IMG/VR virus record: IMGVR_UViG_3300033150_001469
Location: 1 to 38,499 of that record
Length of the DNA: 38,499 bases
Origin: a virus
Direction: 5' to 3' (one strand)
Shown here: positions 1 to 38,499 of the stretch, piece by piece
How positions within the stretch are numbered: the first letter of the stretch is position 1
Layout: each line of letters opens with the position of its first letter
Notes under the pieces: generated by a model
What the model saw: the letters and a program-made list of their open reading frames with translations, nothing else
Told to the model about the DNA's origin: nothing
The model's database searches: none
Program-made: the position numbers and the translations under genes

Positions 1-1803
1 CGAGCAGGACTCGGCCAGGAGCAACGTATCGTCGTTGACCTTGGCGGCGATCGGATAGGCGCCGTCTATGATGTGGTTGTTGTCGCCCTGGTTGGTGATG
101 TCGACGTAGTCGCCGGGGAAGAACGTGTAGTTGGCGAACTTGCCCGCCTGCGTGAGCGTCATCTCCGACTCGTCCCACGTCGCGTTGTCCACTGTCAGGA
201 GGGTTCCCCGAGTCGGGATCTCAAAATAGCCGTCCACGCCGTCGAGCGCGGCAGCCCTGTTCGCCTGCTCGGCCGTAATCGGGCTCGGCCGGTTGCGCGT
301 ATAACCCCCGCGAAAGAGCCCCCGCCATGTGACGCCTTGGCTGTTCGTTGTTGAAAGCGATTCCGGCCCCGATTGCTCGTCAAGGCCGAAGTGCACGAAG
401 CAATCGTCGGCGAGGGCCGCCTGCGCATAGCTCGACGTAGTCTGCCCCCCGAGAGCGGTGCGAACCATGCGAATCGGCATGGTCTTGGCGTCCAGCCGGG
501 CTTTCGGTTGGCCGGGGGCCGGCTGCCGTTGCCACCGCTCCAGGACGTCCAGCGTGTTGGTCTCCGGGTTGCCGGTTCCCGGCGTGCCTGAAAACGCAGC
601 CCAGTCCCATGCCCCGTCGGCCTCCCAGTCGAAACCGCTGCCCGGCGGCCCGGTGATCGCCGTCACCAGAGCGTCCGCCCCCCGATAAGGCGCAACGATG
701 ACCCAGTGGCCCGTCGTGCCGCTATCCCACTGCCAGTAAACGCAGACGTCCGTCCCGCCGGCATCCCTTAGCGCCCCCTGGAAGGCGAGGGCTACGTCGT
801 CCATGTCCTCGATGGACATGTTGGTCATGTCCAGCGAGTTGAAGCCGACACTCATCCCGACGGCGTCGGCCGCGATGCCGGTGTCGTCGTATCCGTCTGA
901 GGGACTCTCATCCAGAATGATCGAGTCATCGTCTACCGGATACTTGATGTCGTACCAGCCGGGCTGAATGTGTCCCCCATTGCCGCTATTGGTGATGTGA
1001 ACCTGGTCTCCGGCGTGGTAAACGTAGCCGGCGAACTTGCCCGCCTGAGTGAGTTTCATCTCCGACTCGTCCCACTCGGCAGCGTCGACCGTCAGGACCA
1101 TCCGCCGAAAGTCCACCGTGAAGCCGCCGGGGTTGCGAGCTTCGTTGGTATAGTAGGCAGGGTTGCTTTTCGTGGAGCTAAGCGTGGCGCGGACAGCAGA
1201 GGCAAAGGTCGTGTTCTCGCCAGGATCGTAGCGCCAGTAGCCCTTGGCGTAGACCGCGGTGGCCTGCTTGGCCCGGTGGTACGTTCCCCTTGCCGGGTTG
1301 TGGCTGGCAAGCACGTCGAAGTCGCGATGCTCGGCGGTCACCTCGTAGTGCTCGGATCGCTCCGCTGCAACCGGAACCGTCGTATTCAGGATGAGCGTGT
1401 AGTCGGCGATGGACGTGAGCCGCAGGTCGTCGGCGTCGGCTCCCTGGGCTGCCAGGTAAATCCACGCCTCCGGGTCGATCAGGAGCCTAGCCTCGATGCC
1501 ATCGACGGTGTACGGTCGCAGCGTCCGCTTGCCGTAAAGCACCAGATATTGCTCTCGCCCGTCTCGGTCGATCGCGTGGAGACGGGGAGATTCATCCAGC
1601 GGCACGGGGCCGATCTCGCAAACCTCGTATGTTCCCGGCCGCTTGCTCAACCCGTCGCGGACGGAACAGCGAACGTTGAAAGCCTCTTCGACCTGATTGG
1701 GGTGCCGGACGCTGGCGGCTTGCCTGGAGACGCCGCCGTAGAGGCTGGGAACGGTCAGGAGCGTTCGGAAACTTCGGCCTCGCTGCTGCGTCTCTTCGGC
1801 CAA
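1..1803 (-). CDS. Tail tubular protein B (T7 gp12-like), N-terminal part, cut by the window end
   Basis: The minus frame is open from a TTG at 1803 (AGGAGG five bases upstream, two bases after the preceding stop) to position 1, about 601 codons. The N-terminus has the gp12 nozzle signature GGVSRQAASVRHPNQ followed by a GLSKRPGT motif, matching the 'GGISQQ...GLxKRP' region of T7 gp12. gp12 forms the tail nozzle below the gp11 adaptor. Two copies of a 63-residue module lie at 907-1095 and 10-198. The second copy interrupts the start of a LamG/concanavalin-like domain (HFGLDEQSG... ALDGVDGYFEIP) whose remainder is found at the other end of the window (35939-38499). T7 gp12 is about 794 aa; this protein would be about 1450 aa, the excess being inserted carbohydrate-binding-like domains. 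The start could also be a later codon. Family assignment is secure; the roles of the insertions are inferred. Confidence 0.9.
   Translation of the reverse strand, partial: MAEETQQRGRSFRTLLTVPSLYGGVSRQAASVRHPNQVEEAFNVRCSVRDGLSKRPGTYEVCEIGPVPLDESPRLHAIDRDGREQYLVLYGKRTLRPYTVDGIEARLLIDPEAWIYLAAQGADADDLRLTSIADYTLILNTTVPVAAERSEHYEVTAEHRDFDVLASHNPARGTYHRAKQATAVYAKGYWRYDPGENTTFASAVRATLSSTKSNPAYYTNEARNPGGFTVDFRRMVLTVDAAEWDESEMKLTQAGKFAGYVYHAGDQVHITNSGNGGHIQPGWYDIKYPVDDDSIILDESPSDGYDDTGIAADAVGMSVGFNSLDMTNMSIEDMDDVALAFQGALRDAGGTDVCVYWQWDSGTTGHWVIVAPYRGADALVTAITGPPGSGFDWEADGAWDWAAFSGTPGTGNPETNTLDVLERWQRQPAPGQPKARLDAKTMPIRMVRTALGGQTTSSYAQAALADDCFVHFGLDEQSGPESLSTTNSQGVTWRGLFRGGYTRNRPSPITAEQANRAAALDGVDGYFEIPTRGTLLTVDNATWDESEMTLTQAGKFANYTFFPGDYVDITNQGDNNHIIDGAYPIAAKVNDDTLLLAESCS
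10..198 (-). repeat. Second copy of a 63-aa module in tail tubular protein B
   Basis: This stretch encodes a module beginning LTVDNATWDESEMTLTQAGK and ending in a DD-x5-ES motif. It repeats the module at 907-1095 with the same length and no gaps; the shared core is WDESEM-x-LTQAGKFA-x-Y followed by GD, HI and DD positions. The DNA is also closely similar over the core. The module resembles small beta-rich insertions seen in phage tail proteins. Its function is not known. Confidence 0.85.
907..1095 (-). repeat. First copy of the 63-aa module in tail tubular protein B
   Basis: This is the partner of the module at 10-198. It begins LTVDAAEWDESEMKLTQAGK. The two copies are about 900 bases apart inside the same protein. 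Their similarity suggests internal duplication or repeated capture of the same insert. Confidence 0.85.
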
Positions 1804-1805
1804 GG

Positions 1806-3113
1806 CTACCTCCTGTACGGTATGCGGCGCCTGCCGGTAATGCCCCGCGTAAAGACCGTGTCCATTCGGCTGTAGTCGCCGGCCTCGCTGTCTTCCCGCG
1901 AGGCGTCCGCCAGGGCGAGGGAGTGTTCGACGGCCAGCGTATTCTGGATTGCCGGGTCGCGGATGAACCGGGCGTTTACCCTTAGGGCCGCCGCGACGAG
2001 GACCAGCCGGCGAAGCCCCGGCGGCAACGCCGTAAGCGGCAGATCCGAAACGACCGTAAGACTAATCGGGTCCTCGAAAACGGCTGTGTGATTGTCTAGG
2101 TCGTAGAGCTTCCCCTCACGGAGGCAGACGTTGCGCCAGGCAGACCCGCCGCAGCTGTCGGCTCGCAGGGTTCCTTCGGCCAGCACGATCTCGCTTGCCG
2201 TCTGGGCACTGACCACCCCGCCGGTCGCCGTGGCCCCGGAGGTCTGACCGGTAAGCGTCTGGCCGCCGGTGAAGGTTCCGCTGGTCGGAACCAGCTCCAT
2301 CTGGTTATCTGAATTGATCTGGTAGTACGTCCCGGTCGCACCCGATGCCGACTCTTGGACCGTCTCGCCGGCCAAGAACGTTCCAGTCACATTGCTGACG
2401 GCAACGAGTGTCGTGGCAATCCCGTATTCTACGTCCGACTCCGTGTTGACGTGCCAGCCGCGGCCGAGAATCTGGCGTCGCTCCTGGTCGAGCAGCTTGC
2501 CGACGTGGTAGGCCGTCGGCAGGACGCCGGTATCGAGCATCTGATTGGGGGCGAACGGTCCCATGATCGCCCAAAGCTGGCCGACGTCCGACTCGCCGCT
2601 TTGACTGCGCCAATCCTCGCGCAGGGCCTCCGCAGCCTTGAGTGTCAGTTCCTGAGAGAGGAATCCGTCTTCGACCTCTCCGTGCTGGACGCGGCGCTGG
2701 AACTTCCAGGCCGCCGAGTAGGCGATAAGCTCTCGCAGCTTGACAGTTAGCTTCTCGTAGTCCAGCAGACGGACCTGCACGACCTCGATGGTCGTGCCCG
2801 TCGGCCAGGTGAAGCTGTTGTCGACCTTGTTGTAGAGCTTCTGATCGCGGACCACGAAGTCTTCGTCGTCGGCCGCTTCCACCAGCAGAACGTCCTCGCT
2901 GAGCGAGATTTCGCCGCCGGATTCGCTAAGCGTCACGCCGTATTCGGTGTTGACACTCCAGCCGTTGGCTTGAATCGCTTGGTTCTCGCGATCGAGCGTT
3001 CGCTCGGCCAAGGCGGCCATCGACGTCCCGCCGGTATCGAGCGAGTCGACCGGGAACTCGTTGATGCTCTCCAGCATGAGGTTAACGGCGTCGAGCTTCG
3101 TCAGTCCGGGCAT
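1806..3113 (-). CDS. Tail tubular protein A (T7 gp11-like), internally duplicated
   Basis: This 435-residue protein is about twice the length of T7 gp11 (196 aa). Residues ~1-185 carry the gp11 fold signature (LDAVNLMLESINEFPVDSL, then RENQAIQANGW and a VRLLDYEKL-type segment). Residues ~205-435 repeat it: an RRQILGRGWHVNTES stretch matches the first QAIQANGWSVNTE, and REGKLYDLDN matches RDQKLYNKVDN. The second half is split by an insert of about 60 residues with two GTF-x2-GET/QT...SGAT repeats. gp11 forms the dodecameric adaptor between portal and nozzle, so a tandem version could form a ring of six double subunits (inference). ATG codons lie at 3116 and 3113; the latter sits six bases from GGAGG and is preferred. 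It follows the beta-helix gene and precedes gp12, as in T7. Confidence 0.92.
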   Translation of the reverse strand: MPGLTKLDAVNLMLESINEFPVDSLDTGGTSMAALAERTLDRENQAIQANGWSVNTEYGVTLSESGGEISLSEDVLLVEAADDEDFVVRDQKLYNKVDNSFTWPTGTTIEVVQVRLLDYEKLTVKLRELIAYSAAWKFQRRVQHGEVEDGFLSQELTLKAAEALREDWRSQSGESDVGQLWAIMGPFAPNQMLDTGVLPTAYHVGKLLDQERRQILGRGWHVNTESDVEYGIATTLVAVSNVTGTFLAGETVQESASGATGTYYQINSDNQMELVPTSGTFTGGQTLTGQTSGATATGGVVSAQTASEIVLAEGTLRADSCGGSAWRNVCLREGKLYDLDNHTAVFEDPISLTVVSDLPLTALPPGLRRLVLVAAALRVNARFIRDPAIQNTLAVEHSLALADASREDSEAGDYSRMDTVFTRGITGRRRIPYRR

Positions 3114-3128
3114 CATAAGCCTCCGAGG

Positions 3129-4544
3129 TCATATGACGTCTACGCCTACCGAGATATTCTGAGGCGAGCCAGCTTGGTTATAGGCTGTCGAACCGAGGCC
3201 GCCCGGCGCATTCTCGGCGTTATTGAACTCGTTGTGGGCGGCCAGGATGTACCGAGTGGTGCCGTCCCCGTCGATGGGCCAGCCCTGACCGTCTTGGACT
3301 ACCTGGACGCGACTTCTGATGACTTTGACGTAGTTTTCGTGGACTACAATCGCGTTCTCGTCATCGGCCGTTTGCTGAACGTCGCAGTCTATGACGCGAG
3401 CATTGCCGTAGGCGTGAATCGGACTCGTCAGGCCCAGGATGCGGCAACGGACAATTTCGCCGTCCAGCTTGGCGGAGGCGTGGCCAGAACCGAAGGAGTC
3501 CTCGCCGGCCTCGCAGCCGAACGCCTTGCCCTGGAAGGTGCCCGCGTAGCTTGCACCGGATCCGCCGAAGCAGGCCTTGCCCCCCTTGCAGCGATAGAAC
3601 TTGCCGCTGGTCGTGCCGGTGAACTGGAAGCTGTTGTCGCCAGCTTCGCACTCGATGAGCGTGCCGGTAATCGTCGCGGTAGTGCTGGACGTGCAACCGA
3701 CGAAGGATGCGAACCCGTCGCCGAAGGTGGCGGATCCGTCGTAGCGGTAGGTTCCCCTCGCTCGGCAGCGGACCATCGTCGCGTCCAGCTCCGCGCCGCC
3801 TGCGTCGCCGACGAAGCTAAATGCTCCGCCGACCACGTTCTCCCAGTAGCCCGAAAGCTTCTTGTTAAGGTCCACCCGGAAGGCGAAGGCGTTACCGATA
3901 CAGTTCAGCCAGGTGCCGTCGAGGCTTTCCATGCCGTGGCAACCGCTGCGTGCCTGTCCGGGATTCTGTCCCATCGACGGCTTGCGGCACCAGAACCACA
4001 TGCGATCGTAGACTGCTTTCGAGGTTCCGGCTTGGTTGACCAGCAATCCGTAGGCGATTTCGTCGTTTGGGACGGGCTGGGCGGTACAGTCCGAGCAGTT
4101 CTCGACACCGAAGCCGACCAGCCGGTAATCGCTGGCGCCCTCGACCAGGATGACGGCTGGCTTGCTGGCGTGCGTGCCGGAAATGTCGCCATAAACGAGC
4201 GTTGGCGGTGGAAACTTGTACGCCTCGCCGTTGTCGCTGTCGAGGTGATCTTGCCAGGCACTCAGCCGCATCGGGGCCATCGCCGGCTGGCTTGCCACGA
4301 GATCCACAAAGTCCGCGTCCAGGACCAGCGGCTCTGTGACCTTGTACCGGGCCGGTGGCAGAAGCACGGTCACGCGGTTGCTGGCGGAACGCGAGTTCCC
4401 ACCCGGGGTAAGGGTCTTGGCCAGCGCCAGCGTTGCCCGCAGGTGGTCCCCGTTCTCCCCGTCGGTACGGCCCAGGGGAACCGTCACCGTCATACCCGGC
4501 CCGGCTGGCGGGCGACCGCCCCAGTCTGTGTTGTCGATTACCAT
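3129..4544 (-). CDS. Right-handed beta-helix (pectate-lyase-like) spike or tail protein
   Basis: This 471-residue protein has short, regularly spaced strand-turn units rich in Cys, Gly and Asn over residues ~110-440 (GVENCSDC, VRCRARGTYRYDG, IECEAGDNSFQF, YRCKGGKACFGG, FGCEAGEDSFGS, VRCRILG). This is the pattern of parallel beta-helix proteins such as phage tailspikes and pectate-lyase-like adhesins. The N-terminal ~60 residues (VIDNTDWGGRPPAGPGM) could be a virion-attachment segment. AGGAGG precedes the ATG. It lies between small genes downstream of the capsid and the gp11 gene, so a virion role is likely. Catalytic residues for polysaccharide cleavage cannot be recognised, so receptor binding without hydrolysis is equally possible. 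Confidence 0.75.
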   Translation of the reverse strand: MVIDNTDWGGRPPAGPGMTVTVPLGRTDGENGDHLRATLALAKTLTPGGNSRSASNRVTVLLPPARYKVTEPLVLDADFVDLVASQPAMAPMRLSAWQDHLDSDNGEAYKFPPPTLVYGDISGTHASKPAVILVEGASDYRLVGFGVENCSDCTAQPVPNDEIAYGLLVNQAGTSKAVYDRMWFWCRKPSMGQNPGQARSGCHGMESLDGTWLNCIGNAFAFRVDLNKKLSGYWENVVGGAFSFVGDAGGAELDATMVRCRARGTYRYDGSATFGDGFASFVGCTSSTTATITGTLIECEAGDNSFQFTGTTSGKFYRCKGGKACFGGSGASYAGTFQGKAFGCEAGEDSFGSGHASAKLDGEIVRCRILGLTSPIHAYGNARVIDCDVQQTADDENAIVVHENYVKVIRSRVQVVQDGQGWPIDGDGTTRYILAAHNEFNNAENAPGGLGSTAYNQAGSPQNISVGVDVI

Positions 4545-4553
4545 AGTTGCCTC

Positions 4554-4763
4554 CTAGCGGCCGATCTGGCCTCGGATGAAGGATACGTCTTCGACCAGTC
4601 GATCGACCTTCTTGTCAATCTGTTCAATCTGTCGATGCCGGTTTTCCAGAACGGCCAGTCGAGCCCGGATCTCATAGATCTGTGTGACCAGCCAAACGTT
4701 GTACGGAATCAGCACCAGTCCGAGCAGCGTTCGGATCAGCGCGGATCTAGTCATATCGCTCAT
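4554..4763 (-). CDS. Small membrane-anchored coiled-coil protein
   Basis: About 69 residues starting MSDMTRSALIR (an ATG at 4754 is an alternative). It has one N-terminal membrane segment (LIRTLLGLVLIPYNVWLVTQ) followed by a charged heptad-like helix (RLAVLENRHRQIEQIDKKVDRL) to the C-terminus. The topology, short cytoplasmic end, one span, then a coiled coil, resembles a very short inner-membrane spanin (Rz). However, it sits between capsid and tail genes and not in the lysis cluster. It may instead be a structural or accessory membrane protein. The function is unknown. It ends ten bases before the beta-helix gene, so the two are probably co-translated. Confidence 0.6.
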   Translation of the reverse strand: MSDMTRSALIRTLLGLVLIPYNVWLVTQIYEIRARLAVLENRHRQIEQIDKKVDRLVEDVSFIRGQIGR

Positions 4764-4786
4764 CTTGCGCCTGTAGGGGGGCAGGC

Positions 4787-4810
4787 GGCCCCGGCAAGCC
4801 GGGGCCTTTT
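4787..4810. terminator. Strong GC hairpin downstream of the capsid gene cluster
   Basis: GGCCCCGG-CAAG-CCGGGGCC forms an 8-bp perfect stem with a 4-base loop. It is followed by TTTT on the plus strand, so it has the form of a factor-independent terminator only for plus-strand transcription. On the minus (coding) strand the hairpin is preceded by the A run and lacks a U tract, so there it may act as a pause, partial terminator or processing site. Its place a short way after the capsid gene is where T7 has its major terminator. Confidence 0.55.
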
Positions 4811-4835
4811 GCCGCACGTCCAACGAGGCCTATCG

Positions 4836-5042
4836 TCAGCTGGCCTCGAAGCAGTCTTTCGGGTTGTAGGTCGTGTTGCCGTCCGTCAAGCCGGCCAGGT
4901 TGCTGTTGTTGATGCGGTACATGATGTCCTCCGCGTTGGGACAGCTTCCCCAGATCTCGCGCCAGAGGAATCGCAGCAGGTCGCGCTTGGCGGTGGCGCC
5001 CGTGAAGGGCGGGTATGCCGTAGTGTCATTGTAAGCAGGCAT
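4836..5042 (-). CDS. Small protein downstream of major capsid, unknown
   Basis: 68 residues beginning MPAYNDTTAYPPF. The ATG at 5042 is chosen because GGAG lies seven bases upstream; an ATG at 5054 has no ribosome binding site. No membrane segment or recognised domain is visible. The sequence is polar with several aromatic residues (LLRFLWREIWGS) and ends TYNPKDCFEAS. It begins 78 bases after the capsid stop, so it may be a small virion protein (for example a decoration protein), but nothing in the sequence proves this. Confidence 0.6.
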   Translation of the reverse strand: MPAYNDTTAYPPFTGATAKRDLLRFLWREIWGSCPNAEDIMYRINNSNLAGLTDGNTTYNPKDCFEAS

Positions 5043-5119
5043 CGTTGTCTCCATGAGGGCCGGGCGGGGCAACGAGTCGATCTCGTGCCCCGCCCGTCCT
5101 AGCATTCGTTGCAGTGAGA

Positions 5120-6115
5120 TTACGACGTCGAGTAGGTGATCTCGCCACAGGCCTCCGGGCGAATCCACTTCATGCCCTGAAGCATCCGAGCGCCGATCAG
5201 CCAGCTCAGGTGGTCCTCCACCCAGGTCGGGCCGAACGGCCGGATTCCGCCGAAGGTGACCTGGCCGACGCCAGTTCGATCGCCGAGGCAGACCGCGGCC
5301 GTGTACCGGAAATCCCCGTTGTACTGGGTGAAGTCGCTGGTGACGTTGAGGCGACCCTGTCGCACGATATTGCTGACGACGATCTCGAAGCCCTGAACTC
5401 GGGAGACGACGCGCGTGACGAGCTGGTTGGTGTTGGGGTCCACATAGTCCCGACTGACCAGGGTCTTGTCCTGGAGCAACACGCGCTGGAGGTACGGGCA
5501 GATGAAGGCCACTCGGCCCTCCTGCGGAACGTCGCGTTCGTCCATGCCCTGGGCAATCTCTCCCAGGTCATCCTGAAGCGCCGTCGAGCCAGCCGTCGAG
5601 ACCGGGTAGACCGCTGCCAGGTCGGCCCCGACCCGAGGACTGGCCAACGTCACGCCGCTGGGGAACTCGTTGGACGGCCCACGGGCTGCGGTACGCGCAC
5701 CCAGGGCGATGCACCGGAACGCCAACTCGTCCATGCGTTCCGCGAGGCTCTGGGCGGCCTCCCTCGCCACGTCCTGACGACGCTCGAAGTGGCTGATGAA
5801 CTCGTCGAGCTCGGTAATCCAGGCGTGGGAGACGCGTTCGGCGGTATCCAGCAGTACCGTCCGCTCCTCCGTCAGCGGCTCGTTCGAGCCCGTCAGTTCC
5901 GCGCCAGGCGTATGGTTCGAGTTGCTCATCTTCCAGACGGCGGGGAACTGATAGCTCTTGCCTTCCGTGATGTTCTTCTTCCAGATGTACCTGGCGATCT
6001 TCGTCGCCGTTGGGTACGCCGTCAGGACCAGGCCGGCGTATTCCTTCAAGCCGAGCGCCAAGGCGTCGCCAGTGCCGAGGTCCTGAAGGTAGCGGTTCAG
6101 TGTCTTGTCAGACAT
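5120..6115 (-). CDS. Major capsid protein (T7 gp10-like, HK97 fold)
   Basis: 331 residues, close to the usual 310-350 aa of T7-like capsid proteins, in the canonical place after the scaffold. Recognisable features are the N-terminal helix region, a GKSYQFPAVWK stretch corresponding to the capsid 'GKS..FP..G' segment, and a C-terminal region with a receptor-like FEIVVSN...FGPTWVEDHL layout. GGAGG precedes the ATG. It assembles the icosahedral shell with the scaffold encoded at 6679-7563. Its own 5' side is a 207-base hairpin-rich spacer, which would allow separate high-level expression. Confidence 0.9.
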   Translation of the reverse strand: MSDKTLNRYLQDLGTGDALALGLKEYAGLVLTAYPTATKIARYIWKKNITEGKSYQFPAVWKMSNSNHTPGAELTGSNEPLTEERTVLLDTAERVSHAWITELDEFISHFERRQDVAREAAQSLAERMDELAFRCIALGARTAARGPSNEFPSGVTLASPRVGADLAAVYPVSTAGSTALQDDLGEIAQGMDERDVPQEGRVAFICPYLQRVLLQDKTLVSRDYVDPNTNQLVTRVVSRVQGFEIVVSNIVRQGRLNVTSDFTQYNGDFRYTAAVCLGDRTGVGQVTFGGIRPFGPTWVEDHLSWLIGARMLQGMKWIRPEACGEITYSTS

Positions 6116-6322
6116 GGTTGACCTCCGCTTGCTAGTCGTTGGAACTCGCTTGAGTTGTCCTCGCCGGGCGGGTCCTGACGGATTGCCCGCCTACGGCCTG
6201 GGCTCAAGACTGGGTGGCGCGACGAGGTTCACCCGCCCGCTGCGGGTGCGCCGCGCGAAATGCCGGGCGGCGGGCGGCGAACCCGCCACCCGACGGGGCG
6301 GTGAGGCGAAACGAAGGGCGCG
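6116..6322. other. Hairpin-rich spacer upstream of the capsid gene
   Basis: No gene is apparent here. The stretch is very GC-rich with several inverted GGCGGG/CCCGCC and GGGTG/CACCC arms (for example around 6166-6190 and 6240-6300). In T7-like phages the region before the capsid gene often carries a phage promoter and processing sites. I cannot define a promoter motif here. Confidence 0.4.
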
Positions 6323-6676
6323 TTATTTCGTCTTCTTCTTGCTGGGACGACTAAGCAACTCCTGTTGGAGGCTTGCGTCGCGCGCCGCCATGCTCAGCTC
6401 CGTGACCTTCGCCTGGGCGCCTTCGAGCCTCTTTCGAAGAGCGGCGTTCTCTTGACGAAGCGATTCCAGGGCGGCGTTGTGGTGCTCGTGGGCTAGGACG
6501 AAGCGGCCAGCGCGATGCAGGGCCTCCTGGCGGTCGTCACCAGCGAAAGAGGCTACGAACTTCCCATCGTCCCGGTCGTAGAGGTGCGCGTACACGCAGC
6601 CGGAACCCCGGACGATTCGCAGCTCGTAAGCGGCCTCGACCATTTCCTGAACGTCAACGTCTAGTTCATCGGGCAT
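6323..6676 (-). CDS. Coiled-coil protein between scaffold and capsid, unknown
   Basis: 117 residues. Residues ~1-60 form an acidic, mixed segment (MPDELDVDVQEMVEAAYELR); residues ~62-105 form a long heptad-like helix (NAALESLRQENAALRKRLEG); the end is basic (RPSKKKTK). GGAGG lies seven bases upstream of the ATG, and the gene is two bases downstream of the scaffold stop, so they are translationally coupled. The shape and position suggest a second assembly helper or a minor capsid component. No named family is recognised. Confidence 0.75.
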   Translation of the reverse strand: MPDELDVDVQEMVEAAYELRIVRGSGCVYAHLYDRDDGKFVASFAGDDRQEALHRAGRFVLAHEHHNAALESLRQENAALRKRLEGAQAKVTELSMAARDASLQQELLSRPSKKKTK

Positions 6677-6678
6677 TG

Positions 6679-7563
6679 CTATACCTCCGGCAGGTTTTCG
6701 ATGTCCGTCTTGGCCAGCCGGGCCAGGACGTTCCGCCGAAACTCGGCGTCGAACTTCGGGTTGGGTTGACCGTCCGGGAGCATTGGTCGGTATCGTTCAT
6801 CCGACATCAGGCTCAGCAGCTCCGTACGGCTGGCGACAGCGGTCAGGGGGGAGGGTGCCCCGGCGCCGCTCAGCAGCGGTGACGCGTTGCCGGCTCCGAC
6901 GGCGGCGTTGTAGCGGCTGAGCAGCCAGTCCATCGCATAGCCGACGGTGTCGATCTTGGAGGCGTCCTCATTGAACTTTGCAATCTCTGCCTCGCTGAGG
7001 TTGGCCTTGCCCCACTCCAAGAGCTGGGCAAGCTGCTCTTCCCCGCCAGCTTTGTTGATTGCCGTCGATCGCAGTTTCTCCTGGAGCGTCTCGTATTCCA
7101 CCTGCTCCAGCCGAAGCACTCGGTCCACGACGCCGCGGGGGACGTTCAGCTTCTCGCGAATCGCCCGGTAGTCTTCGGCTGCCAGCTCTCCCTTCTCTAG
7201 GAAGGTCTGAGTGAGCTTTTCCGGGTCCAGGCCGATGTGCCGCAACATCGAAGGCACGTCGGCGTCATCGGGCAAGCCGTCCTCCTGGGACGACTCGATG
7301 GCAACGGCGGCCTTGGACTTGGGCTGTCCGAGCTTCTTCTCCAGCTCCAGGTAGCTCTTTAACAGCTCGTCTTGACGAACCTGGCCCTTTTCCGCATCCC
7401 AGAACTTCTCCGGCACCTCCGGTGGTCGCTCCTTTGGCGGAAGCTCTAGGCGGCCTTCATCCGGCGGTTTGATTTTGCCGTCGGCAATATCGCGAAGCTG
7501 CTGGCGATGTTCTTCGCTTCCCTCGACGATTTCGTCCTGCTGCTCGTTGGTTTCTTCAGCCAT
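6679..7563 (-). CDS. Capsid assembly scaffolding protein (T7 gp9-like)
   Basis: 294 residues, acidic and helical, similar in size to T7 gp9 (307 aa). The VPEKFWDAEKGQVRQDELLK motif near residues 50-70 is typical of T7-like and many other podovirus scaffolds. The C-terminus carries a short segment after a Pro-rich linker that would contact the capsid protein. It lies directly after the portal and before the capsid. GAGGAG is placed eight bases before the ATG. It should be absent from mature virions. Confidence 0.88.
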   Translation of the reverse strand: MAEETNEQQDEIVEGSEEHRQQLRDIADGKIKPPDEGRLELPPKERPPEVPEKFWDAEKGQVRQDELLKSYLELEKKLGQPKSKAAVAIESSQEDGLPDDADVPSMLRHIGLDPEKLTQTFLEKGELAAEDYRAIREKLNVPRGVVDRVLRLEQVEYETLQEKLRSTAINKAGGEEQLAQLLEWGKANLSEAEIAKFNEDASKIDTVGYAMDWLLSRYNAAVGAGNASPLLSGAGAPSPLTAVASRTELLSLMSDERYRPMLPDGQPNPKFDAEFRRNVLARLAKTDIENLPEV

Positions 7564-7587
7564 ACCAGGGACTCCTCATATTCGGTC

Positions 7588-9159
7588 CTACCCGACGGGT
7601 TCGAGTTGCTTGCGAACGACATCTCCGGCCGTTGCGATAGCCTCCTGGGCGGCCGCCTGCCCGATCTGCCGGCGGACGACGGCCGCTTCGGCCTCTTGTA
7701 TCTCCTGATCGCTACGCAGCAAACCGTCCCGGGTTTCGACACCGAGGTTCCGAAAGACTCGCTCGGCCAGGATCCGGGGATTGATGTACTGGGCCGCCTG
7801 CGGGTGCTGCATGACCATACTGTAGGCGACCCAAAGGCGTTCGAGTTCCATATTTCGGGCGATGGCCTGCTCCCCGGTGGTGACGTGAACGTCCATCAGG
7901 TGCTTGAGGTTTTCCGGGATAGGCTGGAGCAGCCGGTCACGCTGCATTTGGTAGACGAACCGTTCCAGCAGCGGCCGCTGGATCTCGTCGGCAATGTGGC
8001 TGTAGACACCGCCGAGAGCCCCTTCGAGCTCCCTAGCGATCCGCAAGACCTGCGTTGCGGTTACCCGCTCGCCTTTCGGCTGCGAGGACGTCTCCAGCAA
8101 CATCGCCCGGCCGAGCCGCTGGCCGATGGCGGCGGTCCCATCGAGAACGAAGCGAAAATCCTGGCTCTTCTGGCTGGTCAGGCAGGCCACGCCGTCCACG
8201 TTGCCGGCGGTCACGCGCCCGGTAATGACCGAAAGGTTCGGCTTGGCCAGGTCCGCCGGCCGGTAGCCCTTGGTGGGATCGGTGACCCACAACATCTGCG
8301 CCAGCGATGCCCCGCCCTCCAACAGGGCCTTCCAGAGCCCGTTGTAGGATCGCAAATCTCCAATGTTTTCTTCAACGAAGCTGCGCGAGTAGTGCTGCCC
8401 GGGCATCTCTTGATAGCCGGCGGAGAAATACGGGCAGACGGGCTCCTCGCTGGTGGCGATCAAGACGTCGTTGAGCTCCTGCTGGATCAGCCACCGGCGG
8501 CTTTCTGGCTGCCAGGCACACCGGGTGTACAGCAGGATAGGGGCCTGCGTGCTGGTGGCGGCTAGGATCTGCTCGGGCGTTACGTCGGCGGCCCGGTAGT
8601 GCTCCTCTTGCAGGGAATCCAGATCCGGCACCTCGGCAACGATGATCTCCCGGGCACGGCCGGAGCCGTCACGCCTCTGGACCCACTGATCGAATCTGTA
8701 GGCGACCATGCTATAGTCGTCATTCAGCCGCGTCAGCGAGTTTCCCGCGACCAGGAGGTTCTCGATCGCGGTGCGCTGAGCGATGCGGTAGTTGGTGGTG
8801 TCGAGCTTTTGACTCACGCGGCGCTCGCGTTCGGACAGAAAGGCCCACCACTGGGCGAAGAGTTCGTCGCTGATCTCCGCATCGTAGACGGCGGCCGGCG
8901 ACGGCGTGAACCGAAACCACGCAATCCCCGGCGGGAAGAGCGTCATTGTCAGCTTCGACGCAAGGTTGCTGACGCCGCGCGCTCCGAGGCTCTGGTACGG
9001 TCGCAGCAGCTCGCGCTGCTGTTCGCTCTGGCCCTCGCCGAACGGGAACTCCTCCTCCGGCAGGATCGAGGGAATCGTATAGGCTGCGGCTTCGCGAACC
9101 CGCTGGAGGATCGGGTAGCGTTGCGTATGTAACCGCTCGAACTGCTTCTTGATGGTCAT
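7588..9159 (-). CDS. Portal (head-tail connector) protein, T7 gp8-like
   Basis: 523 residues, near the 536 of T7 gp8. The N-terminal RYPILQRVREAAAYTIP and the following YQSLGARGVSNLASKLTMTL are the signature of podovirus connectors; the C-terminal half is Gln/Ala-rich and helical. Twelve copies form the DNA channel and terminase docking ring at one capsid vertex. The ATG overlaps the stop of the preceding small gene (ATGA at 9156-9159), so translation is coupled. Order and spacing with the scaffold and capsid match phiKMV/T7-type phages. Confidence 0.95.
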   Translation of the reverse strand: MTIKKQFERLHTQRYPILQRVREAAAYTIPSILPEEEFPFGEGQSEQQRELLRPYQSLGARGVSNLASKLTMTLFPPGIAWFRFTPSPAAVYDAEISDELFAQWWAFLSERERRVSQKLDTTNYRIAQRTAIENLLVAGNSLTRLNDDYSMVAYRFDQWVQRRDGSGRAREIIVAEVPDLDSLQEEHYRAADVTPEQILAATSTQAPILLYTRCAWQPESRRWLIQQELNDVLIATSEEPVCPYFSAGYQEMPGQHYSRSFVEENIGDLRSYNGLWKALLEGGASLAQMLWVTDPTKGYRPADLAKPNLSVITGRVTAGNVDGVACLTSQKSQDFRFVLDGTAAIGQRLGRAMLLETSSQPKGERVTATQVLRIARELEGALGGVYSHIADEIQRPLLERFVYQMQRDRLLQPIPENLKHLMDVHVTTGEQAIARNMELERLWVAYSMVMQHPQAAQYINPRILAERVFRNLGVETRDGLLRSDQEIQEAEAAVVRRQIGQAAAQEAIATAGDVVRKQLEPVG

Positions 9160-9371
9160 TCGATTCGGATTCCCCTAAACGGACCTACCGCCATACCCGG
9201 ATTGACGTCAATGCGCAGGCTTCGCCGGCCCTTGCGCTTCCTTTCCAGGCTTCGTCGCTGCCGGGCCAGCTTGCGGAGTTCTTCCTCGGTCGGCCCCGGC
9301 GGCGGAGAAGGCGGCGGAGGCGGGGGTGGTGGCAGACTGACCGAGCCACCGCCGTCGAAGCGGCAAGTCAC
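9156..9371 (-). CDS. Small proline-stretch protein upstream of portal
   Basis: 71 residues with a GTG start that overlaps the stop of the preceding gene (GTGA). It holds a run of eight prolines (LPPPPPPPPSPPPGP) and then a basic helix (ELRKLARQRRSLERKRKGRR). Proteins with this build, a poly-proline tract followed by a basic segment ending in GRRS, are often found just before phage portal genes. Their function is unknown to me; a head-completion or connector role is only a guess from position. An ORF extending upstream to 9467 exists, but the coupled GTG is more plausible. Confidence 0.65.
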   Translation of the reverse strand: MTCRFDGGGSVSLPPPPPPPPSPPPGPTEEELRKLARQRRSLERKRKGRRSLRIDVNPGMAVGPFRGIRIE

Positions 9372-9586
9372 GGCGTAAGGTGCTCGCCGGCTAGTTCGAG
9401 ATCTTGAATTAGCTCCCATTGTCCCACCATCATCGCGTACCGGATGCGGCCTTCCTCGGTGGCCCACTGCTCAGCCGTCGGTGGCCGAACCGGATACGCT
9501 TTTCGTAACCAGCTCAACAGTTCGGATAAACTTGAGGGCGTCAGCGGCAAAGCGTTCGCGTCGCCCAGTTCGCCTAACGTACGCAT
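9368..9586 (-). CDS. Small unknown protein between polymerase and portal
   Basis: 72 residues, start ATG at 9586 with AAAGG upstream. The core (LLSWLRKAYPVRPPTAEQWA) resembles short phage proteins of the type 'LLxWLxxxYPxxxPT...' found near packaging genes. Its 5' 116 bases overlap the end of the preceding gene in another frame, and its stop overlaps the next gene's GTG. The length and overlaps are typical of compact phage operons. No function can be assigned. Confidence 0.6.
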   Translation of the reverse strand: MRTLGELGDANALPLTPSSLSELLSWLRKAYPVRPPTAEQWATEEGRIRYAMMVGQWELIQDLELAGEHLTP

Positions 9587-10061
9587 ATCCCATACCTTTC
9601 AGCCATTCCACAAGCTGCCCTGGGCTGCTGATCCGCCAGGGGACGTCCAATCCGCCAGCCAGCAGGCATCGAAGCACTGCGCAAAGGCAGTCATCGGCGT
9701 ACGGGGCGTAGCCCCGTACGAGCCAACGCCAGAACGTGGGCCACCAGGGACGCTTTCGGCCGACTCCCTTTCGAAAAATCGGGGCATCGAGGTTGATCGC
9801 GTAGCGGAGCGGGACCGCGAAGATCAGTTCGAGGCTCGGCCACCAGCGAACGTAGGCGTCTAGCGGCCAGTAGCGCGTACCCGAGAGGGTGACATCCAGA
9901 ACGGCCTGTCGGTAACCGAGTGTGCAATGGGTGTAGCGGCTGAGGGTCAGTACGGATATGAGCGCCGAAAGGGCTCGGTGCCAAGGCGCCCCGGTATTCC
10001 TGACCGAGGAGATTAGCACGAACGCAGGATCCCTCATTACCATCGTCCTCTGGGCCGCCAT
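9471..10061 (-). CDS. Possible permuted papain/NlpC-P60-like protein
   Basis: Up to 196 residues. The ATG at 10061 lies four bases after the RNA polymerase stop; ATGs at 10043 and 10037 are also possible. A YTHCTLGY segment (candidate catalytic His) near residue 45 is followed by YADDCLCAVLRCLL (candidate catalytic Cys, at a helix start) near residue 125, then a P-x-I-SPGQLVEWL segment. The His-before-Cys order is that of permuted papain-like (NlpC/P60-like) enzymes, which hydrolyse amide or ester bonds. Proteins of this general layout occur beside portal genes. If active it could cut peptidoglycan peptides during entry or lysis, and no other clear endolysin is present. The assignment is tentative. 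Confidence 0.5.
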   Translation of the reverse strand: MAAQRTMVMRDPAFVLISSVRNTGAPWHRALSALISVLTLSRYTHCTLGYRQAVLDVTLSGTRYWPLDAYVRWWPSLELIFAVPLRYAINLDAPIFRKGVGRKRPWWPTFWRWLVRGYAPYADDCLCAVLRCLLAGGLDVPWRISSPGQLVEWLKGMGYAYVRRTGRRERFAADALKFIRTVELVTKSVSGSATDG

Positions 10062-10065
10062 CTTA

Positions 10066-11907
10066 TCATGAAAAGCAGTACCGGCTTTCCAGCGATTGTC
10101 TTACGTCAAAGTTGCCCCGGCAAGGAAGACGCGGCAGCTTGACGCCCGGGTAGCTCCTCTGGAGCTGGTCCTTCAACTCGCCGATAAGGCCCCTGGGATG
10201 CTTACTTTGGGTGTGCAGCCGGACAAACTCCTCCCTGAGGATGTTTAGCATAGCTTCGGCGTCCGCTGCGTGTGTCCAGAAGGAGTCGTGGACGCTCGCC
10301 AGCGTGATTCCCGCTTTGCGGCAGCGATTTGCGACGAACGTAAGGTGCGCCGCATCGAGGCTGTGGATGTAATTCGGGGCGAAGCCGTTGATCTGCCGGC
10401 GATGCGCGGGCGGGCCTGCATCTCGCTTCTGGAGGTAGTAGATCCTCTGGAGGATGGTGCGAACGTAGCCGGTCCGGCACCGACGATAATTTTGCACTAC
10501 GGGCAACCCCGTAGGCGCCACCCAACCTATCAGGTGGCCGGCCCGAACGATCCGCCTAGCCGACTCGGCCATCCAATCCATCAGCGCCGCCGCTGCGCGG
10601 CACGTCGTTGCCACCGTCTCCATCGTGACCCGGGCGAGGTAGCGGGCCGCCTCGTAGACGTCGTCCTCTTCGAGTCCGATGCCGCCAAGCTGGTCTTGAA
10701 TCTGGCGCCGAGCGCCGATCGGAGTGACCCCGTAAACGGTCGTCATCACGGTTCGTTTGACGAGCTTGCGGTCGATGTGGCCTTCGAGTTGTCGGGCGAG
10801 GCGATCGCCTTTCGCGGCATCCGCGCACACTCGCCTGCCGACTTTCCGGGCGACTTCCGAGTATAGGTCGGCGGGATACTCGGCCGGGATCAGGTTCACA
10901 TGGCGGGCCGTTTCTGGACATCGCAACAGAGCCGCATAGTGTTGCAGTCCGTTGTTCGAGGCGTCCAACTGGACCGGAATGTGGCAGGGGCCGCCCTGAC
11001 GCCAGGCATTTACGGCCGCCAAGACTTGAAACGGGTGGTCTTGGAGCAGCCAGCCCGTGTTCTCCAGCGGATCGGCGACCCATGCGGCCAGCGTAGCTTC
11101 GTTGTCGCGAACCCACTGGATCCTATCTTCCGCCGGGAGCCTGTCGAGGCCGCAGCAGTTGGCGATGTGAAGCAGCAGCCACCGAAGTCCGTCTCGCCCC
11201 AGTGGCCGGCCCTCGGCGAACTCCAGGAGTCCCCGCGATAGGTCGTCTTGCTGATGGTTCAGATAGGGTGGAACGGCATAGTATCGGCCGCGGAAGTCGA
11301 GTTGGTGCGGAAAATAGAAGGCCTTGTAGTCCTTGAAGTGCCGAGCCACTTCAAGCCGTAGGAGCCAAAGGACGCGATCGGCTCGAAGGCGTGCGTTGGC
11401 CTGGTGGACCTTGCTGGCAGCCGCTTTCCAAGCCTTCTTGCTGGCCTCGTTCGTCTCGAAGTCCGCCGGCAGAACGGGCTTCGGCAGATCGTGACGACGC
11501 GGGATGCCGCCTACGTCTCCGCCGCTATGTGTTTCCGTCGACTTTGTGATCAGGGTCAGCGGCAAGCTGATGTAGCCGCCGGGATCTTGTTTGCTCCACC
11601 GCATCGGGGGAACGACCATCGGCAGATGCCGGGGCAGGAGCCGACCACATAGATCTTCGCCATCGGCGATGACCTGTTGGGCCGCCTCCGTGAGGCGAAG
11701 GTACCGGACGCGCTTGCCTTTTTGCGTGATCAGGGGCGTGGAAAAGGCGGGGGTCAGCCCCTCAGGGTCTGTTTTCGCCACGGCCAACAGGTTCGAGAGT
11801 AGGTAGCTCCCGAGATGGAAATGAGTTCGGCGGCCCCAGGCGCTCTCGATCATCCGTCGCCGCGCCACCCGCAGGATGTTCGTCGGTCTGAGTTGCCGCT
11901 TGTCCAT
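10066..11907 (-). CDS. Single-subunit phage RNA polymerase, catalytic part
   Basis: 613 residues from ATG 11907. It aligns by eye to T7 RNA polymerase from roughly its residue 165 to the C-terminus. Catalytic residues are present: Asp in DASNNGLQH (~315, T7 D537), Lys and Tyr in KRTVMTTVYG (~384, ~392; T7 K631, Y639) and Asp in HDSFW (~541, T7 D812). The NF-x-VRQSLES-x-YCFS end matches the T7 'LRDILESDFAFA' foot. The enzyme would transcribe the structural genes from phage promoters. The N-terminal domain is encoded in a different frame just upstream (11762-12226), so a full enzyme needs a frameshift, two associating chains, or a corrected sequence. Its position just before the structural genes is phiKMV-like. 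Confidence 0.93.
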   Translation of the reverse strand: MDKRQLRPTNILRVARRRMIESAWGRRTHFHLGSYLLSNLLAVAKTDPEGLTPAFSTPLITQKGKRVRYLRLTEAAQQVIADGEDLCGRLLPRHLPMVVPPMRWSKQDPGGYISLPLTLITKSTETHSGGDVGGIPRRHDLPKPVLPADFETNEASKKAWKAAASKVHQANARLRADRVLWLLRLEVARHFKDYKAFYFPHQLDFRGRYYAVPPYLNHQQDDLSRGLLEFAEGRPLGRDGLRWLLLHIANCCGLDRLPAEDRIQWVRDNEATLAAWVADPLENTGWLLQDHPFQVLAAVNAWRQGGPCHIPVQLDASNNGLQHYAALLRCPETARHVNLIPAEYPADLYSEVARKVGRRVCADAAKGDRLARQLEGHIDRKLVKRTVMTTVYGVTPIGARRQIQDQLGGIGLEEDDVYEAARYLARVTMETVATTCRAAAALMDWMAESARRIVRAGHLIGWVAPTGLPVVQNYRRCRTGYVRTILQRIYYLQKRDAGPPAHRRQINGFAPNYIHSLDAAHLTFVANRCRKAGITLASVHDSFWTHAADAEAMLNILREEFVRLHTQSKHPRGLIGELKDQLQRSYPGVKLPRLPCRGNFDVRQSLESRYCFS

Positions 11908-12226
11908 CTGGACTCTCTGAGAGCGCCGTGTGCATGGTGATCACCGCCAGCTTGTCGGCCGGCAGCGAACACAACGGCGGCCCGTAGACCCGACGGCCGA
12001 CCCCCGGCAGGCCGCGAAGGACGTCCCGTTGAGCTTCCCTGATTCGCCGCGAAAGGTCTCTGAACCATGCCACCAACAGCCGCTGTGCGGGCTTGATTGC
12101 GGCTCCGGCGCCCCGCCGACGGGCCTTCTCGGCCAGGAGGCGATAGCGGCGGACCCCTTCCTCGACAGCCTCTCGCTCCAGCGCGAGTTGCGCGGCAACC
12201 AGCGTGTCGTCAAACAGGTTCTTCAC
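11762..12226 (-). CDS. RNA polymerase N-terminal domain in a separate frame
   Basis: 154 codons from a GTG at 12226 that overlaps the stop of the lipoprotein gene (GTGA). Residues ~8-100 match T7 RNA polymerase residues ~35-130: QLALEREAVEEGVRRYR corresponds to T7 QLALEHESYEMGEARFR, and KLAVITMHTAL to VAYITIKTTL. Beyond about residue 104 the reading frame encodes unrelated Pro/Ser-rich sequence, while the neighbouring frame opens (from 11940) and picks up the polymerase at 11907. A shift of +1 near 11900-11940 would join them. Compared with T7, about 60-70 residues between the two parts are also missing, so the joined enzyme would be about 715 aa against 883. Confidence 0.85.
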   Translation of the reverse strand: MKNLFDDTLVAAQLALEREAVEEGVRRYRLLAEKARRRGAGAAIKPAQRLLVAWFRDLSRRIREAQRDVLRGLPGVGRRVYGPPLCSLPADKLAVITMHTALSESPDGQAATQTDEHPAGGAATDDRERLGPPNSFPSRELPTLEPVGRGENRP

Positions 12227-12492
12227 GGGCCGGCTTGCTGGTCATCCGCTTCCGTGGCGGAAACCTCGTCGGGGAGGCACCACCAGCCTTCTGGTAGGGT
12301 GACGCGATTCACCGACCGCTCTCGCCGGCCTTCAACGTCGACGTAGACGTGAGCGCGAACGGGCTCGGCCAGCTGAACCGGCTCACCGGGGGGAATTAGC
12401 ACCGTGCGCGTGCGCACGCACCCGCCGAGTGAGACGATCGCGGCGACGGCGATTACGATCGGCATCCACTGCCGTATTCGGGGAGCGAACAT
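12223..12492 (-). CDS. Small lipoprotein, outer-membrane spanin (Rz1)-like
   Basis: 89 residues with a signal segment (WMPIVIAVAAIVSLGGC) ending in a lipobox, SLGG|C, so the mature protein would start at Cys25 or so. The mature part is short, Pro/Val-rich and without helices (RTVLIPPGEPVQLAEPV), like small phage lipoproteins found next to holins. In a lysis cluster this suits an Rz1-type outer-membrane spanin subunit, although a matching Rz is not obvious. A lipoprotein of this type implies a Gram-negative host. The ATG lies inside the preceding small ORF in another frame. Confidence 0.65.
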   Translation of the reverse strand: MFAPRIRQWMPIVIAVAAIVSLGGCVRTRTVLIPPGEPVQLAEPVRAHVYVDVEGRRERSVNRVTLPEGWWCLPDEVSATEADDQQAGP

Positions 12493-12568
12493 ACTGGAGC
12501 ACCAGGTCTAGAAGTACCTTCACGACGACCTCTAGGATCGGCCGGAAGGCATCAACTAGTCCCGCCAT
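12383..12568 (-). CDS. Small amphipathic protein in the lysis cluster
   Basis: 61 residues. The N-terminus is an amphipathic/hydrophobic helix (MAGLVDAFRPILEVVVKVLL); the rest is charged (PNTAVDADRNRRRRDRLTRR). I recall short phage proteins with a similar 'PNTAxDAD...DRLxxRVR' tail beside holins, which argues that it is real. It overlaps the holin end by 17 bases and the lipoprotein start by about 110 bases in another frame, a nested arrangement like Rz/Rz1. It could be a reduced inner-membrane spanin partner (inference). Confidence 0.5.
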   Translation of the reverse strand: MAGLVDAFRPILEVVVKVLLDLVLQYVRSPNTAVDADRNRRRRDRLTRRVRAHAHGANSPR

Positions 12569-12773
12569 CGCCCTTGACCTTGGCTCGGCTGGCGCTGTAG
12601 CCCAGTGCCGCCAGGACGGTCACGATGCCGCCGACCAGTTTGTTGATCCAGCTTTCGGCTGGCACAGCGTCCAGCAGGCCCGAGGCCATAAGGAAGCCCA
12701 GCAGCGTCGCAGCGAGCGAGAGCCAGAACTCCGTGGTCTTGTAGCCCGGCTTAGGTTGGTCCGTGCTTGCCAT
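12552..12773 (-). CDS. Holin-like membrane protein
   Basis: 73 residues starting MASTDQPKPGYKTTEFW, with GGAGG five bases before the ATG; an upstream in-frame extension to 12830 is unlikely. There are two membrane segments (LSLAATLLGFLMASGLL and KLVGGIVTVLAALGYSASRA) separated by a short acidic/tryptophan loop, and a short charged C-terminus. This 'KPGYKTTEFW...LAALGYxxSRA' build is common in phage proteins annotated as holins. It would permeabilise the inner membrane at the end of infection. It heads the lysis cluster, followed by the small protein and the lipoprotein. Confidence 0.75.
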   Translation of the reverse strand: MASTDQPKPGYKTTEFWLSLAATLLGFLMASGLLDAVPAESWINKLVGGIVTVLAALGYSASRAKVKGDGGTS

Positions 12774-12804
12774 TTGAGCCTCCGTGCCCGGCACGCGCAT
12801 TATG

Positions 12805-13110
12805 CTAGCCAATCGTCGGTCTGCTATCAAGCTTTTTTTTGAGGTTTTCCTCGGTTAGTTCCTCGCTCTTGTCAATACTCACGGCCCATCGCGGATCATC
12901 CAACACTTCAGGGGGACAGCCAAGCCGTTCCCAGATCATAAGTTCCTCGAAGATGCGCTCCCGTTCCACTGCCGGGAGGCGGGCGAAGAGAAAGAAGGCG
13001 CCCCGAAGGACGGCGGCTTGGTTTCGGCCGGTGCGTCGGCACCACACACGGAACGCGTCCGCGAAGTCTCCGCCGGGCCTAAGGTTCAGTTGGGCTCTTT
13101 CGTCTGACAT
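12805..13110 (-). CDS. Small ribbon-helix-helix-like DNA-binding protein
   Basis: 101 residues. The first 45 (AQLNLRPGGDFADAFRVWCR then TGRNQAAVLRGAFF) fit a ribbon-helix-helix pattern: one short beta strand, a helix, a turn with Gly, and a second helix. The C-terminal half is acidic and helical. AAAGGAG lies about ten bases before the ATG. It is the first gene behind the minus-strand promoter at 13222-13251, which overlaps the opposing plus-strand promoter. It is thus well placed to act as an autoregulator or switch between the two transcription units (inference). Confidence 0.6.
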   Translation of the reverse strand: MSDERAQLNLRPGGDFADAFRVWCRRTGRNQAAVLRGAFFLFARLPAVERERIFEELMIWERLGCPPEVLDDPRWAVSIDKSEELTEENLKKKLDSRPTIG

Positions 13111-13216
13111 TTGTGCGTTTCTCCTTTCTTTTGCGCGGTCGATGATAATTGTACCACGTCAAGCCAAGATTCCTCCATGCGATACGAAATTGGAAGAAAA
13201 TTTTTTGGATAGCCAC

Positions 13217-13246
13217 TTGACATTATAGTCGAACAAGCGCAACAAT
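13217..13246 (+). promoter_or_regulatory. Sigma70-type promoter for the replication operon
   Basis: TTGACA at 13217-13222, an 18-base spacer and AACAAT at 13241-13246 (4 of 6 bases of the -10 consensus). It sits in an AT-rich pocket of a GC-rich genome and reads toward the gene at 13521 through a leader of about 270 bases. It overlaps the opposing promoter at 13222-13251. Confidence 0.6.
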
Positions 13247-13251
13247 GACAA
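13222..13251 (-). promoter_or_regulatory. Sigma70-type promoter for the regulator, lysis and polymerase unit
   Basis: On the minus strand, TTGTCA (13251-13246), an 18-base spacer and a perfect TATAAT (13227-13222). The -10 of this promoter abuts the -35 of the plus-strand promoter, so polymerase can probably occupy only one at a time. It drives the regulator at 12805-13110 and likely the RNA polymerase genes. Confidence 0.65.
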
Positions 13252-13419
13252 AAGACACTTCAACCTAGTTGCAAGCGGATGGTCATGGAAAGGTTGGTGG
13301 GACGAACACGGAAGTCGCGACCGCTTGATGAGGTCCCCTGCCACTCTGACGAGCCGTTCCTGGCCCGAGCGGCATCCCGTCTACTCCCCCGCTGTTCCCT
13401 AGCGTTGCGGTCGCGCCCA

Positions 13420-13458
13420 GGGGCGTGCCGGGCTTTCCTCCTTTCACCGGCACGCCCC
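13420..13458 (+). promoter_or_regulatory. Long leader hairpin with an anti-Shine-Dalgarno-like loop
   Basis: GGGGCGTGCCGG (13420-13431) and CCGGCACGCCCC (13447-13458) form a perfect 12-bp stem with a 15-base loop. The loop contains CCTCCTTTC, the same sequence as the 16S rRNA 3' end, and is complementary to the GGGGAGG ribosome binding site of the gene at 13521. There is no T run after it, so it is not a simple terminator. The whole stretch 13111-13520 otherwise holds promoters and leader, with no convincing gene. Confidence 0.5.
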
Positions 13459-13520
13459 GCCCATGTATTTAGCATTCCAGCCCCGCAGCCGGTTCCGTCA
13501 TCATCCGCGGGGAGGCTTCT

Positions 13521-14582
13521 ATGTCCAATCAGCTAAAACCCGCAGTAGCCCCCGCTTACCTCCGAATGGGCTTATTCGGCCGAACAGGCGCAGGCAAGTC
13601 CTACACGGCCGCAAAGGTCATGTCCCAATTCGTCCGCGATTACCTGCCCGAGAGTCAGGTTGCCATGTTCGATACCGAGGGCGGAGCCGGCTACTTGCGC
13701 GAGATGGTCAGGCAAATCTCGGGTAAGGAACTTCTGGTGATGACCGGCCAGACGTTCTCGGAGCTTATGGATTTCGCTGACGAGGTCGTGAAAAACGGCT
13801 ACGTTGCGATTGTCGATTCGGTGACTCACCCCTGGCAGGCGCTCTGCGAGGATTACCTCACGGCAAAACGCAGTCGCGTTCAGGCTGCCGGCGGACGCAC
13901 GGACACGGTGCGGCTGACGTTGCAGGATTGGGGACCCATCAAGGAGGTCTGGGGCCGATTTTCCAGTCGCGTCCGCTATGACCCTGTGCACTGGTGCTTG
14001 TGCGGGCGGGAGTCGGATGTCTGGGAGGATCTGGAAGATGAGGAAGGACAGCTGAGGGCTACGATTACCGGCCAGCGAATGAAGACGGAGCGCGACATGG
14101 GCTACGAGCCGTCCATCCTAGTTCGGCTGGTCCTGCGACACGGCAGGCACGTCGCCATCGTCGAAAAGGAACGGTTCGACGTGATGTGCGGCGCGACCTG
14201 CGAAGATCCGGACATTGAGTTCTTCCGTCCTCACATAGATCTCCTAAACCTCGGCGGCGAGGTTGCCAAGCCCCAGCCTGCCGAGCCGGCGTTCCGCCAG
14301 GAAAAGGGACCAAATTGGGAGACGATCAAGGCCCGGCGTGCCGGGATCCTGGAAAACATCAAGGACGACCTAGTTGTAGCGATTCCCGGGCAAAGCGCTG
14401 CCGAAAAGCGAAAGAAGATCGAGCTGCTGCGATCTGCGTTCGGCACGTCCAGCTGGACGGAGTTGGAGAGCGATCATAAGAAGTTCCCCGCTAGCAAGCT
14501 GCGCGCCGGACGCAAGCGGCTGGCGGCCCTGCTTGCAGAGGCTAGGTCCAGTAAGGAGCAAAGTGATGCCGCGAACCATTGA
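13521..14582 (+). CDS. Phage RecA-like AAA ATPase (Sak4/AAA_24-type)
   Basis: 353 residues. Walker A is GRTGAGKSYTA (~residues 17-27), Walker B YVAIVDSVTH (~93-102); a DTEGG motif near residue 50 is typical of phage AAA_24 nucleotide-binding proteins related to the Sak4 RecA-like annealing ATPases. The C-terminal ~90 residues are basic and helical. GGGGAGG lies five bases before the ATG. It is the first gene of the plus operon and is followed by an SSB-like gene that overlaps its end by 17 bases. The pairing of Sak4-like ATPase with SSB is known in phage recombination systems. The likely role is ssDNA binding, annealing or recombination-dependent replication. Confidence 0.75.
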   Translation: MSNQLKPAVAPAYLRMGLFGRTGAGKSYTAAKVMSQFVRDYLPESQVAMFDTEGGAGYLREMVRQISGKELLVMTGQTFSELMDFADEVVKNGYVAIVDSVTHPWQALCEDYLTAKRSRVQAAGGRTDTVRLTLQDWGPIKEVWGRFSSRVRYDPVHWCLCGRESDVWEDLEDEEGQLRATITGQRMKTERDMGYEPSILVRLVLRHGRHVAIVEKERFDVMCGATCEDPDIEFFRPHIDLLNLGGEVAKPQPAEPAFRQEKGPNWETIKARRAGILENIKDDLVVAIPGQSAAEKRKKIELLRSAFGTSSWTELESDHKKFPASKLRAGRKRLAALLAEARSSKEQSDAANH

Positions 14583-15120
14583 CGACATCCCAGACCCCGC
14601 AGCTGATCGGTGGCCGCCGGCTGGCTGGCACGATTGCGTCCTTGTCGAGGTGCACTACTGGCGCAGCCCCAGGAAGGGCACTCCCGGCGTTCGGCTCACC
14701 TTCCAGAGCGAGGACGGGAACTATCGCTTCTCCGATGCGATATGGATGACGCCCAAGGCGATTAACCGCTGGAAGATGCTGGCCCTCCACATCTGTCAGT
14801 TCCCTCGGGCTCTTCAGTTGCCCGACGAAGACGCGCACGCGGTCCGGCAGTTAGCCGACTATGTCGTCAGGAACGGCCCCGGCTGTCGAGGGCGGGTTCT
14901 GATCGAGGAGGAGGCGTATGAGTACTTCGACCAGGAAACGGGCCGGCGGCGTCGAGGAACACGACATCGAGTGGCGTTCGCCGGCTTCGCGGCCCCGGAG
15001 TCACCAGCGGAGGACCGGCCCGAACCCGCTGCCGATTTGGAGCCTGCGGACGCCGAAACCTTGCCCGGCAACGCGCCGGCGGCACCCGGGCCGCTGCCGC
15101 CGGACGACATCCCGTTCTAG
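14566..15120 (+). CDS. Single-stranded DNA-binding-like protein with acidic DIPF tail
   Basis: 184 residues from ATG 14566, AAGGAG eight bases upstream. Residues ~15-130 form a beta-rich domain (CVLVEVHYWRSPRKGTPGVR, YRFSDAIWMTP) resembling phage ssDNA-binding proteins of the DUF669 kind. After a Pro/Glu/Ala-rich linker it ends PPDDIPF. This acidic, Phe-terminated tip is the hallmark by which bacterial and phage SSBs recruit replisome partners. The gene overlaps the AAA ATPase gene and precedes the other recombination genes. It would protect ssDNA and load the host or phage partners. Confidence 0.7.
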   Translation: MPRTIDDIPDPAADRWPPAGWHDCVLVEVHYWRSPRKGTPGVRLTFQSEDGNYRFSDAIWMTPKAINRWKMLALHICQFPRALQLPDEDAHAVRQLADYVVRNGPGCRGRVLIEEEAYEYFDQETGRRRRGTRHRVAFAGFAAPESPAEDRPEPAADLEPADAETLPGNAPAAPGPLPPDDIPF

Positions 15121-15147
15121 GGGTCGCCGGCCAGAAAGGACAAACCG

Positions 15148-15417
15148 ATGGCACATAACGTTCTGGAAGCAGTCAGAGTGCCGCAGGTGAAGTTTCCGGC
15201 GGAATCGGCTCAAGAGGTGGCCATTCGCGATCGGGTTTCGGAGATGCCCAAAAGTTGCGTCAAGACTTATCTGGCGGCCATGAAAGGACGCTCGGCTCGA
15301 TCGGCCATCCGGGCCTTCTGCCATATGTGTATGGGCTGGGCCGACTACCGGGCCGGCATCCGCCGGTGCAGCGACCCGGCCTGTCCGCTCTATCCGTACA
15401 GGCCGTATCGGGACTGA
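15148..15417 (+). CDS. Small Cys-rich protein, probable zinc-binding
   Basis: 89 residues. The C-terminal half holds four cysteines in two groups, FCHMCMGW and RRCSDPACPLYPYRPYR, spaced as for a zinc site. The 'C-x2-C ... RxC-x4-CPLYPYRP' pattern is common in phage proteins of unknown function that lie in replication clusters. AAAGGA precedes the ATG by eight bases. It may be a DNA- or protein-binding zinc adaptor. No enzymatic motif is visible. Confidence 0.7.
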   Translation: MAHNVLEAVRVPQVKFPAESAQEVAIRDRVSEMPKSCVKTYLAAMKGRSARSAIRAFCHMCMGWADYRAGIRRCSDPACPLYPYRPYRD

Positions 15418-15428
15418 AAGGCACGGCC

Positions 15429-15983
15429 ATGTCACGATTCAGCGACTACTTGAAGTCACTCGGTGCCTGCCGAGGTGCTGTCGCCTGGTCAGCCCAATTT
15501 CGCGGCGCTCAAGCCGCCTGGGAGGCCTGCGATCGCGGCGACTGGATGCTGTGGCTCCTAGCGAGGCGAATGGGCGATATCCGAGGCGAAAAACACCGGC
15601 GGCTCGTCAAGCTGGCCTGCGCATGCGTCAGGTTGGCCCTGAACCGCGAGGCCGATGGCCAGGGCGGGATCGGCATGATATTGCAGGCCGTCGAAGGCTG
15701 GGCGGATGGCCGACTAGACGGAACGGACCTTGTCGTCTGCCGAACGCTGCCCTCCGCACTCCACACGCTCACCTGGACCCCCTTCATCCCCGACCCCGCT
15801 GACCAGGCTGCCTGCGTTGCCGACGTTGCCAGCAGCGCCGCGCATGCCAGGGCCTACGCCGCCTGCGGCGCCAGAGCGACCAACCGCGTGGCCTTCGTCC
15901 ACGAGCAGGCCCGCACGTTGCGCCGCATGGCCGACCTGATCCGCCAACAGGTCCCCGACATTCGCCGGTGGAGGGCGCGATGA
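15429..15983 (+). CDS. Unknown conserved-type phage protein (GDWMLW motif)
   Basis: 184 residues from ATG 15429 with AAAGG eight bases upstream. The N-terminus (GACRGAVAWSAQF then AWEACDRGDWMLWLLARRM) matches a motif often seen in phage and prophage proteins of unknown function. The rest is Ala/Arg-rich and helical (ACACVRLALN, AACGARATNRVAF). No membrane span or catalytic motif is seen. Its stop overlaps the start of the HTH gene (ATGA), so the two are co-translated. Confidence 0.7.
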   Translation: MSRFSDYLKSLGACRGAVAWSAQFRGAQAAWEACDRGDWMLWLLARRMGDIRGEKHRRLVKLACACVRLALNREADGQGGIGMILQAVEGWADGRLDGTDLVVCRTLPSALHTLTWTPFIPDPADQAACVADVASSAAHARAYAACGARATNRVAFVHEQARTLRRMADLIRQQVPDIRRWRAR

Positions 15984-16261
15984 CGCGAGGTGGAATCATG
16001 CACGGAAGATTAGTCCCTATGACGCAGAAAACTGAATCATGGGCACCACGGATGCCTGACGGCCGCCCGGCGCCATACCTGATGACCAAGGCGGAGGTCG
16101 CCGAGTTTCTCCGGCTCGACGGGAGCCAGCTCGGAGTCAAGTTATGGCGGCTCCGCCGGAACCGAGGCTTGCGAGGCCTGAAGGTGGGTCGGTGTGTTCT
16201 TTACCCGCTCAATGAGGTGTTGCGCTTCGTCCATAACGAGGTGGAGCGGAGGCCGCAATGA
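15980..16261 (+). CDS. Small helix-turn-helix DNA-binding protein
   Basis: About 93 residues from ATG 15980 (ATGA overlap with the preceding stop); internal ATGs are possible starts. Residues ~38-85 (YLMTKAEVAEFLRLDGSQ, then WRLRRNRGLRGLKVGRCVLY) fit the MerR/excisionase-like winged helix HTH_17 pattern: 'lt..eva..l', a turn, and a basic beta strand. It may be an excisionase or a small regulator. Its position in the replication operon and not next to int makes a recombination-directionality role possible but unproven. It overlaps the resolvase start by four bases. Confidence 0.65.
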   Translation: MTRGGIMHGRLVPMTQKTESWAPRMPDGRPAPYLMTKAEVAEFLRLDGSQLGVKLWRLRRNRGLRGLKVGRCVLYPLNEVLRFVHNEVERRPQ

Positions 16262-16758
16262 GCCGGATACTCGCCATCGACCCAGGACCGGCACACAGCG
16301 CATATGTGCTGCTTGAGGGGCGAGAGGTCCTCGATCGGGCCATCGAACCCAATCTGAATGTGCTGCCGGCGATCAAGCGGAACAAGCACGACTGTTTGGC
16401 GGTCGAATGGCTTACGGGCTACGGCATGGCTGTCGGGGCATCCGTCTTTGAAACGTGCTTCTGGTGCGGCCGCTTCATCGAGGCGGCTCGCTCTCCGTAC
16501 CTGCTGATTCCCAGGCATGTCGTCAAGCGAAAATTGTGCGGAACCCCGAAGGCCCGAGATAGCAACGTACGGGCTGCGATCATAGGCCTCTACGGCGGCG
16601 ACCGGCCAACCGCAATAGGGACCAAGAAGAAACCCGGACCGCTCTACGGGATCAAGCGCGACATGTGGGCCGCTCTGGCAGTTGCAATCGTGGCCGCTTG
16701 CCAGCTGGATTCCGCGACGAACGTGGCGAGCTGTCCGGAACCGACGAAAGGAGCATGA
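16258..16758 (+). CDS. RuvC-like Holliday-junction resolvase
   Basis: 166 residues. An RNase H-fold start, ILAIDPGPAHSAYVLL, gives the first acidic residue (D8). A second acid is E50 in CLAVEW, and the C-terminal acid is D135 in KRDMWAALAVA, matching the RuvC motif order. It would resolve branched DNA before packaging, the role T7 gives to endonuclease gp3. It starts with an ATGA overlap with the HTH gene and ends with an ATGA overlap into the small membrane protein. Confidence 0.8.
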   Translation: MSRILAIDPGPAHSAYVLLEGREVLDRAIEPNLNVLPAIKRNKHDCLAVEWLTGYGMAVGASVFETCFWCGRFIEAARSPYLLIPRHVVKRKLCGTPKARDSNVRAAIIGLYGGDRPTAIGTKKKPGPLYGIKRDMWAALAVAIVAACQLDSATNVASCPEPTKGA

Positions 16759-16919
16759 GATCCGTGGAGAATGACGGGCTGATTCGTGGAGGCCAGGGGC
16801 GGGTTGCCGGCGAACTGGTCGAGATGACGAAAAGGCTGGGTTGGGTCGTTGTTTGGAGCCTCGTTGTCCTCGTCTGCGGATTGATTGCGGGGCTCTGGAA
16901 ACCCCTTGTTGGCGGATAA
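16755..16919 (+). CDS. Small single-span membrane protein
   Basis: 54 residues from ATG 16755, which overlaps the resolvase stop; AAAGGAG lies just upstream. After a polar N-terminus (MRSVENDGLIRGGQGRVAGE) there is one strong membrane segment (GWVVVWSLVVLVCGLIAGLW) and a very short end. It could be a superinfection-exclusion or antiholin-type factor, but only position and topology are known. Confidence 0.55.
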   Translation: MRSVENDGLIRGGQGRVAGELVEMTKRLGWVVVWSLVVLVCGLIAGLWKPLVGG

Positions 16920-17066
16920 GGGAACGAGACGGCAGGGCCGGGGCAGGTCAGGCGAAGGATCGCCGTGCGGACGGATGGGATCAAGCCCGCCCCGGCCCGC
17001 CAACCCGTCGTCGCGCAGGCAGCGCCCGGGCGACGGGACGGTATGGCAGGCTGATAGGACATTGGC

Positions 17067-17963
17067 GTGGCAGGCAAGATCCTCAAGCTGAATGCGGCGG
17101 TCGCTAGGCGGACAGATTTAACCCCGAGCGACAAGCTCGTCTTGGCCGTTCTCAGCGCCTACGCTGGCGCCAATCGGGCGACATGGCCGGGAGTTCGAGT
17201 CCTGGCGAGGGAGTCGGGTTTGCACCGGGTAACGGTCCTGAGAGCCATCAGGAGATTGGAAACACGCGGGTTAATGGTGAGCGGCTACAGAAAGAGCCCT
17301 GCGAACAGATCCAGTGTCGCAAAATGCGACCGGTCGCAAAATGCGACCGTTCGCAAAATGCGACCGACTCTGGTTGCAAAATGCGACCAGCCTTGGTCGC
17401 AAAATGCGACCCCCCTTGGCTGCAAAATGCGACCGGTCGCAAAATGCGACCAGTCGCAAAATGCGACGATCTCCGGTCGCATAACCGACGGCGGTTCGGA
17501 CGGTAATGGCGATTCTTACGCGCGCGCGCACGCGCGCGACAGTACTAACAGTAGTAATATAGTTACTAATAGATCCCTTAGTAATAGTAATCCCCTAAAG
17601 GGGGGGGATAAAAGGGGGGGGAAAGAGCGCCGGCACGAGCCGTTTGCCGATGCCTTCCGCGAAGCTTTCGAGTCGCACTTCGGTACGACCTACTCCTGGG
17701 CCAAGTCAGATTTCGTGCAGCTTGCTGCGTGGCGGAAGAACTGGCCGGCCGTCTCTCCCGGGGAGTTTGCCGAGACGGCGAAACGCCTCTGGAGTCTAGG
17801 ACAATTCGCCCCCGCCGCCAGCCTGACCATACGGGGGATGTGCGCCCGGTGGCCTCAGTTGCAAGCCACACTTCGACTGCGCGGAGGCGGAAGTCGTTAT
17901 GACATCCATCCTGACGGCTACGACGAAGGGATCTGTGTCAATGACCGAAATGACCGTCCATGA
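17067..17963 (+). CDS. Replication initiator, lambda O-like, with origin inside the gene
   Basis: 298 residues from GTG 17067. The N-terminal ~75 residues form a winged-helix domain (TPSDKLVLAVLSAYAGANRA, ARESGLHRVTVLRAIRRLE) as in phage replication initiators. Residues ~84-134 are translated iterons (repeating AKCD, QNAT and KMRP), followed by a Ser/Asn-rich low-complexity linker from the AT-rich segment. The C-terminal domain (~195-285) would contact the helicase loader. The layout of N-terminal DNA-binding domain, origin inside the gene and a DnaC-like gene immediately downstream (overlapping by 65 bases) is that of lambda O/P. It should bind the iterons and bring in the host helicase. Confidence 0.82.
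   Translation: MAGKILKLNAAVARRTDLTPSDKLVLAVLSAYAGANRATWPGVRVLARESGLHRVTVLRAIRRLETRGLMVSGYRKSPANRSSVAKCDRSQNATVRKMRPTLVAKCDQPWSQNATPLGCKMRPVAKCDQSQNATISGRITDGGSDGNGDSYARAHARDSTNSSNIVTNRSLSNSNPLKGGDKRGGKERRHEPFADAFREAFESHFGTTYSWAKSDFVQLAAWRKNWPAVSPGEFAETAKRLWSLGQFAPAASLTIRGMCARWPQLQATLRLRGGGSRYDIHPDGYDEGICVNDRNDRP
17317..17467 (+). repeat. Eight origin iterons with symmetric 17/23-bp spacing
   Basis: Eight copies of TCGCAAAATGCGAC start at 17317, 17334, 17351, 17374, 17397, 17420, 17437 and 17454; the copies at 17374 and 17420 differ at the first two bases only. Each is an inverted repeat (GTCGCA-AAA-TGCGAC), suiting a dimeric initiator. Start-to-start spacing is 17, 17, 23, 23, 23, 17, 17. 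All spacings are 2 modulo 3, so successive copies cycle through the three frames and leave the gene open. A degenerate half site follows at 17477. This is the probable replication origin. Confidence 0.88.
17518..17594 (+). other. Putative DNA-unwinding region beside the iterons
   Basis: A 21-base alternating purine-pyrimidine CG run (17518-17538, prone to left-handed DNA) is followed by an AT-rich block (17541-17594) unique in this GC-rich genome. The block repeats TAGTAA/TTACTA units, including TAGTAATAGTAA at 17579-17590, which resembles DnaA-trio elements. The position next to the iterons matches the AT-rich unwinding region of lambdoid origins. Confidence 0.6.
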
Positions 17964-18549
17964 GCACATCGAGAGACACCGTGTCGCTAGCCTACCACCG
18001 AGGTACAGGTGCCGGAAGCTCTCGGATTTCAGCCAGGCGATTCAGACACGGATGCTGGGCTTTTTGGATGACTCTAGTTGGTGCTGCTACATCTACGGCG
18101 CGGTTGGCACCTGCAAGAGCTCGCTGGCGGTTGCAACGCTTCAAACCTGGCGGGATCGCCAGGTCGGACTGCGCCGCGCCCAGGGCCACTTCGTGCCGAT
18201 CTATAGCCTGGCCGAGGTTCTCCGTAACCTAGCCGTCAGCGCTTCAACTCTAGACGCCTGGAAGCAAAGCCCTTTCCTGATCTTGGATGACCTCGGGGCC
18301 AGCCGCTCCACGCCACACATAGTCGAACGGACGTGCTTCCTGTTGGAGTACCGTTACGACCACTCGGACGGCAACGCCAAGACGATCGTCACGAGCAATC
18401 TTGACCTGAAGCACCTGGCGGAAGCCTTGGATCCCCGCCTTGCCTCCCGGCTACAAGAAGGATTGATCCTGAACATGGGCCGGCATGACATGCGGCGGGC
18501 AGGGACTCGGAGACTGGTCGATGCTGAGAGTGTGGCAACCGATTCGTGA
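17899..18549 (+). CDS. DnaC-like helicase loader (lambda P functional analogue)
   Basis: 216 residues from ATG 17899 (202 if ATG 17941 is used). An AAA+ core is visible: Walker A GAVGTCKS (~67-74, with Cys before Lys), Walker B FLILDDLG (~126-133), sensor-1 TIVTSN and an arginine-finger-like LDPRLASRLQEG. This order is diagnostic for DnaC/IstB-type loaders. It would deliver the host DnaB-type helicase to the initiator at the iterons. It overlaps the initiator gene's end, and the downstream small gene overlaps its own end. No phage helicase, primase or DNA polymerase is encoded, so it probably hands over to host replication proteins. Confidence 0.88.
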   Translation: MTSILTATTKGSVSMTEMTVHEHIERHRVASLPPRYRCRKLSDFSQAIQTRMLGFLDDSSWCCYIYGAVGTCKSSLAVATLQTWRDRQVGLRRAQGHFVPIYSLAEVLRNLAVSASTLDAWKQSPFLILDDLGASRSTPHIVERTCFLLEYRYDHSDGNAKTIVTSNLDLKHLAEALDPRLASRLQEGLILNMGRHDMRRAGTRRLVDAESVATDS

Positions 18550-18808
18550 AGCTCCCCCGTTAAGGGGACTGCGACCCTTGAGCAAGCAGGTTCGGCCGTG
18601 GTGGGCGGCTGGCCTAAAACGGCTGGAGGCTACGGTATATGCTTGCGGACCGGGGCGCTACCTGCACGTGACGGGGTACCGGCGGAGGGATGATTGGCTC
18701 CGGGCAGGTACCGACGCACTGGACGGCTACGAGCGGGTTGATCGCTGGTACATGCTGCTTCGACGGGAAAAGGACGGAACTCGACGGTGCCCCGGCGAAC
18801 CTACCTGA
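18521..18808 (+). CDS. Small unknown protein, replication operon
   Basis: 95 residues from ATG 18521, CGGAG eight bases upstream. Basic, with several Trp and Tyr residues in a beta-like layout (ATVYACGPGRYLHVTGYRRR, DRWYMLLRREKDG). No recognised family. It overlaps the helicase loader end by 29 bases, and its stop overlaps the ATG of the next small gene (TGATG). Confidence 0.6.
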   Translation: MLRVWQPIREAPPLRGLRPLSKQVRPWWAAGLKRLEATVYACGPGRYLHVTGYRRRDDWLRAGTDALDGYERVDRWYMLLRREKDGTRRCPGEPT

Positions 18809-19002
18809 TGTATGTGGTGTGCCACAGGACGAGCAGGGGCCTCAATCCGTGGAGGGGCTACGTCGGTCGGGTGACGCTGTTCTCGGAGGAGTCCGAAGCC
18901 CGGTGGTTTGCCAAAACCATCATGGACCACGATCCCACGGTTCGCGGGCTTTGCGTTAGGGAAGCCGCGTTAACCGTGGACCTCAGCGAGGAAGACGGCT
19001 GA
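18808..19002 (+). CDS. Small unknown protein at the end of the replication operon
   Basis: 64 residues from ATG 18808, which overlaps the preceding stop; a GTG at 18787 would add seven residues. A compact alpha/beta sequence (GYVGRVTLFSEESEARWFAK) with an acidic end. No domain is recognised. It is the last gene before the attP region, and no clear terminator lies behind it. Confidence 0.6.
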   Translation: MYVVCHRTSRGLNPWRGYVGRVTLFSEESEARWFAKTIMDHDPTVRGLCVREAALTVDLSEEDG

Positions 19003-19020
19003 CCCGTCCGGTGCTGATTT

Positions 19021-19268
19021 TTGTACCCAAATTGTACCCAAACGGGCGCAACGCGAGCGCAATTCCACGTCAAGGCACACGCAATGTGCGTTGCATATTC
19101 TTGCAGCGGCGTACGTTAGATACTGGCACGCAAGGGCTTACAGCGCCCTTCCTTAGCTTGGGAAGCTGGCATTCTGCCACTGAATTACGCCCGCATGTCG
19201 TTAAACCGTAAAGGATTGCGTGGCTCGGAGATTCTCGGCAACAAAATTGTACCCATTTTGTACCCAAA
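19021..19268. other. Phage attachment site attP with phased arm repeats
   Basis: Two pairs of TTGTACCCAAA-type direct repeats flank a core. The left pair starts at 19021 and 19032, the right pair at 19247 (TTGTACCCA, then T) and 19258. Within each pair the spacing is 11 bases, one DNA turn, and all four point the same way, as expected for integrase arm-type sites. The core lies at the anticodon stem-loop of a tRNA-Gly fragment, with inverted core half-sites AGCTT-GGG-AAGCT at 19155-19167. The int gene ends 15 bases to the right. An AAGGGC/GCCCTT inverted repeat at 19132-19150 adjoins the core. Confidence 0.85.
19155..19194 (-). tRNA. 5' half of a tRNA-Gly(CCC), attachment core, not a complete tRNA
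   Basis: On the minus strand, 40 bases reproduce the 5' part of a tRNA-Gly: acceptor strand GCGGGCG, TA, a D arm ATTC...GAAT, then the anticodon stem and loop CCAGC-TTCCCAA-GCT (anticodon CCC). Identity stops three bases into the 3' strand of the anticodon stem. No T arm or 3' acceptor strand follows. This is the part shared with a host tRNA gene at which integration would occur, with crossover in the anticodon loop. It is unusual that the phage carries the 5' half and not the 3' half. Confidence 0.85.
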
Positions 19269-19282
19269 CTGGTTGTCAAGCG

Positions 19283-20377
19283 CTACGATGGCTTGGCGAC
19301 AAGAGCCGGCTGTGCAGCCCGCTCGAAGTCGCTGTCCTTGACCCGGTGGTAGTAGGTCGCGGCGACCTCGGGGCTGTGTCCAAGCCACTGGCAGACTGTA
19401 TACGGGTCGAATCGCTGCATCCAGTCCATTTCCGCGTTTTTTCGCAACGTGTGGCACCAGCGTTTCCACGCCGGAACGCCTGCCCGCTGGCAGAGTGACC
19501 GGAAACCCTTCCAGAGGTGATTCTGCTTGGGAAGACTTTCTGGCGGGATGACCCGCGGACCGGACAACTCGCTGGAGGCGCGCGCGTAGGCATCAACCAA
19601 CAGCCGGTAAAGGTCCGGGTCGATCGGAACCTCGCGGCAGGCATCCTTCGTAGTGCGGTAGCGGCGCTTGCTGACGACCCATAGGCGCCGCGTCTCGAAG
19701 TCGACGTGCTCCCATCGCAGCCGAAGGGCCTCGCCTTGCCGTAGGCCAGCTAGCCGGCAAAGGGCCAACAACAGCTGCCAGCCGATGGACGGGCTGGCGT
19801 CCACAAGCCGCCAAAGCAGCTCGCGGCTGACGTAGAACCAGCGCTTTTCCGGGCGGGGCGGCGTGCCTCGGAGTCCGACAAATGGGTTCCGCAAGAGCAG
19901 GCCCTCGCGGGTGGCGGCCTGAAAGATCGCCTTGGCCTCCCTGACGCTACGGCAGACTGTCGGTTCGCTGGGAACGCCCCGCATCCGGCGGTTTGCGCCG
20001 GCTAGCTCGCCCCGCTCGAGCGCCGCTCGCCAGTCGGCCGCATCGGCAGGCGTGATCTGGTCCATGCGTATCGCGTCACCGAAGTAGGCCAGCAGGTAGC
20101 GGATCGTCTGCCGGTACAGTTCCACAGTACCCGGCGCGAGGCGCGGGCGGTTCCGCAAGTAGCGTTCGGCGTAATCTCGCAGGGCGGGGGCGTCCCCGGG
20201 CTCCGTCCGGCCGCTGTTCAGCTCAAGCTGGAGCAGGTCGACTCGGTGTTGGGCGGCCCGGCGGGTAATCTTGGCGCGTGACCCGAGGCCCTTGGCGTGC
20301 TGCCGGCCCAGATGGTCACGCCATCGGGCTTGCCAATATCGGCCGTTGCAGACCAAGTGAACGTGTATCAGATTCAT
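19283..20377 (-). CDS. int: Tyrosine-family integrase
   Basis: 364 residues. N-terminal ~60 residues are an arm-binding-type domain (CNGRYWQARWRDHLGRQHAKG), ~65-165 a core-binding SAM-like domain, and ~180-355 the catalytic domain. Catalytic residues are visible: R213 in LAGLRQGEALRL, Lys near 237-244, H309 and R312 in HTLRKN, H334 in LGHSPE and nucleophile Y343 in TYYHRV. Its ATG overlaps the stop of the XRE gene (ATGA). attP lies just downstream on the same strand, as in many temperate phages. It would catalyse integration into a host tRNA-Gly gene, probably with host DNA-bending proteins. Confidence 0.95.
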   Translation of the reverse strand: MNLIHVHLVCNGRYWQARWRDHLGRQHAKGLGSRAKITRRAAQHRVDLLQLELNSGRTEPGDAPALRDYAERYLRNRPRLAPGTVELYRQTIRYLLAYFGDAIRMDQITPADAADWRAALERGELAGANRRMRGVPSEPTVCRSVREAKAIFQAATREGLLLRNPFVGLRGTPPRPEKRWFYVSRELLWRLVDASPSIGWQLLLALCRLAGLRQGEALRLRWEHVDFETRRLWVVSKRRYRTTKDACREVPIDPDLYRLLVDAYARASSELSGPRVIPPESLPKQNHLWKGFRSLCQRAGVPAWKRWCHTLRKNAEMDWMQRFDPYTVCQWLGHSPEVAATYYHRVKDSDFERAAQPALVAKPS

Positions 20378-20631
20378 GGTTCTGCTCCCTCAGCTTGCTC
20401 TTCCGGCGCCCGGCAGCCGCGTCCGCTAAGCAGGCTGCTTGAGGACAGGCCGAGCGCGGCGGCCATTCGGTCCAATGTGGTCCAGGACGGGTTTAGCTGA
20501 CCGCGTTCGACGTGGCTCCAGTGGGCCTGGGTGATCCCGGCCCGGGCTGCAGCTTGCGATTGGGTCAAGCCCAACCGCTTCCGGCGAGCCCGGAGCCGTG
20601 CCGGCACCGGAATCTTCACGCTCTTGTTCAT
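20374..20631 (-). CDS. XRE-family helix-turn-helix regulator
   Basis: 85 residues from ATG 20631 (AGGAGG six bases upstream). A Cro/CI-type HTH spans residues ~8-65: RLRARRKRLGLTQSQAAARA, then GITQAHWSHVERGQLNPSW. The C-terminal ~20 residues are acidic and unstructured; there is no LexA-like protease or dimerisation domain, so it is closer to Cro or a small repressor than to lambda CI. It is co-translated with int, suggesting control of lysogeny or of the minus-strand accessory operon. The 5' part is overlapped by a zinc-finger ORF in another frame. Confidence 0.82.
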   Translation of the reverse strand: MNKSVKIPVPARLRARRKRLGLTQSQAAARAGITQAHWSHVERGQLNPSWTTLDRMAAALGLSSSSLLSGRGCRAPEEQAEGAEP

Positions 20632-20794
20632 TGATGACCTCCTCAAGTAGGCTCTCAAGCCAGCGAATCTTGCACGCCTTACAGCAGAACGTTCGTAGCT
20701 CGCCTGCTGCTTCTAGGACGGCCCAGCCCTCGGGCAGCGAGCCTTTGGCCGGAATCCGCCAAGTTCCACATTCATCGCACTCGTACTTGATCAT
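20426..20794 (-). CDS. Small zinc-finger-like protein whose frame runs through the XRE gene
   Basis: 122 codons from ATG 20794 (GGAG nine bases upstream). The first ~55 residues look like a genuine domain, with two Cys pairs (YECDECGTW and FCCKACKIRW) and an acidic helix (WLESLLEEVINEQERE). From about residue 55 the frame coincides with the XRE gene in another phase and reads as low-quality Pro/Arg/Gly-rich sequence. Either the protein really has this tail, or the domain ends by frameshift or the tail is tolerated. The role is unknown; a small zinc adaptor or regulator is possible. Confidence 0.55.
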   Translation of the reverse strand: MIKYECDECGTWRIPAKGSLPEGWAVLEAAGELRTFCCKACKIRWLESLLEEVINEQEREDSGAGTAPGSPEAVGLDPIASCSPGRDHPGPLEPRRTRSAKPVLDHIGPNGRRARPVLKQPA

Positions 20795-20836
20795 TGCTTT
20801 CACTCCCATACCGGCTCATACGTCTACCGAAAAATG

Positions 20837-21253
20837 TCATCTCGACAGGTGTACAGCCTCCCCCCCCCCCGATGCCCGGGATGATCCAATCGCCGCGTTT
20901 CGCCTTCGGCGGGCAGCGTAACTCCAAGCAGCCCCCCCAGGCGAGAAGACCGCCCATTCGCACTCGCCGACCAACAAGCGTTCCGCAGCAGCTATGATGC
21001 CCTCGGGTGGGGGACTCTCTAGGGTTGCTTGATCGTCTGCGAGGAATTGCGGATCATCTTGCCAGTGCGGTCCGTAGAACTCGGCACAGACAGCCTGACC
21101 CGGGTCCCAAGTCTTGCCGCAGCGACGGTCGTAGATGCCCCCGCCCCACCGGTCGGCGATGCGATCAATCAGTGCAACAAGTTGCCTCCATCGCGGGTGC
21201 ATTTTGCCTCCTTCCGGCAATGTCGGCTCGCGCTGGTCTGTCTCAGTCGTCAT
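20837..21253 (-). CDS. Unknown small protein with a G11 tract near its 3' end
   Basis: 138 residues, ATG 21253 with AAAGGAG upstream. The sequence is acidic to neutral with Trp-rich patches (HPRWRQLVALIDRIADRWGG, AVCAEFYGPHWQDDPQF), and the ERLLVGECEWAVFSPGGAAW segment may form a small alpha/beta domain. No family recognised. An 11-base C run on the plus strand (20860-20870) lies in the last codons, so the last residues depend on exact homopolymer length. It belongs to the accessory operon that reads from 23573 toward int. Confidence 0.6.
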   Translation of the reverse strand: MTTETDQREPTLPEGGKMHPRWRQLVALIDRIADRWGGGIYDRRCGKTWDPGQAVCAEFYGPHWQDDPQFLADDQATLESPPPEGIIAAAERLLVGECEWAVFSPGGAAWSYAARRRRNAAIGSSRASGGGEAVHLSR

Positions 21254-21292
21254 GATCCGGCTCCTTTGATAATTCTCTCCTGCTGACCGCGA

Positions 21293-21342
21293 CAGGTGCG
21301 CTCAAGCGCCTCAGGCGGAGGTCTCCGCTTGGAGCGCACCTG
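21293..21342 (-). promoter_or_regulatory. Long stem-loop between two accessory genes
   Basis: CAGGTGCGCTCAAGCG (21293-21308) pairs with 21326-21342 with a single bulged base, and CCTC/GAGG pairs inside. The structure lies in the 123-base gap 21254-21376 on the transcribed strand and has no T run behind it on the minus strand. It resembles a processing (RNase III-type) or stabilising hairpin more than a terminator. Confidence 0.5.
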
Positions 21343-21376
21343 GCGGCAGCGTTCCACCGGACGGGCCGGCGCCGGT

Positions 21377-21955
21377 CTATCCGAAGTAGTGCAGATTCCG
21401 GGACATTATCGCGCCGACAACCTTACCGGCCGTCATAATTGCCTGAGGCCGTGTGGGGTCCCCAGTCCAGCCGATGTCGCAGCGCAGCCGGCGGGTGATC
21501 CAGAAATATTCAGACGGAGTGAACCACAGGCCGCGGGCCCTCTGGTCTTGGTGTGACCAGAGGGACCAGCCGAAGAGAACGGGTGTATCTCGGCGGTCTA
21601 CAGCGGCGTATGAAGGAGACGGGATGGGGACTCCCGGTCCAGGCCAAATGCGGGCGATCATTTCCGGCGTGACGGGCGGTCTGCATCTGGGGTAGCCCCG
21701 AAGGCTGGAATGTAGCTCAAGCCGGACGATCCAGAATCCGTCAGTGAGGTGCATGTGATCGTCGGTTTCTCCGTAGCCGTTGGCGAACCGAAACGGAGGT
21801 GCGGACGGCCCCCGGCGGCGTGAGATTTCCTCATCTCTGACAGGCCTGACGCGGTATTCGAAGCGGTAGGGGATGTCCAGCTTGTCGCGTGTGGCCCGGT
21901 CAATGCCGATGTCGCGGGGCGACGGCAGAACCTGATTGACTGCGATGGTAGGCAT
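21377..21955 (-). CDS. Unknown protein, accessory operon
   Basis: 192 residues from ATG 21955 (AAGGAG upstream; two codons earlier is a TTG). The sequence is rich in Trp, Tyr and Pro with beta-like segments (IPYRFEYRVRPVRDEE, GFWIVRLELHSSLRGYP, VLFGWSLWSH). No motif, membrane span or signal peptide is seen. It starts three bases before the preceding gene's stop, in the same translationally coupled series of small genes that all share a GAAAGGAGATT-type leader. Confidence 0.65.
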   Translation of the reverse strand: MPTIAVNQVLPSPRDIGIDRATRDKLDIPYRFEYRVRPVRDEEISRRRGPSAPPFRFANGYGETDDHMHLTDGFWIVRLELHSSLRGYPRCRPPVTPEMIARIWPGPGVPIPSPSYAAVDRRDTPVLFGWSLWSHQDQRARGLWFTPSEYFWITRRLRCDIGWTGDPTRPQAIMTAGKVVGAIMSRNLHYFG

Positions 21956-21957
21956 GG

Positions 21958-22323
21958 TCAATCTCCTTTCGTTGTCTGTACGGACGCGTAAAGCAGGTCG
22001 CCCAGCCCGATGCGGGCGAACCCTTCGATTAGCTCAGCGTTCCCGCCGGTGTCGATGCCGCGAAACTTCCATCCGTGCGCTTCGTTCCAGGCCTTGAAGC
22101 GGCGGATTTCGGCGGCAAACTCCGCGTCGGACTCCGCGACCCAGCGGGTGACGTCGCCTTCGACGTAGTTGAGGATTTCACGCCGGGCAGGGCTGGCCCA
22201 GGTGCCGTAATAGTAGGCGTCCTGGCTGGTGTCGATCTGCGCCCAACCGCGGCTCGGGTGGCACAGCCCGAAATCGAAAGCGTATCGGTCGGACATGGGG
22301 AGGAAAGATCGTTCAATTCTCAT
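21958..22323 (-). CDS. Unknown small protein, accessory operon
   Basis: 121 residues, ATG 22323 with GAAAGGAG upstream. Acidic, with aromatic clusters (YAFDFGLCHPSRGWAQI, DAYYYGTWASP) and a helical second half (AEFAAEIRRFKAWNEAHGWK). No recognised family. It overlaps the end of the upstream gene by 11 bases. Confidence 0.65.
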   Translation of the reverse strand: MRIERSFLPMSDRYAFDFGLCHPSRGWAQIDTSQDAYYYGTWASPARREILNYVEGDVTRWVAESDAEFAAEIRRFKAWNEAHGWKFRGIDTGGNAELIEGFARIGLGDLLYASVQTTKGD

Positions 22324-22825
22324 GGCGAATCTCCTTTCTTGCTTGTGCCTCGTACGATTCCTCGATAATCGGCCAGAACCGCTTCGGCTTCCGTGCTGGA
22401 TTATTCCGGCAACCGGTCTCGTCCTTGATGCGCACGAGCCTATCGCTCTCCCATTCGAGCAAAAAGGTGCCCTCCCGGGTCACGATCGACAGCTTGGCTT
22501 TGCTACCCTGCCGGACTAGTTTGCCGCACATATAGCCGCACTGAGCGGCGACGCGGTGGAGGTGTTTAGATGCTCGCTCGGGCGACCATCGAACGTTCAC
22601 TTCGGCTTCGCCCTGGCCACCGATCACGATGTTGCGCTTCCCCTCTTTCTCCAGCTTTTCGAGGCGCAACAGCCCGATGCCTTCCCTCCAGTTCGCATAT
22701 CGGCGGCCCCGCCCATCATCCGACGCGCTGAAGCAATCGTGGCATCGCTCGTGAGTGAGGCAGTACATGCATGTGGCGCAGCAAACGGGGATATTCATTG
22801 TCGCTTGCGTTGTCGTGTCGTTCAT
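22313..22825 (-). CDS. Cys-rich unknown protein, possible zinc-binding N-terminus
   Basis: 170 residues from ATG 22825 (AAAGGA upstream). Residues ~14-35 have a dense cysteine and histidine set (CCATCMYCLTHERCHDCFSA) able to bind one or two zinc ions; further Cys-x3-Cys follows (CGYMCGK). The C-terminal half is basic with a beta segment (KLSIVTREGTFLLEWESDRL). The build suggests a nucleic-acid-binding or host-interaction protein. No named family is recognised. Confidence 0.65.
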   Translation of the reverse strand: MNDTTTQATMNIPVCCATCMYCLTHERCHDCFSASDDGRGRRYANWREGIGLLRLEKLEKEGKRNIVIGGQGEAEVNVRWSPERASKHLHRVAAQCGYMCGKLVRQGSKAKLSIVTREGTFLLEWESDRLVRIKDETGCRNNPARKPKRFWPIIEESYEAQARKEIRHEN

Positions 22826-22873
22826 CGGGGCTTCCTTTCGCAGTGGTTGTGAGCCGCAAGGGTGCAAGGTGCG

Positions 22874-23008
22874 TCAACCCCAGGGAGCGGCTTCATATGC
22901 CGGCGACGATGTTACGACCGGGTCGACGTGCCGCGAGCCCGGTTGGAACTCGGGTTCGCGGGCCAGGCGGTCTAGGTGTGGTCCGATGTCCTTGTGTGTG
23001 AGCCTCAT
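22874..23008 (-). CDS. Very small unknown protein
   Basis: 44 residues starting MRLTHKDIGPHLDRLARE at ATG 23008, with GAAAGGAG upstream, ending APWG. The ATG overlaps the stop of the preceding gene (ATGA), as elsewhere in this operon, which supports translation. Too short for a functional guess. Confidence 0.55.
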   Translation of the reverse strand: MRLTHKDIGPHLDRLAREPEFQPGSRHVDPVVTSSPAYEAAPWG

Positions 23009-23322
23009 TGCGTGGATCTCCTTTCGCATTGCTTGGGGTTAGACTCTCCGACGTAGAAACTGCAAAGAGCCCGGGGATCCTGGTAGGAAAACCAGCCGGT
23101 TTCCCTGTTGTAGGTTGCCTTAGCTGCTGGACCGTAATACGTCGCCGGGCCGTCATCTTCGACGGAGAACACACAAACCAAGCGGCCGTCGTCATAGGAT
23201 CCTGGCGACGGCTGATAGCCGCGCTTCTGGAGCAGCGCCTTGAAACCGGGCAGATCCCAAGATTGCGGCAGGGGCAGCTTGTTGCGACGGCCGCGCTTGT
23301 TTCGGGCAGTTGCGGTAGTCAT
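23005..23322 (-). CDS. Unknown small protein, accessory operon
   Basis: 105 residues, ATG 23322 with GAAAGGA upstream. A basic N-terminus (ARNKRGRRNK) is followed by a compact domain with aromatic strands (VFSVEDDGPATYYGPAAKAT, ETGWFSYQD). It could bind nucleic acid through the basic end, but no motif proves it. Coupled by overlap to the 44-residue gene. Confidence 0.62.
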   Translation of the reverse strand: MTTATARNKRGRRNKLPLPQSWDLPGFKALLQKRGYQPSPGSYDDGRLVCVFSVEDDGPATYYGPAAKATYNRETGWFSYQDPRALCSFYVGESNPKQCERRSTQ

Positions 23323-23351
23323 CGTGCTTTCCTTTCGATAAGCCGAAGGTG

Positions 23352-23573
23352 TTAGACCGGAATGATGCGGGCTTTGGGATATCGGCTTGCTAGTCGGGCG
23401 GCGGCTTCGCGTGATGGGAATCGGTGAGCCTTAGAAGGGTCGGGAGTCCATCGGGAACGCGGGTTGTCGGAATGTGGGTCGGGCGGGACGGCGACATAAA
23501 AGATGGACGGGGTGCAGCGCGGGCAAGGATCTTCGATGATGTAGGCTTTGGGCTGGGGACTTGTAGTGGTCAT
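23352..23573 (-). CDS. Unknown small protein, first gene of the accessory operon
   Basis: 73 residues from ATG 23573 (AAGGAG eight bases upstream; the frame stays open to 23645 but that start lies too close to the promoter). A single CPRC pair (IIEDPCPRCTPSIFYVAV) and a basic end (SREAAARLASRYPKARIIPV). It is the first gene behind the sigma70-type promoter at 23646-23673, so it is probably expressed early by host polymerase. Function unknown. Confidence 0.62.
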   Translation of the reverse strand: MTTTSPQPKAYIIEDPCPRCTPSIFYVAVPPDPHSDNPRSRWTPDPSKAHRFPSREAAARLASRYPKARIIPV

Positions 23574-23645
23574 CGTTAATCTCCTTCGTGCTGGTGGAAA
23601 CGTGTTTGCGTCGCGGTCGCCAGTCGATCGCGCCTTTCTACGCAT

Positions 23646-23673
23646 ATGGTAGCCAAAAGCGGCAACGTGTCAA
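23646..23673 (-). promoter_or_regulatory. Sigma70-type promoter for the accessory/int operon
   Basis: On the minus strand, a perfect TTGACA (23673-23668), a 16-base spacer and TACCAT (23651-23646, 4 of 6 -10 bases). A very AT-rich upstream element (A-tract and TATAAAA, 23676-23698) lies just before the -35, like an UP element. It reads into the gene at 23352-23573 and the following series of small genes down to int. Confidence 0.65.
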
Positions 23674-24477
23674 TAGGATTTTATATTTTTTTTTGCAGGA
23701 ATTGCTAGCCATTCGGAGAGTGCGCGCACTACGGGCCGAAGATAATAGGCGGTAGCCGGCGCCGAGTGAGTTTGCCGGCAAAGCATATCGGCCGGCAATA
23801 TGAGCCCGGGCCGGATGGCCCGGGCCGGCAAGCCGGCAAAGTACATCGGCCGGCAACATGAGCCCGGGCCGGCTAAGTCAGCCGGCAAGTCGGCGAAGTA
23901 CATGGGCCAGGAATCCGACGGACGGATGGAGAAAAAAGCAGGGGACATAGGACTAGGATTACGTCCGGAAAGTATCGGACCGGCTGCCAGCTGCCGGCTG
24001 CCGGCTAAGAGACCGGCTTGCAGCGGAGAGTGGAGGATCGGCACAAACCGCGCACAGAAGCGCCGTAAGTATCGGGAAATAAAGAGCAGGGTGTTAGCTT
24101 CCGTAGCTACATGCCCGGGCGAAGCCGGCTTTTCCGGCCGATTGCCGGCTGCCGGCGGAAGACCACCAGGGGCCGGAGACCGGGGCCGGGGGGGCGGCCG
24201 CGGCCGGATGAGACCTGATTAGGCACTTACAAGTTCCCACTTCGAACTTCTGGAGCATTTCTTGGGCAGTTGGCCGGTAGCGGGCCGGGGGTTTTTGATC
24301 GTCGGCGCCGAGTTTTCGGATTTTGGGGAGAAACCCGCCCTCAATGCCGTTTTAGGAACGAAAAACGGGGCGAAGTCGTCTTGATCGGCCAGAGAGTCGA
24401 GTTTAGTCGAGATCGTCGCTCCTGCGATTCTAATCACGCAGTTTTGCCGGGTTCTAGGAGACTCTGCGGGCCGTGGT
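23674..24477. other. Non-coding region between late and early genes; possible genome-end region
   Basis: About 800 bases with no convincing gene. Open frames exist on both strands but are made of repeated GCCGGC words. The segment 23760-24200 is dominated by GCCGGC/CCGGC palindromes and direct repeats. In T7-like phages the packaging start and terminal repeats lie after the terminase and before the early genes, which is this place. The part 24220-24477 is less GC-rich and shows nothing I can name. Confidence 0.5.
23774..23872. repeat. Pair of 41-bp direct repeats in the intergenic region
   Basis: 23774-23814 and 23832-23872 are the same 41-base unit with three or four mismatches, 58 bases apart. 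The unit reads GCCGGCAAAG, a six-base variable patch, then GGCCGGCAA and ATGAGCCCGGGCCGG. A shortened third copy starts at 23881. The unit holds several palindromic GCCGGC and CCCGGG words. It could be a protein-binding site for packaging or a regulator. Confidence 0.75.
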
Positions 24478-26142
24478 TCACGGGAAGCAGGGCCTCTCGA
24501 TGATGCCCGCCATGATCTCCCGGCTCCCCCCGAGCACGGTTGCCGGGTCACCCAGCCAGGTGTCGATCCGGCAGCCGTCGACCTCGATCTGTCGGAAGGG
24601 CCGCAGGGCGGTCCAGAATCGTCGCTTCAGCTCGCAGGCACACCGCCGTTGATGGTAGTTTTCCGAGAGTTCCAGATTTCGGATTCGTTGGTAGGCCTGC
24701 TGGGTGTACCGAAGGTCATTAATGCCCTCGCGGATAGCTTCGAGGCTGTACGTTCCGACCCAGCTGTTCGGTGCCCTGTAGGCCAAGGTTGACGGTCCGC
24801 CGACGGTCCAGGGATAGCTCAGCGGCTTCTGGCCCTCGGTTCGGTAGAGCGTCCAGCCCATCGCCCCGTCCAGGTGGCTGTTGAACAGCAGGAAGCCGTA
24901 GAGCATACGGGTCAGGGCTGGATCGCGGACAAGCCCGGCGGCCCAATACCACAGCTCCAGCCGGTTTCGTTTGGAGGGAAGCTGCGGCCCGTCGGCGTCC
25001 CATGCCGTTCGGGCGAACTCGGCCTGGAGCGCCGCCAGGTAGGCGTAGAGGTCCTCGTTATAATCCTCATACGGCGGACCGAGGTTAAGGTTTTGAACGG
25101 CAAGACCATAGCTTGCGGCCTCAAGCGGCTCGTAGTAGCGAACGCCGTAGGTGGCCTCGATTTCGTCGTAGAGCTCGCTGTGGCGGTCGGCCAGCTGCTC
25201 GGCGCAGTCGAACGTCAGGGACGTAATGACCAACCCGTTCGCCGAATGGATCGACTGGCTCTTCTGACAGTGCAGATAGGCCAACTCAAGACTCTTATGC
25301 GGCTCGTCGACCCCGTAGTTCCACTGCGTCAGCCCGGGGTACTGCTGGACCCCCAGCAGCGGGGCGGCAATGTTGATAAAGTGCTTGATCCCGGCCGCAA
25401 CGAGTTGTTGGTGCTCCTCCGTCAGGTTGTCGTACCGGAGGATCTCGAAGTTCATCTCCTGACACAGATCAAGGGTCGGCGGCTCAAGGGGGTCGTCCTG
25501 ATCGTGGAGATCGGTGTAGACGCCCAGGACGTTGCCGGAATGGGCCTGGAGGGCGAAGGTCCGGACCATGACCACGAACGGGACGGCGAGGATAAGTTCT
25601 TGCGTCGCCGCATCTTCGATTTCGATACAGCCCTCGTAGCGACCTGCCGCTACGTCGGGCGGCACGCTGACGGTCACGAGGACCAGCCGCACATCGCCCG
25701 GATTCATTGCCAGCAGGTCCAGCCGGCCGGCCGGAACATAGTCCGGCAAGATCGGGTCGTCATCGTCCTTGTGATCGTCGTACTCCTGCTCGTTTTGAAG
25801 CAGCACGTCGGGGAGTTCTATCCCCGGGTCGCTTTCCTTCCCGAGTCGCTCTCGGAGGACCCGCGTGTAGGCGTCCCGGCGGTAGACCATCATTACAACC
25901 CGGAGCTTTACGTTCGCGGCGCTTAGGTGCTCGGAGCCGTAATCTAGGCCAGAACAGGACAGCCTGGTCGCCGGCACGCTTGCCGTCGCCTGCAACGTCA
26001 GCATGGCCGATGTCGTTTCGTTGACCGCAGCTCTGAGCAACAGGGGGCGGTTTACGGATATGGCTTCGGCATTCGGCGGCAAGGTGTTGGCCAGCAGGTT
26101 CACGGGCAGCGAGGGCGTACGGTAGGCCAGCAGGTCCGCCAT
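24478..26142 (-). CDS. DUF4091-like putative glycoside hydrolase, virion-associated candidate
   Basis: 554 residues. The N-terminal ~200 residues are beta-sandwich-like, with a VPPDVAAGRYEGCIEIED segment matching the 'VPxDAPAGxYxG' strand of DUF4091 proteins. The central part resembles a TIM-barrel enzyme (WNYGVDEPHKS, RLELWYWAAGL), and the C-terminus has SWVGTYSLEAIREGINDLRY, typical of DUF4091 ('EAIREGIDDYxYL'). DUF4091 families are usually carbohydrate-active. GGAGG precedes the ATG, which overlaps the terminase end region. As last gene of the late block it may be a receptor- or capsule-degrading enzyme or a lysis enzyme. I know of no T7-like counterpart at this position. Confidence 0.6.
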   Translation of the reverse strand: MADLLAYRTPSLPVNLLANTLPPNAEAISVNRPLLLRAAVNETTSAMLTLQATASVPATRLSCSGLDYGSEHLSAANVKLRVVMMVYRRDAYTRVLRERLGKESDPGIELPDVLLQNEQEYDDHKDDDDPILPDYVPAGRLDLLAMNPGDVRLVLVTVSVPPDVAAGRYEGCIEIEDAATQELILAVPFVVMVRTFALQAHSGNVLGVYTDLHDQDDPLEPPTLDLCQEMNFEILRYDNLTEEHQQLVAAGIKHFINIAAPLLGVQQYPGLTQWNYGVDEPHKSLELAYLHCQKSQSIHSANGLVITSLTFDCAEQLADRHSELYDEIEATYGVRYYEPLEAASYGLAVQNLNLGPPYEDYNEDLYAYLAALQAEFARTAWDADGPQLPSKRNRLELWYWAAGLVRDPALTRMLYGFLLFNSHLDGAMGWTLYRTEGQKPLSYPWTVGGPSTLAYRAPNSWVGTYSLEAIREGINDLRYTQQAYQRIRNLELSENYHQRRCACELKRRFWTALRPFRQIEVDGCRIDTWLGDPATVLGGSREIMAGIIERPCFP

Positions 26143-26145
26143 GTC

Positions 26146-27852
26146 CTACACCTCCGCCCAGCGGGGGGCTGGAGAGTTGACCTTGATGCCGCATTTTTCG
26201 AGGTCCTGATAATAGAGCTCTAGGTCGAAGGCCTTGGCCTGCTCTTCGGCATCCTGGTTCAGCATCTCGCGGAAGAGGTTCACGGCGGCAGCCAGGGCCT
26301 CGACGCGGTCGTCATGCGGCAAGGAATTGCGATCGCGCGTAATCCGCGTAACCTGCCACATAGCCTCTCGGTCGGCAGCGACGGATGTGTCCAGCACAAG
26401 GCGGTGCTGGTTCATCACGGGTTCCAGGGCTTCGATGATGCGAAGCTCCTTCTGGCCGCTGTTGTGGACAGTTTCGACGCTGCACTCCCAACCGTCCGGG
26501 TAGGCATCGTCCCGGCCGGGTTCCAGCACGTGCCTGCGGATGATCGGCTGGATAAGCTGAGCGAGCATGTCGCCGCCGAAGTTGCTTTCGATAACCAGTT
26601 CCCAGCAGTGGTACTGGCGCAGTTCCTTGACGATCCGGGTCAGGTTTTCGATGGTCGCCTTCGGCCCCTTGCCGCCGATCGCGCCCAGTCGCTTGACGTA
26701 CAGAAAGCCGTGAAGCTGGCCGACGATGGCCCAGGCCATTTCGTCCTCGCCTGCGCCGGCCGGATCCAGGAAGGCCTTGCAGCCAACGTAGGGCGCCCAC
26801 TGCTCGGCAACCATTGCCGGGCCGTAGAAGCACGTGTCGTCGCCGAGCCCCACGCCGGGGATCTCCTCCACGATTGTCGGACCGTAGGCGTTTCGCTGCC
26901 CCCAGGCCAGCATGGTCGGGGCCTGGACCGGGTCGACGGACGTGACGATGAAGTCGCGGAGCTTCAGCGGGTGCCGGTCAGCCTCTTCCAGCTTGGTGAT
27001 GAGCTGGTACTGCATCAGCCAGCCTGACCGGCCGCTGGTCAGTTCCTTCTCCTGAAGCTCTACATCGCTGAATCGCTCAGGCCAGGTCGGTTCGCCGGGG
27101 CGGATTCTGCCGGCCGCATGGGCCTGCGCTAATCGGGGAGAAATGTAGGGCGTCGGCTCGCCGTCCTGCGGATAGCGGGCTGGCCACGAGCGAAAGGTGA
27201 ACCCGCGTTCCTCGACGAGGAAGTCGTAGAGGCTCTCTTCGTGGTGAGGCGTTCCCAGGAAGACGATGTCGCCGCCGGGAAAGAGAATGTGGGTGAACTC
27301 CTCGCAGCGATGGCGAAGGGCCTCTCGCTGGCTCCTGGTCATGGAGTTTTCCTTCTCCTCCACGTCATCGGCCACGATCAGCGAGGCCCGGCCGCCGGTC
27401 ATCTGGCCGGTCATGCCGCAGGTCCAGACCGAAGGGACGGCTTGCCGCTGGCAGGGACCGACGTCGAACTGTGTGGCCGAATCCCGTTGCCAGGAATTGG
27501 GAATCGGTGCCAGATGGTTCAGCCACGGGATCCGGTCGATCCAGCCGCGAATCAGGAACAGGCTGCGCTCGGCCATTCGGTTCGACTTGGAGGCGATCAG
27601 GATTCGCTCCTGAGGGTTCCGCAACAGCCGCCAGAGGACGTAGGCGTTGGTGATGTACGTCTTGCCGAGCCCGCGAAACCCTCGCACGCCGCGGAATCGC
27701 GGGCCGTTGGAGACCCAGTCGGCGATGTCGTACTGTACCCAGCTCGGATCGGCGTGGCCGACCAGTCGCCAAAGCTCGCGCAGGAAGAACAAGAAGTCGT
27801 CTCGGAGGCGGTCAAGGTACTTGGTTTTCGTCGAGGTCTTCCTGGGCGGCAT
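26146..27852 (-). CDS. Terminase large subunit (T7 gp19-like)
   Basis: 568 residues, near T7 gp19 (586). ATPase domain: Walker A GFRGLGKT (~58-65) and Walker B SLIVADDVE (~157-165, acidic pair at ~162-163). An FLGTPHHEESLYD segment is the coupling motif. The nuclease domain holds KAFLDPAGAGEDEMAWAIV and further acids near VIESNFGGD. It pumps and cuts DNA at the portal. The ATG lies inside the small-subunit gene, with GGAG ten bases upstream. T7-type terminases often cut terminally repeated genomes. Confidence 0.95.
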   Translation of the reverse strand: MPPRKTSTKTKYLDRLRDDFLFFLRELWRLVGHADPSWVQYDIADWVSNGPRFRGVRGFRGLGKTYITNAYVLWRLLRNPQERILIASKSNRMAERSLFLIRGWIDRIPWLNHLAPIPNSWQRDSATQFDVGPCQRQAVPSVWTCGMTGQMTGGRASLIVADDVEEKENSMTRSQREALRHRCEEFTHILFPGGDIVFLGTPHHEESLYDFLVEERGFTFRSWPARYPQDGEPTPYISPRLAQAHAAGRIRPGEPTWPERFSDVELQEKELTSGRSGWLMQYQLITKLEEADRHPLKLRDFIVTSVDPVQAPTMLAWGQRNAYGPTIVEEIPGVGLGDDTCFYGPAMVAEQWAPYVGCKAFLDPAGAGEDEMAWAIVGQLHGFLYVKRLGAIGGKGPKATIENLTRIVKELRQYHCWELVIESNFGGDMLAQLIQPIIRRHVLEPGRDDAYPDGWECSVETVHNSGQKELRIIEALEPVMNQHRLVLDTSVAADREAMWQVTRITRDRNSLPHDDRVEALAAAVNLFREMLNQDAEEQAKAFDLELYYQDLEKCGIKVNSPAPRWAEV

Positions 27853-28159
27853 GTTCGTCGATCTCCGGTAACCTCAGCGGCTCGAACTCTTCCTCGGCCA
27901 GGCGATCACGGACCTCCATGATGGGATCGTCGGGCGTCGGCACCTTGGAGATGCCAAGATCCCGAACGCGCTGTCGGGCAACGTTGAGATAGCTCGCCGG
28001 CGCGGGCCGGTAGACGATCTTGCCGTGTTTGTCCCGGACTACGCGGCCGGCGTTGTCCACGAGGGGAACGCCCTTGGTGATCACATCGAGCAGCATCTTG
28101 TCCAGGGCCTCGGAGATCTTCTCGCCTCGCTCGGTTGTCGGATCTGAAGGCGTGGGCAT
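27812..28159 (-). CDS. Terminase small subunit (T7 gp18-like)
   Basis: 115 residues, AAGGAG upstream of the ATG. The RPAPASYLNVARQRVRDLGI segment (~50-72) with TPDDPI after it matches the 'aeLnviRqfLkdnGi' core of T7-like DNA maturase A proteins. The N-terminus is an acidic helix and the C-terminus is acidic and unstructured. It recognises concatemer DNA for packaging. It overlaps the large-subunit gene by 41 bases, so levels are coupled. Confidence 0.85.
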   Translation of the reverse strand: MPTPSDPTTERGEKISEALDKMLLDVITKGVPLVDNAGRVVRDKHGKIVYRPAPASYLNVARQRVRDLGISKVPTPDDPIMEVRDRLAEEEFEPLRLPEIDEHAAQEDLDENQVP

Positions 28160-28161
28160 AA

Positions 28162-28581
28162 CTACTCCTTCCTGATTCTCCGGCTTGGCGGCTTGAGCCC
28201 CGTCGTGAAGGCCGCCGCCAGAACGGTTCCCAGGCAGTTCCAGGCCGCTTCGGCGCGCTTGGTGTTGTGGATCGCTGCCGGGATTCCTGTATCGGCGGCC
28301 CAGACGTGGGCCAATTCGTGAAACAGAACGACAAGCGGCGGGTCCTGGACGGCGCGAATCCTCCCCGTGTTCAGCCAGATGCGAGCGGACTTCTCGGCTA
28401 TCACGTAGACGACCAGGCCGCTGGGACTCTCCTTGCGGTCTTCCTCGTCAACCCAGCTTGGGGGCTGGCCGGAGACATCGACGTCGAAGACCCAGTCTTG
28501 CATCCAGAAGCACGACTGGAACCATCGAACGGCTCGCTCGACGGTCGCGGCCGACGGCATGGCGGCTCGGCGGGTCCTCAC
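28162..28581 (-). CDS. Zincin-like putative metallopeptidase (HELAH)
   Basis: 139 residues from a GTG at 28581 that overlaps the preceding stop; ATG 28560 is an alternative. The motif VVLFHELAHVWA (~83-94) is the HExxH zinc site, with a SprT/ImmA-like setting: beta strands before it (LVVYVIAEKSARIWLN) and a helix after (KRAEAAWNCLGTVLAA). The third zinc ligand is not certain. It lies between the terminase and a small basic protein. Possible roles are cleavage of a host or virion protein, or of a repressor (ImmA-like), but none is shown. Confidence 0.68.
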   Translation of the reverse strand: MRTRRAAMPSAATVERAVRWFQSCFWMQDWVFDVDVSGQPPSWVDEEDRKESPSGLVVYVIAEKSARIWLNTGRIRAVQDPPLVVLFHELAHVWAADTGIPAAIHNTKRAEAAWNCLGTVLAAAFTTGLKPPSRRIRKE

Positions 28582-28757
28582 CTTCGCCTCGCCCGGTTGA
28601 TGTGCTCGGCCTGTGCCTCGGCCCGGGCGCGGCTGCGATGCCCGCCGCCGTCGACAGGCTTGCCGGGCAGGCCGCTTTCCGTCCTGGCCCTGGCGATGCG
28701 ACCGTTGGGTTCGACGATGCGGTACTTTCCCCCTCTGCGCTCGACGTGGACGGGCAT
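28578..28757 (-). CDS. Small conserved-type phage protein (MPVHVERRGGKYR)
   Basis: 59 residues from ATG 28757. The pattern MPV-x-V-x-RRGGKYRIVEP at the start, a glycine-rich middle (KPVDGGGHRSR) and a basic helix with Ala/Gln near the end (RAEAQAEHINRARR) match a very common class of small phage proteins of unknown function. The stop overlaps the GTG of the zincin gene (GTGA), which supports both starts. It is probably nucleic-acid binding because of the charge. Confidence 0.7.
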   Translation of the reverse strand: MPVHVERRGGKYRIVEPNGRIARARTESGLPGKPVDGGGHRSRARAEAQAEHINRARRR

Positions 28758-28760
28758 GGC

Positions 28761-28958
28761 TCACCGTCGCTTTCGCGGGCGGAGCTTGCTGAGCGTCCTG
28801 GCAAGGCGTGCCCGCCGGCCGACGGCTCCCTTGCGCTTGGCCGCCGCCTTGAGCTTGCTGCTGGGAATCTTCTTGCCCTGCGGCACGCCCAGATCACGGT
28901 GAAGCTGGCCGGGCCGCTTGATCGCGCGTTGGATCCACTTCCTTTTCCTAGTAGCCAT
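28761..28958 (-). CDS. Small basic phage protein (KWIQRAIKRPG)
   Basis: 65 residues, strongly basic, start MATRKRKWIQRAIKRPGQLH with GGGAG upstream. The KWIQ-x-AIK-x-PGxL opening and the RRARLARTLSKLR end are the hallmark of a small protein widely found in phages near packaging and structural genes. It is likely a DNA-binding or virion protein; function is not established. Confidence 0.75.
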   Translation of the reverse strand: MATRKRKWIQRAIKRPGQLHRDLGVPQGKKIPSSKLKAAAKRKGAVGRRARLARTLSKLRPRKRR

Positions 28959-28984
28959 AGCTGAATCTCCCGTGAGACTTGAGG

Positions 28985-31900
28985 TTAACGACGCCTGATT
29001 GGCCGCCGGCGACCGCTCGACTCTTGCCTTTGGCGTTCCGGCCGGCCGCCGAAGAGCAACACCTGAACCTTTTCCTTGGGCGTCCGGTTTGCCTTCGAGC
29101 GAGCTCGGCTGACGCGATAGGCGGAATCGAGGGCTTCTCGCAGCCGGTGCAGGACGTATGCGTCAAAGGACGGCGTATCGGTAATTGCCGAGAGGATGTT
29201 GTTGCCCACTTCCCAGTAGGGCATGAACAGCCTCGCGGCGGTCGTGAACTCCCGGATGAATCGGTCGATCTTGTTTGACCTCTCCTCCCTCGGGGCGCTT
29301 GCCGCTTCGATGAAGCTCCGGCCGAGATTGTAGATCCGGCCCAGAGCGCTGACGGTCAAGCCGCCAGGCGTCCAACTTACGATGTTGATGATCCAGTACG
29401 GGTTTCGCTTTTTGCCGGTTAGCCGGCGCCAAAGCTCGCCTACGGCGCCGGCCCCGAAGACGTAGAGGCCCAGCATTGCCGCGTAGGCACTTCGATTCCG
29501 GGCGCCGCCCTCCAGGGCGGCCTTGCGCATCGTTAGGCCGACCCGCTCGATATACGCCCGGCCGAAGGTCATTAGGTTGCCGATAATCCGACCGACTCCG
29601 CTCATTTCCCAAGGCGAGCGCTGGGACCGGTCGTACTGGACGTGCACGTTGTCGGTGTGGCACTTTGCGATATACCTGGCGGCGGCGTCCTTTCCGTCGC
29701 GGGCCAAAATGCCGTAGGCTATCTTTCGCTGGAGGGGCTCCAGCGCGCGGATCCCGGCGTTGTCCATTGCCCTCGCCACTGCCTCGGCGTCGCTGAGGTC
29801 GACGTCCCGAAGGGCTCTCCTGGCCCGCGAGAGGCGCATTGCGTAGCACCAGATCCGGTTAACCGTGTCTCCCCGGGCGTAGAGGTCTATCCACTGAGCC
29901 AGCTCAACGCCCTGGCGGAGAACCGGAACCGGGAGCGGCTCGTGCTCGCCGAACATCAGGTGATAGCGGATGCCGAATCGCTGGCTAACCTGCTGGTTGA
30001 AGTAGTCCCAGTCCTCCTTGGTCAGCTTGTAGTCAGCACGCGCGCCCCAGCCCAGCCAGAAGTCCTCGTTGAGCGCGATGTTCTGCACGAGGTTCCGCAT
30101 CGTGTAGTACGGGATGCAGAAGATCGCCGAGAAGGGTGCCTGCACGAACCGCTCGACGGTCTGGAGCGCCAAGCCGACGTCGGGCGTGCCCTTGACCTGA
30201 TTGAGCCACTGCCTTAGCGCCAAGCGAACCTCGGCGGGATTGGCCAGTCGCTCTACGTTCGAGGCATAGAGCTCGTCGACAATTTGAAACCAGGGTCGCA
30301 GGTAGGCATAGTTCAGGATGCGCCTCAGGGCGCTTTCTACCCGCCAGAAGATATCCCGCTTCTGCTTGGTGCTGACCGGGGCCTTTCGCTCTTGGAGGTT
30401 CGCCGTGGAAAAGGCATGGCCGGGGATGCGGTTGATTCCGATCCGTCGGAAGATGTAGTCCCGAGGCGCGTAGCCCTTCGAGATGACGCCCCAGGTCTTG
30501 TCGGCCAGGAACTTCTTGAGCGCCTCTTCCCCGCCGGTCTCCCAGATCTCCTTGGCCTTGCGCAAGTCGGCGGCGGGCGCGTTGGGGATCTTCCTGCCCG
30601 TCTCGATGTACTGCATGGTCCGCAGGTAGCGAACCGTCCCCTCCATGTCCTTTTCGACGGCCTTGATGGCCTCGGCCACGGCGACGTGGTCCTTGGTGAT
30701 GCCCTCCGGGCGGGCGGGAGCTCCGGGCACCGGCAGCTCGGACTCAATGAGGTCGCTTACCTTCTGCTGTTCGGCCGGGTCAGCCAGGATTTTGGCCGCC
30801 CGCGGCGAGCTTTCGGTAATGCGGGCGAGCTGCCTGGCGACCTCGTGCCGAATCATCATGTGCACCTCTTCGATCTTTTCGTAGACCTGATAGAACGGCA
30901 CATCGGGAAGTTGCTCTTGTAACGTGAGCATGTAGTAGCGCATGGACTTGAGCTTGAAGGCCTTGGCCGGCGTTCTCTGCCTTGGGGCCAGCAGCGCGTC
31001 CATCGCCGCCGCATTTGCCCGAACCCCGCGCTTGGCCGGGTCCTCCAGGGCCAGCCTGTGCGATTCCAACAGGCGAACGAGCGGCGCCTCCCGATTCATC
31101 TTGGCGATCAGGAGCCTTGCGGCCCGCTCCGAGAGGAAGTTTTGCCGGTCCCGGTAGCCCAGCGTCTTGATGCCGAGTTGCTGCATCTGACGGTCGAAAT
31201 GCTCTTCGGTAAGCCCGTGGTTGGCGATCAGCGTCTCGCGGAGGGTCCAAATCCTGTCGACGAGCTCCGGGTCGGCAACGCGGACCCGTCCCACGCGCTT
31301 GGGAAGGGCCTCTTCGACCTGCTGTAGGATCCGCCGCAGGTGGCCTTCCATGACCGTCCTGTGTCGCAGGGATGTTTGGCCGGTTATCTTCTGTGTGATT
31401 TCCCGAACGGTCTTCTCGCTGATGCCTCGCTTGGCCGCCACAGCGCGGATCCTGGATCGCAGGGCTTTGAGCGTCGGCATCCCGACGGCCTCTGCGAGCT
31501 TCTGGTAACGGTCAATGTCTTCCGGCGCGGCTCGCTTCCGAATCTTGCCTGCCTTCGTCAGAACCCTCGGGGCCAGTTCTTCGAGCTCGGCTCGCATCGC
31601 CACGAGCTTCTCGGCGGCAGGCAAGACGGCTTTCGCCGCCTCGGCGGTGGGAGGCTGGCCGGCAGGGATGGCCGCTGACGGAGCCGGGGCCGCCGGGGCT
31701 TCGGCGGCCTGGGCAAGCGCGCCGGCGGCCTTCGGCGCGGTCGCGGCTTCCGCCGCGCCGGCCGCCCCGACAGCTCCGGGAAGGGAAGGGACGCCGTACG
31801 GTCCGGGCGCCGTAAGGATCTTGAGAATCTCGTTGCGAAGCGAACCTTCGGGCAGCGCGTTCGCTGCCCAGCCAACCGCCTCGAAACCTCGGAGGCCCTG

Positions 31901-33034
31901 CCGAACCGCTGCCAGGTATAGCCGGCGGCCTTGGGGATCGCTAAGTAACCTGCTGACCGCCAGCAGGCCGTTGCGGGAGAAGACGGCCAGGCGTGTGCCG
32001 ATGACGTTGCCCCCCTCCATGCGGATCCGCACCACGCGGTCATAGGCCGACAGAACCTCCTCGGCCGTCGGTTTGGGCGGAAGGCCCAGCTCCTTCCACA
32101 GGGGGGCCAGGTCCTTGACCAGCTTGCGGTTGGCGAGGATTCTCCGCAGGCCTTCCGCCCCGCCGCGTAACAGCAGGCTGCCGACTCCGATGGCGACCGT
32201 CGTGGTTATGGCATCGCTGGCGGCCTCCCGTTGGCTGCGCCCCTCAGCAACCGCTCCGGCGTAAGTCAGAGCCCCATAGGTGGGGGCCTCGACCATCGCG
32301 GTCTTCCACCATATCGGCGATCCGGCAACATCCCTGACGGCGGCGGCCGGGCCGACCGCCGCAAAAAGCGGAAGCTCTCCGATCGCCCGAGCGCAGATTC
32401 TTCGGACCCTGAAGAGCGGTTCCTCCGCGAGGTAGGCTCGCGTCGCGTCAGCCAGGCGTTTCGGGCCTCCCTGGAGGTAGATCCGTTGCCAGCCGACATA
32501 ATCCATCTGCCTTGCCAGGCGGCAAAGACGGGCCGTTTCCCGTTTTTCCAGCGAGGGGATGTCGTCCTCGTGACCCGTGAGCCGCAGGATCGCGTTCAAC
32601 GGACTCAGGAGTATACGGCTGGTGATGGAGGTTTGCGTGGCCTCCCCTGCCCACCACTCCAGGGCGGCCAGCGCCCGGTCATACCAGGGCGATCGGGCAG
32701 GTCCAAGGCGGACGGACCGGGGCGGCGGCGGACCTTCACCGGCGCTCAGGACCGGTCGCCTCCAGGGTTGCTCCTCCAGCGTCTTTCGGACCTGCGATCC
32801 AACCCAGGCCCGCGTATCCTCGTCAAACGTACCCAGGGGGTCATAGTGCGACCAGAAATCAGCCGGCGGGATTGCCGAGGGCTGGCCTGCGCCGGCGAGG
32901 ACCGCTGCGGCAGGTTCGCGTTCCGGTAACTGGCCCCTTGAGCCTCGCGTGGGATCGTATTCGCCGACTGCGCTAGGCAAGTCGGCCGGATTTGCCGCCT
33001 CACTGCCTACCACGGCTCGGAGATCGTTCGCCAC
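28985..33034 (-). CDS. Internal virion protein / DNA ejectosome component (T7 gp16-like)
   Basis: 1349 residues (T7 gp16 is 1318) from a GTG at 33034, GAGGAGG eight bases upstream; it overlaps the gp15-like gene by 28 bases. Largely helical, with an Ala/Pro-rich linker (~430-490) and a basic C-terminus (SSGRRRPIRRR). A C-terminal segment of membrane-type and aromatic residues (PFSAIFCIPYYTMRN, YAAMLGLYVFGAGAVGELW) could insert into the host envelope. I cannot see the N-terminal lytic transglycosylase motifs of T7 gp16, so cell-wall cutting may rest with another protein. It is placed as in T7, after gp14 and gp15. Confidence 0.8.
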   Translation of the reverse strand: MANDLRAVVGSEAANPADLPSAVGEYDPTRGSRGQLPEREPAAAVLAGAGQPSAIPPADFWSHYDPLGTFDEDTRAWVGSQVRKTLEEQPWRRPVLSAGEGPPPPRSVRLGPARSPWYDRALAALEWWAGEATQTSITSRILLSPLNAILRLTGHEDDIPSLEKRETARLCRLARQMDYVGWQRIYLQGGPKRLADATRAYLAEEPLFRVRRICARAIGELPLFAAVGPAAAVRDVAGSPIWWKTAMVEAPTYGALTYAGAVAEGRSQREAASDAITTTVAIGVGSLLLRGGAEGLRRILANRKLVKDLAPLWKELGLPPKPTAEEVLSAYDRVVRIRMEGGNVIGTRLAVFSRNGLLAVSRLLSDPQGRRLYLAAVRQGLRGFEAVGWAANALPEGSLRNEILKILTAPGPYGVPSLPGAVGAAGAAEAATAPKAAGALAQAAEAPAAPAPSAAIPAGQPPTAEAAKAVLPAAEKLVAMRAELEELAPRVLTKAGKIRKRAAPEDIDRYQKLAEAVGMPTLKALRSRIRAVAAKRGISEKTVREITQKITGQTSLRHRTVMEGHLRRILQQVEEALPKRVGRVRVADPELVDRIWTLRETLIANHGLTEEHFDRQMQQLGIKTLGYRDRQNFLSERAARLLIAKMNREAPLVRLLESHRLALEDPAKRGVRANAAAMDALLAPRQRTPAKAFKLKSMRYYMLTLQEQLPDVPFYQVYEKIEEVHMMIRHEVARQLARITESSPRAAKILADPAEQQKVSDLIESELPVPGAPARPEGITKDHVAVAEAIKAVEKDMEGTVRYLRTMQYIETGRKIPNAPAADLRKAKEIWETGGEEALKKFLADKTWGVISKGYAPRDYIFRRIGINRIPGHAFSTANLQERKAPVSTKQKRDIFWRVESALRRILNYAYLRPWFQIVDELYASNVERLANPAEVRLALRQWLNQVKGTPDVGLALQTVERFVQAPFSAIFCIPYYTMRNLVQNIALNEDFWLGWGARADYKLTKEDWDYFNQQVSQRFGIRYHLMFGEHEPLPVPVLRQGVELAQWIDLYARGDTVNRIWCYAMRLSRARRALRDVDLSDAEAVARAMDNAGIRALEPLQRKIAYGILARDGKDAAARYIAKCHTDNVHVQYDRSQRSPWEMSGVGRIIGNLMTFGRAYIERVGLTMRKAALEGGARNRSAYAAMLGLYVFGAGAVGELWRRLTGKKRNPYWIINIVSWTPGGLTVSALGRIYNLGRSFIEAASAPREERSNKIDRFIREFTTAARLFMPYWEVGNNILSAITDTPSFDAYVLHRLREALDSAYRVSRARSKANRTPKEKVQVLLFGGRPERQRQESSGRRRPIRRR

Positions 33035-35373
33035 GCTGTGGCCTCCTCATTGAGTTCAGGGTTCTCGGCCGCCGGCTGGGGGCGTCGGCCGCCTTCAGAT
33101 TCCGGCGGTTGGTAACTGGGGCCGAGCAAGGGCGCGTACTCGCCCAGTTCTTCGGGCGAGGCCTCTGGGGTCGCACTTTCGGGTAGCAGTCGCTCCCGAT
33201 CTCCGCGAGGTGAGGTGAATACACGGCCGTCGGGGAGCCTCAAGGGCTGCCCGTCGGGCTGGCGGAGGATGTAGGCCCCCAGCTGCTCGCTCCAGGCCGG
33301 GTAGGTGTCACGCGCAACCTGCTCGGCGACCTCTTCGCCGTACGCGGCCACCAGGTCGTCGTAGATCCTTTGTCCGGTCTCGGGGGTCGTCGGCGGCCCT
33401 CCGTCGATCCATGTGCCGATGCGTTCGTAACCTACCGGCGGCCAGACCACGATCGGATGCTTGGCGAAGATGTTTCGCATGATCGCCGAGAAGGTCTGGC
33501 GAACCGCCATCTCCTCCGGGACGTCGAGTGCCCGCAAGACTCGGTACTGATCGTAGCCGCCGAGCAGTTCTTCGTTGAGAATGTCCGCCGGGATCCAGTC
33601 GACGAACTCGTCCGGGTCGCCGATGAAGGGCATGTACCGCTTAAACCAATGCTGGGTCTCCTTGAGCCAGTCGGGCAGCCGTTGCGCTACCTGATCCCGG
33701 AACTCTCTGGCTGCGACGGCCAGGCTTGCCGTTTCGCTGAGGTTCTCCAGGCGCCCGACGTCGTTGAGCAGCAGGCCGTAGAACTGCTGCTTCGTCAGCT
33801 CGGGGAGTTTCATCTCGGCGATCTCCCTAAGCTGGTCCTCGGACAGGGACGACATGTTCGGGTCGTTGCTCAGGTAGTACTGAATTGCGAGCCACCGAAT
33901 CTTGGCCTTGCCGCGAAGCCCGCCCAAGGATGCGTTGGTCAGATCGGGTGCCGCCCGCCGCAGGGCGAGGGCAAGGCCCGCGGCCCTTGCCAGCGGCTCG
34001 GCCTGCTCTCCGGCAAGCCCCTGGGAGATCCAATCGCGAACGGCCGTCGGGATCCGCCCGCCCTGCCGCATCAGGGTTGCGGCCCTGGCCGCATCGGTGA
34101 CGTCCAGCAGCCGAACGGTTTGGCCGGACCGGCTGATCGCCAACGCGCCTTGTGCCGCCATCGCTCGCAGAAAGGCGGACTCTTCGCCGCGGCTGACGTA
34201 CCCCTTCCGCCCTTCGGCGTCGAGCTTGGCGAGGACGTTCTGGTAGTCCACGTCCTCCTCTAGAAACCGTCGGACTCGATCGCCCCAAGCGATGGCCGTA
34301 GGCGCGTCGACCAAGCCCTCGGCCTGCCAGTTGCGGATGCGGTCCAACGCCTGGCTGACCAACTCCGGCGTGGCAGTCCCCTGGACGAAGGGCGTGAAGA
34401 GCTGGTTCTCCAGCTCGGCGGCCCTCTCGGATTGCAACATGTTCCGGCGGACGCGCAGCTGGGTCAACAGCTGCCGGGCCTGATGTTCGTCGATGTCTCC
34501 GGCGTCGGCGGCCTGATTAACAGCGATCTCGGCCTGCTCTACCTGTTCGGCGCTCTCGGCCTTGCGGGCGAGTTCTCCCAACTGCTGGGTCTTGGCGTTC
34601 TGAAGTGCCGTTATCCTTTGGCCAACCGGCAGCAGGTCAAGAATGGCCCTGAGCTTTTCGGTGTCGCCAGCGGCGATGTAGCGATTTGCCAGATCGGCGG
34701 CAATCTGGGCTTGCAGCTGCCCTTCCTGAATCCCGAACTGCTTGGCCATAGCCGCCAAGGCCGGCAGGTCGTTGCTTAGCTCAGCCGCCGGATCATCGCT
34801 TTCAGCCAGGCGGTTCAGCGTATCCCGCAGCGCCTCCTGATAGAGCTGGCGCCGCTGGAGTTCGGCCTGCTGGGACTGAAAGGCCCCCAGGCGGGGCATG
34901 GCGTAGCGGACGTAAGCGGCCTGGTAGGCGGGAGGCATCTCCCCGTGCTCCTGCTTGAACCATCGCCAGAAGGCCTCCACTGGCGTTTCGTCGCCCTGGA
35001 TTTCTAGGCTTGAGGGGTCGAAAAGCGACGCCTCGCGGAAGCCCAGATTCCGGTAGAAGAGGTCCTGCACGTCCCGCCGCCAGTAGGCTGGTGCGTGCCG
35101 CTCGCCGCGACCCAGGACCTCCTCCATTTCTCGCAGCTGCTCTTCTCGCTGCCGGCCGCTTAGCTGCTCCGCTACCGCGCCGACGGACGCCACCAGCCCG
35201 CCAGCGGATCCAAGCAGCCGCGAAAGCGCCTCCGCCGTCGAGGACGGCGGGACTGGAACACGCCGGGCAGCTACGCCTGGGGCTTCGAGACTTTCGCGAA
35301 CCCCCAGCCGGGGGATCGCGATGGGGGCTTCTCGTCGAGTGGCGCCGGGCCGCTGTTTACCGGTAATAGCCAT
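33007..35373 (-). CDS. Internal virion protein (T7 gp15-like)
   Basis: 788 residues (T7 gp15 is 747). Mostly alpha-helical with repeated Gln/Ala/Leu helices (LQRRQLYQEALRDTLNRL, EQAEIAVNQAADAGDI) and a Pro-rich C-terminus. gp15 is the middle protein of the ejected tube through which DNA enters the cell. The match is by position, length and helix character rather than a sharp motif. It ends inside the gp16 gene start. Confidence 0.75.
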   Translation of the reverse strand: MAITGKQRPGATRREAPIAIPRLGVRESLEAPGVAARRVPVPPSSTAEALSRLLGSAGGLVASVGAVAEQLSGRQREEQLREMEEVLGRGERHAPAYWRRDVQDLFYRNLGFREASLFDPSSLEIQGDETPVEAFWRWFKQEHGEMPPAYQAAYVRYAMPRLGAFQSQQAELQRRQLYQEALRDTLNRLAESDDPAAELSNDLPALAAMAKQFGIQEGQLQAQIAADLANRYIAAGDTEKLRAILDLLPVGQRITALQNAKTQQLGELARKAESAEQVEQAEIAVNQAADAGDIDEHQARQLLTQLRVRRNMLQSERAAELENQLFTPFVQGTATPELVSQALDRIRNWQAEGLVDAPTAIAWGDRVRRFLEEDVDYQNVLAKLDAEGRKGYVSRGEESAFLRAMAAQGALAISRSGQTVRLLDVTDAARAATLMRQGGRIPTAVRDWISQGLAGEQAEPLARAAGLALALRRAAPDLTNASLGGLRGKAKIRWLAIQYYLSNDPNMSSLSEDQLREIAEMKLPELTKQQFYGLLLNDVGRLENLSETASLAVAAREFRDQVAQRLPDWLKETQHWFKRYMPFIGDPDEFVDWIPADILNEELLGGYDQYRVLRALDVPEEMAVRQTFSAIMRNIFAKHPIVVWPPVGYERIGTWIDGGPPTTPETGQRIYDDLVAAYGEEVAEQVARDTYPAWSEQLGAYILRQPDGQPLRLPDGRVFTSPRGDRERLLPESATPEASPEELGEYAPLLGPSYQPPESEGGRRPQPAAENPELNEEATAWRTISEPW

Positions 35374-35390
35374 GTCTTGTATCCGCTCCG

Positions 35391-35939
35391 TTAGCCTTTA
35401 CTTGCCTGCCTTCCACTGCGGGAGCCCCCGGGGCTGAGCATCTCGCTGACCGTTAGGCCGCTGGCGAATAGGTTCAGGCCGATCTGTGCTCCCCGCAGGC
35501 CGCCGGTCAGGCCGGCAAGCCAGGGAAGTTCCTCCGGCACGGACAGGCCGGAGATCTGACTTGCTGCCCCGGCGGCGATTGCCCGCAGGCGATTTTGCCT
35601 GTTGCGGGAGAGGATGTAACGGTTAAGCGCCAGGTCGTAGTCCAGCTGGCGCAGCATCGCCTGATAACTGCCGCCGTAGCCGAGTCCGCTTTCTCCGGCG
35701 GCGACGCGCAATCGCGAGGCGATCAGTCGGGCTTCGTTCAGTCGCCGGGCTTTTTCCAGGGACGCCTGCTCGGAAACCTGCTTCATCTGCACGCCGGCAG
35801 CCCGTCGGTATTCGAGGGCCTGCTGCTCCGCCGCCTCGCGCGTCTGCCGGTTTCGGGCGGAGGCCTCGGCGGCCGAGACGGCTGCCCCCGTCGCTGCGCT
35901 CGCGGCACTGATGGCTAGTGCTATCGTCCCGGGATCCAT
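35391..35939 (-). CDS. Internal virion protein (T7 gp14-like)
   Basis: 182 residues from ATG 35939 (AAGGAG six bases upstream; a GTG at 35942 is less likely). The opening MDPGTIALAISAASAATGAA is the small, membrane-seeking N-terminus of gp14-type proteins, followed by a long coiled helix (QALEYRRAAGVQMKQVSEQ) and a second hydrophobic segment. T7 gp14 (196 aa) forms the outer-membrane pore of the ejectosome. Its start overlaps the stop of tail tubular protein B. Confidence 0.8.
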   Translation of the reverse strand: MDPGTIALAISAASAATGAAVSAAEASARNRQTREAAEQQALEYRRAAGVQMKQVSEQASLEKARRLNEARLIASRLRVAAGESGLGYGGSYQAMLRQLDYDLALNRYILSRNRQNRLRAIAAGAASQISGLSVPEELPWLAGLTGGLRGAQIGLNLFASGLTVSEMLSPGGSRSGRQASKG

Positions 35940-38499
35940 CACTGGCTCCTTGGAATGACGTTGACGTAATATTCGCAGCGGGCGAAGTTGGAAGGTTTAG
36001 GCGTCCGGTTGGTGAGGAAAATGGTCCCGACGTCGGCGCGAGTCATGGCCGGCACGGTGAAGATGCCGTCAGTCTCGGGAACCATGCCCGACGCTATGAA
36101 GTCAAACCTTCTCGCCCGCCTGTCATCGGCGATTTCCACCGCGTACGCTCCGGTGTCCCGGTGGTTGACGGAAAACTTGATCACCTGAACGTTGACGTCG
36201 AAGAGCGCGTGGTCCCGCTCATCGCGAACGTACGGTCGAGAGAGCTTGGCCAGCGCGGTGTAGGGCCGACCGACAATGACTTCTCCTCCGCTGTAATCGC
36301 CTGTGGCCTCCAAGGTCTTCTTGCCCGTTCGCGTAATCTCCAGCTCCTGGCCGGCCGATGTTCCGAAGTCGCTTGTGAGGACGACGGACGTTAGCGATGA
36401 ATCCTCGAACGGCAGCGTCCACGTGGTCTTACCGTCGGCATAGCTTCCGACCAGGCGGACCTTTCGGTCCAGCAGCGGGCAGTACGGAACGTCGGCCGGG
36501 GCCTCTTCGCGAACGGCCGGCAGCCGCTCAATGTGCCAACTCTGGCCTTGTCGGACGAGCAGGTAAGCATCATCGGCGAGGACGCGGACGTCGCCGATCA
36601 GCGACCCCCCGGGGTCCTCGATCCAGTCCCACGCGCAAGAGCTCAACTGAAGGTGGCTGTGACCGCAGCTCTCGTAGACGACGCGGCCGCCGCCCTCCTG
36701 GCAGGACCAGGTCGCGTCCCATGCTATCTCGTCGAAGCGCAGCGGATGCCACGTCATATGTTGGGCGTCCGCATCGGTGGGCACGCTGCTCGTCCCTGCC
36801 AGGCCCAGGGCCGTGAGCCGCCCCTTGAAGTTCGGGTAGACGCCCTGGCCGGAGCCCCAAGCCTGGAGGCCGGGCGTTGCGGGGGCAAAGGGGCTCGTTA
36901 TCCCGCCACTGAGGGCCTGCCCGTCTACAACGCGGGTTCCGTCCACCCAGACGTAGACCTTTGAGGTCGTGGAGTCCACGGCCACCAGCACGCTGTGCCA
37001 CTGCCGGGGCGACAGCAGATCCGTGTGCGACCATCCCCGGCAGGTGTCTCCCGGCGCGCCTCGTACGGAAACCGCGAGGCCGGTGCCTTGCCAAAGGTTG
37101 AGGGCCAGACGCGTTAAGCCTCCTTCGAAGTTTTCCTCGTAGAGGCGAAGCATCGGGTCGGCCACGTCGCCGTCGACGTAAATCCAAAGGCGAATCACGG
37201 CGACGGTCTCGTTGCCCAGGAAGTCCCAGGGAACCCCCACTGACGCGCGGCTGTCGACTCCGTCGAACTGGATCGCCCATGAGCCGGCCAGCGGATTGTC
37301 CGAAAGCAGGTCCCGACTCCAGGCGCTCTGGACCTTTTCGGTCCCTGCCCAGTAGCTCTGGTATAGGTACAGCGCCGAAGACGCCGCCGGCAGGACGTAG
37401 AGAGAGCCTTGGTTGACCGCGGCGTCTAGGCTGCGAACTTGGCCCGGGAGGTAGCCTTGGACGTGGGAGGAGACCTCGGCGGCGACGTTGCCTGCCTGGG
37501 CATCCGAGTAATAGTACTCGAAGATGCCGATGCCCATTTCGCTTTCGGCGGGGAACCATAGCGTGCTGCCGGCCGTTGCCGGGCGGGCTTGCCGGGCGGT
37601 TCGATAGACCGTCGAGGCCGTTACGGCTGCCGTGCTGGGAGTCAAGGCCTCTGGCGCCGAAAGCTCGAACTGCTGGCCTGCCGTGGTGAAGATGACGACC
37701 GACTTGCGGAAGGGAACGACGTAGTCGATGAGCGTCACGCGATCGGCCGAAAGGGCGATGTCGATTGGATCGCTGTCGCCGAGATTCTCGGCGTCTTCGA
37801 TGTAGAAACTGAAGAACTCTCCGGCGCGCGAGAAGACGAGGTTTTCATCCCCGGCCAGCAGGAGCCTGTTGCGGTGGAAGCCGATATCCGAGAGGCGAAC
37901 GTTGTTCTCCCAAAGGGACGGGAGTGGGTTGGTCTCCTCATTACCCGTCTCGCGAAAGCCCCAGTCGACTAGGCTCAGCTGGAAGGTGGGAGGGGTCTCG
38001 GCATTCTGGTCGCTCGCACGGCGGATGTGGTGGTTGAACTCCCCGGGACCAGCGGTTCGGGCGTAGAGGACTACCTCGTCGATGTCTCCCTCGAATTGGA
38101 AGGCCTGGAACCCGTAGAAGTAATCAACCTGTTTTCCGACAACGATGGGTTCGGTCCAGGTTCCGTATCGGTAGCGAGTCTTGCATCCCAGCTCGTCGTC
38201 CCAATATGCCGGATCGCCGCGGCCGCGGACTACGCTGGAGGCGACTTCCTCGCCGTCAACATAGAGCTTGGCCGTTTCGGCCGTTTCCCATTCGCCCCCA
38301 TCCGACCAGTCCGTCCCACGGTAGGGCAACCAGCAGGCGGCGACGTGATGCCATTGGCCGTCATCAAGGTGGCAATCTTTATCGGCTCTCCACCAGGTTC
38401 CGTCTGATGCGAATCGCCCTACGCGAAACGCCAGCCTGCCATCTTCGTCAATGCAAAAGGTGAAGTCCTCGACCTTGCCGGAGGTGTGCTCGGTGGCGA
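35939..38499 (-). CDS. Tail tubular protein B (T7 gp12-like), C-terminal part, cut by the window end
   Basis: The frame is open from position 38499 to the TGA at 35939, about 852 codons. The first ~165 residues finish a LamG domain (FTFCIDEDGRLAFRVG, GQWHHVAACW, AKLYVDGEEV). Then comes the gp12 core: LSDIGFHRNRLLLAGDENLV, DSDPIDIALSADRV, and FEYYYSD...SHVQGYLPGQV, all matching T7 gp12. A second LamG-like domain follows (IQFDGVDSRASVGVPW, RQWHSVLVAVDS, SKVYVWVDGTRV), then a beta-rich end. It is the same gene as 1-1803. Its codon phase at 38499 does not match position 1 if the ends are joined directly. Confidence 0.9.
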   Translation of the reverse strand, partial: ATEHTSGKVEDFTFCIDEDGRLAFRVGRFASDGTWWRADKDCHLDDGQWHHVAACWLPYRGTDWSDGGEWETAETAKLYVDGEEVASSVVRGRGDPAYWDDELGCKTRYRYGTWTEPIVVGKQVDYFYGFQAFQFEGDIDEVVLYARTAGPGEFNHHIRRASDQNAETPPTFQLSLVDWGFRETGNEETNPLPSLWENNVRLSDIGFHRNRLLLAGDENLVFSRAGEFFSFYIEDAENLGDSDPIDIALSADRVTLIDYVVPFRKSVVIFTTAGQQFELSAPEALTPSTAAVTASTVYRTARQARPATAGSTLWFPAESEMGIGIFEYYYSDAQAGNVAAEVSSHVQGYLPGQVRSLDAAVNQGSLYVLPAASSALYLYQSYWAGTEKVQSAWSRDLLSDNPLAGSWAIQFDGVDSRASVGVPWDFLGNETVAVIRLWIYVDGDVADPMLRLYEENFEGGLTRLALNLWQGTGLAVSVRGAPGDTCRGWSHTDLLSPRQWHSVLVAVDSTTSKVYVWVDGTRVVDGQALSGGITSPFAPATPGLQAWGSGQGVYPNFKGRLTALGLAGTSSVPTDADAQHMTWHPLRFDEIAWDATWSCQEGGGRVVYESCGHSHLQLSSCAWDWIEDPGGSLIGDVRVLADDAYLLVRQGQSWHIERLPAVREEAPADVPYCPLLDRKVRLVGSYADGKTTWTLPFEDSSLTSVVLTSDFGTSAGQELEITRTGKKTLEATGDYSGGEVIVGRPYTALAKLSRPYVRDERDHALFDVNVQVIKFSVNHRDTGAYAVEIADDRRARRFDFIASGMVPETDGIFTVPAMTRADVGTIFLTNRTPKPSNFARCEYYVNVIPRSQ

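Follow-up and report, generated by a model that had tools for sequence, protein, structure and literature searches.

The window analysed here, the whole 38,499 nt of the IMG/VR virus record IMGVR_UViG_3300033150_001469 (positions 1-38,499), very probably represents almost all of the genome (some 38.5 kb, with a short stretch inside gp12 missing) of a temperate podovirus which combines a T7-type virion and a T7-type RNA polymerase (RNAP) with replication in the manner of lambda. T7-type phages are the textbook example of self-sufficient replication. The features of the window are presented in Table 1; its proteins were searched with PHROG and Pfam profiles, and the ORFs of high-GC contigs were called by codon usage.

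Table 1. Features identified in the window, with position, strand and basis of assignment.
Feature	Position	Strand	Basis
gp12-type tail protein, N-terminal piece, cut by contig end	1..1803	-	phrog_457 1e-25
Tail tube, gp11-type	1806..3116	-	phrog_446 1.4e-58
Major capsid, gp10-type	5120..6115	-	phrog_267 7.9e-39
Scaffold, gp9-type	6679..7563	-	phrog_1052 8.5e-20
Portal, gp8-type	7588..9159	-	phrog_449 6.9e-109
T7-type RNAP, main ORF, catalytic domain intact	10066..11907	-	phrog_414 2.9e-160, PF00940 2.6e-116
RNAP N-terminal part, other frame	11762..12226	-	phrog_414 2.8e-8; tblastn with G012 RNAP
Small lipoprotein-like gene, spanin-like by sequence	12223..12492	-	kept upstream of RNAP in G012
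Small membrane protein, holin-like by sequence	12552..12830	-	kept upstream of RNAP in G012
Divergent sigma70-like promoters, putative	13217-13246; 13251-13222	+; -	consensus match only (10/12; 11/12)
Sak4-like RecA-type single-strand annealing ATPase	13521..14582	+	phrog_124 1.7e-9, PF13479 9.5e-7
Putative SSB	14533/14566..15120	+	C-terminal DDIPF tip and place beside Sak4
Small HTH protein of replication operon	15968..16261	+	phrog_33884 1.7e-4; kept in G012 (45%) and L050
RuvC-like Holliday junction resolvase	16258..16758	+	phrog_1770 2.3e-12
O-like replication initiator	17067..17963	+	PF13730 HTH_36 8.9e-12; phrog_1032/270/391
Putative replication origin, 8 iterons GTCGCAAAATGCGAC	17316..17467	+	start spacing 17,17,23,23,23,17,17
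AT-rich putative unwinding element	17536..17600	.	lowest-GC 60-mer of whole window (0.30)
DnaC-like helicase loader (AAA+)	17899..18549	+	phrog_50 7.9e-19, phrog_3277 3.8e-8; Walker A/B in translation
attP arm repeats TTGTACCCA	19021, 19032, 19247, 19258 (19021..19266)	.	only four copies, either strand
attP core, 5' half of tRNA-Gly(CCC)	19153..19194	-	40/40 identical to Planctomycetota tRNA-Gly(CCC)
Tyrosine integrase	19283..20377	-	phrog_1 4.2e-46, PF00589 2.4e-11
Repressor-like HTH protein	20374..20658	-	phrog_2328 3.9e-12
Terminase large subunit (terL), gp19-type	26146..27852	-	phrog_38 7e-102
gp16-position internal virion protein	28985..33034	-	position and size only; no family matched
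gp15-position internal virion protein	33007..35373	-	position; weak G012 match
Internal virion protein, gp14-type	35391..35942	-	phrog_805 4.8e-10
gp12-type tail protein, C-terminal piece, cut by contig end	35939..38497	-	phrog_457 1.4e-86

An earlier sequence-only reading of this DNA had recognised gp8-gp19-type genes, and PHROG matches were obtained for gp8, 9, 10, 11, 12, 14 and 19. It had also proposed a full genome if the ends join. Comparison of the window ends revealed no overlap and no end repeat, and when butted they are out of frame; nevertheless, both fall within gp12. A related contig, G012 (IMGVR_UViG_3300005512_000106, 38,908 bp), has an intact gp12 and the same gene order as the window, with residues 1-422 of this protein aligning to the left-end ORF and 427-656 to the right-end ORF, which places the gap in an inserted gp12 domain. 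As both ends lie within the one gene, there is no room between them for the missing polymerase gene that had been raised as an objection.

Contig G012 has its integrase, terL, virion genes, RNAP and divergent replication operon ordered and oriented as in the window, with amino acid identities of 44% (RNAP), 45% (portal), 48% (terL) and 44% (integrase). Like the window it has no DNA polymerase, while its RNAP, unlike that of the window, is intact. Its replication operon also differs, encoding SbcC-like, RecE, RecT and RusA proteins and an initiator-like fragment where the window has Sak4, RuvC-like, O and DnaC genes. G012 ends in an array of 18-bp repeats that resembled an origin, but this candidate was rejected, as the array encodes a hexapeptide-repeat protein. 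The second objection, a chimeric origin of the contig from a T7-type and a lambda-like phage, could draw on the switch of operon strand at ~13.2 kb and on the different closest relatives of the two halves. However, the parts are also joined in G012, an independent contig, with order and orientation unchanged; it has homologs of the lipoprotein-like gene and the small membrane protein on the RNAP side of the strand switch, a homolog of the small HTH protein, and a related integrase. In addition, the order integrase-replication-RNAP-portal recurs in contigs G003, G006 and G023, there on one strand. A chimera is thereby excluded for practical purposes, and we give it next to no credence.

No DNA polymerase of family A (PF00476), C (PF07733) or B (PF00136) was found in the window, with controls detected in all three; the family B result was taken from PF00136, as the controls for PF03175 (family B, type 2) gave no match and this profile was left out. 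Neither a T7 primase-helicase nor a gp6 exonuclease was found in the window, in agreement with the earlier reading, and none of its proteins matched a primase/polymerase PHROG. PF00476 was likewise absent from 17 virus records of the clade described below and from G003 and G006. As both ends lie in gp12, and G012 has this gene intact with the same gene order, the absence is explained neither by a missing segment nor by a chimera. The host polymerase would be unnecessary if the phage encoded a polymerase or primase-polymerase that has diverged beyond the reach of the profiles. Several window proteins are without a family match, and the clade member L113 carries an NrS-1-type primase-polymerase (PF22763, 6.9e-28), which means that not every member of the lineage lacks a polymerase. 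However, those proteins of the window's replication operon without a family are short (<250 aa), a phage with such an enzyme would have no need of a helicase loader or of an initiator with iterons, and the searches above returned no polymerase or primase of any kind sought. A hidden polymerase is considered quite improbable.

The replication genes of the window are instead those of a lambda-like module. The O-like initiator is predicted to have a winged-helix N-terminal domain, a disordered linker encoded by the iterons and a helical C-terminal domain; in a single-sequence model, residues ~10-70 and ~190-272 are folded and 71-187 disordered. A fold search with this model retrieved mostly winged-helix regulators, none significant. 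The iteron array lies inside the initiator gene, immediately 3' of the part coding for the DNA-binding domain (11 matches to the iteron where chance predicts 0.44; 0 of 100 shuffles), and is followed by the AT-rich element and then the DnaC-like loader. No helicase match was found in the profile searches of the replication-operon proteins. The window thus has the elements of lambda-type replication, namely an initiator with a DNA-binding N-terminal domain, iterons within its gene next to an AT-rich element, and a loader without its own helicase or polymerase. The O-like initiator and DnaC-like loader named in the sequence-only reading were both recovered by profile, and the case for a lambda-like module is stronger than was claimed, given the iteron array and the AT-rich element. 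As single-protein queries against phage records and IMG/VR, the loader and initiator returned no relatives, so the cassette of O gene and iterons has been seen once. A second DnaC-like loader, in L043, adjoins an RNAP of the clade described below.

With regard to the remaining replication-operon genes, the Sak4-like ATPase and RuvC-like resolvase that had been proposed were matched by profile (Table 1), the latter being 44% identical to a protein of prophage L113. The SSB fared less well; the candidate has no PHROG or Pfam match and single-sequence folding gave low confidence, and it is named as putative from its DDIPF tip and its neighbour Sak4. In staphylococcal phages, recruitment of the host helicase has been proposed for a DnaC-type loader that comes without a phage helicase, and replication there requires Sak4 together with its SSB (PMC5499656).

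The integrase and attP had also been predicted, together with a probably temperate life. The attP could be placed precisely, with a core matching a bacterial tRNA, and a repressor-like gene adjoins the integrase. Furthermore, an integrated copy is available for a clade member, L113, a Planctomycetota prophage (JAJRRC010000076.1) of 39.5 kb between 49-bp attL/attR repeats, inserted in tRNA-Thr and flanked by host genes for argS, a Ser/Thr kinase, an M48 peptidase and EPSP synthase. It shares with the window an RNAP upstream of the portal, the virion genes, an integrase and a RuvC-like resolvase, and no family A polymerase was found in it. Unlike the window, it possesses an SNF2-type helicase besides the primase-polymerase, and uses a tRNA-Thr site. 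The Planctomycetota hereby gain an integrated prophage example of this lineage, and the host for lysogeny of the window phage is probably a planctomycete.

The T7-type RNAP of the earlier reading was matched by profile, but as a gene in two frames rather than a single ORF. Relative to the RNAPs of relatives, which are intact ORFs of 794-850 aa, roughly 110 bases are deleted where the two frames meet, and further on the main ORF lacks about 35-41 residues. The activity of the enzyme in this genome is consequently uncertain, and it may be impaired. A search of the window's intergenic DNA for repeated motifs that might be T7-type promoters turned up none besides the iterons, while host-type promoter-like sites occur around the divergent switch (7 found against 3.4 expected in the region). 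Such features would fit a prophage in decay, or a lineage in the course of losing its T7-type RNAP; host RNAP would then read the late genes and only the lambda-like part would matter. However, the catalytic part (613 codons) is open and conserved, no obvious frame breaks are present in the virion, terminase, integrase and replication genes, and a two-piece RNAP could still be working. Decay is therefore a possibility to be kept in mind, though a rather unlikely one.

An unrooted tree separates about 35 RNAPs (from the window, IMG/VR and Planctomycetota) with 100% support from those of all the DNA-polymerase-bearing T7/phiKMV-type phages, and an unrooted portal tree repeats this split with a 100%-supported branch. 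The description T7/phiKMV-like accordingly holds for the virion and RNAP genes and not for descent, which lies outside both. The window core found no match to phage records by megablast, nor did the portal as a query in bacterial genomes, and replication cassettes differ between clade members. The window apparently belongs to a deep phage lineage, residing at least partly in Planctomycetota, which is undescribed in the open-access literature and collections searched.

Yeast mitochondrial RNAP resembles the RNAPs of this clade more closely than those of any annotated phage record searched. A three-group tree was rejected as proof that the mitochondrial enzyme is sister to the clade, as it is unrooted and only branch lengths and similarity point there. 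Tentatively, and with doubt outweighing confidence, the polymerase-free clade with coupled RNAP and portal may be a deep, temperate, order-level sister lineage to Autographivirales with exchangeable replication cassettes and the nearest known phage relative of mitochondrial RNAP; the T7/phiKMV replisome would then have been acquired later and the organelle enzyme would derive from such a prophage. Were the mitochondrial similarity to hold, the clade would offer candidates for the closest phage relatives of that enzyme, a long-standing question.

For the window phage itself, we infer a lambda-like cycle as follows. The genome would circularise, and the divergent host promoter at ~13.2 kb would drive transcription of the plus-strand replication operon. 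The O-like protein would bind the eight iterons in its own gene and open the adjoining AT-rich stretch, the DnaC-like protein would load host DnaB, and host primase and Pol III holoenzyme would copy the DNA. Sak4, SSB and the RuvC-like resolvase may produce concatemers and resolve them so that the gp19-type terminase can package the DNA, with the minus-strand unit (lysis genes, RNAP and virion genes) presumably serving as the late unit. Lysogeny would proceed via the integrase and the attP made of the tRNA-Gly(CCC) half. The different replication logic suggested earlier, with reliance on the host replisome, is in keeping with the module, the loader and the lack of a detected polymerase, the use of host Pol III being the likely consequence. 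The same virion and RNAP occurring with a lambda-style origin or with other cassettes indicates that transcription/virion and replication modules are separable, and the lineage lets an ancestral versus acquired origin of the T7 replisome be tested.

When compared with Autographivirales/Autographiviridae, the window has the T7-type virion and packaging genes (gp8-gp12, gp14, gp19) and the single-subunit T7-type RNAP, though split in two frames. It does not have the family A polymerase and primase-helicase of that group, nor are its genes all on one strand, as the replication operon lies opposite to the remaining genes, and its RNAP and portal do not fall among known members. Pasto, LUZ100, HTVC019P, BB8 and S2B share the T7-type virion, RNAP and tyrosine integrase with the window but differ in having a primase-helicase, family A polymerase and gp6-type exonuclease, and an RNAP far from the portal. 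That the window is an ordinary temperate T7-like phage of the Pasto, LUZ100 and HTVC019P kind, which also pair an integrase with T7-type genes (PMC10134795), is barely credible; all three carry the T7-type DNA polymerase and primase-helicase and are separated from the window by the split in the RNAP tree, as LUZ100 and Pasto are in the portal tree too. The Pasto/LUZ100 group is also marked by an integrase near RNAP, whereas in the window the two are about 7 kb apart and there is no polymerase. The phiKMV-type phages, like the window, have RNAP directly upstream of the head genes, but possess a family A polymerase upstream of RNAP and are on the opposite side of both trees. In lambda O/P, the initiator gene itself contains the iterons, 3' of the part for the DNA-binding domain, with an AT-rich element beside them and a helicase loader downstream. 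The window shares this layout, differing in its eight iterons of another sequence with mixed 17/23 spacing, in a loader that is DnaC-like rather than lambda P, and in its T7-type virion.

The IMG/VR virus record is fully covered by the window (38,499 bases, 63% G+C). Profile searches confirmed the T7-type virion genes and T7-type RNA polymerase (RNAP) proposed in the sequence-only reading, the virion set lying on the minus strand, and gave matches for the O-like, DnaC-like, Sak4-like and RuvC-like proteins in a plus-strand operon. The gp11-type tail protein (1806-3116) is about double the usual length and its residues 296-416 give a second match to part of LUZ100 gp11, which suggests an internal duplication. 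A 554-aa protein beside the terminase (24478-26142) had no family match and no homolog among the fetched loci, while a 121-aa protein (21958-22323) matches the end of phrog_24512 (8e-36), of unknown function.

Features of the window
Feature	Position	Strand	Basis or remark
gp12 N-part	1-1803	-	profile search
gp11, major capsid, scaffold, portal		-	profile search
Terminase large subunit, gp14		-	profile search
T7-type RNA polymerase	10066-11907		profile search; just upstream of portal
Operon: Sak4-like, RuvC-like, O-like, DnaC-like proteins	~13.5-19.0 kb	+	profile search
Iterons (starts)	17316, 17333, 17350, 17373, 17396, 17419, 17436, 17453		copies of GTCGCAAAATGCGAC
attP flanking repeats TTGTACCCA	19021/19032 and 19247/19258		the window's only four copies
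attP: 5' half of tRNA-Gly(CCC)	19153-19194	-	
Integrase, repressor-like HTH protein	after plus-strand operon	integrase on -	profile search
gp12 C-part	35939-38497	-	profile search

The reported lack of a T7-type DNA polymerase was borne out, as the family A profile (PF00476) is absent from the window. It is likewise absent from 17 of 17 clade virus records in one search and from clade members G003 and G006, while every named T7-type phage included for comparison (LUZ100, jiawei, BB8, S2B, YIMV22061, YA1) and 10 control bacteria have it. The family C and B profiles (PF07733, PF00136) were also absent, with positive controls in both searches; PF03175 (family B, type 2) was left out of the count, its controls giving no signal. 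By these profiles the sampled clade is without a family A polymerase of its own, one member having a primase-polymerase.

Two alternatives had been raised, these being a polymerase gene on sequence missing between the contig ends and a chimera of two phages. The two ends do not overlap; however, comparison with the undescribed relative G012 (IMGVR_UViG_3300005512_000106, 38,908 bp) shows the end ORFs to be two halves of one gp12, residues 1-422 of G012 gp12 matching the left-end piece and 427-656 the right-end piece. The contig break thus falls inside a gp12 domain of approximately 300 residues that is inserted relative to G012, leaving no room for a polymerase gene. In G012, gp12 is unbroken and sits between gp11 and gp14, and all modules follow one another and are oriented as in the window, namely integrase (-), terL to portal to RNAP (-), then the divergent operon (+). 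As its contig is broken elsewhere, each contig spanning the other's gap, it speaks strongly against a chimera. At a G012 contig end (locus L191, 18410-18731) lies an 18-bp tandem array of 17.9 copies, encoding a hexapeptide-repeat protein.

Approximately 150 RNAP loci were gathered from IMG/VR and genomes, and three architectures cover most of those with enough flank: T7 order with DNA polymerase downstream of RNAP, phiKMV order with it upstream, and the window type without polymerase, where the portal is mostly 2-3.5 kb downstream of RNAP (5.4 kb in L113, a prophage in Planctomycetota contig JAJRRC010000076.1). In an RNAP tree of 70 sequences, one branch (SH-aLRT 100) separates 35 window-type rows (at least 5 kb upstream checked in 14, less in 21) from 35 polymerase-bearing rows, the latter a biased T7-side sample as they were partly fetched with motifs of the window clade. 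The portal tree repeats this split (34 vs 18, support 100). The polymerase side takes in T7 and Pasto and, in a larger tree, SP6, phiKMV and HTVC019P. Judged from these trees, the window is a member of a lineage and no single odd genome. Literature searches turned up temperate T7-like phages that encode a polymerase themselves, but no description of this lineage. The original observation is correct and its interpretation supported and extended, with functions in the phage inferred from sequence.

Matches between RNAPs of the clade (L003, L041-L056 and kin, and the window's own at 10066-11907) and mitochondrial RNA polymerase are better than those with T7 RNAP. With L003, a clade member, yeast Rpo41 reaches 430 bits; in a search of 50,697 annotated phage records its best rows score at most 300 bits. 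In a tree, Rpo41 attaches to the long branch near the clade (support for clade with Rpo41 against the rest 100/100; for clade without it 92/85), a closeness that is suggestive only, with a single organelle sequence and no root. While relatives have RNAP as a single ORF of approximately 790-850 aa, the N-terminal part in the window lies in another frame (11762-12226). Where the two frames meet, the stretch equivalent to G012 residues 107-143 is missing. The main ORF is short of another 35-41 residues before its catalytic part, which is intact. Either the enzyme is active as two pieces, the frame break is an assembly fault, or RNAP function has been lost in this genome.

The proposed integrase and attP were both recovered, the first by profile match and the second as a tRNA-Gly(CCC) half with arm repeats. 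This half matched 49 of 294 Planctomycetota genomes at E <= 1e-8 (best 40/40) and 12 of 299 Pseudomonadota genomes (best 93%); with the former more numerous and better, a planctomycete is the likely host. The clade member L113 is integrated in its Planctomycetota MAG contig (G029:C97:512-40107, L216-L218), bounded by 49-bp direct repeats (attL/attR, at 512 and 40059) equal to the 3' half of tRNA-Thr. It carries T7-type virion genes, RNAP and an NrS-1-type primase-polymerase, and beyond its right repeat lie arginyl-tRNA synthetase, a Ser/Thr kinase, an M48 peptidase and EPSP synthase.

Replication cassettes differ between clade members: O, iterons, DnaC and Sak4 in the window; RecE, RecT and RusA in G012; an SF2 helicase with Toprim primase in G003, G006 and others; a DnaC-like loader upstream of RNAP in L043; and an SNF2 helicase with NrS-1-type primase-polymerase in L113. 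The window's helicase loader is DnaC-like (phrog_50 match); for staphylococcal phages without a helicase of their own, it has been proposed that a DnaC-type loader brings in the helicase of the host, and replication of staphylococcal phages needs Sak4 and its SSB (PMC5499656). Eight copies of GTCGCAAAATGCGAC (0-2 mismatches), the iterons of the probable replication origin, all lie within the O-like gene, directly after its HTH_36 domain (residues 17-69). On both strands 11 matches were found against 0.44 expected, a count reached in 0 of 100 shuffles. Shortly after the iterons, at 17541, starts the 60-mer for which the lowest G+C in the window was found (0.30). Single-sequence modelling of the O-like protein gave a folded domain at the N-terminus and a helical, folded one at the C-terminus, with a disordered linker between them (residues 71-187) that includes the iteron-coded part. 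Lambda O and its origin are generally known to be arranged in this way, with the iterons inside the initiator gene after the DNA-binding domain and an AT-rich stretch beside them. The O-like initiator and DnaC-like loader of the claimed lambda-like module are present in the sequence, together with iterons, and from this strong anatomy we infer that the phage would use the host replisome.

Follow-up and report, generated by a model that had tools for sequence, protein, structure and literature searches.

A probable attachment site carrying the 5′ half of a tRNA-Gly(CCC) gene behind the integrase of a T7-like phage

The integrase locus and the tRNA-derived block

The stretch of DNA analysed here (the window) is an IMG/VR contig of 38,499 bp without terminal overlap. 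Its terminase (termin_lrg_T7, 486 bits), T7-type RNA polymerase (RNA_pol, 389.5 bits) and Gp10A-like capsid protein, which are accompanied by a nozzle protein, place it among the T7-like phages. A rightward replication cluster with Sak4-like, O-like and DnaC-like genes meets a leftward cluster that ends in the integrase gene int, and the putative attP is located where the two meet. The product of int matches PF00589 (44.2 bits, cut-off 27.1), the SAM-like domain PF14659 and the phrog_1 integrase family (E 4e-46), and the R..K..HxxR..H..Y motif of tyrosine recombinases is readable in its translation. Inside the O-like replication initiator gene (17067–17963), at 17319–17467, GCAAAATGCGAC recurs eight times as part of palindromic TCGCAAAATGCGA units; this array probably represents the iterons of the origin from which the phage replicates.

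Downstream of int and on the same strand, at 88 bp as compared with the roughly 90 bp given by the first-pass annotation, is a 40-nt block, GCGGGCGTAATTCAGTGGCAGAATGCCAGCTTCCCAAGCT, that corresponds to nucleotides 1–40 of tRNA-Gly(CCC) and diverges from nucleotide 41. It runs from tRNA base 1 to a point shortly beyond the anticodon loop, and the 3′ half is absent. The search of bacterial genomes that the annotation had proposed, for a tRNA-Gly(CCC) gene with these first 40 bases, returned the identical 40-mer in nine genomes of a GTDB genome scan (six Rokubacteria, with Binatia, Spirochaetes and Sedimentisphaerales), always as nucleotides 1–40 of an intact tRNA-Gly(CCC) gene. Past the block, the host genes read GCTGG..., whereas the phage reads GCTAAGG.... 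The inverted repeat that the annotation had described as of crossover type is present at the anticodon loop as the core AGC-TTCCCAA-GCT, the arrangement of attP sites that target tRNA genes at the anticodon loop. Identity with the host stops 3 bp beyond TTCCCAA, the presumed overlap, and the cleavage positions would be those of known anticodon-loop integrases. No complete tRNA was found in the window by ARAGORN, and the Rfam tRNA model gave a weak alignment to 19194–19125 (17 bits, cut-off 29). Just beyond the break point, a hairpin, AAGGGC-gctgtaa-GCCCTT (19130–19155, minus strand), offers the tRNA model a fake T-arm; it may be a chance feature.

The block is flanked by the word TTGTACCCA, which occurs four times in the 38.5 kb, always on the plus strand, as compared with 0.05 occurrences expected; none of 100 shuffled sequences had four. 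The copies form two pairs with 11-bp spacing exactly as first annotated, and on sequence alone they constitute candidate arm-type pairs on both sides of the core (Table 1). Elsewhere in IMG/VR, pairs of TTGTACCCA were found at 25 loci, some of them by chance, and at three of these (L007, L012 and L021) they flank tRNA 3′ halves. The shared arm word is treated as a lead at most, because the integrases are weakly similar and some of the hits are chance matches. Two more of the 25 loci resemble the window in layout. In IMGVR_UViG_3300025645_000205 (L018, 600–900), int is followed by a TGTAGCCA pair, the 5′ half of tRNA-Leu(UAA) and a TGTACCCA pair, in the order seen in the window, and the integrase is weakly similar to that of the window. 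In IMGVR_UViG_3300031760_000595 (L013, 5200–5400), int has behind it, in the same orientation, what is probably the 5′ part of a tRNA, together with a TTGTACCCA pair.

Table 1. Features of the putative attP region in the window
Feature	Position	Strand	Comment
int, tyrosine integrase, 364 aa, complete; last gene of the leftward cluster, reads towards attP	19283..20377	-	
Arm-type site 1, int-proximal pair, TTGTACCCA	19258..19266	+	Position conserved in L199, similar in L212
Arm-type site 2, int-proximal pair, TTGTACCCA	19247..19255	+	Position conserved in L199, similar in L212
Gap between int stop and tRNA block, 88 bp, holding one arm pair	19195..19282	-	No promoter- or terminator-like site detected
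tRNA-Gly(CCC) nucleotides 1–40 (5′ half), attP identity block	19155..19194	-	Exact 40-mer in nine genomic genes; 39/40 in L199
Presumed 7-bp overlap (strand exchange) TTCCCAA, the anticodon loop, within the AGC/GCT inverted repeat	19158..19164	-	From sequence
Arm-type site 3, distal pair, TTGTACCCA	19032..19040	+	Position conserved in L199, similar in L212
Arm-type site 4, distal pair, TTGTACCCA	19021..19029	+	Position conserved in L199, similar in L212

Two related phages that carry opposite tRNA halves

Scanning of viral contigs for the 21-mer of the anticodon arm identified L199 (also G633), the end of IMGVR_UViG_3300005512_000106 (38,908 bp), which is a related T7-like phage. Its integrase is the closest found to that of the window (44% identity over 352 residues), and matches to the window were also found in the RNA polymerase (44%), terminase (48%), capsid (38%) and head-tail adaptor (44%). 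Nucleotides 1–40 of tRNA-Gly(CCC) start nine nucleotides past the int stop, on the same strand, and break off at the same nucleotide 41. The block is identical to that of the window at 39 of 40 positions (97%), the single difference being GGTAG for GGCAG, whereas each flanking segment has 17–46% identity and cannot be aligned. Counted from tRNA nucleotide 1, the arm-type sites start at −72, −60, +158 and +169 in L199 and at −71, −60, +155 and +166 in the window, but the arm sequence is GGCTCCAA in the former and GGGTACAA in the latter. A layout that is retained while its letters change is expected of a functioning integrase–attP pair. With the same half, the same break point, nearly the same arm positions and a different arm sequence, L199 is an independent replicate that argues for a real attP carrying the 5′ half, as the first-pass annotation had read the site.

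The second relative, L212 (IMGVR_UViG_3300033153_007313), has an integrase 42% identical to that of the window. The tree groups the window with both L199 and L212 with good support (97/94, from a rough bootstrap), the order within the group being unsettled. The arm pairs of L212, TTGCACAA, are located at −127/−116 on the left and +124/+135 on the right of the core; the outermost left site, read by eye, has one mismatch, and relative to the window the left pair is displaced outwards by about two helical turns. Across the clade, the arms are found at about −93/−104 or −116/−127 from the core on the int side and at +122 to +136 on the far side. L212 is thus like the window in belonging to the same supported clade and in the distances of its arms from the core. 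In contrast to the window, it has between its arms the orthodox 3′ half, that of tRNA-Pro(UGG), antisense to int, with an identity confirmed against genomic tRNA-Pro(UGG) genes.

As read from these contigs, both halves occur in one integrase clade, with the captured tRNA in opposite orientations to int. Read along the strand of int, the presumed overlaps are TTCCCAA (Gly-CCC, sense) in the window and TCCCAAA (Pro-UGG, antisense) in L212, and complementary anticodons may have eased the switch of target, although three phages are no proof. We tentatively suggest, as a possibility somewhat short of even, that the orientation of the target rather than the integrase sets the half that is carried, the intasome geometry having stayed nearly fixed while the target moved between tRNA genes with complementary anticodon loops. 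If true, one such switch would convert 3′-half to 5′-half capture and shift control of the rebuilt tRNA from the host to the phage.

Chromosomal kin and precedents for 5′-half capture

The nearest chromosomal kin of the integrase, with up to 37% identity, are in Planctomycetota. In 48 of 60 such kin an intact tRNA gene converges on the int stop (3′ half, opposite orientation), and an adjacent tRNA in the orientation of the window was found in 0 of the 60. Displaced copies, where found, are 3′ fragments of 15–24 nt that start at tRNA nucleotides 51–60, pointing to a target in the T-arm or T-loop. The window has neither a convergent 3′-half tRNA nor a displaced fragment of 15–24 nt, and the target rule of these kin therefore differs from its own; as convergent 3′-half cases with break points in the T-arm or T-loop, they were ruled out as proof of the same geometry. 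In many of the planctomycetal loci (L043, L045–L054 and others) the codons for the integrase C terminus (ending, for example, in GLEPVTSSV) lie in the tRNA 3′ half, on its antisense strand, suggesting that the tail of the protein is edited by integration.

A close integrated relative was not found among 392 Planctomycetota genomes and 95 genomes of the Rokubacteria phylum, and a search with the RNA polymerase for prophages in 148 genomes of one planctomycete order returned none. Rokubacteria are a possible host on the tRNA match alone, but no similar integrase was found in the 95 genomes of the phylum. The 40-mer fits several phyla. Behind int in the T7-like viral relatives L069, L109 and L111, a tRNA fragment was not detected. 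At one locus (L113, 3764–6528), two integrases face a single intact tRNA-Arg(CCT) from opposite sides, 5′ and 3′; the integrase adjoining the 5′ end is 27% identical, and a second prophage is on the other side. These are possibly two prophages that took different halves of one tRNA gene; the locus is suggestive rather than proof.

That the 3′ half is the usual choice, as the first-pass annotation had assumed, agrees with the Islander collection, in which 3760 islands have a 3′ fragment and 159 a 5′ fragment (159/3919) (PMC4383910). The latter are like the window in that the 5′ part is on the element; in them the host 5′ fragment is displaced upstream (PMC4383910), as would be predicted for the window. 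They are a statistical class of chromosomal islands and not a family. Cases are also known among phages. In T7-like cyanophages such as P-SSP7 and S-TIP37, int is immediately followed by a 39-bp attP motif, in each case corresponding to the first half of tRNA-Leu, and their integration requires both int and attP but does not give stable lysogeny (PMC8776855). They share with the window the position of attP directly behind int and an identity block, some 39 nt long, that reproduces the first half of a host tRNA gene; they differ in the tRNA (Leu), in their marine cyanobacterial hosts and in that integration is experimental there, whereas for the window it would follow from the arrangement of the site. 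The pelagiphages that were checked comprise HTVC105P and HTVC109P, with the 5′ half of tRNA-Leu(UAA), and HTVC120P, with that of tRNA-Arg(UCU). Pelagiphages of the HTVC019P type are likewise RNA polymerase-encoding T7-like phages with int followed by a tRNA 5′ half on the same strand, but the tRNAs are different ones and the block is between int and the RNA polymerase gene. No significant similarity was found between the HTVC105P integrase and that of the window (E 0.38), from which we infer that T7-like phages seem to have reached 5′-half capture more than once. By contrast, a 3′ half is present in ProddE, and the cores of LUZ100 and HTVC200P are short anticodon-loop stretches. Archaeal integrases of the pTN3-like group also use the 5′ half, the rebuilt tRNA being expressed from the integrase promoter (PMC8371274). 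In this group (TKV4-type), attB is the tRNA 5′ half and the rebuilt tRNA is parted from its promoter, as proposed for the window (PMC8371274, PMC5495485), but the elements are archaeal plasmids or proviruses and the integrase gene is split on integration, whereas it is whole in the window.

Rebuilding of the tRNA and alternative explanations

The site is very probably the attP of an integrase-carrying T7-like phage that recombines at the anticodon loop of tRNA-Gly(CCC), with the int-side junction rebuilding the tRNA under transcription from the phage side. The N-terminal domain of the integrase would bind the two TTGTACCCA pairs and the catalytic domain the AGC-TTCCCAA-GCT core, which would recombine with the anticodon loop of the host gene. 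One junction, predicted to read host upstream sequence, tRNA nucleotides 1–40 and AAGGAAGGG, would place a non-functional 5′ half behind the host promoter. The other would join int and the phage block to tRNA nucleotides 41–75 and host downstream sequence, giving an intact tRNA-Gly(CCC). When phage nucleotides 1–40 were joined in silico to host nucleotide 41 onward, an intact tRNA-Gly(CCC) was obtained in 9 of 9 candidate hosts; the opposite junction gave an intact tRNA in 0 of 9. Cut off from the host promoter, the rebuilt tRNA would depend for its transcription on read-through out of int or on a weak promoter located within the last part of int or immediately after it. Read-through is plausible for the window, where no promoter- or terminator-like site was detected between int and the block. 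In L199, the gap behind int is only 9 nt, but a promoter-like site, TTGACA-17-GATACT, within the final part of int and about 100 bp ahead of the block, matches 10 of 12 consensus positions with 0.1 such sites expected; it would fit a small dedicated promoter. Points against this reading of the site are the lack of a promoter-like site in the gap of the window, the failure to find an integrated prophage in the genomes searched, the occurrence of the 40-mer in several phyla and the different target rule of the planctomycetal kin.

It is very improbable that the block is instead a relic or degenerate form of a phage-encoded tRNA-Gly gene with no attachment site. The Rfam model can be threaded through the whole of 19194–19125 by using the AAGGGC/GCCCTT hairpin at the T-arm position, but its score is below the cut-off, ARAGORN reports no tRNA and the anticodon stem is down to three pairs. 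A decaying gene, moreover, would not retain exactly nucleotides 1–40, with conserved arm positions, in two phages whose flanks cannot be aligned. We consider it unlikely, if less so, that the site is an attP in which the core alone matters and rebuilding of the tRNA is irrelevant, the 5′ half being a passenger and GGG codons being read by tRNA-Gly(UCC). Crossover needs the core and short flanks alone, tRNA-Gly(CCC) is often dispensable, and some T7-like phages make do with short cores: in HTVC200P and LUZ100 the core is an anticodon-loop stretch, and LUZ100 has its own tRNA-Leu. However, all 40 nucleotides up to tRNA base 1 are kept in both phages while their surroundings have diverged. This points to selection that keeps the tRNA working, or to the block having been repeatedly taken up again from host genomes.

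A different possibility, to which we give appreciable but less than even weight and which is compatible with the attP assignment, is that the element integrates without forming stable lysogens and needs the rebuilt tRNA only transiently. The T7-like cyanophages with a first-half tRNA-Leu attP behave in this way (PMC8776855), and the window proteins that were scanned yielded no recognisable repressor. A small repressor could easily escape notice, however, the scan covered part of the window ORFs, and the replication module, with its O-like protein and DnaC-like loader, differs from that of T7.

The first-pass annotation thus holds as regards the attP, the captured 5′ half and the 3′-half rule, but the arrangement is not new, having precedents in T7-like cyanophages, pelagiphages and pTN3-like archaeal integrases. 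It is a rare, already documented arrangement, found here in a phage lineage and an integrase lineage that are both new, and the T7-like phages with 5′-half capture thereby gain another, unrelated integrase lineage. Such capture, found in a small minority of mapped islands, places a host tRNA under phage transcription, and software for host prediction and island mapping that presumes the 3′ half should be used with corresponding caution. Because the carried half changes among the three phages while the arm layout is constant, what decides the half becomes testable.
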